Shown here: positions 1-64,000 of the stretch, piece by piece
Numbering within the stretch: the stretch's first letter is position 1
Layout of the letters: every line of letters begins with the position of its first letter
Assembly: GCF_964355755.1 (NCBI RefSeq)
Contig: NC_092677.1
Coordinates: 28,242,101 to 28,306,100 of the forward strand
Length of the DNA: 64,000 bases
Direction of reading: 5' to 3'
Origin: Antedon mediterranea
Lineage: Eukaryota; Echinodermata; Crinoidea; Comatulida; Antedonidae
The notes under the pieces: generated by a model
The model's database searches: none
What the model was told of the DNA's origin: nothing
What the model saw: the letters and a program-made list of their open reading frames with translations, nothing else
Made by a program: the position numbers and the translations under genes

Positions 1-3000
1 TACTTACAATTTAATCGTAAAAGTGTGTTTATGAAAGGTCAACTATCAACATAGATTTCAGTCTGTGTATAATTTTTTTTATACGTCTGAAGTTCTTCCC
101 CTCAACAGACATTTAGACTACACCCATCCTTTACACACACTGTACGGACAAACATACATAGCGTTCGCTATCACTGAAAGAAACGCGTGTGTTAATTCCA
201 GCACCAGTCGCGTCAACTCTAAGGAATTGTATCACCTTATTTCTTATGGTACTAATCTCTTACTACCGTACCTTGCAATGTTCCTTGATTTACATAAACA
301 AAGAATATGAACATTGGTACAAGTAAAGGCAGGTTAAACAGGTATTGCTCAGATCGCCCCCATTTTAATCTTTTTGTAGTTGTGGTGATTTTAATTTAAT
401 ATTTACATTAGTATTTAAATTAATCAAACATACATTTAAAGTGGATAGGAAGTGTCTGTCTGAAGTTGCCATTTTCTTCAGTTTTGTGCTGGCCAGTCTA
501 ATATACAATTACATTCAGTTTTTACAACATCTAAAATGAATACATCAAAATTTATGATTGATATAAAAATCAAAGTTGCCGTTGTTTGTTATTGTTAAAT
601 CTACTTATAACAAAAGTGATAGAAATTGAGTTTCCATGACTTGTGTATGAGCAGTCTAAGGTACGCTATATTAAGGGTATGTCTATTCTGGGTTTACTTG
701 TGCTTATCACTGCTGTTACAACAATGGCATTAAAACAAACACAGTATCAGTCCAGGGAGACCTCCCTGATCAGTCAGTGTTGGGTGTACCCACTCCATGT
801 GTACCCAGTATTACTATTAATTTTATTACTCTTATTATTATGGTTGGGACCATGCGCATTTGAATGTTTCACATTCTCTACTCAAACAGCTTTATGTGAT
901 CACATTAAAAAATGTGTTTTCATACTTCATGATGCGATTTTATGCTACATTAATGTGATTGTATACTACATAATTTGATTGTAATGTATGCTAAATAATG
1001 TGATTTTATGCTACATTAATGTGATTGTATGGCACATTAATGTGATTGTATGCTACTGTACATAATTTGATTGTATGCTACATTAATGTGATTGTATGCT
1101 ACATTAATGTGATTGTACATTTAAATATAATTTAATGTTAAAATGCTTACAAATGCTACAGACTTTATCAAAAGTGCACATTTATATATTTCTTTCTCAT
1201 CTAAATATAGTTCAACAAAAACAACAAAACAGAAACTAATCCCAGAATCTGATGGAAGTGTGATAACGCTGCTGATGACAAACATAAAGGTAACAATGTA
1301 TTTAGCGCTATAAATCTATATTGTTACTATTTCATTTTATTATCTTTATCAATTTGATGAAGTCAACAATTGTTTTATAAAATTTCAAGTGGATAAAAAA
1401 CATCTAGTGTACAGTAGTGATAACAACACATGGATATCAATAATAAAATCTTTCATAACCCATAAATTAAATTCTAAATAAATTGTTTATGAAAACTGGT
1501 TAAAATTCATTATGCAGATTAAAAATGTTATATGTTCAGTCAGGAGGCTTAAAAACAAGTAATTTTTGGTGGAAATGGTTGAAAATTGTAAATTGTAATT
1601 TATGTACCATACTTTATTTAAAAGCTCTTCCAAGATTATTTTATTTGTTTAAATAACAGATAAAAAACTATCTGAAAAGCGTAGAACGAAGCTGTACTTA
1701 GTCGTCTCAATCTTTTAATACACAGTAGCACTTTACAACATTAACAACTTAGACTATTTCCTATCAATAATAGCATAATTATTGACTCAATACAACGTAT
1801 TCTACAGTAGAGTATTAAGGAAATAGGCACATCCTACACTTCGTGAGTTCTACTGAAATATTTATACATGCACTGCACTGTTTTAAAAACACTCTACACC
1901 TTCACTCTGTATTTAAAGTGATCCATATCACACAAGAGAGATTCTTGAACCACTTACCCTTTATTTAAAATACTTTTTAATTGACATTTGTGATGAGGAT
2001 ACATACTATACACCCCAAAGCTCTGTCTAATTACTCCACCAAGCTCTGTCTAATTACTCCACCAAGCTCTGTCTAATTACTCCACCATGCCCTAAGTAAA
2101 AGGCATAGTTTTTCAATTGTATACTTCCTAAAATGGATCTATTGCTAAGAAGGAAGTTATTGATTTAGATATTAACATACAACAATACAGGTAGAAAAAG
2201 ATTAATTAAATTTGCTGGTACTGTTACAAATTGTTCTGCAATTTAGTTATTTTCTCTTTTTTTTGGTATTATTGAGACGGGATGTTGGCCGATACTTACA
2301 ATTAGTCATTTAATTTATTTATTCGACACAATCAGTCGAGGGGTTGCGACAGCAACAATGCGGCATAACACGTGAGTGTCCGCAACCCTAAATATAAATT
2401 ACAATTATTATTTTCTGAAAGTTGTTTAGATACAGAAGGTACAGTGAGATGACAGAAGGAATTAAATTTAAAAATCAGATAATGACTCGGCATATCGACT
2501 GCTGGCTACTAAATGCTACTAAACACTTGTCTGTACTTTGAATCTTCAAACTACATGTCTTTAATGGCTAACACCCTTATTCAGGAAATCAACAAATTCA
2601 CATTTCCGAAACCCATGCCATCTAAATAGGTCAGTCAACTCAACTAATGTCAGCCTTGTATGTTTCATTATATACAGTAGGCCTCCTAACATTATCAGAA
2701 TCAATAATAATACCACAGCCAAAAATTGTTTTAAAAAACTCTTCCTAAATCTTTATTTAAAATTAATAACATTTGGAAAACATGAATTCAAACATTGGTA
2801 AACGTGGTGGTGGTACTGCAATAAGCAATGAAACTTATTTATTATACAGTAGTACAGTAATAAGTAAGTCCACCCAAATTAAACCTGTACACCACCAGAT
2901 ATAAAACATAAAAATAGATTTTCAAAAGTGAAATTTAAAACCAAAAATAGATTTTTATAAGATATGGATGATTATTGTTTTTCTTTAGCCATTGATAGCC

Positions 3001-3299
3001 ATTGATAAATGCAGTTGTTACTCACAAAGTCAATGTTTAAAATCAGGCTGTGATTTGTATATTGTATGTGAGTGCATAATTGTATGCGTTGTATTTGTAT
3101 ATTTATACGGTACCGTTCTTATTTTGTTTGAATTATTATTATTATTTTAGGGGTCAGTGTGAGACAAGTTTTACTTCTAATTTTGATCCCCAAGATGGTC
3201 TTATATTAATTGTTGATTATTGTAATATTGTTTGTTATTTATTACTCCATGTATATTGTGACCATCTTAAATAAATGTTATTGAAACTACTAACTGCTA
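1..3299. other. AT-rich non-coding stretch at left edge
   Basis: No long open frame with gene-like composition is present apart from one small candidate exon at 1211-1289, listed separately. About 895-1120 is a degenerate tandem array with a ~21-bp unit built on GCTACATTAATGTGATTGTA. Positions 2026-2090 hold three copies of a 23-bp unit (AAGCTCTGTCTAATTACTCC plus three bases). Around 2340-2395 a short inverted pair GGGTTGCG/CGCAACCC could fold. At 3149-3280 an AG-bounded block ends in AATAAA and looks like the tail of an old retroelement or an unattributed 3' end. It could be intron of a gene lying to the left. Confidence 0.5.
1211..1289 (+). CDS. possible orphan internal exon, unknown gene
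   Basis: A pyrimidine-rich tract and AG precede position 1211, and AAAG|GTAACA follows position 1289. Between them one frame is open for 26 codons (one base, then whole codons) and reads KQKLIPESDGSVITLLMTN near its middle; the other two frames are closed. The composition looks protein-like, but I do not recognise the family and find no partner exon with matching phase nearby. It may be an exon of a plus-strand gene entering from the left, or chance. Confidence 0.27.
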
Positions 3300-3930
3300 A
3301 TGTTTTGAATTGAATGCTTTGAATTGAATGTTTTTAATGAAATGTTTTGAATTGAATGTTTTGAATTGAATGTTTTGAATAAAATGTTTTGAATAAAATG
3401 TTTTGAACGAAATGTTTTGAACAAAATGTTTTTAATGAAATGTTTTGAATGAAATGTTTGAATTGAATTGAAAAGTCAAACTATTGGCGGCGTATGTCAT
3501 TCCCGCTCGCGATTTTTTCTCAACCTCTTAGGCCTAAGTCTGGGTACCCTCATCTCCTTTCCACACTGTCATCAATATGGATCCTTTACAGAGAATCCTA
3601 ACAGACCTGAAACAGTGGAATACATATTTCCAAACCCAGGTCTGTTAGGATTCTCTGTAAAGGCAGCGTGGAAAGGAGATGAGGGTACCCAGGCTTAGGC
3701 CTAAGAGGTTGAGAAAAAAATCGCGAGCGGGAATGACATGCGCCACCAATAGTTTGACTTTTCAATTCAATTCAAACATTTCATTCAAAACATTTCATAT
3801 AAAACATTTCATTCAAAACATTGCATTCAAAACATTTCATTCAATTCAAAGCATTCAATTCAAAACATTTCATTCATATATCGCGCCATTCAATTCATAT
3901 CGATGCATTTCATTCACATATCGCGTCATA
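3300..3930. repeat. long foldback (inverted repeat) element
   Basis: The two halves are reverse complements. The outer flanks are AATGTTTTGAATTGA-type tandem words on the left (3300-3470) and their complements, CATTCAATTCAAAACATT-type words, on the right (about 3760-3890). The unique arms run about 3470-3570 and 3660-3770 and share blocks such as TCATTCCCGCTCGCGATTTT and GGTACCCTCATCTCCTTTCC. An inner stem (about 3583-3611 with 3640-3668) closes on a loop of roughly 28 nt near 3612-3639. The structure is that of a MITE-like foldback with tandem-repeat ends. Short open frames across it are by-products of the palindrome. Confidence 0.85.
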
Positions 3931-6900
3931 CAATTCATATCATCGAAATGTTGCGTAAACGGCGTTCCATAGAGAAGCTCCAAATAGTTGAATATAAATA
4001 GGAATTTGTTAAATTGATATTTTGGTTCTTTTTTTGTTCAATTATGTAAAGATAGATCATAGAAATAGTTGGAAGAGAAGAAAATAATTTATCTACTTGA
4101 ACTTTAGTGAGTATCAGGGACAACTTTTCTACTGGTATCTGATTCAATACAGATACAGACAAACTGTTTATCAATACATGTCAGTCTATATTAAACACAG
4201 TAAAGTTGAATAGCATATTCATAAACTGATGCACCCTGGCAGAGATAACTCTAACTGTCATACTGATAAACAATTATTTCTTTGGCTTGTTTAAGCGCAG
4301 GCTCACTTCATTGTGCCGTACTCTATCTACAATTGAATCTGTGTTTCTAAACATAATATTAAAATATATTTTTAAGATAATGGCCTAGAAAGACAATCTA
4401 TGAAAAGCAATAACCTTGCTCTGACCATTGTTAACTAAGCATTGTAATCTAATGTTTTTCAAACGTTATCAGAACCAATCATGTCATCAGCAATGAATTA
4501 CCTCAGGCAAACATTACAGTATATGTGTATATGTCAATAGTATTTACTGAGTTTGGGGGAGGATTTTTTTGTGGGTTTAATGTAAAATCTATAATTTTCG
4601 CAAACTTTTTACACCCAAAAAACTTTTACAGCAATTTCAATAATTGTTTACATAAATTGTCTCCTTTATTGTTCTGATTGTGATCTAATCAATATTAAGT
4701 GGTTTGTGCAGAGTTTTTGCACAAGGTTTTGGCAGTTTCCCTGTTTTTTTATTTCCAGTCTACACTTCCCAGCATTATTTCTACCCAACTTTTTAAAAAT
4801 CCATTTTTTATTAATATCAGTATACATATAGATTAGTATATGTTTGATAGAAAATTGAATATAAACCTATATTGCTGGTACAGACATACAGTATACAATC
4901 TATGTAATTGTATTTACAGTTTAAATTGCATCAAAAAATACCTAAAATAATAAAGATGAAAGTATACTGTATCAAGTACAATTTCCATGCATTTTAATCA
5001 TAAAACTGTTTTAATTAGTTAACAGTAGACAATTAATTAGCAAAACAAAAATGAATAGTAATGTACAATGCATCAATATTTATATTACATACAGTTTGAA
5101 AAAACAAAGTGAAAATTACCTTCCTGACTGATAAGAATACCACTATCTTGATATGTACAGTAGGTCCTCTAGAAATATTGTCCAATTGTTTTCGTTGTTG
5201 TCATGAAGGCCGGTGAACTGAAATATAGACATACAAACTAAGAAACTGTGGATGAAGTTATCATGATTAGAGGTTGGCGGGCAGTGAAGTGGAGGTTCAT
5301 ATTTCCTGGCCGATAGTATTAAGTATGCATTAACTTTGTGCCTCTATCTCATCACGTTATCACAAATTCAGCAGATTTCCTGAAATGCCTATGAGCAACA
5401 ATCAACTGAAGGTGGGAAATACTTAAGCTTTCACAAACAATGTCACAAAAATTAACGCTAAGACTTGCTCGTTTGTTCCTTCCTCCAATCATTTCCACCC
5501 ATTCCGAATTCAATTTATAGTCCCATCATACCATACAATCGTATTATTTGACTGTTTCCAATAAACTAGGTTAAAACAACGGTAATATAGATAAATGTAC
5601 ATGTCTACAAATTACTATCTTACTTGAGTTCTTAATAAAATAACTTAATATTTAGAATTGTAACATTTTGATAATAGCTCACTTCACATGTACAGTATTT
5701 GAAGCACGATGAGAAGTGTTATTACAGTACATTAAGAAAAGAAGAAGAACTTCAAATCACATTACCGTAAATTGATTTACGTGAGTGAAAGTAATATTGA
5801 AGTTCTTATTTTTTCCGAAGAAATAAATTCTTATTTATTAACTTAGTTTATTTGTTAATTAACAAGTTATGCGTGGAAGATCGTCTCTTAGTAAAAACAA
5901 AAAAATTAAAATATTAATTGTAACTTGATTATTTTAAAACCTACCTTAAATATACGATAATTTACAGTTTTGCTGCTCTTCGTAGCGGTATGACAAAAAT
6001 ATATGTTATTAACGCATTTAATGTTTTTAGCACAACTTTTATTTGGTGAGAAAGAATAACTGTCTTGAATTATTAGTTTGAGTGATGGAGACTGTCAGTT
6101 AGGCCTACATCAACGCCCGATTAATCAATTCCATTTCACCAAAAATGCTGTTTATTCCAATCTAAACCAACTCATCACAAGCCAACATTCTTGAGATAAA
6201 ATTGTTTATGATAATGAAAGTTTATCCACTCCTTGTACATCTTGAGATGTTGGTTGGCAGATGCATGTATGATAAGAGCTTTATTAGACTAGTTTATCAT
6301 TGGGTGGTCGTAATAGAATACATCGCAAAAGATCATCTTTTGAAGAAAACCTACTCTATTATCTAATGTCTGCTTATCAATGCTTAAGCAAAACAAGCAC
6401 ATAGCACTGACATACTTTCATTTTTTTCACTTTAAAAACATTTTGTTAATTTGGAACTTTTTAAAAATAAAATTTTTTTTTTAATCCAACATTGATAAAC
6501 ATTTATCAAAGAGGTTTTTCAACATGTTTACTTTTTTTACCTCAAGTTATTATTTCTAAAAATTGGTTTTGTGTCTTGTCAATTTAGCTTGCTGCCCTCT
6601 ATAGTTCAACAAAAGTTGGTACATTTACAGGGAAACATTAACACATTAATGTTTTCAATAATTAGCTATAAAAGTGATGAGAAAGATCATTCATTACTGA
6701 CTAAGCAGATTAATCTCTTACTTTAAAATATTACAATTCAAAGTTTTTAGTCTTGTAGGAAACTATATGAGACATACTTGTCATGCCACTATGCAATATA
6801 GACTAAAAAATAAAATTTATTATTATTTGTGATTCCGGGTTTGATTTCCATCCTTTCATATATTTATCAGTATCTTCTTGAATGAGTATAAATTGGTAAT

Positions 6901-8066
6901 GGGTTAACAATTATGGAAAACCCCTACTCTAAACCGAAACATTTTAATGTTAAAAATGAATGTATTATTGCGTTTAAACTCATTGTGCCAAAACGGCAAC
7001 TTCCTCTCAAGCTGCAAGTGTGTCTCCTTTCCCTCCCCTGATATCAATCAACCAGTTACAATCTTTTACACATCTTAACGACAAGGGAAGTTGTGAAAAT
7101 GCTAGATTGTCTATAATTAAATCAAGATTACTAACTGTAATGTATTCCATAACGGCGTCTCTAAAATTAGTAAAAAGGCTCTGTGTACAAATACAAATTG
7201 TTAATAATAGTTTAGTTCAGGCCCATCACCATATCGACATTTTTTGATTCCAGTCTTTTTTCTGTTGTTATAGTTTTGAATTTGTTTAATTTGTCTTGTG
7301 TTAACCATGCTGTGTGTGACATATTTGTTTCTGCTGTATTTTTTTGGCTTTAAAAATAGAATGAAAATGAAATTGGTGAAAGGGGCGGTGAGGTGGTGAA
7401 AGGGGCGGCGGCGGTGGGGTGGTTGTGTAATTCTGTATGGGAAAGATTTATACTTTTATACAAATAGAGCTGGTGGCATTTCCCACTTTATTTAAATTGT
7501 TTTGTTTGATGTGAGCCTATGAATGAGTGTTTTACTTAAAATAACTTTTAAACAATTCTGGTTTTACAATAAACTTACTGTAGATGATAATTTATGTAAG
7601 AACCACTGATTTACCGCAAAGAGTCTACCATAAGTGTTTGTAATTAAATAAAAAACTGTACTAAAAGACGAACTATTATTTTTTTTATGTTTGAGAGGCC
7701 TACACAATGCTATAAAACAATGCTAAAGTCACAATAACACCTGAACTAGCAAATAAAATGGCACAAATCAGTTGATAAATAATTTCCTTTTACGTTTCTT
7801 TCTGGTCTCCATAGAGACTTGTCACATGTGCTGTTGCCGTGGTACCTGTAGTATCACATCTATACTGACATTATCAGTTGCAATTTCTTCAGAAACTTAT
7901 GCAAATTGAGATAAACTTTGTTGATAGTAATTCTGTCTTGAGCATTTCCTGTTTATGATCATAAACTTAAAAGTCATAATGAGCTGGCAAACTAATTTCC
8001 CATAAAACACAGAATGCCAATAATTTAGTAATAATATATTTTATTGAATGTAATTGTTACATTTAT
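3931..8066. other. non-coding AT-rich stretch
   Basis: No open frame looks like protein. The minus strand holds an AG/GT-bounded block at 5120-5217 (acceptor TATTTCAG, donor GGAAG|GTAATT) whose three frames all meet stops, so at best it is an untranslated exon. A patch at about 7375-7425 is strikingly G-rich against the surroundings (several GGGGCGG and GGCGGCGG words). Nothing else stands out. Confidence 0.5.
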
Positions 8067-8860
8067 ATAGTCACTTTTTTGACAACTGCTATCTAGTCTA
8101 TGATTAAGCCATGATCATCATGTAGCCACTTTTGACAACTGCTATCTAGTCTATGATTAAGCCATGATCATCATGTAGCCATTTTTGACAACTGCTATCT
8201 AGTCTATGATTAAGCCATGATCATCATGTAGCCACTTTTGACATCTGCTATCTATAATCTAGTCTATAATTAAGCCATGATCATCATGTAACCACTTTTG
8301 ACAACTTCTATCTAAGTCTATGATTAAGCCATGATCATGTAGCCACTTTTGACAACTGCTATCTAGTCTATGATTAAGCCATGATCATCATGTAGCCACT
8401 TTTGACAACTGCTATCTAGTCTATGATTAAGCCATGATCATCATGTAGCCACTTTTGACATCTGCTATCTAGTCTATGATTAAGCCATGATCATCATGTA
8501 GCCACTTTTGACATCTGCTATCTAGTCTATAATTAAGCCACAATCATCATGTAGCCACTTTTGACAACTGCTATCTAGTCTATAATTAAGCCATGATCAT
8601 CATGTAGCCACTTTTGACAACTGCTATCTAGTCTATGATTAAGCCATGATCATCATGTAACCACTTTTGACAACTGCTATCTAGTCTATGATTAAGCCAT
8701 GATCATGTAACCACTTTTGACAACTGCTATCTAGTCTATGATTAAGCCATGATCATCATGTAACCCTTTTTGACAACTGCTATCTAGTCTATGATTAAGC
8801 CATGATCATCATGTAGTCAATTTTGACATCTGCTAACTAGTCTATGATTAAGTCAGGATT
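8067..8860. repeat. 53-bp minisatellite, about 15 copies
   Basis: The 53-bp unit contains GACAACTGCTATCTAGTCTA and GATTAAGCCATGATCATCAT and repeats head to tail about 15 times. Copies differ by point changes (CAACTGC/CATCTGC, TATGATTAAG/TATAATTAAG), by loss of one ATC in at least two copies, and by a small insertion in one. The period was measured from recurring GATTAAGCC positions (8102, 8155). The degree of divergence makes it older than the near-perfect arrays elsewhere in this window. Confidence 0.93.
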
Positions 8861-9882
8861 AAGAATTCCATCCAAGTACAGTCCCCATTGAAATGCTACA
8901 AACAAGGTATGATAAAAAAAACTATAAAAAAAAAAATTATTTTAATGTATATATTTTCATACCTTTATACAATAATTATGGAAAAATTGTATAATTTTAA
9001 GTAGGTACTAACATATCACAATGATATCTAGGCCTATGGTGAAATACATAATTCCATGCAAAGTAACCACGTTTTAATGAAATATTTTCTTTTAATAACA
9101 CAGTTGTCTATGAACTTTCTCAATGTAGGGAGGGGTGTTTAAGAGGAAAGAATGTAGATGTAGCATAAACCAAGTACTTTCACTTCATCAGATAATCCAC
9201 AGCAAGATATGATCTAGACTTGGGCTTAGGGAAATCCACAAGATGTCATCTAGACTTGGGATCAATAATTTTGCGATGTCATCATCAATAATGAAAAAAA
9301 AATATGATAAATTTTGAGCCTAGGTTTTTGTGTAAATTAAATTTTAAACTGGTGTTTGATAATTTCATTGTTGTTGTTTATGCTGGGTATTTGTAATTTA
9401 AGGTTACAGTAATATTTACTTTCTTACATGTAAATCATATAAATAAATGTGAAGTGATACAATAAAAACTTTTATAAAGAAAACATTTTTTGCTTACTAT
9501 AAAAGTACTGTAAAAGATTTTTGAGCGTGAGCATAATATATATTTGAATATTTCCAGTTTTTTTTTTATTACAATCTATTACTGGCAGTCTGTGATTGCT
9601 TTTTTACAAATGTTTTTGTATATCATATTTGTTCTTTTTTTTCTGTATACTCACAGCTTTATACTTTATTTGTTCATAAAATTATATATTTATTTTAGTT
9701 AAGATCATGGGACTGCTGACTCTTGTAGTTACAGTAATCATATTACTTTAGCAGTCCCTGACCAATTCATCTTTGTACATTTTATTTTTATGTTTTGTTG
9801 GTCAAATAAATAAATGAAATGAAAAAAGCTAATTTAAAATATAACATTCATACTTTAACTAGAAACAAACTGGTAAAATTAC

Positions 9883-10000
9883 CTTAATAAAAAACCGAGA
9901 ATCCAGAAGAAAGTCGACGATAGAATTGCAGCTTGATACCCACACGCTATTTTTCCTCGTGATTGAATAAGAACTGAGATACAGAGTTGAAGATAGGTGT
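9883..10000 (-). CDS. possible ABCC/MRP-like transmembrane exon
   Basis: Read on the minus strand, TTGCAG precedes position 10000 and ATTAAG|GTAATT follows position 9883. One frame (two bases, 38 codons, two bases) is open and reads QLCISVLIQSRGKI followed by a hydrophobic run ILSSTFFWILGFLL. This resembles the TMD0 region of multidrug-resistance proteins ABCC1/ABCC3, where a hydrophobic stretch, LIQ, a charged loop and another hydrophobic helix occur in this order. I found no other exon of such a gene in the window, and a second frame of the same block is also open, so it could be an isolated exon, a relic or coincidence. Confidence 0.3.
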
Positions 10001-12374
10001 CTGCAACTGATAAGTTGCTTAGTTCAAATGCTTATCATGTTTTTATCAGCTATGCCTCCAATAAACAATTTACTTCTACCTGATTCTAATCACACATATA
10101 ATTGAGTAGCCAATCAAATTGCTTGATGTTATCAGTAAGTACCTTATCTTAGTTCTACCATCTGCCCAAGACAAAGATCTTTACTGATAACTGATTTCTA
10201 TTTCAAAGTCCAGCTTGTGTACATAGCTGATAAAATCTACTCATTTGCTTTTTACCAATATTCTTTGGTTATGATTTGCATTTTTATCAAAATAGATATT
10301 TTTTTAATTTAATGCGGTAAACAAATTCATAGAAATATTTTATATTATACCTCAGGTCTTCTCAAAAACTTTTAAAATTGTCTACTGCTTCTCCTTCCGG
10401 AGTTATTTTTAAAATAAACAAATTATGTTAAGAAATTAAATTTGTTTTCTTTAATGAATTTTGTAAATTCCATGACATTAATGTTGTAGAGTATGTGAAG
10501 TATTATGTTCTATCAGATATGCATCATTGATTTGATTCATTAATGTGCTTGCCTCTGAGCTTTTTTGTTTCTGTGTTGATTTCATGTTTTTTTGTAATCA
10601 TTAAATGTTAATTTTCTTGGCAATAAAAGAATAAGAATTGTTATTTTACCAATTGCTAGTGCTACAGTATAAAATGAGTGGGTAGATAATTACCAAAGGA
10701 TGCACTGTAAAGAAACAAGGATGTCAAACAATAGGCAGGAAGTTAAATAATGTAATTGCTCAGATAAGCAATCTATAAATGGAAGAAGGTGTATTAAAAG
10801 CTTGGGTGTTGTCTTTGGCAGCTTGGGTGTCTTTTAATTACAACTCCTTGGTTCAACCCAAGGAATTAAAATAAATAAGCTCTAGTAAATGTATAATATA
10901 ATACTCTTACTTAACAATAATAAAGTTTCTAAATTTGAAAGGTTATTTTTAATATTAATATACAAAATGTCTTTACACTGAGAAAAAAGTTGTTGTTACC
11001 CGAAAGCTCTGAAAAATGTCTATCTGGCTTACTAACTTTATCATTTTGATTTAGCTTATTTTATTTTTATTTCCGGGTCCAGCCACTGATACCCACAGCA
11101 TTGTTATTAATACTTTGACTTTTGATTTTATATTGTTACCATTTTGAAATAATTGTCTTTAACTAAATCAATACAATTTATTGTTATTATGTCTTTTGTA
11201 TTCCTTGGTCATTAAGAATTAAGTAATGCAGTACTTTTTTAATATTTTAAAAAGTCCTAAAAATTTTACATTTCTATTTTTACTTAAAATTTATATTGAC
11301 AACTTATTTTTGATTAAAGTAAAATGTTCTTATTGTTAGAATTTTGAAATACTAACTAATTTGAACTAGTTAATGTACAGTATTGTTATTCCTTGAAGCA
11401 CTGGATTAACAATGCAGTGCTTTTTTTTTATGTTTCTCCTTTTTTTTTTAATCACAGACCATAACATAATCATTTGTTTAAATTTAAATTTTTAAGTATA
11501 ATTTTTTGTAATATGAATATAACACAGCGTTTTACTTTAATCAATTATAATTGATATGTGGCAATATATCAATCCTTGTGGATTGTGTCATAATTTTCCT
11601 TAAAAACTAATATTAAAAAAGACAAAATATGTACTTACATTTCACATCTAATAAACATCAAAGTCCCAATCAAGTTTCTGAATGTCTATACAAAATAAAG
11701 AGAATTACAGTATGGCCACTTTTCACAAAGTTTACTCGGCATCAGGCCTTGTCAAGGCAATTTTGTGATACATCTACCTTGTTAACGACGATTCCGCTTC
11801 AATTTGTGTGGCAGGGAGTGATAAGTTAGCCTTTTTTTCAAATGACAGTTTAGTACCAGACAATACTTATAGCCAAAACAGAGGGAGGGGTATTTTTTAT
11901 CCCAAAAAGTGTGTTATTGGTTGAAGCTAGATCCATAAACTGTTGTACTGTGACCACCATGTGATCACACCAACAACCAGGACTAAGTTTTAAACGATAC
12001 GTGACAACGTACAGTATTATAATTACCAAATTCATCCTGTCGAAAATTTAGGCTTACTATTTAAAATAATATTTATTACTGCAATGTTTTGCATTACTAA
12101 TGACAACTTATTATAATAACTATTAATTAGTACTAATTAGTGACAAAAATGACAACCATCTGCCTATAAATAGACAAAAATTCTTAATTCCAATAACAAA
12201 ATATTTAGGTGGTAAGTAAACCATGGAGGTATAAAATTTATTTTAATTAAACTACATAGATATTAAAAAGTTGTAAAGTTAATTAGGTAGTATTAATGAT
12301 TAGTTTGAATGAAGTAAATGTGTTTCTTTACCTTTAAATGTTGCTAACTGTTGCTTTGTCTAACTCCTTCTTAG
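10001..12374. other. non-coding AT-rich stretch
   Basis: I see no supportable gene. The sequence is AT-rich with homopolymer runs. Short open frames such as 11629-11829 lack splice context and protein-like composition. Confidence 0.45.
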
Positions 12375-12484
12375 GTTTGTTTGTTGTGAAACTGTCCAGG
12401 ATGGAAGTAAGCGAAAGATTGGAATTAGAACGGCTTAAACAGAGAAAAAGAAATTTAAACAACAGATTATCACATGAAAAATGA
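12375..12484 (+). CDS. possible terminal exon, unknown gene
   Basis: A good polypyrimidine tract and CTTCTTAG precede position 12375. The following frame (two bases, then 35 codons) ends in TGA at 12482-12484. It encodes a short, highly charged, helix-prone tail containing MEVSERLELERLKQRKRNL, typical of a coiled-coil or RNA/microtubule-binding end. The family is not recognised. Its entry phase does not match the candidate exon at 1211-1289, so at least one further exon would be needed if they belonged together. Confidence 0.33.
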
Positions 12485-15400
12485 TTTTCTTGTTTATTTA
12501 GTGTTTATCAGCAAACACAGTTAAATTAAATCATCAACGAGAATCATGTAGTTTTGTAGCTCCCTCTCTAGACTAAATTTAGAATATTTGTGTCTGAAAG
12601 ATCTGGGTTCATTAGCGACACTACGGTGCAAGAAATCAGCCAATTCACACACAATCAACAGACACTCTAAGCTTTAAGGAACTTTATCAGACTACAGTTC
12701 TAGGGGAATTAAAACTTAGGCACTGATGTAAATTGCGATAACGAGAGGAGGAGGACAAACAACGCACTCTTAATTCCCAGAAGATGAGCAAGTATGTAGT
12801 CTGGTTGGCACTGACAAGATGCCTACAAAATGCTGATTAACTAATGTATGGTATATTTACATATACATCAGGTATTCACAACATAAATAACATACAAAAC
12901 AATTTACATTTAAATGCAGATACCTTAAGGATTTGTCAGGTAACATACACAACTTAGAACATAGTTATATTAATCATGCCAATAGTACACCTAGAAATAT
13001 TTAACGTTTTAATTATTTTAATGAAAACACCTTTGTTAAAGTATTTACATTTTAACATTTAAAAAATGTTTTCCCCTTATTTGAATGATCAATATACAGG
13101 GGTACACACTACCCACCCTGCTTTGGCTAGAATGAAATTATGAACTACTTTTGATATCAATTTTTGACAAATCCTGGATCTGTCTATGATACAGTATACC
13201 TGTATGTTTTTTATTTTTTATTTTTAGAGTACACTGTTGCCTTTGTTATAAATTTACATCTAGTTTATTTATCTTTCAACTAGTATACCAGGGAGTAGTG
13301 GTCAAATACAGATCTGAAATAGTATGACAGGTATTTAGTTAGTTACCACTACCTTAAGTATAAACACAAAACTACTCTACCGTATCATTTATTGTAGTTG
13401 ATATTTGGGCCTAATTTGAATTATAATTAATAATAGCAACTATATGCATATTGGATACACTAGAATTTAATACATTTATGTAATATTAACAATAATAATA
13501 TATTGGTCAATAGGAAGTTATTTAATTATATTGCTTTTATTAAGACCTTGAATTATTTAAGAACATGCAACAGCTGAAAATGGATGAGGTTTATCAATTT
13601 GATTAATATGACCAAAAGAAAATTCCCTAAATTTTCAAAACAAATTTAAATCCTACCACCTTTCTTTGGTAAAGCACCTAAACTGACAAAAACAATGTGT
13701 TGGGTTTTTCTTTTTGCTTTGAGAACACTCAAAATGGATTGTCACATTTTATTATATTCACTGATAGTGATATAGGCTGATTACCAGATACAAATACTGT
13801 GTTCTCCATTATTATAGACAAATTTATTTTCTTCATGTAATGGAAACTTGTTTTTATTTTAGTTGATATGCACTCATTTCCCATTCATTTTGTAAATGCA
13901 TCGAGTGTCTAATCATAGATGTGTATCTGCAATAAATATAAACGTTATTTTAAGAGCCTTTGACCGACTACTAAGTGCAAGACTTCCTTATTAGGGATAT
14001 TCAAATTTCCCGTTGAAAGGAAGGGAGTGAATGGGTTAGGAAATGGTAAGAAATTTGATAGCAAAACTTGTGCTATATCAAGATAACTAAGTTAGTATCA
14101 GATTAGATGGCGAGTTAGTTGTCATTCCTTGTTGATCTGATTCCACATCCAACCAAAATCAACATGGGTTATTTGTATGTTTGTGAGATTACTAGCTGCA
14201 CTTCCGTACCTGGAAACAAGTGTCGCGTAATGCGGCATCTGATGGCGAGGAAATCAAAACATGAGCCGCCCATCGCTGAAATGAAACTGTATTGTAATTG
14301 AATATTAATCTGTTGATGAATAAGCATATTTATATAGTGGACGTGAAGTATGATATTTACAAATATCATACTGTATGTAAATTGTAATTATATTTCATTT
14401 TATTATGTGTAATATGGTAACACTAACAGTACTGAATTGCTCAGTCACATGATTGCGTGCATGATTGTGAAAACTATTTTTAATAACAATGTATGGATCT
14501 TCATCTTGTTGTGTCACTGACCAATCATTTGCCACCACTTTTCACAGTGTTTGGTTTTATGGTAATTTTTGATAGTGTAAATATTTTGTGGTGGCCCAGC
14601 AAACAAGTTTTCCACGAATCTGACTTTTTACAAAAACAAACATCAGTAAGTGAAAATGTTGGGGTTTTAATTAAATTTTATAAATAATAAATAAAAGTCT
14701 ACATTCTCACTCATCCTATATTTAGTCCTAGGTATAATTAGTAAAAAGCAGGGAAGGGTGAAAGTACATTAATTTCACTCTTCCTTGGTAAAATGGTGAG
14801 AATGGGGTATTTATTACAACCATTTTATTTTTTTACATATACTATACATCCTTGGTTATCCTTGGCAATTTGCCTAAATATATAAAATAAATAAATAAAA
14901 TAAAAAATAAATAAATAAACATCCACTTTTCATTATTAATTTTATTATAACATAAATTATACTTTATACATATACAACTTTATACTATTACATGTATATA
15001 CTTACAATTTATGCTAAAAAGGAAAACAATTGTCATTGTCACAAAAACATGCATAGACCAAAAGAACCAAAGCGATAAATAAAGGACAAAACTGAAACTG
15101 TCAAAACAACGATATCTGTATAAAACAAAATTATGTTGCGTTTCATCACACGTCCGTATAGATGCGGACGTCGTAAATGTGTGTAGAGACACGTCCGTAC
15201 AACTGTATGTGTAATGCATTTATTTTGGCGCGAATGTTGCTGCCAGATTTCGTTTCATGTTTTGTTTATGGAACGTAATACTGTATACGTATTTGCATCG
15301 CCTGCCTCCCTTGATGGTTACCATTGCAAAACAGTACATGATAAATTCAGTTTAAAAGTATTTTTTCTTCCAAATAAAAAGAAATAAAGTTCGCATCGGA

Positions 15401-16109
15401 CCCATTTTATTCTAACATTTTAAATTAGTAACGCGTTACACTTCACAGATGACGCGAATTGCTCCGTTTGGCATTGTGGAGCAGCAAAATACTGTTTTCC
15501 TCGGCGGCTACACGTAGGCCTCTAGGCTAGTCCAAGTAAACATTTTTTTTGTTTGTTTCTGCACAAAACGCATTCGTACTAAATGAGAGAATAATTTTGT
15601 AAACGATGCAGCTGCTGATATAAATTTTGTAAATCATTTCATTCAGTGAATAACACACATGGTTGAATGTTAAAGTAGGAGGCTAGGCTAGGCCCCATCT
15701 TTATTTACCTAAAGTAGTTAAGTAAACTAGGAATCTAGTGGGCGGGGGGTACAGCAGTAGTAGGGCAAGCTAGGCCCTCTCTATCTAGATTTGGCGTACT
15801 CTAATGTAGAGCAGTTTTTTACCCAGGTTGCAGCTACTTGCTGTGTGATGTTTAGACGTCCCACGTTTTGGCCGACCAATTGAGATTGTTCATTTTTTTA
15901 TAATTTATATCCATTTCTGTGCATAGGCTAGTTAGTAGGCATAATTTATAAATCAACATTACATTTTTTTATTTTATATAATGTAAATTAATATCCATGT
16001 TTGTTGTTTCTATATTATAAATTAGTTATTTAGTGTCTTGTGTCTTGTTATTTAGTGTCTTGTTTTTTAGTGTCTTGTGTCTTGTTATTTAGTGTCTTGT
16101 TTTTTTCAG
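12485..16109. other. non-coding stretch before the first zinc-finger gene
   Basis: No confident gene. On the minus strand 14210-14275 is a 66-nt block with a good acceptor (TTTCATTTCAG) and donor (CCAG|GTACGG) and two open frames, but no recognisable product. From about 15,500 to 15,800 TAGGCCT/CTAGGC words cluster. At 16,028-16,108 a repeated TTATTTAGTGTCTTGTGTC word leads into the TTTTTTTCAG acceptor of the next gene, so the pyrimidine tract itself is tandem repeat. Confidence 0.45.
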
Positions 16110-19100
16110 GCGTTCTTACTTTGTCTTTAGTGACCCCGTTGGAAGTTAATAACTACAAGGTAAATCAAGGTAAACAGTAGTAAACGCTGCTGCTGTAGTA
16201 CATGCGTTGGAATGGATTCAGACAATTCTTCAGGTGGGATCGCTTATCTTTAATAACCCATATTATTATTAGTGGGATTTTAATTAAAATTTGATAACAG
16301 GTTTTTTTTTTCTCTTTTGTGGCGTAAACACCACTTTCATGTCACTACCATAAAATCATATTATTTTTAGTATTATCACATTTTTGTTAATTTCTAATGT
16401 CAACAATTTGATCGACTTCATCAGTAACATTTTTAAATCTTTGTAAATTACTTTGTATTCCATAGTACCTCCTTTTTTCATTCATTTTCTTATAAATGAT
16501 AAATCTTACAAAAGCATATTCAAGACTCATATTTTGTTTTCTCTGAACTATTTTTTCAAAAATCATTTTTTAGCTAAAAATATATTTGAATTGCTAACAA
16601 CAATAATCTTTCATTTCAGGTGAAGACGTTTATGAATGTGGAAGGTGTCAAGAAAGGTTTTTGAACTATGATTTATTTAAAAATCACAAGAAAAATAGAG
16701 TATGTAAAAATAAACAAAGAAATAAATCAGATGAAGAGGCAGTTGACAATCTGAATGAACCAACAGGTTTGTGAGCTGTCATGAATCTATTTTTTTTTTC
16801 ATACGCATCCAACAGCGACAACAAATTCGCAAATTACAGGATCTGGATAAACCATTTTATGATTTATCATGCTTATAAACTAAGTCTCATATGAGGCTAA
16901 GCTTAGTGAATGGAGTTGAAAGAGTCGATGAGATACAACCCTGGCACTACCTGTAGGTCAGGGTTCAACCGTGGACCTTGAGGCTAGCATGTTAACCACC
17001 ACTAAATCTACAGCTCCACTCCATAGTTATACACATTATTTCAAGTCATTCTCATAAATATACATCATTTTTCTTTGTAGATCTTGTGAAAGACAGTTCT
17101 TCAAGTCCTCTGAAAGAAAATCTGCTTGTATCTTTGGATTCTATTATTGGGTTAGCAACTAAACTAGCTTTTATTTCAGATGGTGAAAACAATTCATATA
17201 AGTCAACAGCAAGCATGTCATCCCAGTTGACGGATCATGACTACATGTTTCTACAAACTAAAGTTGATGAAGCTGGAAACGAGTCAAGACTTAGATGTAC
17301 ATTATGCTCCATGTATACTGAGAACTTAAAAGAACATCTTGAGAAACAACACATGATTTATAAGGAAAAAGTACAAGAATTTGTGTCCAGTTACCTCGCA
17401 GATAGTAACAAAAACAAACCAGTGATGTGTATTGTATGTGAAACCGAGTACCAGACTTCAACTGATCTTAAAAAACATAAGTGCCCCAAAGTGGTATGTA
17501 CCGATTGTAGTAGTGCATTTAATAATGATTCACTATATGAAAACCACACTTGCTTAAGAGTTAAAACTTGCGGAAACTGCGAATATTCATTTAAAAATGT
17601 TGCTTTATTTATGAAACATATTTGTGAAAATCCCGAGAAACCTGGACAAAGTAAGGTTGAATTTGTAAATGGTGGTGTTCAAATTGTAAATCAACAATGT
17701 GAAGAAAATGTGACTGAAGAAGATTTGGTTAAGCGTAAAAGACGCTGTTCTTTCTGCGCATTCAGTACTATCCATTCGACACAGCTTCTTAACCACTTCA
17801 AAGAAAAGCACATGAGTGACCAGGATGAGCAGAATACAACCAGTGAAAATGTGGATATTAATACGGATGATGAAACTACAACTCAACTAAGTGAGAAATG
17901 CAAACGTTGCAGACGTACAGTACCAAACCTTGACAAACACAGACTTGTTTGTCAAGATCAAAAAGGCAAGACATGCATTCTGTGCAAACACTATTCACGT
18001 GACACACATGATTATAAAATACATGTTGATACTCATAAGGTATGGCTTGATTTTGATGACGTAAAACATGCCAAAGAACACATAGATGACAATAATGATA
18101 CTACAATTGCAGAAAGCGATAAACAGAGCACAACATCCATAAATATTGATTGCTCAACGCTAACCTCTGAAGATGTAGATAAAATTGTAATGAAAATTAC
18201 CAAAGAAAATTTAAATGATACACAAGAAAATGCAGAATATCCAGTAAAGGAAGAATCTAGCCGCAACCAAAACACTCGCAAGTGCAAATCTTGCGGCAAG
18301 TTTATCGTGATTGACGTCTTACAACATCATATGCTAGTGTCGCACAACAAGGTCAGGTTCTTCAGGTGTTTTCTTGATACTTGCGTGAAAGTTTTCTCAA
18401 AGCTTGACAAATTTACTGACCATGTCAAACTACACTCTGAAAGTAAAGATATGCTGTGGTGTGGATGCAAGACTTGCGTGCAGATGCAACCGTCAGGCAT
18501 AGCGAAAAGAAAAGAATTAAGGAAAGAAAAAATGAGACAATATTATCACAAAATGATGTATAAATGCAAAATCTGCTGGAGTAAGTTTCCCACTGAAGCA
18601 GGCTTGTTGAAACATAACAGCAATGAATCGCATCACTACCCTTGCCATGTATGCGGCAAAGTACAAGTTAGCATCCGGCAGCTGAAAATACATATGCCTA
18701 CTCACGACACTGCACGACTTCATCTGTGTGACATATGTGGTTTGGGGTACAAAACAAATAGAGATCTGAAGAAACACAGAAACAATCATTCAGACGAACG
18801 TCCATTTGTGTGCGATTCGTGCGGAAAAGCTTTCCCAACAAAAGTTAAACTCAACCGCCATTTTGTTTGTGTGCATAATCCTATAAAGGCATTTCCTTGT
18901 ACTTACGATGGATGCGAGAAAAGATTTTCACGTAAAGATAAGCTAAAGGATCACCTTAACACCCATTTGGATGTTGAGCCGTTTAAGTGTCCGTATTGTA
19001 ATAAAGGGTTTTACCGATCAGACAATCTGAGGGATCATGAGGTGCTGCATACCCGCAACTATAGATTCAAATGTACTATGTGTGATAAAGGTTATATGAG

Positions 19101-19377
19101 ACCTAAGCTATTGCAAGTTCACAAACAACGAGAACACAGCAGTGACCAGCAGCACCAGCAGCAGGAGGTTGATAAACAAAATAAACAAGACACTAATTTT
19201 CCTCCACTGTATGCTCTATATTCACAACATCCAATACAGATTCTACCTGAAGCCATCCACAACCTAACAGCAGTCCAACAGCTTGTCAATGAACAGCAGC
19301 AGTCTGCCATTGATCAGTACCACCAGCAAACATTAAGTACTGCAGTTCCAAATATGGCAGTGTTTGACACTCTATGA
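16110..19377 (+). CDS. C2H2 zinc-finger protein, ZNF341-like tandem paralogue
   Basis: Three coding exons, 16212-16233, 16620-16766 and 17081-19377, join in frame to 821 residues; the exon holding the ATG begins after an acceptor at 16108-16109. The reading frame in the last exon enters from the splice site, and its first GTG is not the start. The N-terminus holds a C2HC finger (C14, C17, H30, C36). Scattered fingers follow, then a block of consecutive fingers at about residues 549-743 and a Gln-rich tail (about 744-821). The order matches ZNF341 next door: N-terminal DVYECGRC finger, a finger ending HVDTHKVW, a C-x4-C finger with FSKLDKF, then the C-terminal block. It is probably a nuclear DNA-binding protein; its target is unknown. 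AATAAA signals lie at 19531 and 19630. Confidence 0.88.
16900..17020 (-). repeat. possible tRNA-derived SINE fragment
   Basis: On the minus strand the block carries TTAGTGGTGGTTAACATGCT, like a tRNA A-box region, followed by ACGGTTGAACCC, like a B box. It lies in intron 2 of the first zinc-finger gene. No anticodon stem can be drawn, so it is not called a tRNA gene. Confidence 0.25.
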
Positions 19378-19861
19378 CCTGACACAAGGATCCAAACTAT
19401 TGCAATTTGATTGGTCAAAACGTAATGATTGGTACAGTATAAGAATGGAGGGAATCCTCAGTTTAAGTGGCATGCTATATCATATAGGACTGTACCTGTC
19501 AAAATCAAGTTTTCATTTTAGCTGCTTTCTAATAAAAAAATGTTTCCATAGTATGCCTTGTAACACTTCTTATGATTAGTATGCAACATCTGTAGGTTTT
19601 GAGATTGTCTGTCTGTCTGTCTGTCCACTAATAAAATTCTATATTTGCATGTTATAAAAAGAGTAATATAATTTGATATTAAAAAAAAAGTGATTTGTAA
19701 TGTTTTGAATCTTATTTCGTTTGTTATAAAAATATATAACGTTTAAAAAGCTTTAACTACCAAATTTTATATAAAAACAATCCATAAAGATTTTTGTTAA
19801 AATAATAACGAAATTATTAAGTTACTGCAAACATGATTTTGAAATGTAAAAAAAAATGCAT

Positions 19862-20221
19862 TAACTATAGATAACCCCACCTATTGCATCTGGATAGTTA
19901 CTATAGATAACCCCACCTATTGCATCTGGATAGTTACTATAGATAACCCCACCTATCGCATCTGGATAGTTACTATAGATAACCCCACCTATTGCATCTG
20001 GATAGTTACTATAGATAACCCCACCTATCGCATCTGGATAGTTACTATAGATAACCCCACCTATCGCATCTGGATAGTTACTATAGATAAAATCACCTAT
20101 TGCATCTGGATAGTTAATAGATAACCCCACCTATCGCATCTGGATAGTTACTATAGATAACCCCACCTATTGCATCTGGATAGTTACTATAGATAACCCC
20201 ACCTATCGCATCTGGATAGTT
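19862..20221. repeat. 36-bp minisatellite, 10 copies
   Basis: The 36-bp unit (core ATAACCCCACCTATTGCATC) repeats 10 times about 480 bp past the stop of the first zinc-finger gene. Copies alternate between TATTGCATC and TATCGCATC; one has AAAATCACC for CCCCACC and one lacks CTA. Because 36 is a multiple of three, one minus-strand frame stays open as a 12-residue repeat (YPDAIGGVIYSN). There is no promoter, splice or composition support for translation. Confidence 0.93.
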
Positions 20222-22186
20222 GATTTTTTAACATTATCATAATTATTGTAAGTGATTATTGTAATTGTTTAATGAAAATTGTACAAATATTAAAATTGGT
20301 AATAAGGCTTTTGTGTGTGGTTAGGGTTTACTCCATGGTGGTTCACGCTGTTTGTATTTTATAATTTGTTTTTGTTGAATTAACGTCACGGCCCGCATGT
20401 AGTCTGGGTTCCAGACGGAGTTTTGTCTTAATATTAGTTAAAAGATAAATATTTTGGCACATATGGCGTTTCATACGTATACTACTTGATTTTGGATACT
20501 CCGTCTGGGGAAACACGCACAAGTCACGTGGTTTGACACCAAGAATTCTTGGTGCATACGATTATCCGGTTGACTAGTTTCAGCTGCATGCGATTGGCTA
20601 CTCTCTCGTACACCGTTTAAATATTCATATTTCAGAATTTCAAAGACTCAACAACTAAGATGATGCGCATGCGCTATGTTACGTTTAGAAAACGTGTACT
20701 TGGGTACATTTATGAAAGTTCTGAAAGCTATAAATTATTTTATATGCCTAGTAGTCTGGTAAACATTGGATGGGATCTTTGAAACATGAAAACTCGTCTT
20801 GATATATGATAGGCTAGCTTCTCCGCAAATCAAACATTGAATGGATCATTTATTACGCGGAGATAATTTTGATTTAATTCCCACCCAGACCCTGTCCTGT
20901 TCTGTGTGGTGGTGTAGCCCTGTTGTGTGCCAGTGGTATGTAGGCCTACTTCATTGGCGTTTTATTTGGCAGGTCATACGTGCGAGTTGAGTAGGACCTA
21001 CGAAAGAGGCCTAGGCCAAGGACTAAACAATTAATAAACAAAACAACTTGGCATTACTATTTTATATTTCAACAGTCTCGATCGTACATTAAGCACTGGT
21101 AGGCCTACGTACTCGATCTCTTTCATTTTGAAACAAAATGATCATTGGTTGATTCGAAATCCATATTACATACCACCCGCCCCATATAGCCAAATACGGT
21201 ATGATAACCTACGTCATTCTTATCGTATGTTTGCAGTCTGCAAATCGATTTCTATACGTGTTTCACAAGTCTGTATTTTCAGACAAAAATCGCGGTCGAA
21301 ATAAAAACAAATAAATAAAAAAAAAAGATAATACAGACTTGGGGCAAGTCTAGGCCCGCATGGTGCACATGAATTGCATGCCTCACTCACTTGCTTACAT
21401 TGTTTGTAATACTCACCAATGCTGGTTCTGGCGATATTTCGCGACTTTATTTCTGCTGTCGGTTTGGGTTTCAAAATAAAATAAAAATTAATTTTCCTTT
21501 AAAAAAATATATCCCAAACCCAATCTAGAGCTGAGAGCACTCAAACCTGAGCATTAACCATTGCGCCACAAAGTAGTACATGACTAAACAGCTGATAATA
21601 GTTTATTTATACATGTATTACGTAATTCATCATTACGTCATAACTATCATATTAATCTTGTTAAAACCAAAATGACCAGTTAGCTCAGTCATGGGTTCGA
21701 TTTGGTCGGTGGAATGCGAGCAACTGTGTTTGGGGTTCACAGAATTATACGTCCCTTTTCCACCACACATCTGCATGAGGCAACAACATCAATGCATCTG
21801 GTGATGTGCTGGAAACGACCCCAAAAGGCTGTAGCAGGGCCTTCTTGGCAGGGAAAATTTTCATTTAAAAATTTTGTTAAGCAATATTGCTAATCAAACT
21901 GATTTTTAAGTCGAGAAACATAGTTTTGTATTGTATTTTTTGCTACACAATTTTCAAAATGAGTAGCAATAAGGTTGTTTTGTATAGCTTTTTGCTACGC
22001 TACACTGGCGAAAATGTTCCCTGCTTGGTGCTGGTGGCAGGGAGAGCACTTTTTTTTCAACCTGTATTCGGTCTGGTAAATTTTATGTTTGCCGCCCTCA
22101 ATTTTCTCAACATTGAATTTTGTGGGGTAAACTGTCATGTGATCATATTTGTCCAATCAGACAACAACTGTAAAAAAACTCTAAAA
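20222..22186 (+). promoter_or_regulatory. intergenic and presumed ZNF341 5' region
   Basis: This gap between the two zinc-finger genes is less AT-rich than its surroundings, with several CpG-containing words (ACGTCACGG, CACGTGG, GCATGCGC) and TAGGCCTA words at 20,940-21,010. The transcription start is not identifiable. On the minus strand around 21,515-21,570 TGGCGCAATGG matches a tRNA-type A box, probably a SINE fragment. The frame of the ZNF341 start codon stays open upstream from about 21,887, with an in-frame ATG near 21,959. Confidence 0.4.
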
Positions 22187-25100
22187 ATGGCGACACAAAC
22201 GCTTTTTGAAGCGCTATCTGGTTTGTATTTATTTTTTATGCTTATTACTAGTTATCTTTTTAGGGCGTCTGTTGCTCATATTTATGGGTAATACTTCTAT
22301 GAATTATGTTTTGTTCCATAAAGAAATATTTAGTCTTTATTTCTTCTTTATTGTGGACGAGCAATATAAAAAGATGACTCGTCTGTCAAACAACGGCAAG
22401 CATAGATAGGGCGCTACCTAGCTAGGCCTAGCCTATTGGCGGCCTGGCTAGATTTAGAAAGTGTCCTCCTAGCTAGTAAGGGAGATCGCCGATCCCCCGC
22501 CCGTTTTGGTAGTCGAACATGATGGTACTGTTAATGAAAATGCTAGGCCTAGCAATAATATTTATAAAATTTAATTGGCCTAGTTCTATAGGCCTACTAC
22601 TAGGCCTAGGATAGGCCTAGTTTAGTTAACACAGAAAAATACATAATAATCTACTCTAGCTAGTAGTAGGCTACTTTATACTAGGGCCTAGTACTAGAAG
22701 ACTGGTACTAGGCTAGGCCTATAGGCCTAATTTAATACTACTACACTACAACAAACCACAATGCAAATACAAAAAGGGAGATCCCAAGTAAAAAGTAAAC
22801 AAATAAATTGCAATGCAAAGGCCCAAAGCAAGTCAAAATCAATCGCTATACAGTATAGCCTATAGATAGGGTCTGCATATAGATGGTATATTGTCATTGA
22901 ATATCAGTAGTAAACTGAAACATTTCCCCCATAGGTATTGATAACCAAACAGCATTAGCAGTTCAGTCATTACTGGAGACATCTACATCTGTACACGAAC
23001 CACCACAAGCAGGTCTGTATTATACAGTGTATTACCATTTGCTTTCTTTGTAAAACTTTTTACTCTTTGATCTTGCAAAAACATATTAAGTAATATCTGC
23101 TCTGTATTTATATTGGTAATAATTACAGTGTATTACCACTCTACTCGCTTTCTTTGCTTTTAAATGCAAAAACATGTATAAAGTATTAACAATATCTTTA
23201 TTTGAATTACAGATGATGAAGATGTGTTTCAATGTGGTAAATGCAAGAAGCAGTTCACAAATCTGCCAATGTTCATGAATCATAAAAACAGTAATTGCTT
23301 AGCTAACATATCACGATCAGTAAACAGTGCGTTTACTAGCTCTATCAATCAGAATAATCTGAATCGTTCCATCCAGTTCAATACAGCGGTTTCACAATCT
23401 CCTCTAGCTCAACTAACAGCTCAAAATGTCATTCTTAGTGAAGAGGTACTTATATCACCATTTAGCTCAGTGGATCATCTTCCAAACAATGTCCTTCAAA
23501 CTAATAATTTAACTAGCGTTCCATTTGTGACGCAGCAAACTCAACCTCAGCGTAATAATGTTAATCAGCAGTGTTTTACTTCTGTAGCTGCAATCAACAC
23601 AGCTTCATTTGCAACTTTGTCTCAAAATCATGTGACTTTTAGCACCCCTGGCATTGCTAGACCAACACCAACCACAGCCCCTCTTCTCAACATTGCTGAC
23701 AATACTCAAAATCTGGTTCAGGAAGAACTACTTGTTAATCAGAGTAAGGTTCCAAAGACCCTAAGTTATATTAATTTTGTGAAAGATTATAATGAACTTG
23801 CTCGTGATAAATCGGCTGGAAGTAATATAAAAACTGCAAAACGAGAAGGCAAGTATAAGTGTACATATTGTGATAAAACATTCCCAAAGAAGTTTGATTT
23901 AAACCAGCACATTCGCAGTCACACTGGAGAAAAACCTTTTCAATGTATTGTTTGTGGCAGAGCCTTTGCACAAAAATCTAACGTGAAAAAGCACATGCAG
24001 ACACACAAGGTTTGGCCCTCAGGACGTGGTAACACACTCCCGAAAAAGGTGAGTTTATTTTGGGGGTGGTTTTTTTTTTTTTAATTTGAGCATTAAAACC
24101 AGTTAGTAGATTTTCAAACATTTGATAGGTGTTCTTTCAATAAATCAAAACCCAGCTAAAAGAAATTTTTTTTTAGCCAATAAGCAAAATAACATCAAAA
24201 GATTGTGAAGAGGAGAATGCAGGTCAAGAAAATGAAATGGTGCAACAGCAACAACAGGAAACTGGTAAGAGTTTTTCAAGGACTTTTATTGGCTATACCA
24301 GAAATAAAATAGAATATGTATACATACAGTCTATGGATTCTCTCAGTAGATTTTGTAACTTGTAGCAGGAGAGAAGAATGCATTGTAAAACCAATATTGT
24401 AATGTACAATACTCTCAGTAGATTTTGTAACTTGTAGCAGGAGAGAAGAATGCATTGTAAAACCAATATTGTAATGTACAATACTCTCAGTAGATTTTGT
24501 GGCTTATGCTGTAAATATATTTTGTATCTTGTAGTTGGAGAGCAAGTCAAAGAATGTATGGTAACAACACAACAGACTGCTGAGTCCATTATTGTTGATA
24601 ACTCATACCTTTGTAGTTTTTGTGATAAATCTTTCAAGTCTTACTTCAAACTTAAAACGCATATGAATCAACATAAGAATGAACAAGTAAGTGTTAAAAC
24701 ATTTTAAGTTCGTAATTTGCTTTGGTAGAATTATGCTTGATTGTTGCAAACATAGAAAATAACGCATAATGACTACTTAAGTATTTATTTAAATAGGAAA
24801 GTTTATTTTCACTTTTCTGGAATTGTTCCTTTTATCTCTTATAATAACATTTACATTTCAATTGCATTTTTGCTGGCTGTCGTCTGTCCAATCCAGTCAT
24901 ACACCAAATGGCCATTAACAAACACTTTATTTAATTGTTTAATCACATTTTTCTTGGTTATCTGTAGGTATTCAAGTGTATCCTAAAGTCATGTGGTAAA
25001 ACGTTTAAGAACCTTGAATCATTTCTTGAACACACCAAGACGCATGAGATGGAAATGTCGTACCGATGTCACATGTGCTGTAAGAACTTTGCTTCTCTTT

Positions 25101-28100
25101 ATGAGTTAGGAGTCCATCAGTACTCCCACAGTTTGTATCCAAATCAAGGTCCAAGAGTAGTGCAGAAGTGAGTTCTCTTTTTGTTATTTTAGCACAAACA
25201 TTTGGGAGCTTTAAATTTGCGACGACCTACCCGGGTCAGGTCATTGATGTGCTATCGGTCAGGACCTAGAAATCATCAAAACTGTGTGGAGCATGTCCCA
25301 ATATCGCTGTATGAGCACAGTGGATTAACATGGTATACTTTGGTTGTCGTAAATCGATAGCTCCCTATTATGTGCTGTTGTGCTTAAACTATTGTTGTTT
25401 TTACTATTATTTTTCAAGATTGGTTCAAAGAATGTTGTTTTTTTTTCAGCACCGACTTCAACATCAAGTTCTGTTATTAGAGTGCAGTTACATTTAGTTT
25501 ATGTCTTTTAAGATATAATAGTCCAGTCAAAAATCACCCTCACCATGGTATAAGAACGTACCCTAATAAAATTTCATCCGTAGGTTCTATGTATATAGGT
25601 AATAACATTTCTTGATGTTGCGTCTTGCAAAACTTGGGATTTTACGAGAAAATTTGACTTTTATACCCAATTTATAACTACCTCATGTCGTATTATTGTG
25701 TACAGCGAATGCGACGAAGCGTGACTGAAATTACGAGACACCGTTAGCGCCCGTTGAAAAATGCATTAACAAAGCTAAAAACCTACAAAACTAATAGTTT
25801 ATACAATGATTTAAATATAGTTTACAATAAATTGTATAATAAAATACATAACATATAGAGAAAACTCAAATATAAACTAAAATATTTACAGATATGTGTT
25901 TAAAAATGTACAAATCAAAATGGCCTTCCATAAAATAAAGTGCGCCCTCACGAGTCATACTTTTATCGGACTTGTATATGAATAAATAAATATACGAAAC
26001 CCGATGCGGTTTATTAGTTATTGCCTTTTTTTTACGCAAGAGGCATAATATTTTATTTTCACAAATTTATTTATATTTTTTATCATGGAAAAAAGGATTG
26101 TATATATTTAAAAACATTACAACCTCCAGTATACCATCATGATGGATAAAGTGTATATTTGTATATCTGCTGGAGCGTAATGATTTACTAGTTCTGCTGG
26201 TTTTATTTTGGACATTTTTGTTTCCACAGCATTCCTTGCGTGGATATCACAATGCATTGCATATTTTGAACTGCCATTCGCGATTCTAATCTTAATTAGA
26301 GTAAGAACCAATCATTTAAGGATAATCAATTACGCGTAGGCCTATACGAAAGATACTACCTCAAGTAGGCCTTTCACTTTCCTACAATTATTTAGAGCGT
26401 ATCAAAGGGGCTGGTCGGGATTCATCTAAATCAACATTTTTCATTTTCCCTTTTCACCCGCCGCCACCAACCACTTCCCCCACTGCCAATGAGGAGGAGT
26501 TGCCGGTTTGATCCTCTCTGAATCCGTCTAGCCTCCACATCGTACCGATGTGTGAAGTTTGAGCCAATAAACGTCATTTATGACGATTCTTTAAGTTCGA
26601 AGTCGTCTTCCAGAATTCAAAGTATTCTAAAGTTAACGTATTTTCCCGTTTTTCCACCATTCACATTTCACTAAATAAAAGATAGTGAGATGTGGGAGTG
26701 TGATGTAAGATTCGCGAGAAACGACAACATACAGTATTACCCAATTCTCCTTTTTTTTAAGACGTGACGTAATAAATACATTCTAATATAAAGTTTTTTT
26801 GGTGGAGAGTAGTCCTACAATGATAATTATTATTGGACATTTTATACACAAAAGCATGTCATAAACGATTGGTTCACCTCCACGGCCTGACCTGAAAGTT
26901 CTAACTTGGGACGAGAAAGTAAAGTCCACAAAAAACTTTTTATATGCATTTATTTCAAATATTGTTTTCCGCCGAGTCCGACGCATTTTAATGAATTTGA
27001 ATAATATTTATAAAGCTTGGAAGAACACTGTAGTTTAATTTGTTGGCTTATTCAATTGCTTATAAATGACGTTTTAAAACGCAACGAAGATGTAGGCTAT
27101 TGTCCCAAAAAGTGAAGATGTAGATTAGTTAATTAAACGTAAAAGTTATCCGTCAGACGTCTCGAACATAAAGAATATTCGGTGGCAGGATTACATTTTC
27201 TAAAAGACGAAATTGTCTCACACATCATACGATATGGATGAATCAATTCAAAGAAACTTAAACAAAACTAACAATCACAAGGATTAACTTCGTTGCGGAT
27301 AACCAATAAGAAAATATTTCAGACGACTTTATTCATTTAAATCGTATACGCGAAATGGACTGTCATATAAAAATGATTCTTACTCAAATTAACATTGACT
27401 ATAATCGCGAATATACAATGCATTGTGATATCCACGCAAGTAATGCTGTGAAAAAAAAAGAATGTCCAGAATAAAACTAGGTAGATAACTAGGAGATTAT
27501 TACGCTTTAGCAGATATACAATACGGCGCAATTCACTTAATCCATCATGATGGTAGACTGGAGGTTGTAATGTGTTTAAATATATACAATCCTTTTTTCC
27601 ATGATAAAAAATAGAAATATATTTGTGAAAATATAATATTCTGCCTCTTGCAGAGGCAATAACTAACAAATCGCATCGGGTTTCATATATTAATGCCTTG
27701 TATAACCATTCCATACAAGTCCGATAAAAGTATGACTCATGAGGGCGCACTTTATTTTATGGAAGGCCATTTTGATTTGTACATTTTTAAACACATATCT
27801 GTAAATATTTTAGTTTATATTTGAGTTTTATCTATACAGTGGGACAGCCAGTCGACAAATCGTGTCAAATTTCGACTCGGAGAGGGCGCCCTACTTTTCT
27901 AATTTAGTTCAAAATGGCTAAATTTTAGGGTGTTGGAAAAACACAATATTTGTAAATTTAGTTGATTATCGGAAAAATGTTGTTAGTGAAATAAATTCAT
28001 AAATGGTTTTAATATATTGTCATGTAAAATTAAATGTATTTGAACAAAACGATAATCTGTAATTTAACGGCAAAATCAACCAATGTCTTTTTTCCGAAAT

Positions 28101-31100
28101 TGTACCCTAGAAAATCATTAAAATAAAATATTTAGAAAAATTGAACAGTCCTGAATTTAAAATCCCTGTTAGAAAAATTAATAATCTACAGAATACGATA
28201 TTAAGATACAAAATTCGGTGGTTGGGATGCAGCTCCGACTATTCAAACTAAAGGTACCACTATTTGTTCCATCGAAAACTAGCGAAACCGCCATTTTGTA
28301 AACACATCGTCATCGTGTTTATGAATTTATTTATAGCGAACGATATACGCGATGTTTATAATTGTCCGCGTATAAGAATTCATATAAATAAATACATTCC
28401 AATACAACGTATATTATTACTTGTTTATTTATCACAGTAAACATTTTAGTTGAGGAATATTTATCATAACTATTATAATAGCTTTTATACGAGTCCGAGG
28501 CCTAGCCCTATTAGCGAGCGATTGTTCCAGGGGCGGAAAGTCACTTAGTGACGTTGTGATCGGGCGCGTCGGGCCTAGCTAATATTAATAATATGACCTG
28601 AAATAAGCGGCTAACAAGAACTGTTATATACTTGCTTACAATTGTTTTGTTATTGATGAACAAACAAGCAATTAGATTGAATAACAAATTATTTATTCAT
28701 TTTTTTGGGGTAAAAACATGTACAAACTAGGCCTAGGGGCCTAGTACTGTATAATAAAAATTAATAGTAATATTAAACTAATACAGTATTAATAAAATAT
28801 AAAATAGGCCTAACATACAATAAATATTCAATTTTTAAGGTCTACCACATGACAATAACATCATTTACAGAGTATAGTGTAGTAGGTTTGCATTCAACAT
28901 AAATATTTGTATTGTAATTCATCTAAATCCTCTGCAACATACATATATATTTGTAATTCAACATTTTGTTTTAAATAATTAAATTATAGTTTGGGTATGA
29001 CAATGTCGATAGGTACCGGTGTCATCTTTTTATCCACTTCACTCTCAGTTTGAAGTCACAAAGACAAAGAACTCTGCATCATCAACGATTCCTGAAAGTG
29101 TCAGAAAAAATAATAAATATTATTTAAAAAAAATGTTAATGTCTGGTTGTATATATAATTATAATATTATATGATGACATAAAAGTAAGGCAAATGGAAG
29201 CTGTATTTTATTAATTAAATTACAGTATTTACTATTATTATTTATATAATCTAGGCCTATACTTAGTAGCCTAGCTAGGCATCTATTGAGCCTAATAAAT
29301 CAAATAATAAATGAAAAATAAAATAATATTAATACTGATTGAAAAAAAGTATTTTTTGGGGGGGATCAGATCACCAGGCTAGGCCGGCCAGGACCAATGA
29401 TACTCGTAATCAGTACAACTTAACGACTATCGGATCAGCATCAACACAGTACCAACACACGTCTCGCTATCGCCTATACTGACACACGTGTCTCGCGTTG
29501 CCGAAACCACGCTCACAGCTAGAAAATGTACCTACCTTTCGAGGCCTGAGAATACACCAACACATTTTGAACAGGATAGAAATATATCATACTCGATTAA
29601 ACTAATATTATTCTTGATAAAACAATTGATTACAATTTTTTTAATTTGTTGGGATGCACCTCCGACTATTCAGAAAATGGACAACAAAACAGTAGTCAAA
29701 TCGTACCACATTTATAAATTTCACGAGTCCCGACTTCAGTCGCCGAATGTATTGTATTAGCTTCGGTTTCTTTGAAGAAAACCGATTGGTTATTCAATTA
29801 TACTTATTAGGAAATGCTTTTACCATAATAGGTAATGTTGGGCGGTTCTTAAATATTCTTGAGAGCTTAAAATAAAACAGCACTTATTTGCTAGGCGACG
29901 AAAAATCGTGGTTTCAGTTTTCAACGATAGGTGGCGCTTCAAAATCGTCAATGCGGAAGTAAGTCGATTTTACACGATTTAACGGTCAAAACGCGAAGTG
30001 GCTTTCCCACTGCATATGTTATGTATTTTATTATACAATTTATTGTAAACTATATTTAAATTATTGTATAAACTATTAGTTTTGTAGGTTTTTAGCTTTG
30101 TTAATGCATTTTTCAACGGGCGCTAACGGCGTCTCGTAATTTCAGTCACGCTTCGTCGCATTCGCTGTACACAATAATACGACATGAGGCGGTTATAAAT
30201 TGGGTATCAAAGTCTAAATTTCTCGTAAAATCTCAAGTTTTGCAAGACGCAACATCAAGAAATGTTATTACCTATATACGTAGAACCTACGGATGAAATT
30301 TTATTAGGGTACGTTCTTATACCATGGTGAGGGTGATTTTTGACTGGACTATAAGAGAATGTGACAAAATGTGTTCATTGATTTGATTATTTTTATTATT
30401 TTTTCCAGAACTTTTCGTTGTAATAAATGTATGAGTAAGTATTCAACACAAGCAGCTCTAGATCACCACAACGCTACAACAAACCACCGCTTTGACTGTA
30501 CTCATTGTGGAAAGGTATTCCCAAGTGAGCGTAACTTGCGGCGCCATCTACCGACTCACACCAGTGTAGGTACGTTTCGATGCGAGATGTGCGATAAATA
30601 CTTCAAGACAGAACATTACCTCAAGACTCATCAATTAATTCATTCTGGATATAAACCATTTCGATGTGAAATATGCCAGGCAGCTTTCAATCGTAAAGAT
30701 AAGCTGAAACGTCACATGTTGATACACAATCCTGTAAAGCGCTTCAAATGCCCATTTCAATCTGTAACCGGATGCAAGTCGGAATTCAACAGACCGGACA
30801 AGTTGAAAGCTCACGTAATATCGCACAGCGGCGTTAAACCATTCCGTTGCCAGATATGCGACAAAAAGTTTTGTCGCAAAACAAATTTATCGGACCACAT
30901 GCGAGTACACACAGATGATTACCCAAATAGGTGTGAGAAATGCAACAAGGGATACAATAGGAATCACACATGTTCAAGGTTTAAGAGGAACAAATTCACT
31001 TCCTCCAAAACGGAGAGTAAAAACATGATTGAAAGACTAGATGAGATCTTGGAAGTAGACTACTTGAGTAACGCAGATAGTGCTTTAAATACGGAAACCG

Positions 31101-31504
31101 ATCAAGTAGGAACTAGGCGATCTAAAAGAATTAAAATTAAAAAGAAAGGACGACAACAAGAATTAGCCATGAAAGCTAAAGCTTCCCAGAATGTTCCTAA
31201 AGAGAACAAACAAGGGAAAGGTGTGAGTCTCACGGCAAGTAACATGATTGCAGGTATTGCACGAGACTTAGAAATTATAAAAGCACATATGAATGAGAAT
31301 CAGAAAGATACTGATGATGCGTTACCAACTGACCGTTGCCAGGATGATATTGAACAAAGTATATTACTCACTCAATTTACAGAGTCCATTTGTCCGCCAT
31401 CAAAGAATTGTAACTTAGAACATTCTGCTACCTCTGCTTTTGATGCTGTGATTGGATCCACTACGGACAATCAAGATCATTCTATACAAGCTTCATCCTC
31501 ATGA
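22187..31504 (+). CDS. ZNF341: ZNF341 orthologue, C2H2 zinc-finger transcription factor
   Basis: Seven exons, 22187-22220, 22935-23012, 23213-24048, 24177-24264, 24535-24686, 24968-25167 and 30409-31504, join in frame to 827 residues, near the vertebrate length. The start is set by the family N-terminus ([19 protein letters not shown]), with a good AAAATGG context. A C2HC finger (C45, C48, H61, C66) follows, then a low-complexity region, a finger pair at about 252-302 with [19 protein letters not shown] and THKVWP, a finger near 370-392, two near 397-450, and six or seven at about 463-655. A basic [13 protein letters not shown] patch (about 697-712) suggests a nuclear signal. Human ZNF341 activates STAT3 and STAT1 transcription; a similar role here is inference. 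AATAAA lies at 31894. Confidence 0.95.
22400..22760. repeat. dense TAGGCCTA-word cluster in ZNF341 intron 1
   Basis: Within 360 bp the words GGCCTA, TAGGCC and CTAGGC recur many times, often overlapping into palindromes (TAGGCCTA, CCTAGGCC). Comparable clusters occur near 15,500-15,800, 20,940-21,010, 32,830-32,960, 42,000-42,150 and 42,650-42,760, close to the 5' ends of the other genes. No fixed repeat unit is visible, so this is word enrichment rather than a tandem array. Confidence 0.7.
24338..24500 (+). repeat. 72-bp tandem duplication in ZNF341 intron 4
   Basis: Two near-identical copies (period 72 bp, from AGCAGG positions 24364 and 24436) plus a partial third run up to the acceptor of exon 5. 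Each carries TTTTGTAACTTGTAGCAGGAG, which mimics the genuine acceptor TTTTGTATCTTGTAG at 24520-24534. The copies therefore offer AG sites similar to the one used. Confidence 0.85.
25519..30351. mobile_element. 4.8-kb terminal-inverted-repeat DNA transposon in ZNF341 intron 6
   Basis: The element opens TAGTCCAGTCAAAAATCACC and closes with the reverse complement. The inverted arms are long (about 335 bp visible, 25519-25856 against 30015-30351) and nearly identical over the outer 140 bp. TAA flanks both ends (25516-25518, 30352-30354), a 3-bp target duplication as seen for PIF/Harbinger elements. No transposase is recognisable, so it is non-autonomous or degraded. Its left arm is interrupted by a second element (25854-27836); after that insertion the arm resumes with CAGTGGGACAGCC, matching GCAGTGGGAAAGCC in the right arm. 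It fills about 92% of the intron. Confidence 0.93.
25854..27836. mobile_element. 2-kb foldback element nested in the larger transposon
   Basis: The ends are TATAGAGAAAACTC and GAGTTTTATCTATA, consistent with a TA target duplication. The inverted arms extend roughly 480 bp (about 25,860-26,345 and 27,340-27,832), sharing for example TGGCCTTCCATAAAATAAAG, with more mismatch towards the centre. The spacer of about 1 kb has no recognisable transposase. It interrupts the left inverted repeat of the 25519-30351 element, so it arrived later. Confidence 0.88.
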
Positions 31505-31582
31505 TCCCCTACGTCATTACACTGTTTATACTGTACAAGCTTCATCCTCATGATCCCCTACGTCATTACACTGTTTATACTG
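31485..31582 (+). repeat. 49-bp tandem duplication across the ZNF341 stop codon
   Basis: The segment beginning TACAAGCTTCATCCTCATGA is present twice, starting at 31485 and 31534. The first copy holds the last five sense codons and the TGA (31502-31504) of ZNF341; the second lies in the 3'UTR. The copies appear identical, so the event is recent. Confidence 0.93.
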
Positions 31583-33270
31583 TATACAATTATTTATATT
31601 AATATAAAAAGAGTCGCACTGTTAAATCACTATATTTACATTTACAGTATGTAATATTTGTACGTATTGACTTTGTCGTTCTTTTCCCCTGTCGATGTTT
31701 ACATTTTTAAGGTAGAATTCAGAATCAAAATACAGTTGTCGCAACAGAATAATATCTAATGGTGTGTGTACTATTATTCCTCAACATATTTATTATTACA
31801 TGGGCTATAAAAAGCAGACAGGGTTACATTTTTAAATCATGTTATACTTTTTTTTTTTATTTTAGTGAGACGAGGGCACAGATTCTGCACAATAATAAAA
31901 GAATGTACAATTTGTTTGTTAAATTATTATGTGTATAAACTATGTAGACACTGCTTCATATGCCACCAATCAAGACTTTGCTTAAGTAGGAGCTGAACCT
32001 CCACATTTTTTATTGTAAATAAGTATGAAATTTTGATTCACTTTTTAAATAATAAATTAAAATAATTTAACATAATCTCCATGCTATTAATATTTAAAAT
32101 TCACTAATGTAACCTAGAGAATCATTGTTATTAATTTCGTTATTCTGAAGGCACCCATTTGTTGGGATTCTTACTGTATTTGATAAAATATTGTGCTAAC
32201 ATACAATATATCTATTTACAGTATATGATACCGTTTTGTGTTTAATTGTTGTAGACCACATCACACATTTCAACTCCAAACCACCATCATTCACGCTGAC
32301 CAATGGCTGTCAATAAAATAAAAATACATTTAGGAGTTAAATGGGGAGATAAAATATGTTCGTGACTATTAAAATGAGTTGAATGGAGAGAAGACACCTT
32401 GTGACATCATTCACCTGACCAATGGCTGTCAATAAAATAAAAATACATTTAGGAGTTAAATGGAGAGATAAAATATGTTCGTGACTATTAAAATGAGTTG
32501 AATGGAGAGAAGACACCTTGATAATAAAGTGAATAAACGCCCTCTATTGGTCGTGTTGTTTCTTTAATAGTCAGCTAGCCGTTCGCGTTCAGAAAAGTGC
32601 AGCAGCAACAGAGGCGCAGGCGAGTGAGAGGCTAGACTTGCCGCTAGAGATGCTACTTTTTTGCAATACTCTGGGCCTAGAATTTTGTCTTTAGCAGACA
32701 TATTGTTAAATAAATATAGACCTGCGAATGTATTAACGTTTATTTGATTACAACAGGTAATAGTAGAAGACAATATAGTACTATATAATGGCTAAACAAG
32801 TGATTAATATTAAATTAACAAACGGTGGTCAGGAGCTAGTAGGCCTACTAACTAGGCCTAGCTAGGCCAGCAGTAGTGTAGTAGGCTACTACTAGGCTAG
32901 GCCTATCCTACTTACTAGGAATACACCCTTACTAGCGAGCTAGTAGTAGTAGTAGAAGTAGGCATATCAATGCTATAACCAAAAGGGGATAGGCTAGTAA
33001 TAATATATTACTATAATAGTGAAGCAGTCTTAAGTTCTTGGCTCTAGCTGCTACATTTTTTTTAAATATTGAAAAATAATAAGCCTAGGCCTAAGTTAGT
33101 GTTTATTTCTAACCAATATTATTAAATAAACATGAAAATGTATGAATAAGCTCGCGTACTTTTGTTTTGTCATACAACAAGTTTGTGAAATTACTGTGCA
33201 GTACCTATTTAGGATTTAAAGCTTGACATTGTTATGATCTTCAATCATCATTTTAAAATTTTATTTTCAG
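31583..33270. other. ZNF341 3'UTR and ZNF341-AKTIP intergenic region
   Basis: AATAAA at 31894-31899 is a likely end for ZNF341. At 32,288-32,520 a ~119-bp segment (with ACCAATGGCTGTCAATAAAA) occurs twice in tandem. About 32,560-32,960 is richer in GC and in TAGGCCTA words and is the likely AKTIP promoter or first non-coding exon area. No further coding exon is seen. Confidence 0.5.
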
Positions 33271-36200
33271 ATTTGATAAATTTTGCTTAATGAATTTCTT
33301 TAAGTGTACATGGAAGGTGTATAATGACAGATGCTAAAGCTAAGGTGAGCTTTTCATTAACGTTTTTTAATAGTCTGTGTTAATATTACCTTCATTCATT
33401 GTTATTGAATTATTCAACATATACTAACACAAAAATATATAAATTACATATGATGGAACTTGTAATAGTCTTCCTTTATTCTAAAACTTTGAAAATAATT
33501 AATTGTAAAAACTACCAGTGCTCTGCAATAATATACTGTTCTCTATGATATACTATACTATCATGTTTTTTTAGATAACAGACACACTTTGTCAAGGTTT
33601 TCTTGTTATTTATGATCAATTGTAAATGTTGTGTGGCAATGTATGTCTAAGTAAGTTGTGCAACTTTCAACAATATATTTATGTATCCGATTTCTCTGTA
33701 ATTAACTGAACAATATCTTCTATCGTATAATTTTAACTCCTAATTGGATGTGCTATTATAATTTTACAATAATTACGAGTTTATGTTGGTGAGATAATCA
33801 TTCTACTGTACAATCTTTACAAAAAAGTGCATGGTTGTCGAGATATGTAAAGTAGACTACCAAACACAATATAATAGATTTTCCAATGGATGATACGTTT
33901 ATATCCTTTTGTGATTGTTGTGGTTTGTGTGAATAGCTTTAAAAACAAACAATTTACACGATCTTTACAAACTTGGAGGTTACTTCTCTAATTTGCATAT
34001 TTGTTTAATAGAAAAAAAGAATTCCGTATGTTTTGTTGAAGTATTTAGTCGTATCATGGTTATATAGTAGAATTTTGAGTTTACTGTTTGGTAACCCCTT
34101 CAACTACACTTGTTATGTCTCAAGCCTTGAGACATAACAAGTGTAGTTGATCAATATGTTGATCATTGGTTCAGGTTAATCGTTTTTATTCCATCCAATA
34201 TTTTGTCATAAGTGAAACTGTTTGTAACATTAAAATGGCATATTAAAAAACAAAATTTCTATGTAACTAATATTTAGACCAGACTTTAATAATATTGTTA
34301 CTAAGTACTACTCAAACTACTACAGTATGGATCTGAGATTCCCACTTTCCATTTTTTTCTTTGAACTATGCTCATTTATAATTAGGTTAAGAATGTGTAT
34401 GCTGAATGGAAATAAAGAAGGATTGTTTTGAAATGATAATTGTGGCTGCCGCCCTCTCTTTGTCATGAATAACTACTCAGTACACCTCAATAGAGAGCAA
34501 AGTCTATTTAGCAATAATTGTATGACTTGATTTGCTGTTACCATGGTAATTAAGACTGCTGAATCTCATTATAATATTAAGTAGGACAATACACTGCTAA
34601 ACAGGTGATGTTTAGTTATCAGTTCTAATATTAAAACTCGTCTTGATCATACAGGTAGTTGTTTGTCCTCTTTATGGGAAAATAATAAAAGAATATTTCG
34701 GAATTTAATATATTTCTTGTTTTGTAAAATTACAATTGAACAATTCCTTACAAATTTGTGAATCAGTACTGTAATTAGACTTGAGCCTTTTTATATGCAA
34801 ATTAGGTTAGTATGTATTAGCCAATCAATGACTTGCTATGTGCTGGAATGATGTGAGATGAAATTAATAATTGAGTATTGCATGGTAATTGTAGGTATCC
34901 ATTGCCTTGTACATAGACAGTACTAACATAGACCATGTTCAATAATTATGATGCTCTCAGATTCTTCAGATGAAGAATTAGTTGAATGGTTTTTCTCTAA
35001 AATATGTGTAAGTACAGTATATAGTAATTTTGACAATAATCTAGCTTTGGTTGTTAAGTAGCATTCATACAGTATCATAGCATCATATATATTTTAGTAT
35101 ACGTGTCTATTAAAAAGGCGTCTGAGAATTTATAATTAGCATGTAAAATTTTAAAATCTGTGTCTTGTAGTTAGATGAAGATCAGTTGACAACATCCAAG
35201 CGTGCTGTAACTAAGAAACAACTTCCTAAGATTCCACCTGAACAAGCTTACTCAGCATCGTCTACCAGAATGAAGGAACGACAGAACTCCCTCACTGGTG
35301 CCAATGGCTCTTATGGACCATACTTCCTTGAATACTCTTTATTAGCTGAATAGTATGTCAATTCAATTTATTCTGGAAAATAAACTCACAAATTATGATT
35401 GCATTAGCCGAGTTGTTTGGGCATATTACTATCAAAGTATCATACAGGCACTCCCGATCCCAGTCCGCTTTGCTGTAAATTAAGTAACTTGCTGAAAAAT
35501 ACTAGAAAGGCAGTGTGGAAAGGAACTGCCACGTAATGCTGAGACCGGTACAAGGAGCTCCTAACGGCTCATTCCCAAGGAACTGCCACGTAATGCTGAG
35601 ACCGGTACAAGGAGCTCCTAACGGCTCATTCCCAAGGAACTGCCACGTAATGCTGAGACCGGTACAAGGAGCTCCTAACGGCTCATTCCCAAGGAACTGC
35701 CACGTAATGCTGAGACCGGTACAAGGAGCTCCTAACGGCTCATTCCCAAGGAACTGCCACGTAATGCTGAGACCGGTACAAGGAGCTCCTAACGGCTCAT
35801 TCCCAAGGAACTGCCACGTAATGCTGAGACCGGTACAAGGAGCTCCTAACGGCTCATTCCCAAGGAACTGCCACGTAATGCTGAGACCGGTACAAGGAGC
35901 TCCTAACGGCTCATTCCCAAGGAACTGCCACGTAATGCTGAGACCGGTACAAGGAGCTCCTAACGGCTCATTCCCATGTTCAGAAAGAATACACACATAG
36001 AATTTTACCTTTGTGTTGGTAACATGCTTAGAATTAGATCCTGCAAATTGTTCAGAAGCAATAATATTTGATATTTACTTTTTTCAGTAATCAACTCCAG
36101 AAGAATAAACTTCCAGGTGTTTATGTCATACCCTCAGCTGGATCACCTCTTCGTAAGTTTATCGCATGTTTCTAAGATGTACTGTATTGTCCCCTAAAAA

Positions 36201-38083
36201 TGAAAAAATGAAGATTAATAAAATCAAACTTTGGACAGGCCATTTGTAGTTTTAATAATGTTATTCACTTCCATAAAAAAAAATTTAAGACAAAAAAATC
36301 ATTCGTTGACAGCCAATTTGACTATTTTTTGTATTAAATTACAGTTTCTGGTCAAAGTGAATAACAAATAGCATATTTTAACAAAATTCAGGGGGAAAAT
36401 ATTATTAATATCAAATCAATCAATTGATGATTGTTGATAGGTTTTTTTTTTTTCCGATAAGATTGGTTTGGTGTACTTTTTGTTCGACAAGGAATGTACC
36501 AAGAAGGTGTATTTAAGTTTGATCTTATCATTCCTGACAATTATCCTGATGGAGAGTGTCCGGTACGTACTTGCAGTATAGACAAATAATGAATGTATTC
36601 TTATTACTGTATAATAACTAGGGTATAAAATAAAATATGTGTTTATGATGTATTTAAGTGCATTTATTTGGATTAAGAGACTGGGAGTTAACTGACCACC
36701 CCCAAGTGGTTTTTATATAAATCAAAAATTAAAATAAAAGTGTATAGCATGGTATAAACATGGATCTTAAGTACTCCAGCAGTGGAGTAAACTGATACTA
36801 AGTATCCGTCAATGACAGCCATGTGTCTTGAGAAGAAGATGACTACACTACAAGAACAGTAAAAACAGTAAGTTGTGCTTCCATTACTAAATGCATTGTT
36901 TTTGTTACTTTTAGAGATTGATTTTTAAAATACCAATCTTTCATCCCGTAATTGACGTTATGACAGGCGAGTTGGATGTGAAGAGGGCATTTCCAAAATG
37001 GAAGCGAGGTGTTAATCATATTTGGCAGATATTGCTTTATGCAAGAAGAGTGTTTTACAAAATAGACACTAAATTGCCATTGAATCCCCAAGCAGCTGCC
37101 TTGTAAGTACCTCACTGTATAACTACATTAAGTACATGTATATAAGTACAATACTAATATTGTTTTTAAAAAATCTATTTTTAGACTGTAGATGATTTAA
37201 TAGATCTTATAATTTATAAAGGAACATTGTATAGTACACAATATATTGCTATGCATTTATCAAATGGTATAGCCAAGAAATAATTATAACAAATCTGCAG
37301 CTTAACGCCAAACTTTAGTTTTTAAAAACTAGTAGTAAAAACTGTTTGATATTGTGTATACAGTATTCAAATCACTCACCTGTTTACAATTTTTAATAAA
37401 GGTACGACAATGATCAAGAATTATTTAAAAGCAAAGTTTTGGAGTCTGTTCAGTTGTGTAAGAGTAAAATGTATGAAGCGCCCGACAGTGACGATCCGCA
37501 TGCGATTAGGTTCAGTGAACTACCAGATGAAACACATGACAAAGTTAAACATAGCATCTGTGAGGCGAAGGTTTGTCTTTCATGAATCTTAATAAGTGGG
37601 GTAAGGGAATTCCAACGTTTATAATCCTCTGTTTTATCACCCGTTTCATCATCATTATCATTTTTATCAACCGTTTCATCATCAATATCAATATCATCAT
37701 TTTATGTCATTTAAACTTGTCTTTCTGGGTTGCGTGGCCAAAGATTTAGAATCTTTAACCAGTTTCTGTACACATTTTCATTTAGTGAATTTTTTTTTTA
37801 AATGGATGAAGTCTCCTCTTCCTTGATTTCTTTGTCATTATTATGTTAATCATCATCATACATCATCATCTATGTTGTTCCTACAGTAGTAACCTTTTAC
37901 TTATGATAATAATCTTTGCTTCACTATGACATTTAATGATAATTTAAAATACTAATAATGTTTTTAATTTTAATTCAACAGTCATCATTAGACGACGAGC
38001 CTGGAATGAAGAATGCTCAGAGTTCAGGCTTATCGTGGGTTAAACCTGGTACTACCCAGGTGTTCAGTAGAGATTCTCACTGA
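33271..38083 (+). CDS. AKTIP: AKT-interacting protein (FTS), E2-like UEV protein
   Basis: Coding exons 33324-33344, 35171-35352, 36088-36152, 36462-36562, 36915-37102, 37402-37570 and 37982-38083 join in frame to 275 residues (human 292); the first begins after an acceptor at 33269-33270. A short N-terminal tail leads to [15 protein letters not shown], then the ubiquitin-conjugating fold: [57 protein letters not shown] and [17 protein letters not shown]. The usual HPN is HPV (133-135) and the catalytic-Cys position reads GELDV, so it is an inactive E2 variant as expected. The C-terminus [15 protein letters not shown] is the family hallmark. In vertebrates AKTIP works with Hook proteins and FHIP as a dynein adaptor complex in the cytosol. 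AATAAA signals at 39630-39640 are likely 3' ends. Confidence 0.96.
34101..34149. repeat. perfect 49-bp palindrome in AKTIP intron 1
   Basis: A 24-nt arm (34101-34124, beginning CAACTACACTTG) is followed by one C and then its exact reverse complement (34126-34149, ending CAAGTGTAGTTG). No mismatch is visible. Just downstream TGATCAATATGTTGATCA forms a second small inverted pair. Confidence 0.95.
34948..35007 (+). CDS. possible alternative first exon of AKTIP
   Basis: A 60-nt frame starting with two ATGs reads [20 protein letters not shown] and ends at TGT|GTAAGT, phase 0, so it could splice directly to AKTIP exon 2 at 35171. An acidic N-terminal tail would replace the seven residues of the first exon. 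No promoter evidence is visible and human AKTIP gives no matching segment, so it may be chance. Confidence 0.25.
35521..35980. repeat. 57-bp minisatellite, 8 identical copies, AKTIP intron 2
   Basis: Eight copies of a 57-bp unit (core GCCACGTAATGCTGAGACCG and GGAGCTCCTAACGGCTCATT) follow each other with no difference that I can see. The unit is much richer in GC than the intron around it. Since 57 is 19 codons, long frames are open on both strands (35515-36000 plus, 35502-35996 minus), but they are side effects of the repeat. It lies between exons 2 and 3 of AKTIP and would be removed by splicing. Confidence 0.96.
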
Positions 38084-38160
38084 TGATGTCAGAGTTCAGG
38101 CTTATCGTGGGTTAAACCTGGTACTACCCAGGTGTTCAGTAGAGATTCTCACTGATGATG
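38017..38160 (+). repeat. 72-bp tandem duplication across the AKTIP stop codon
   Basis: A 72-bp segment starting TCAGAGTTCAGGCTTATCGT (38017) is repeated from 38089. The first copy encodes the conserved AKTIP C-terminus and its TGA (38081-38083). The second copy lies in the 3'UTR and appears to be an identical duplicate of the terminal coding sequence. Confidence 0.95.
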
Positions 38161-39629
38161 CAAACATTGGACCGCACAGTACAAAGGTATGTTGTGACAC
38201 ATACATGGTTTGGCATCAACAGTAAGAAATTCATTTTAAAGAAAATAATGTATATGATTATATTTTTTTTTCAAAGCTAGTGTGTGCACATTTGGATATG
38301 ATAAGTGGAATATTATAGTTATAGGATTTTATGGGTTAAGTAAAAAAATACTATGAGTAATAAAAAAGTAATGTTTATATATTAAACATCACTTTATTTG
38401 CACCCTAGGGGTTAGTATTTTGATACAAGTTGTGATATTTTATTGTTTTTATTTACAAAATGTATATCAGTACTTAAAATATATATGATGCATTTGTTTT
38501 GCTTTGAAGTCAGAAGAAATTTGTATAGAAATGTGTATTTATTCTAAAGTAGATTGGTTCTTTTTATTTGTATTATTATTGCTTAGCAACCTAATAATAT
38601 TTCTAATGATTTCTGTTTTTCAAGCTAAAAATAAGAGTACAATTAAATATTCTTAATTTTAGATTATATGAAACTATAGAGGGCGGCAATTTGCTGCAAT
38701 CTTTCTACTGGTAGAATTCAGTGAACCATGTCTGTTTACCTGCCAACATTCTCATTTTCTCCTCATTTCTTTCTTTTTTTTTGTTCTTCCCCATTTCTAC
38801 AGCCTATCCATTTTTTTCTTATTTTATTTTGGTATAAAACAAAATATGTTTAATGCATTTTTGTGTGTGGAAAACTGTGCCTTTTCTACAGTCACAAAGA
38901 TGGGATAAAGATGATTATTTTTTAATGTTGGCAGGTCTGTAATTCTACCTCGAAACCTTTCTATTAAAAACCTTGTGAGAACTGAGCAATATTTTATAAC
39001 TTTTGTCTTTGCGGAGAAGTAGTATAAAACTTATATACAGCTGTGTAACTTAATTATTATGTGTACATCTATGTAAATAATCATGTAGGCAATTATATGT
39101 ACCTGCTGTTGCCATGCACTTAAGTACTAAATACTTAAGTTTAAACTTAAGTACAATTACACTCTACCAATGACTTCCGTAGTGCCTTTAATCCTTCTCT
39201 ATATATTGTGTATTTTTCGTCTAATAATTGTCAAGTATTTAATAATTTTGATGCTCATTTATCATGTGTATACATTTAGTATTCAACATTCCAAAGTTAT
39301 TATATAAAACAGTTTATTTTGTACAGATAATATCTAACATACTGTAACAACAGCAAATATACAAATCATTGTCGTTTTCTTGATTTATTGTTTTGTTAAA
39401 TATAATTATTTGGTTTTGTGGAGTAAAATAAAGTTCATTTTTCATAGTAAATTAAGAATATATAATGTGCACTTTATACTTGTAAACAGATTTTGTGTTT
39501 ATCATTCACATTTTGTGTTTATCATTCACATTTTGTGTTTATCATTCACATTTTCCATTAATGTAAATATTATTGCCAATAGACTAGTGTATGTGTAAAA
39601 TGGTTTATTTTTCTTGTGGTGCAATTTCA

Positions 39630-39790
39630 AATAAAATAAAGATACATGGAAACATACAAGTTTGCCTATTTTGCTATGTATTCAATATTTATTATAACCA
39701 TTAATGTCTTAAATCTACAATCTTACTGATCCTATTTGTGGATTATTCTTGTGAAAAGTTTTAATCTGTAGATCCTAATCCTTTTATTTA
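39630..39790. terminator. facing polyadenylation signals of AKTIP and the UPF0598 gene
   Basis: Plus-strand AATAAA at 39630-39635 and 39635-39640 faces a minus-strand AATAAA (TTTATT at 39783-39788), the latter 79 nt beyond the UPF0598 stop. The two convergent transcripts would end within about 150 bp of each other or overlap. Which signals are used cannot be told from sequence; earlier plus-strand AATAAA words exist, for example near 38360. Confidence 0.5.
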
Positions 39791-39866
39791 ATTTTATATT
39801 TGACAATCCTTTACTCTCTGCTCAACATCATGGGAAATATTAGTCAACCACTTTGCTGCTCAATAT

Positions 39867-41479
39867 TTATTGCACTTGTGTACCACCACCATCAAAGTCC
39901 ATTACATATTTCAACATATCATTTGTTAAGGTATACCTAGTTCCTTTCCAATTGAAATGTGTTGGTGGGGCATATTCACCTTTCTCACCAAATTCAAAAT
40001 AAGGACTAAACTCTATTGCAAGACTGGACTTCACTAATGCCACATGTCCATATTTCTCTTTAGTGGGATAATAAACTCTTCCGCTGTGTGGTAACATACA
40101 TATTTTGTCAGGTTGAAAATCTACTGTCAGTTTATCATGGGCATGGTTATATGAAAGTAAATCACCATCATCTGTTTCAACTATATTCGTGTATACGATA
40201 GGACGATCATCACATCTGATGTAATTGAGTTCAGGACCACAGACGGACACGTAAGGAAATTCATCTGTATAGACACCACTTTTATTTACCTTCATTCGTT
40301 TGAAGAAGAATGCCAAGAATTTTTTATCTGAAAGATAAAAATAATTAAGATAATTTTGACAATTTCTGCAATGTTCTATTTAATAAATGAAATGCAAGAT
40401 TGTGATTCATTAATTTGATGTTTGGTTAAAAAAATAATTTATTAAAAAATTCTCTTTTCAACAATTATACCTTTAAAACATGTAATGAAGTTCTTCACTT
40501 TTGTGTCATCTAAGAAAAGCTGAAAAAAATATCAATGAAAATTACAATAAATCTTAAACTATGACTATAGGTCTAGGCCAAAAAGACCCTTGCTTTATAA
40601 TATTAAGGCCTAGTACAACTTTAATAAATTTAAAATATTATCACACACATTGTCTGTTATGTTATATTGTCATGTCATACCACCACAAACATCTCAAGTT
40701 CTACTTTAAAACACTGACATGGTCTCAGTCTCACAGGTGTCTGATCATTTCGGCCGCCAGTCATTTCGGCCGCCGGTTATGGAATTGCCAAATTCATGAA
40801 ACGCCAAAAAGGACAAAATATGTATTGTTAATTTCGGCCGCCAGAATTGTAATTATTCTTGAATATGTATGACACGCCTTGTGTGTTAAAATGTTAATAT
40901 TTTACTAAATAGTGTATTATTAAGCCGAATCGGCGGTCTTCAATTCCAGAAACAGCAAGCGATATTTATAGCGTGCACATTGCCATCACTACAGTGAATA
41001 TTAATGATATTTTTTTATAAGAAGGAGTTGATGCTGAAGTTTTTAGCCCATTGCACAACTGATCTCTAGTTTAAATGTCCATAATTCTCTGTGGCGTTCC
41101 ATAGACTTGATAAAGTTATTTTTTTTCACTGTAATTCTGTACAGTTATTTCTGGCTATTTCAATTTGGCGCGCCATACCTGGCGGCCGAAATGATCATGC
41201 CATATTTTGTCCTTTTTGGAGTTTCATGAATTTGGTTGTTCCATAACCGGCGGCCGAAATGATTGGCGGCCGAAATGCACTGTGACCGTCTCACACACCT
41301 ATTCCTACCTGTCCCTGATGATCGATGTAATAAAAGTACTCTCTAACTCTACTTTTACCAGGTCCTTCATTAATTGGTGATTGACCTTGAACATAAGTTA
41401 TGTATCTTGAAGTAAAACGGAAGCAGGTTCCAACACTTCTTACAAATTTATTTTTAACACAACATAGCATAAATAACAT
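39867..41479 (-). CDS. UPF0598 family protein (C8orf82-like)
   Basis: Three minus-strand exons, 41479-41309, 40519-40471 and 40327-39867, join in frame to 226 residues, close to human C8orf82 (216). The N-terminus (MLFMLCCVKNKFVRSVGTCF) is basic with no acidic residue in the first 30, like a mitochondrial presequence; that location is inference. The family signature follows: YVQGQSP, REYFYYIDHQGQ (46-57), LFLDDTKVKNFITCFK, FFFKRMKVNKSGVY, FPYVSVCGPELNYIRCDDRP, SSLAIEFSPYFEFG. The function of this conserved family is not known to me, and no catalytic motif is evident. It diverges from KATNB1 (2.4 kb between start codons) and converges on AKTIP. Confidence 0.93.
40732..41284. mobile_element. 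550-bp foldback element in intron 1 of the UPF0598 gene
   Basis: Inverted arms of about 85 bp carry GATCATTTCGGCCGCC, GGTTATGGAA and TTCATGAAA..CCAAAAAGGACAAAATATG at each end; the extreme ends begin CACAG. The word TTTCGGCCGCC or its complement occurs six times and stands out in AT-rich DNA. The spacer has no protein signature. No clear target duplication is seen. It is a non-autonomous MITE-like element. Confidence 0.8.
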
Positions 41480-43871
41480 TTTGCTGGAAGGAACTCACAA
41501 TGTTTTTGTTTTTGTCTCTTCAATCAACCTTTGACACAAACTTGACACGCTTTCAGACGTTTAATAAAAAGCAATACAATTAATAGCTATATTAAAGATT
41601 TTCAGCTCTATTAACATAAAAATAAAATATATAAAATATGCAAAAAATATTGATTGCTAATGAAAACTTTAAAAAATATAGAAATATTAACCTGACATTA
41701 ATATATTTCTCTAATGAATGTATTTGTAATTGTTATGACGAAAAGTAAAGGTCAAGCTCGTCCAATCACATGTCTTTCCTAAAATTGATCGAAAAACTGG
41801 GGTCCGCCGATTCCTTGGCAATCGCTGCGACAAGTTGAAGGTGATAATAAAGTGAGTTGCAATTAATATGTTTTAATCATATAAAACAGAGTTCATGTTC
41901 TGTCGTGTAACCGATATTTAACTTTCCAGGCATTGTCATAATTGGACTTTCTTGTCTTAGAATAGAAAGCATGCATTTGCCTTTCCTCTCCCTCTCTCAG
42001 TAGCACTCGCTACCTAGGCTAGTAGTCGTTCCTAGCTTAGCTAGCTGCTGCTGCTAGGCTAGTCTCTGCTGAGCTGAGAGAGAGAAGCAGGACAGACAAA
42101 CTAAAAGTTGCTAGGCATACACACAGGCAGGAGGCCCCAGCCTAGGATAGAACAGCAGCAATATTGTTGACTTGAACTAAATAAAACGTTATAAGTATTT
42201 CGTAATTGTTCGTATTTGATTAACACAGTCACAAAGTCAGACTAAAACAATCATTAACAATTTAGGAGATATTTAAAGCCCCATTCCCTACGTTTTTTAG
42301 ATCTAATTTAAGATCACAAACTATATTTAATGTAAAAATAATACTATATGATCCTATTGCGATAACTTTTTTCGTCTTTAAACGGTTAAAAATGTGAAAA
42401 ATAAGTCGATTCTAATAATTATAGCGGCCCGCTATAAATCCCAAAATGCATTGCGCGCGGATTGATATTTTTGTTTTTCACCTGTAATTCGCCCACTTTT
42501 CGATCGATCGTGAGGCCAAAACAAATGGAAGACTCCTAACTTTTCAGCGAAAATACCGGGTTTTCCCCAATTTGTATCAACGGAGTCTGGCAAATATAGA
42601 AAGACAATTAATGCAGCAACTATACAACGTCAGGCTAGGTATATAGGTAGCGTACGATGTTCGTACGTTACCGATGTTTACCAGCTAGGCCTACAAAACT
42701 AAGCCTAGCTAGGCTAGGCCTAAGACCGTCCACGAGAGGTCGATCGCCGCGAGCTACTTAGGTAGTGCATTGTTTCTCACTTTTTATCATAATTTACCAT
42801 AAAACGTACATTTAAGACAAGGAATGACATGGTTTAATGTTTTTAAAGTGATATATATGTATTATTTTCCAAAAAACGTCCAAAATTGCAGGGAAGGGGT
42901 CTTTAATAATAATTAATGAATAGTTTAAAAGGAGAAAGTGACACACATTTGTTACGACACATTTTATATACTGTATTATTATAATTACCATTTCATTATC
43001 AGTATTTATTATTAATTTTTTTTTTTTCGTGTACTGCTGTAAATACCATTTGATTCAATAGATTGAATATATTCTCCATGAACAAATTTCCTATATCTAC
43101 ACCAGGCCACGTCATACTGTATATCATTATCAATAGTTCTGCTCGGGGAAATACCGCCAGACAAAATGTTCACAACAAAGTAAACATTTTCTAACACAAA
43201 TCCACATTTTAATCAGCTTGTTGATGGTCCAAAAATTGATACTACTAATATTGGTAGTACAATTACAGCATGAAATTTTTACTTTCGAATTTATTAATTG
43301 TAAAATAGGGTAATAAAATTGGAATTGAATATTCAGAAAAATATTTAAAAACAGTATTCAATCAAAATTTATTGTACATATTGCAACTTGAAAGAAAATC
43401 ATTATTTAAGATTGCCAAAACATTGTCCCACAAGGCAAAGAGTTGTCACTGTATCCTTCCCCTAATTTTACTCGTCAATTTTTTAGGGTTAATTATTTTA
43501 TGATATGATATACATGATTATGATATATTTTACTCAACTGCTAGGGTATGAATTGAATTAATGGCAGTAGTAGTAGGACCATTTGTAACTAAACTACACA
43601 CTCAATACAATATAATACACTGTCAACATATGGTGCAGATATGCATGAAAGATACACATTCTGATTAGTTGCACTGTTTTACAGACTACGCACAGCATAG
43701 TAGCAATCATAATAGTAAATATAGAATAATGTATTACTGAATTACCAAAGATGGTGTAAGTGGCTTAGAAACCATTGACTGATACATGATATGAATAGTT
43801 GTCACTGTTTTTAACAGGTTTCCGCTTGATATGTATTTTTGAAATTAAGGAAATTTTAAATTGTGAAGAAA
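41480..43871. other. divergent intergenic region between UPF0598 gene and KATNB1
   Basis: It should hold both promoters. TAGGCCTA/CTAGGC words cluster at 42,000-42,150 and 42,650-42,760. A TIR-bounded element (42,274-42,906) is listed separately. An acceptor TTTTTAACAG at about 43,809-43,818 could open the KATNB1 exon holding the ATG, implying an upstream non-coding exon that I cannot place. Confidence 0.45.
42274..42906. mobile_element. 630-bp terminal-inverted-repeat element
   Basis: The left end reads TAAAGCCCCATTCCCTACG and the right end, reversed, TAAAGACCCCTTCCCTGCA, followed on both sides by ACGTTTTTT-type sequence and ATAATAC words. Ends at TA would fit a TA target duplication. The interior is richer in GC (GCGCGCGG, CGATCGATCG) and includes TAGGCCTA words. 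There is no transposase. Confidence 0.65.
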
Positions 43872-46800
43872 ATGACAACTAAAAAGGCATGGAAGTTGCG
43901 TAAGTTGATTTATATATTTTTATTTAAAAATTACTAATTTTAAACAAACAACAATTCATTTTTTTAAATTTTACATGACAGAATTGTTTTGTAAATATTA
44001 ATATACACATAATTTTTATGATCGATAACATTAAAATTAATTTATCCAGAGGAATTTGTGGCACATGGGGCCAATGTCAACTGTCTTGCTCTTGGCCCTA
44101 AGAGTGGTCGAGTGATGGTGACCGGTGGAGAAGACAAGAAGGTCAACATGTGGGCTGTTGGGAAACCTAATTGTATAATGGTGAGTTTACTGTTAGTAAC
44201 TATTGGAAATGTTAATTTGCTTTCCAAAATTGATTTCTGTAGGATTAGCATTGCTATTTAGAGATGTAAATTAAATTCAATCAATATCAAGGTGTAAATG
44301 AGATGTTTCAGGCATTCATTTTATCTTCTGTACAAATACAAAAGCGATATTAAATTAATGTACAGTATATATACTTTATAATATGCTTAGACCCATCAAC
44401 ATTTCGTTTAGTGTTTTTGCAGTTACCGGTATCTGTTTAATCTGTTTAATCTGTTTTAATAATTGATCCAAATTGCCATTTAGGCAATATGTTCTTCATA
44501 AACATGGTAAATCGTCAAACTACTGCACTACATTTCTCAGCTTCTGTGTAACCTTTGGCCATTCAATGAACTTAGTTATTGTGGTTTAACTTATCTGTTA
44601 GTGGTAGTACAATTAAGTTTAAATGGATTTATAACATTAACTGGATTAACTTTCATGTCAGGGTTTATCAGGTCACACTACTCCTGTAGAATGTGTCAGG
44701 TTTTCAAGTAGTGAAGAATTAGTTGTAGCGGGATCTCAATCAGGAGGACTTAAGATATGGGATTTGGAAGCTGCAAAAAGTAAGTATAATCCCATCTTGT
44801 CTATTATCTAATTTAAATGGCTTTATCATTTTGATAAACTGTAGTGTGTCCAATTTATCAAGTTTGATATCATCATATTATTTTTGAAATATAGAAATTA
44901 TTAAATATAGAATGTTTAATATTTATTAAATACTATAAGTTTATGCAAATCATGGCAACTGTGTTAAGACTCAATTACTCTATTATCATAAACCATCCCC
45001 CTAAAGCAATACTGAATTCATTCTGATACATTAAGTTGAATTCTTTTTGTAATGAACCATATCATAGCTGACTGCCAAGGGTAAAATGCTGCCATGGGGT
45101 TTAGCAAGCAGCATGTATCTTAATGTAAAATTGCCATTACTTACATGTGTTATGACTCACAACATGTCTTTTCTATTCTGACTCACAGTTGTATAAAGGA
45201 ATTTTTTTATAGGATTTTTTGCTGCTTGTTCATGTTTTGTGTACATATTTTGATATTGATAGTGTACATTAAGAAAATTAAGGCAGGGCATCACGTATGC
45301 AAAACCCAGGAGAGCAACAAATCGCTCTCCTCAAATCACCGAGGAGAGCAATTCGCTCTCCTTGCAAAAATTTTAAATCGCTCTCCTCAAATATTTATGT
45401 TGAAGTTGAAGGATGGTCGCCCTTATTAAAAATGGCTGGCCCTTATTAATTTTTTGTACACATTTTTTTGCCCGACAGGGGATACCCCCCCCCCCCCCCC
45501 CCCCCCCCCCCGCCGGGCACAACAAATGTATACTGTCTGTACCTCTCCCCTAAAAATAAAATCCCCCACACCCACCTTTACACACAATATTTTCCGTGGG
45601 GATCGTATTATTCTACAGTACAAAAAACTCAAGCCAATTTTTTTTTTATGGTCTGCCTGGGTAGATTGGGTTTCAGGAGCCTGGAGAATCCTGTCCTGGC
45701 CAACTATATGCCTTTAGCCTAGCTTTTCTAGCCTAGCTTGTTGGCCTAGAAATCAGACAGAAAACCTGAAAAGTATTTACCTGCAATTCATAAATTATAC
45801 AATTCTAACATGCAACAGCCATTAAAATATTGATAATAAGTTACAAAGTGTCATTTTAAAATAATTAAGAAAGATATTTGATCGTGTTTACATGTGTCAC
45901 ACATGGGCGCACGCACAGTAGGGGAGGGCTGAGAGAGCTTCTAGTAGAAGATGCTGACGTCACACATCAGCACGTGTTTTGAGGAGGATTTGAGTGACCA
46001 AAATTGGTTAGAACTTTCGAAGAAATAATCCATCTTCAAAATGACATAATTAAAGCAACCAGCAGCTAAGCTTTTTTAAATAATAAACATTATATTTAGG
46101 CCTCCTATATTAATGTTTCCTTTTAAAATTAAATATATTTTATTAACTCGTTCCATAAAAACATAAAGGGAAAAATTATTGGTTGGGACATGATCTTCCT
46201 GTAAAGGAGGTGTTTCTATGACACCGTACTGGTTGCACTATGAGGCGATGAAGTAAACTCGCCCTTGAATGCGCGCAGGTAGGGGAATCCCCTTTGTTGG
46301 TACCTCGCACTGTACTGTGAGATGGAGCGCGATGAATTGCTCTCCTTTTCGAAGGTTGTTGATTGCGATCGCGCTCGCGATCCTTAAAAACGAGGGACTG
46401 CCATTAGGCTTGTAGCTTTATAACTTAGCTTATATACTATTAGCCTAGGCCTAGATTGGTTTTAACTTTTAAAAATCCACGTGTTTTTAGGCCTCTTGAC
46501 AGAAAAATCAACACTGTCAAAAGCTAGGCTCTATTTTGAAAATTAAGGAGCGCGATAAATTGCTCTCCTCGAAGCCTGTTGAGGAGCGCGGAGGAGCGCG
46601 GTCGAGCAGGCGCTCCTTATAAATGATGCCCTGTTAAGGATTTTATTTATTTAAAAAAAAGAAAATTTAGATCAAATAATATATCTGTGAAAATTGAATA
46701 TACACTATATTTTACATAACATTTTGACATTACTTTAAATACTTTGGTGTGGTTTTTTTCTAATTAAGAAAATAATAAATTAAAAATGACATAATTGATT

Positions 46801-49800
46801 AGATAACCTTTAAATATTACATGTTTAAATTCACTTGTTTAACATGTACACTGTAAGTCTGTACTTTAGTGTCATCACTTAACACATGGTGCAAATTCAT
46901 TGCTGATTTAATATAAACAATAGACACATGCCACTTGTGCAAAATGCCTTCTATTCTCAAGGTAAAATTCTCTTACCATGCTTATATGTCAATTGGTAAA
47001 TTTGTTTTCCAATTTTTTGTATTTAATCATTTTAGGCATATTTTAACAAATTACATAATAAATCTCTATGGTATACTTTGAACTTTCTATGAACCTGATG
47101 GAATACAGTAAGCTGTAGAATCACATGCCTATACAATGAGTGGTGTACTGGGTTGTTTGTAGATTAAAATCACAGAAAAACATTTTATTTTGCTGAAAAA
47201 TTCTTACTATAGCAATGTCAGACCTTACAAACGATTACAATACACTGAAAATGGTTTTCCATACCTTTTTTTTTCAAAACTACCTCAATTCAAATGTTTA
47301 ACAATACCAATACTGTGTAGTTAGAAAATAGCAACAGAGTTTCCATGGTTATTTGTTAAATTTGTAACCTTCACCCCAATAATGACAAACCATAGGCTAA
47401 TTACAAGTAACTGGATAACATAAAATATACAATAACTGTTGTGATATAACAATAGTTTTGAAGGCTGAACGCTGGTTCGAGTGACTGATTTCAATGAAGA
47501 TGCTGTACAAAAATGATATTTTCTGTATATTAATAAGCATTAATATATATTAAGAGATATTTTTTTGTTAGGTATTTAAGTTTCTTTTAATATCAAAATG
47601 AAAAAACAAATTATAATTTGTTTCTTTTTTTCTGATATAAATGCGTTTCTTTTTTGTTGATAGTTGTAAGGACATTGACAGGACACAAAAGCAACATAAA
47701 GAGTTTAGATTTCCATCCATATGGAGACTTTGTTGCCTCTGGATCTATGGACACAAATTTAAAGGCAAGTATTTACTAAGCATTTGCCGCCATTTGTAAG
47801 AATTCACAACTAGCATGTCTAACTGCACCTTTTATTTGTTACCATTTGTAAGAATTCACAACTAGCATGTCTAACTGCACCTTTTATTTGTTCCCATTTG
47901 TAAGAATTCACAACTAGCATGTCTAACTGCACCTTTTATTTGTTACCATTTGTAAGAATTCACAACTAGCATGTCTAACTGCACCTTTTATTTGTTACCA
48001 TTTGTAAGAATTCACAACTAGCATGTCTAACTGCACCTTTTATTTGTTCCCATTTGTAAGAATTCACAACTAGCATGTCTAACTGCACCTTTTATTTGTT
48101 ACCATTTGTAAGAATTCACAACTAGCATGTCTAACTGCACCTTTTATTTGTTACCATTTGTAAGAATTCACAACTAGCATGTCTAACTGCACCTTTTATT
48201 TGTTACCATTTGTAAGAATTCACAACTAGCATGTCTAACTGCACCTTTTATTTGTTCCCATTTGTAAGAATTCACAACTAGCATGTCTAACTGCACCTTT
48301 TATTTGTTACCATTTGTAAGAATTCACAACTAGCATGTCTAACTGCACCTTTTATTTGTTCCCATTTGTAAGAATTCACAACTAGCATGTCTAACTGCAC
48401 CTTTTATTTGTTACCATTTGTAAGAATTCACAACTAGCATGTCTAACTGCACCTTTTATTTGTTACCATTTGTAAGAATTCACAACTAGCATGTCTAACT
48501 GCACCTTTTATTTGTTACCATTTGTAAGAATTCACAACTAGCATGTCTAACTGCACCTTTTATTTGTTCCCATTTGTAAGAATTCACAACTAGCATGTCT
48601 AACTGCACCTTTTATTTGTTACCATTTGTAAGAATTCACAACTAGCATGTCTAACTGCACCTTTTATTTGTTACCATTTGTAAGAATTCACAACTAGCAT
48701 GTCTAACTGCACCTTTTATTTGTTCCCATTTGTAAGAATTCACAACTAGCATGTCTAACTGCACCTTTTATTTGTTACCATTTGTAAGAATTCACAACTA
48801 GCATGTCTAACTGCACCTTTTATTTGTTACCATTTGTAAGAATTCACAACTAGCATGTCTAACTGCACCTTTTATTTGTTACCATTTGTAAGAATTCACA
48901 ACTAGCATGTCTAAATGCACTTTTTATTTGTTACCATTTGTAAGAATTCACAACTAGCATGTCTAACTGCACCTTTTATTTGTTACCATTTGTAAGAATT
49001 CACAACTAGCATGTCTAACTGCACCTTTTTATTTGTTATAATAAAGGTAATAAACTGTAAATTGAGTATGTCTGTAATTTGTGAAGTAAATGTTTTACAT
49101 AATTTAGCATGTTTTATTTCATTATTAATATTTCCTTTTTTACATAATTTAGCATGTGTTATTTTATTATTAATATTTCCTTTCCTTTCACCACTTGCTA
49201 TGTTGCTGGAATAAGAATTAATTAAAGTCAAAGATGATTCATATTAAATAACATATTAAAGTAGTGTAAAAGCAATAATTACAATATTGTATATCAATCT
49301 TCATAACATGACTCATTCTCAACACCTTATATATTACTGTACATACACTTATCCCAACATGTCTGATATGGGTCACAACTTACTTGTTCAAAATATTGAT
49401 TGAATGTCCAACATTATAATTGCCTATATAAAAGGAAAATTACTAATGTCCAAGAATAATCCCATCTCATAATTTAGGCTGGATTTGGGCACACTTAAGC
49501 CCATTGTTAATGCAATCTCAATATATTTCCACCTCTAAATTTGTGCCAAAAGTTGTACCCAGGCCATTGGGACTATACAATACTATATAAGGTATGATAA
49601 TGTAACAATATTTACTTTGCCAAATAGCGTACCCCTATACAATACTATAATAATAATGTATGTTATTAATTGTAACCATTAATATTCACTTTGTCCTACA
49701 AGCAGTAATCTAAAATGTGCATTCTGATATTAATTGAAATTCATAACAATTATAAGAATTAGTAAATTATGTTAATTTGCTGTGTCACAAATCTAAATGG

Positions 49801-52800
49801 TATCGTACAAGTTCAAATGACATTGTGTGCACCTAAAGCACAACAATCAATCTGTCATCTTATCAATACATCTTATCAATATTGTGTAAATGTCAATGGC
49901 AGGCTCAGCCCAATTAAAGAATAAACAGCAGTAACATACTACTCACTAATAGTAGGGTAAAATTCTAGTCATGTCTTGTCTTTAAGAAGAATTTCTAATA
50001 TTATTTTATATGATAATTAGTCAAATAAAGCTATTCAGTATGTTGTGAACTAATTGACCAATTCATAATGTATTTTGTTATGAATGTAAAATATTTCTAA
50101 TTTGTAAAAATACTTGTACACTGTATTCATTCATCAGTGGAAAATTACTTCCATTTATTGTCATTTGCATATAAATTATGTTTGCTGTGAGATATACAAA
50201 AACAGACAAATGAAAAACTAACAAAAACAATAAGGCCTACAAATTATATATATTATTATTATTATTGATTACTTAATCATTCCCAGTTCTACTATGTTTT
50301 GTAATGCATCAACAACTATTTAGAATATTACATTGTTCACTTCCTACTTGCTATGAATTTAGTTTTCCATAATATGAATAAGGTGGATTGATCACCTGAT
50401 TACTATTATTACAATTTCTTTGAATATAAATTGTTTATTATAATAACACCAAGCCTAATTTACAGTTGCTACAGTATACATACTAAAAGATGTATACCGT
50501 GAGAACAGTACATTAGTTAGGTGTTCTTACCAATAATAAAAGACAAAAGCTAATTAAAGCAAATGCTTGGCTAGTTCTGGTTTTGTTATTAGTAATTGCC
50601 ATTGGGTATGTTGAGGCACTGTAAAGGTTGTTTTGCAGAATTAATGTAACTGTATGTAACTTACTATCTTTGTGTGTATAACAATGTTCTTAAGTTTTAA
50701 GTACAAGAAATGTACATTAATAATAATCTGATGAAATAATTGATATTTTACAGTTATGGGATGTTAGAAGGAAAGGTTGTATATTTACATACAAAGGTCA
50801 CAGTGGATCGGTCAACTGTATTAGATTTAGTCCTGATGGACGCTGGATTGCATCAGCATCTGAAGATGGTCTTGCAAAGGTAAATACATTCTTTATGTCC
50901 AGTCCTGATGGTCAGTGTATGAGTATTGTTCAATAATATTTGTTTTGGTGTTTCAGTTATGGGACCTTACAGCAGGTAAACTACTCCATGATTTCCATAG
51001 TCATAGTGCAGCCGTCAATTGTGTTGAATTCCATCCAAATGAATTCCTATTCTCAACAGCTAGTAACGATAGGTAAGAAAAAAAAACATCTTTATATACT
51101 ACTTTCAGAGCCGTAGCCACCAGTACGTTTGGTAAGGTTTCAACTTTTTCACCGAGGCCTTTGACAACCGGACCGCTTTATTGCTAGTGGCTACACCACT
51201 GACTTTAATTTTTTAAACATTTGAATGTTTAATTTAATGCCTTAAAAGGCATGCTCTAATAAAGTGTTTTATGAAATGTTCCTGCCAATCTGAATTCATG
51301 AACACCAAAACTATAAATGGTCCCCAACTGGTGTTACTTAACTTAGGTTTTTTTCATAGTTTCACAAAGTCTATATGACCCCATTGTATTGCACTTGAAT
51401 GCAAACCTAGTCTTCATTACATGCATAGTTACTCTTTGCATTGCATTATTAATATAAAATATATTGATTATTATAACAATACTGACTTTTCATGCACCAA
51501 TGATTATAATCCTTTATTGTGCTAATATCTATAATAGATGTATTGATGATAACCAGCTGCTAATATTGATTTAGTTGTAGGGATTCAGTGATTTGTATTG
51601 ATTAATAATAAAGAGCATTTGAATTATTTTTAAAATGTTCATAATCAGTAAGTTATATAATACTAACAATGAACAATTTTTCATTAGTTATGCTTTGAAT
51701 ATTGTAGGTTCAAGAAAATTACTGTACAAAAAAATACAATATAATATTCAATAATGTCATTAAAAAGGAAAATATATAACAGCTTTAAAGTATTTTTTTT
51801 TTTTTTTTTTTTTAGAACTGTGAAGTTTTGGGATTTAGAAACCTTTGAGCTAGTAAGTTCTTCATCCGGAGAATCTAGTGGAATAAGGTAGATTGGACAT
51901 ATTGTGACAGGCTGTCAATCATCTTGATGAAAGTTCTGTCTACACTATATATATATATATGAACATGATGATGTCATATCACTACCATATTTGGGCATAT
52001 CACTACCATATTTGGGCATATCACTACCATATTTGGGGACAGTGTTTTTTTTTCAAACAAGTTTGATAGTGTAGACAGAGCTTAACCTACATCTTTCTAA
52101 AATCATTTTATTAAGAATGTTTCTTTATTCTTTCCTTTAATTATTGTTATATTTTATCTGCAGGTCAATATGCTTCCACCCTGAAGGTAACCATATATTC
52201 ACAGGTAGTCAAGATATGCTACGTGTATATAGCTGGGAGCCTGTGCAGTGTTATGATAGCCTGTACATGGGCTGGGGCAAAGTAGCAGACATGGCAGTCT
52301 CCTCACAACAGATCATTGGAGCTTCATTTAACCAAACAAATGTGGCTGTGTATGTTGCTGATCTAAGTGTAAGTACACAAATCGGTTTGTAAGCCCTTAT
52401 TATTATACTTGAATATAAACTGTATACAAACCAAATGTACAGTGCAAGTAATACTGTAAAACTAATAATAATTTTATTGTAAAATCCACTATTATTTTTT
52501 CTTGATTTATTTCATTACATTGTTATTTTCTATGCACCATTAATAGAATGAATGTTGAATGTCATATAAATGTTTATGAAAATAATTCAAAGAACAAAGT
52601 GTTACGGTTATATTTAGCTGACACTTTAGTTGTTCTTTTATAGAAAATCAACACAACACAGGGGATGATCCAACCAGGAGGAGTTCCAATACCAGACCCA
52701 CAACCTAACCCATGTTCACCACCTCTGACATCAAGTAATAGAAAGAACTTTAACACAGGAAGACCACACACTAGTTCAACCAAACCTAGGTATGTCTCCA

Positions 52801-55800
52801 ACAAAGCTAACTTGATACATTTCAATAAACCTATAAATAAATAACACAATTATTAAACATGTATATTGTTACAATAAGTTTGTTAATGTAATAGACACGT
52901 TTCGCGCTCGTGACCAATCAGAAATAGTGGGTATAGATTTGTAAACAAACCAACACCGCTATCGCCTAGTGCGTGTTGAAGCATAGCGAAATGGCGACTG
53001 CCGAGTGCTTTTGTTGCAAGGTGCATCATAAATGTTGTATATGTTGGATAAATTGTGAATTTAGCTACACAAAATCACTGAATAATATTCCTGTTTTTAA
53101 TTTTCAAACACTTGCTGAGTGGTTTGCGTCGGCTCCGAAGGATAGTGGCGCAAAATCTTGGAAATTTTTCAACGAAAGGTACGTCCACGATGTGGTGGGG
53201 TTTCTCCGCCCGCCCGGTGGCGTTGCCTGATGATGCGGTACTTGGTCTACTACTAGGCCTAGGAGGCTTGGGTGTCTGTTTAAGCGCCGAAGAACATCAC
53301 ATAATACATGGAAGATGCAATAGGAGCATGAAGAAGAATGAAAGATAATAATTAATATATTTACGCAACATTTGTAAATAAAATCAACAGTTAACATGTA
53401 TTAAATGCACCGTAATTATTATATGTCAAACCAAAAATGACAATACATAAATAAAGTCGATGATTCCGAACCAAATGCCCAAATAATTCTACAGTGAATA
53501 TAAAACATAAGTTTAGAAAATAAATAACATCCTTACCATGCCATTCCATCAAAAGGCTAGTTTTGACGATTGCTTTTTAAGATGATCATCTCTCAGTTCT
53601 CCCATGCTTTAACATACCTCTCGCTGTGTTTGTTTACCATTGTATACCCACTAAAAGGTCAAACTGACGGTGACCTCGCGAGCGCGAAACGTGTCTATTG
53701 GTCAGATGTTTTGCCCTACTCTGACGTAATTTGTACTTTGTACTAAGTACATTGAATAATTCTCAGGTGGGACCCTTATTTACCCATCATAGACAGTATG
53801 TCAGCAATATCACACACAACATGTCTTTTGAGTATACACAACAACCATTGTGTAACACATTTAAAAATGTGCTCTAAAGTGTACCGACTATAACATTTAG
53901 AACTTACAACATTTGGTTTATTTCTTTAATTTGAGAAGACGTAGAAAAACATTTACTGTTAAACAAACTGCAAGAAAACATATTATTAAGAGGTAATCAT
54001 TTTGAATAATATTATGCAGAAGGTAACTGGGGCAGCTTCTTAGAAATGAACTAGAATATAAAATGAAGGAGTTGATAGAATGCTGCATTCTGCTTATTAT
54101 GTTCAATAGCATGAAACTCATTGTATCAAACCAGTGTGATGTGCCCAAATATGGTAGTGATATTCTTAAATATGGTAGTGATATGACATCATCATGTCCA
54201 TATATGGGCACATCACATTTTTTGTCACAAAGTTTGATAGTGTGGACAGAGCTTTATGATAATTTTTGTTACAGGGAGTATTTTTGTGTTGAAGATGCAA
54301 GCATTATTACAATTTTCAGTTGAGCAAATGTTACATCTTAGTCTGTACTTAATTATTTATGTGTTGTGTGTCCAAATAAAATCAAGCGTACATCATTCAC
54401 TATTTTCATTATTCTAATTGAAATGCTTATAAACGTATCAGCAATGATAATGGCTGTCAACTGTAGACTATGCTACAAAACCACCTTACTTTAAGCTCTG
54501 TCTCCACTATCAAACTTTATGTTACAAATGTGATTTCCCATATATGGACATGATGATGTCATATCACTTCCATATTTGGGCACAACACACTTTTTTGTTA
54601 AACTAGTTTGATAGTGTAGACAGAGCTTTATAAGTAAGTCTGATAAGTTTATAAAACAAATAATGAAATGGTTGATTTTGTAGGCAACAACCAGAAATGA
54701 AGCGATCAGAAGAAGAGACATCGTCTTCACCTGAAGACCAAAAAGAAGATGATGGTTCATCAACAGCAGATATACAAGATCAAGACAATTATGAAAAAAT
54801 ATTTAAACCAAATTCAACGTTATGTAAGTTATTTCAAAATTAAGGAGCTTATTACTTGTGATCTACGCATTGATGTGTCATTAGTCACATGTATCTAGAA
54901 ACCATCAAAAGAAATAGAATGAGGAATTGCGCACAATGAATTAACTTATTTCTAGGTAGCTAGTCTTTGCAAATCAAAAGCTCCCTAAAGCTCTGTCTAC
55001 ACTATCTTTTTTTTAAAGTTTGATGTGCCCAAATGTGGTAGTGATATGACATCATCATGTCCATATATGAACACATCACATTTTTTCTCATTTAAAGTTT
55101 GATAGTGTAGACAGAATTTAATGCTGACAAAATTTCAGTTTTATACACACACAAATTTTCATTTTACATTTATTCAGCAATAGAGTTACATACAATGTTT
55201 CAGGAATCTTGGAGAGAACAGTTTATTATTCGTGGTCTTTTCTAATCCTACTGTACCTGCCTTATTGAAAGTTTAAATATATTTTTTAAGATTTTACCAA
55301 TGTAGGTGACAAGAGCAAGAGTCTAATTTCATTATATTTTGTCTTTAGCTCGATCTCCAACGCGTAAAGCAGAACCATTCCCAGCCCCATTAGTAGAGCC
55401 CTCCAAGCCACAGTCTGTTCAACCACCGTTTTCTAAACGAACTCCAGACGCCGTTCAACCACCGTTTTCTAAACGAACTTCAGACGCCGTTCAACCTCCA
55501 TTTGCTAAACGTGTTCCAGATGCCACACCGATATCATCCAAACCTAGTATTAAAGAAACACCAACAGCTAAAGTAGCACCAACACAGCCACAACCTAGGT
55601 ACATTGAGAAACCAGTTATGTCAGAAAAGAAAATGAAAGAAACTATTATACCAGCTAATAGAGAAAAGCCAGTGGGACTTGATGTAAATGAATTCTTACC
55701 TGTAAGTTTTTATCAAGCCATTTTTTCATATCAATTTCATTTGCATACGTTTTCCACCCAATTTACTTCAGGTATATCTGATCAGAACAGATAAAATTGC

Positions 55801-57749
55801 TCTGCTCAAACACACTACATTGGTTCTACCATGTTTTGGTTTTACCAAACTCATAAAAGCCTTCTATTAGTTTTTACCAACCATTGACTAATAGATGTTT
55901 ATAATTGAAGGTAAAATTACAATCGGAAAATAAAAAGACGTCACAAGTAGAAGCGAAATCAGAATCAGAAGTAATAGAATCTTTAAACAAAGGTCATGAT
56001 TCAATGTGTGCAGTAATGACCAGTAGAAATAAGAACCTACAAGTTATCAAAGCAATATGGAGCACAGGAGATACCAAGGTATTCACCTCTCTCTCTACAC
56101 TACCAAACTTTATGTGACAACATTTGATGTTACCATATATGGACATGATGATGTCATATCACTACCATATTTGGGCACATCACATCATTTGTCAAACTAT
56201 TTTGATAGTGTAGACAGAGCTTTACACTATTTCACAAATTAATAGTAGTTCAAGTATCACATAGTACCTTTAATAAAAAATCTTTTGTGTAGACAATTTT
56301 AATTCAAATTTGTTTTATTTTTGTGGCATTAAAGCAAGGGTTTCATTTAGTTGAACTATATTATAACTACTGTCTCTAAATATGTAGAGGTAAAATACAC
56401 CCATTGACATTTTTTTGCTGTATCTGTAATTGTAAATTTACTAAATTCCAGATTCCCATGCCCATAGAGGCAGTTAAACAAAATTTCTTTTAATGTTGTT
56501 TAAATTGTTTACATGTTAAAAATCTATATCTCATACAGACCGCTGTAGAATCTGCAGTTAACATGGGTGACCAAGCACTTTTGGTAGATTTATTAAACGT
56601 TCTATGTTTAAAAAAGTAAGTAGAAACACAGTTGTAATTAATGAAAATAGATTCTCTTTATGATCATATAAAACGAACTCCTTTTTCCTGAGCAAAAAAA
56701 GTTGAATATATATATATCATAAAGGATTTTTTTTATGTTTTTTATATCTACTATCATAGTAGCGGACTCTCTGATATTAACTTAACTTATAACTTTATAT
56801 AATGTACATGATAATAACTACATCATTAAAATACATCAGCACATTTCACTGTCATTGTATATAAGATTATTGAGGTCTGCTATTGAAATGTTTATTGTTG
56901 AGTGTTAATCTACATAGTCATGTGATCTTCTCAATGACAGATCCCTATGGACGTTAGATTTGTGTGTTCTACTTCTACCAAAAATTAAGGACATTCTTAG
57001 CAGTAAATATGAAAAGTAAGTACTGAAATATATAACCAAGATTTATTTTAAACGCATTACTTGAATAGAGTAGCTACTCAATAATTTGTCAACACAATCT
57101 ATTAATACATTTCTTGTTTTTATTTATAGTTATGTTTTGACAAGTTGTACGGCAACCAAACTGATATTAAAAAGCTTTTCATCTTTAATTAAGACCAACA
57201 TAAACCTACCCCCTCAAGGAATTGATATTATGAGAGAGGAAAGGTAAGTACCTACTGCTAAATATGTCAATATTTAGATTTTAGAATTATTAGCAAGACC
57301 TTATCTTTGCGATCCAAGGCTATTTAGTAATCCGTAATGAGTTCTGAAACTAAATGGCTCACTTTATTTTGATATTCTTAAAGTGGCCTGATTTAACACT
57401 TATTTTGCATTTTAGTACACATATTTTTGTAAGTCACTTTTCCCCAGTGATTAAAGTAAACAATATTCGATGTATGAATTTAGGTGATTATTCTTTCCAG
57501 TAGAATGCTGGTAAAACATGTTTTTACATAGAATAAAATTATTACAATTATTTGTGTATAAATACAGAATTTGAAAGAATAAGTTTTTGATTAAAAGGTT
57601 TTTTCATTTATTTTAGATACAACAAATGCAACAAGTGTTATGGCTATTTAATAGCTGTAAGGCAGCAAGTTGAAACTAAACAACTTACGTCTGGAAAACT
57701 TGGAAGTACTTATAGAGAACTTAAATTACTTTTTGGTCAACTTGATTAA
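43872..57749 (+). CDS. KATNB1: katanin p80 WD40 subunit B1
   Basis: Sixteen coding exons: 43872-43899, 44050-44180, 44662-44779, 47664-47764, 50754-50879, 50957-51072, 51816-51887, 52164-52368, 52644-52789, 54684-54823, 55349-55701, 55911-56078, 56539-56615, 56941-57015, 57130-57243, 57617-57749. They join in frame to 700 residues (human 655). The start [16 protein letters not shown] matches the family. Residues to about 300 form WD40 repeats ([58 protein letters not shown]). A Pro/Ser/Lys linker follows, and exons 12-16 (from about 513) encode the con80 domain ([28 protein letters not shown]). p80 targets and regulates the p60 microtubule-severing ATPase at centrosomes and spindle poles. Intron 4 starts with GC rather than GT. 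Confidence 0.97.
45284..46633. mobile_element. 1350-bp TIR element in KATNB1 intron 3
   Basis: The ends are CAGGGCATCA and TGATGCCCTG, and TTAAGG flanks both sides (45278-45283 and 46634-46639), a 6-bp target duplication. The inside contains repeated palindromic GGAGAGCAATTCGCTCTCC-type words near both ends, a run of about 30 C near 45,487-45,515, and many CTAGGC words. Terminal CAGGG recalls hAT elements, but those normally make 8-bp duplications. No transposase was recognised. Open frames through the C run are artefacts. Confidence 0.88.
47784..49035. repeat. 52-bp minisatellite, about 24 copies, KATNB1 intron 4
   Basis: The 52-bp unit (core CCATTTGTAAGAATTCACAA, then CTAGCATGTCTAACTGCACC) repeats about 24 times, starting 20 nt after the exon 4 splice donor. 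Copies are nearly identical; the main variation is GTTACCA versus GTTCCCA, spread irregularly with C copies never adjacent, as expected from duplication of multi-unit blocks. Each unit carries TTTGTAAGAA, a splice-donor-like word. Confidence 0.96.
49036..50753 (+). other. remainder of KATNB1 intron 4
   Basis: AT-rich intron sequence with no gene. At about 49,090-49,190 the segment TTTACATAATTTAGCATG...TTATTAATATTTCC occurs twice. Nothing else notable. Confidence 0.6.
51931..52083. mobile_element. MITE copy 1, KATNB1 intron 7
   Basis: The ends are AAGTTCTGTCTACACTAT and ATAGTGTAGACAGAGCTT, near-perfect inverted repeats. The core has GACATGATGATGTCATATCA-like sequence and a threefold repeat of ATCACTACCATATTTGGGCAT unique to this copy. 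Four related copies lie in introns 9, 10 and 12. Confidence 0.85.
52892..53697. mobile_element. 806-bp TA-flanked TIR element in KATNB1 intron 9
   Basis: Both ends read TAGACACGTTTCGCGCTCG (one inverted), with TA at each boundary, consistent with a TA duplication as made by Tc1/mariner-type elements. Homology between the ends continues over about 75 bp (TAGTGGGTATA, GTAAACAAAC). Inside on the plus strand an ATG in good context (GCGAAATGGCG, 52991) opens a frame with a Cys/His cluster ([17 protein letters not shown]) and ends at a strong donor-like AAAG|GTACGT (about 53179); unspliced it stops at 53228-53230. AATAAA is at about 53379. No transposase domain is recognised. Confidence 0.82.
54120..54254. 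mobile_element. MITE copy 2, KATNB1 intron 9
   Basis: Right end TTTGATAGTGTGGACAGAGCTT with inner ATGACATCATCATGTCCATA (reverse orientation to copy 1) and a duplicated AAATATGGTAGTGATAT. The left end is degraded (GTATCAAACC remains). Confidence 0.75.
54493..54628. mobile_element. MITE copy 3, KATNB1 intron 9
   Basis: Ends AAGCTCTGTCTCCACTATCA and TGATAGTGTAGACAGAGCTT, with core ATGGACATGATGATGTCATA. The length of 136 bp is close to what the intact form seems to be. It lies about 55 nt before exon 10. Confidence 0.85.
54988..55118. mobile_element. MITE copy 4, KATNB1 intron 10
   Basis: Ends AAGCTCTGTCTACACTATC and GATAGTGTAGACAGAATTT, with core ATGACATCATCATGTCCATA (reverse orientation). Confidence 0.85.
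55417..55524 (+). repeat. 36-bp in-frame repeat in KATNB1 exon 11
   Basis: Three consecutive 12-residue units, [24 protein letters not shown] and [12 protein letters not shown] (residues 418-453), lie in the linker between the WD40 and con80 domains. The repeat keeps frame and adds basic KR pairs. Vertebrate p80 has a Pro-rich linker here, but I know of no such repeat in it. Confidence 0.92.
56088..56222. mobile_element. MITE copy 5, beside the exon 12 donor of KATNB1
   Basis: Left end CTCTCTACACTACCAAACTT (diverged), right end TTTGATAGTGTAGACAGAGC, core ATGGACATGATGATGTCATA. It starts about 10 nt after the exon 12 splice donor (AAG|GTATTC at 56078/56079). Confidence 0.82.
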
Positions 57750-60421
57750 TAAGAATTATGTGGAAACCTGAAATAGGCTATCATCATTTTACTAAAAAAC
57801 ATGATAGTGGTATCAAAAGCCATAGACAATGTTAAACATACTGGTTACTGAGGATTATATAACCTATTGTAAAAGCAGCCATGACTATATGGGTCCTTAC
57901 TCCATGCTTTCAACTGATAACTTGGATTTAGCAGCTTATTAAAAGAAGATCCTAGGAGAATTATGTGGTTTCATTGATGCACAGCTAATAATAAGGTTGT
58001 TTAAATTATAACATAGTATCTTAGCAATACATTGCCCAATGATACAAGTTTAGTCTGTAGTAGCAATACATTGCCCAATGATACTAATATCCATCTCGCA
58101 TTCAAATATCAATCTTAGTTTATACCAAAGTAAATGCTCTGTTCCAGTCTATTTTCTGAGAAACTTAGCATAGAAATGAATGTAGCCAATTGATTAATAT
58201 TATAAAGTCATTATCATGTAGACATAAACCCCCACATCCATTTCTATTAAATAGTCAAACCCACGCACCATTTGGCTCCCCATAATGCAGAAAGCCGTTC
58301 CACATTCATCAGCAAGTTAATGTTGCCGTCTCATTTTGATTTGCACAATGTGCAGGGCTAATTTGTTAATACGTCTTGTACATGATGAATTTCTTAGGTT
58401 TATTATGTAGATAGAAACAGACAAGTAACCATTTCAAAGTTTACATTCAAACAGCAGCAGGATGAGATTACCTGTTGATTGGGTATTTTCATTAAATGAG
58501 GTTGGCTAATGGAAGGAGGTAGTAATATTATAATACCTTTAGGCTTCTTAAGAGGTTATCTGTTGACTTACTTATTTTTTATTTAACAACAGTATCTCTA
58601 TGAGTACTGTACTACTTTAAATGCATTTATTAGTACATTGCTGTTATTATACGTCATTAACAGGTCACTGTTGGTCACTTGCTGACTGGTCAATTACGAT
58701 TGGTCAGTTGTGGTTGAACACAGGTGGTCACTGGTGACGGTCATTGGTGGTTGAACACAAGGTGGTCACTGGCGACGGTCACTGGTCAATTGGTGACGGT
58801 GTTATTTTGCATCTAGTTTATAATTTTCCGTTTTTCTACATAGTGCATATTATGTTTTCTGTTAAGTCCCAAATAATGAACTTTACCGTGCGCTTTCTAA
58901 TTCAAGTGTACGCCGCATGTAGTACCAAACTTTTAGCGCTTTCTTTATGACACGCAACAATTATCATATTTCTTCGCGCGATACACGTCATAACGTTCCA
59001 CTAGTATTTATTTCATTCCAATTGTCTTGTTATTATATTTAACTTTCAACTTTGCCTTAGACATATTATATTTGTTTTTTTATACAGTATATGTATTTAT
59101 TATACTGTACTCCCTTTTCCGAGAGTTTGATAATAGCATACAGATCAGTTTCCTCTCAATTAAAGCAAGTAATACGAGATGGATTTTACGACAAATAATA
59201 TACGTAACCCGATATCGGCTCCAATATTGTATCGAACAAGTTTATTCCGTTTCTAAATATAATCCCTATCCGTGTTGGCGTACATTTTACATGTGCCAAT
59301 TTTCAAGTTGTAATACAGTTTTGCATAATTAAAGATAGTTTATTAAACTTGTATATCACTACATACAACTGATATGTACAATTATATCAAGACAGGTACT
59401 ATAGTTCAATAGTATGTATATTAGTATGATTGCGTGTATGTAACAATATAACCAAGTGTTTTATTTTATATATTGCTGATGGTTTTTGAACTACTACGTT
59501 TTTCGTTATACGAGATTTTGATTAATTTATGAACATACTTTTTCGACGGTCACGTCACGTCTTCATATTTATATAATTTGAATATAATTTAAATATCATA
59601 GTGGTATTTTTAATTTGAAGTATGAATAGGCCTATATGAAATAGATTGTTTTGATAATAAACTGTAAGATAAAGATGTATATTTGTGCATGTAAAATAGT
59701 GGTTGGCGTGTCATAGTTTATAAAAAAAGGTTTACTGAAATTAAGTGTATATAATTACACATGTATATACAATTATACTCCACATTTGTAGTTGGTTTAT
59801 GTTGAACTAATCCGTTATAGTTGTTGCGTTTGATACGCTAGTATCTTTATACATTTCTGGCCAAGGAAACTTTTTCGCTTGCTGACCAATTAAATGGGGA
59901 ATATATCGCATTATTTGTTTTATTTATGTTTGCTTGGAAGCATGAAGGAGATATTTTTGCTGTGATTTTGAACATTAAACAAATGAGCCAAGTCTAACAT
60001 CACGATTGCTTGTTTTATTTTGTCATGTTGGTTTACTAAAGACCCCGCGTCTAACATTATGAAAACAAAGAACCGCGTCTATACATTATGAAAACATTGT
60101 ATTATTTCGGTTATTAATATTAACAAACATAACATTAGCAGCTGTACATTACTTAGTATTCACTTCATGTTTTAGTGGAGAAACATAATGGATGATGTTG
60201 TTATTGCACAAGCCTACACTCGGACATGTCAAATAACATTTATATAACAACCTAGCTGCATCTTTATTAAACCACAATTTCTCACTGAAATGGTCGGATA
60301 TAATCCCATACACCCATACATAATCGTCTTCAATGCCTTTACCATCGGTAAAAAAGGCATAATCCTATGTAAGCCATTGTATTTCTCGCAATAAATAAAA
60401 CCATTCGAATTCGAAAATAAA
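57750..60421 (+). other. KATNB1 3'UTR and downstream non-coding DNA
   Basis: The KATNB1 polyadenylation site is not clear; an AATAAA lies near 59656. TAGCAATACATTGCCCAATG occurs at 58022 and 58061 (a 39-bp step duplication). At 58,640-58,800 GGTCACTGG/GACGGTCA words recur as a degenerate repeat. Open frames at 58744-58950 and 59027-59332 lack gene-like composition. Confidence 0.45.
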
Positions 60422-60546
60422 TTAAATATTTCCGAACTCTTCGTCAATACCATATTGGAACACCTGACCATGCTCTCGTGTAAATACAGGTGCTGGAATG
60501 TGCTGAACTGGTTCACATGCTGGATGCATTTTGAGGTGCAGGCATG
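60422..60546 (-). CDS. possible terminal exon of a minus-strand gene
   Basis: Read on the minus strand, ATACAG precedes position 60546. The frame (two bases, then 40 codons) ends in TAA at 60422-60424, and AATAAA follows about 160 nt later (TTTATT near 60257). The product tail contains EPVQHIPAPVFTREHGQVF and has protein-like composition, unlike the longer overlapping minus-strand frame, which has no ATG at its 5' end. The family is not recognised and no upstream exon was found, so this is tentative. Confidence 0.27.
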
Positions 60547-63420
60547 CTGTATGATATCCGGCTTATTATAGAACAGGTAAGACAGAACACCAATACTTAA
60601 TAATAGATGCAAGTAAGCATTAGTACTCAGTATTCTGTTTTTGAACGAAAAGATTAATGTGTTTCCTGGGCACGTGTTCTTAGAGTGAGTAGAATTTGCC
60701 GCTGCTATAGATTTTCGCGCTTATCTTTTACATTACCAAATCGCAGGGTTTGTAATAATATCTGTATACTTAAATAAGGCGATAAAACATCCGGGCTATG
60801 TGTAGACGATGTAATCTGCCACACGTTGGACGTAGAAATCCGGTGTCGGTGGTCAAACATTTGAAATATGGCGCTCCCCTTTGTAACATTTTACTCTTCC
60901 CTGCACCAACAATATACAGTTTTGATACAGTACATAGTAGTTCATACAACAGTGAGGCCTATGTGCCTATGTGTCTGCTGTCAAGAGCGGATTCGGAATA
61001 TAAAACAGAGGAACGCGAATATTAATTAATAGTCCGTACACTTTTGTTGTTCATAATTTTAGCTATCGATCATGACGAGTATATTTTATCTATCTCGCTC
61101 TCTCTATTATAACACCAAGACCCGTCAATTTCAAATAAATGGAGAGAACTGAACCTCCTATTACACGTGTTCTAAATCCGTGATCTATCAGCTGCAGTAA
61201 TACAAAATAAACGATCGATTTGGGTGACGTCACTACTATAATAAGAATACCCATGGGTGTCTTATGGATTATGTACGTTTGGGTCAGTTCAAATCTCGTG
61301 TAATCACGGTCTTAATTCTCACGGTTTCGTCCAAAAATAATATTATCAGGATTGACTTTGATTATTAAGTTGACTTTGATATTTTATAGGTTCCTGCAGA
61401 TCTGTGTAGGTTCTTGTTTAGTATTTGGAAGAAGAATTATTTATTAATGTATATTACTGAAGTTCCATCGTCAATTATCGCTATTTTTGTTAAGCAGGTG
61501 ACCGCTACCCGGGTAGATAGGTCTGAACGCGCCCTATGACTCGGCTAACATTAATTCACACGAATGGCTTAACTGCCCATTTTGCGCGCTGTGTGTGTAC
61601 ACACATTATCAATCCATTAGGCCTACATTTGCCTAATCACAACAAGACGTTGTCAAAAAAGTAAACGAATATACAGTATAAACCGATTTGGCCCGGAGAT
61701 TAAAAGCTCTGGCATGATACGCGCACGTCCAAACATGGACACGCCCTTCCTTTCACGTAGGCCTACACTGTGTCATACTAAACTACATTAAAAATGTTTG
61801 ATAGTTCTGGTGACGGACCCATTAAAACTCAGAGAAGATTAATATTACCTTTGCTTTGATTAAAACACTTTCTTTGTTCCCTAAGGATGGATTGGTTTCA
61901 TTAATTTACAAAGTAATCATTTTCAAATAGTAATTATGCACATACACTTTAGTTGGCACGTTTATTGCAGGTCTGCCTGATAACCTATGCTCAAAATAGC
62001 TGGGTAGCCTATGAATGATTACAACGTGATTTAGAACCGGATGTATTGAACTATATCATTATAATTTCTTAAGACAACATATTAAAGAAACTATAGGTTT
62101 GACTTTTTAAACATTATTAACATAAATGTGGATGTGCCTAAATTACGTAACGTACTATAAATAGTATAGTTGTTTCACCTAGTATTATTCATATCGAGTA
62201 CATTAGTAGGCCTACTCTATATGGGATAATACATTTATACGGTATTGCAAAGTTAGTATACTTAATTAATAAGAAGTACAGGTGAGAGGCATGGAGAAAG
62301 ATAGCAACTACTGGCTTGCCAATATGACGGTGTGTGAAAAAGGCATATGCAACTGGGACAACTCTCCGTGACTAATAAGCGACTTAGAATAATCCATTCT
62401 TCTGATTGGTCAATGACTTGCTTTGTGCGTACGTCCTTGCGTTGCGACTCTAGTGTCATAATTGCAATATATTTAATAGCCTATTTTGTCTATGGAAACT
62501 TAGATGACACAAGATAGATTGAAGTCGTTATACTAATGGACTTAAGATTGCTAAAACGTGCCCGTGACACCTAACAACACCTCATTATTAGACCATTTGG
62601 TATTGTTATTATGTGTATACAAAATTCAATCATAATTATACAGCGAAAGGGCGCCATCATAGCTACAGTACAGTATATCAATTTGTTTTTTTATGTCGCA
62701 AATTACGTCACTTTGGTGCATCTTTATAGCCCACGATCGTCTCAATCGTTACAAGCTTTGAAGAAGAGGTAATGGGTTCAGTTTCTCAGTTACTGTTATA
62801 GCAAACAATTTCTAACAAACGCTCCTGAACATTTTAAACAAATTAATAATTGAACGAAAAGTGTGTTATAGACAAGGATCATCCAGGGACTACTCTACAG
62901 AGCATTGTGGTTGGTTTGATGCTCAGCTCAGAATCGATAAATTTAGACAACGTCGCCGAGAACGCGGTAGTCAAGACTTTTAACTGTACGGTCGAGGAGA
63001 AAAATTAATTTGTGAATGTATGAAGAAGAATGCAAAATAATTTACGCAAACAAAACGGATTTATGTGTTAATCCATTTGTAATGTACTGACGTACGTACA
63101 TTGATGTCAACAACAATGTGTCCGGGTAGTAGGCCTACATCTATTTTTGCAGCTTTTTTCTATTTCTTATTTGGTAAGTTTACAGGCTTTAGGCCTATAT
63201 TATACTTTTGTAATATATATTTGCAGAAAAATAGAAGAGTTACAATTTGTAACTGTTACCACAGACAGTTTATGTTAAATTAGATTACGTCATTGAAAAT
63301 ACATAAGAGAAGGTCAGCAACGGCAACATTCCAAAAATTAAGTATTCCTACTGTTCGCACTTGATGGTCGTTTACAAATGTATCTGTTCACAAATTGTGA
63401 ATAATTAGGTAGTTTAGTAA
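60547..63420. other. right-hand non-coding stretch
   Basis: No confident gene. A plus-strand frame with an ATG at 60798-61025 (75 codons) and a minus-strand frame with an ATG at 62262-62459 (65 codons) are open but match nothing I recognise and lack splice or composition support. CpG-bearing words are commoner around 60,650-61,050 and 61,480-61,760 than in the introns, so a promoter may lie here. Confidence 0.4.
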
Positions 63421-63436
63421 CCGGTTGACCTACAGT

Positions 63437-63955
63437 TAGCAACGCAAGTTATAGCCAAAAAGTGTGTGTAGGGGACCGATAAACCTATAGAGTTAGCAAC
63501 GCAAGTTATAGCTAAAAAGTGTGTGTAGGGGACCGATAAACCTATAGAGTTAGCAACGCAAGTTATAGCCAAAAAGTGTGTGTAGGGGACCGATAAACCT
63601 ATAGAGTTAGCAACGCAAGTTATAGCCAAAAAGTGTGTGTAGGGGACCGATAAACCTATAGAGTTAGTAACGCAAGTTATAGCCAAAAAGTGTGTGTAGG
63701 GGACCGATAAACCTATAGAGTTAGCAACGCAAGTTATAGCCAAAAAGTGTGTGTAGGGGACAGATAAACCTATAGAGTTAGCAACGCAAGTTATAGCCAA
63801 AAAGTGTGTGTAGGGGACTGATAAACCTATAGAGTTAGCAACGCAAGTTATAGCCAAAAAGTGTGTGTAGGGGACAGATAAACCTATAGAGTTAGCAACG
63901 CAAGTTATAGCCAAAAAGTGTGTGTAGGAGACCGATAAATCTATAGCAACGCAAG
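63437..63955. repeat. 57-bp minisatellite, about 9 copies, at the window edge
   Basis: The 57-bp unit (core AGCAACGCAAGTTATAGCCA and GTGTGTAGGGGACCGATAAA) repeats about nine times with a few point changes (ACCGATA/ACAGATA/ACTGATA, GCAACG/GTAACG). A 19-residue minus-strand frame stays open through it as a by-product. A degraded tail continues to about 63,990. Confidence 0.93.
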
Positions 63956-64000
63956 CAATAAGGTAGGCCTATAACCAAAACAATGCGTGTAGGAATTAGT

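Follow-up and report, generated by a model that had tools for sequence, protein, structure and literature searches.

The window analysed here, a stretch of 64,000 nucleotides (C8:28242101-28306100) from the 354 Mb, 18-contig genome of the animal Antedon mediterranea, carries two zinc-finger genes that lie head to tail on the + strand, separated by a gap of 2.8 kb. The pair is a real and fairly ordinary gene duplication, in which a known transcription factor stands beside a divergent tandem paralogue of itself. We consider it highly probable that the right gene is ZNF341 and that the left gene is its tandem duplicate, fast-evolved and intact, whose product would be a partly overlapping DNA-binding partner or competitor of ZNF341. 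At the level of sequence, the divergent-paralogue reading of the left gene is well supported by genome searches, an in-register score, finger order, a tree and a shared phase-1 intron.

Scripted splicing of the two genes yields proteins of 821 aa from three exons (left) and 827 aa from seven exons (right), with all introns GT-AG and all frames joining, which bears out the near-equal lengths and head-to-tail arrangement of the preliminary description. The gene ends given there were likewise borne out, with the exception of the left coding start, which lies at 16212 rather than at 16110. Position 16110 is the first base directly after a TTTTTTTCAG acceptor, and 16110-16211 is therefore probably 5' UTR. 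The features of the two genes are as follows.

16212-16233, + strand: left gene, coding exon 1 (MDSDNSS), with ATG, GTGGGA donor and a phase 1 end just before the C2HC finger exon
16620-16766, + strand: left gene, exon 2, GT-AG, with the N-terminal C2HC finger (EDVYECGRCQERF...); best non-self genome match is the right gene's first finger
17081-19377, + strand: left gene, exon 3, 2.3 kb and intronless, with the CX2CX12HXC motifs, fingers 2-13, the Gln-rich tail and the stop; 764 open codons
17428-17625, + strand: left gene, three consecutive CX2CX12HX1C motifs (aa 173-238), from a regular-expression scan
18565-19137, + strand: left gene, fingers 7-13 (aa 552-742), a block colinear with ZNF341
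22187-22220, + strand: right gene (ZNF341), exon 1, by splice check
22935-23012, + strand: right gene, exon 2, by splice check
23213-24048, + strand: right gene, exon 3, with C2HC finger 1, fingers 2-3 and THKVW, by splice check
24177-24264, + strand: right gene, exon 4, by splice check
24535-24686, + strand: right gene, exon 5, with finger 4, by splice check
24968-25167, + strand: right gene, exon 6, with fingers 5-6, by splice check
30409-31504, + strand: right gene, exon 7, with fingers 7-13 (13 degenerate) and the C-terminal region; best non-self match is the left gene

One phase-1 intron is common to both genes and lies six (left) or seven (right) residues ahead of the first finger cysteine. 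None of the introns 3' of it are shared; where ZNF341 has four introns, the left body consists of one uninterrupted 2.3 kb exon. With 5' introns kept and 3' introns absent, the left gene may have gone through cDNA-mediated intron loss.

Several other features surround the pair. Intron 6 of the right gene contains a 4.8 kb insertion (25518-30352) with 339-base inverted arms that are 97% complementary, and further inverted pairs are nested inside it. The arm has at least 40 copies in the genome at 97-99% identity, frequently paired in opposite orientation at a distance of about 2.3 kb, and we read the insertion as a young DNA transposon or a foldback family member. A 36-base unit is repeated ten times in tandem at 19864-20221, between the two genes, and the window holds further minisatellites, among them 24 x 52 bases at 47790-49038 and eight identical 57-base copies at 35520-35976. 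Two neighbouring genes were identified.

39867-40379, - strand: gene for a DUF4505 (UPF0598) protein
44022-55794, + strand: WD40 gene, with WD40 exons at 44022-44261 and 50727-50936; presumably katanin p80, which it resembles

The right protein begins with an MA..LFEALSG.DNQT.LAVQSLL stretch, followed near the N-terminus by a C2HC finger and then by fingers 2-3, THKVW, finger 4, the C-x4-C finger 5, finger 6 and fingers 7-13, the last of which is degenerate, having lost its histidines. This layout and finger order match what we take to be those of human ZNF341, of which the N-terminal FEAL..DNQT.LAVQSLL stretch is presumably also a feature. On the basis of this layout the right gene looks like the ZNF341 of A. 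mediterranea, in a normal-looking copy. ZNF341 was not seen among the solved-structure matches listed, and a literature search found no paper joining ZNF341 with an echinoderm.

The landmarks that had first suggested kinship between the two proteins are all present. Both carry an N-terminal C2HC finger after an acidic start, EDVYECGRC in the left protein and EDVFQCGKC in the right, and a finger ending in HVDTHKVW or HMQTHKVW, respectively. The C-x4-C finger is present in both; its motif, SKLDKF (left) and KNLESF (right), follows the pattern (K/N)L(D/E)xF and not the (S/N)L(D/E)xF given previously. A DKLK helix is found in each terminal block (RKDKLKD and RKDKLKR), with the corrected count being one in the left protein (finger 11) and two in the right (fingers 10 and 11). 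Fingers 7 and 8 follow each other at a short spacing of 26 residues in both.

By blastp the two proteins align from finger 2 to finger 13 with no rearrangement (181 bits, 31% identity over 435 aa), and a second alignment starts at the N-terminal C2HC finger. C2H2 genes are generically alike, and three stricter tests were therefore run. When the left finger exon was searched against the whole genome, its best non-self match was the right gene at 146.9 bits, the next locus reaching 92, and the left N-terminal exon found the right gene's first finger with an E of 2e-4, the next match standing at 0.41. Conversely, the right gene's last exon found the left gene as its best non-self match (147.8 bits, against 128.8 for the next). 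The seven-finger cores were then compared in register with the conserved F/L positions masked, alongside 217 seven-finger windows from 22 other zinc-finger ORFs, a conservative set because these ORFs were picked as top hits. The left-right pair scores 91, the best other windows score 70 against the left core and 74 against the right, and register shifts cut the score sharply. As part of this second test, the pairing of fingers by position was equalled or beaten in 22 of 200,000 random permutations. Thus, the colinear similarity of the aligned proteins holds beyond generic C2H2 residues, as both the masked test and the order permutation attest. The third test, a tree of the seven-finger cores, joins left and right with 89/80 against 37 rows, support that we grade as moderate because the bootstrap had not settled. 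With the genome searches, masked score, permutation and tree in agreement, the tandem paralogy and colinear finger order first proposed for this pair stand. When whole proteins are compared by blastp, the right protein reaches higher scores with canonical multi-finger ORFs (212-214 bits) than with the left protein (181 bits) because its own fingers are canonical; the evidence for a reciprocal relation therefore comes from the searches with single exons and from the in-register tests. No relatives of either gene were found among IMG/VR viral contigs.

The left protein has changed in several respects. Fingers 2, 4 and 6 are degenerate, with finger 2 reading CX2CX8HX4C, finger 4 shortened and finger 6 lacking the histidine pair, and the early claim that canonical fingers were lost in this copy therefore holds for these three, which lack proper ligands or spacing. 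Fingers 3, 5 and 7-13 are intact; in 7-13 every zinc ligand is preserved, and the linkers and helices are of standard length. Between fingers 1 and 3 lie the atypical CX2CX12HX1C motifs. A scan for this form covered both proteins and 22 further zinc-finger ORFs from the genome, with 431 canonical fingers among them, and found three instances in the left protein and none in any other. The tail is Gln-rich as originally described, 17 of the final 78 residues being Q. The N-terminal ZNF341 stretch is missing from the left protein, and a search upstream of the left gene for an exon encoding it gave no significant match (best E 0.24). At a mean pLDDT of 41 the AlphaFold2 model of the left protein is weak, and most finger folds that can be made out in it belong to the C-terminal block, where pLDDT is about 60-74. 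Finger 13 runs against a simple account in which the left copy degenerated, because it is intact in the left protein and degenerate in the right.

Fingers 7-13 of the left protein should bind DNA. Across these fingers 14 of 28 contact residues are identical between left and right: three of four in fingers 11 and 12, two of four in fingers 7, 8 and 10, and one of four in fingers 9 and 13, the finger 13 comparison being made with a right finger that is itself broken. With half of the contacts identical, and three of four in fingers 11 and 12, we prefer a partly shifted specificity to a new one; the specificity of the left protein has probably shifted in part and would overlap that of ZNF341 in part. 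The new DNA specificity raised in the preliminary description is plausible, though it would be a partial change. For GGAACAGCC, which we take to be the ZNF341 motif, no exact match was found in the 9.9 kb searched around the N-terminal exon detected for STAT and upstream of it, and the single match with one mismatch in the same 9.9 kb is at chance level; therefore nothing here ties the left or the right gene to STAT. Searches of the genome using two STAT domain models, in which a missing match does not amount to absence, turned up only a single STAT locus; it lies outside the window, at G000:C2:2982547-2995411.

Other explanations of the left gene differ considerably in how well they account for these data. 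That it is an unrelated C2H2 gene that happens to lie beside ZNF341, its likeness being generic zinc-finger similarity, would fit with the sizeable scores that finger repeats give between any two members and with tree support of only 89/80. Yet two non-overlapping parts of the left gene each find the right gene best genome-wide, the masked in-register score exceeds those of all 217 windows, and the genes agree in finger order, in the phase-1 intron and in odd spacings. We regard this reading as extremely improbable, and it was rejected on the exon genome searches, the masked in-register score and the finger-order permutation. A decaying ZNF341 pseudogene would explain why several fingers lack ligands and why the body is intronless, as in a reverse-transcribed copy. 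It is nonetheless quite unlikely given a frame open for 764 codons in an AT-rich genome, where shuffles reach at most 151, and a C-terminal run of seven fingers in which no zinc ligand is missing; the splice sites are also intact, two introns are kept, and base composition by codon position is coding-like.

The age of the duplication is a closer question. It may have preceded the split of the major animal groups, in which case the left gene would belong to an old family that was lost from vertebrates and sits beside ZNF341 in several lineages. The state of finger 13, which only the left copy has kept intact, is compatible with such an origin. So are the core positions, although the counts that involve human ZNF341 serve as leads only: the right protein agrees with human ZNF341 in 50 of 84 positions and with the left in only 37, and the left agrees with human in 31 of 84. 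Against this, left and right share nine residues that differ from human, and left and human share three that differ from right. Because of this excess we lean towards a duplication that took place within this lineage and was succeeded by rapid change, and hold the ancient origin to be a possible but doubtful alternative. A bolder version of it, in which a second ZNF341-type factor was retained next to ZNF341 across a wider animal clade, was lost in vertebrates, acts on ZNF341 at shared targets as a competitor or modifier and uses its CX2CX12HXC array for a new interaction, strikes us as unlikely.

The preferred reading is therefore a tandem duplication of ZNF341 that would have given rise to the left gene. 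The left copy would then have changed fast, its body introns disappearing, fingers 2, 4 and 6 losing their ligands or spacing and the CX2CX12HXC motifs coming to be present, although the order of these changes is our reconstruction. If expressed, the left product would most likely be intact, located in the nucleus and able to bind DNA via fingers 7-13; it probably shares the ZNF341 target in part through fingers 10-12 and differs through fingers 8-9 and 13, and would then be a partner or competitor of ZNF341 with partial overlap. Human ZNF341 is a C2H2 transcription factor key for STAT3 expression (PMC10354173). If confirmed in related genomes, the pair would be a natural experiment in which a regulator of this type, one that controls STAT3 in humans, splits its role after duplication, with contact residues kept in some fingers and altered in others. 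Otherwise, the left gene would be an ordinary duplicated, fast-evolving C2H2 gene.

Compared with ZNF341, the right gene is alike in the N-terminal stretch, the C2HC finger after an acidic DVF, THKVW and the finger order, and differs in its degenerate finger 13. The left gene shares with ZNF341 the C2HC finger, THKVW, the C-x4-C finger, the order of fingers 7-13 and near-equal spacing; the N-terminal stretch is missing from it, its fingers 2, 4 and 6 are degenerate and its body is intronless, and it carries three CX2CX12HXC motifs and a Gln-rich tail. The poly-C2H2 genes of the same genome (clusters on C1, C5, C6 and C11) have generic C2H2 fingers and linkers in common with the pair, but their in-register similarity is clearly lower and they match the left N-terminal exon no better than E 0.41. 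The PATZ1/MAZ group, likened here by class, consists of C2H2 DNA-binding factors of the same broad kind; these are G-rich-binding zinc-finger proteins whose ChIP signals have been compared with those of ZNF341 (PMC11613955).
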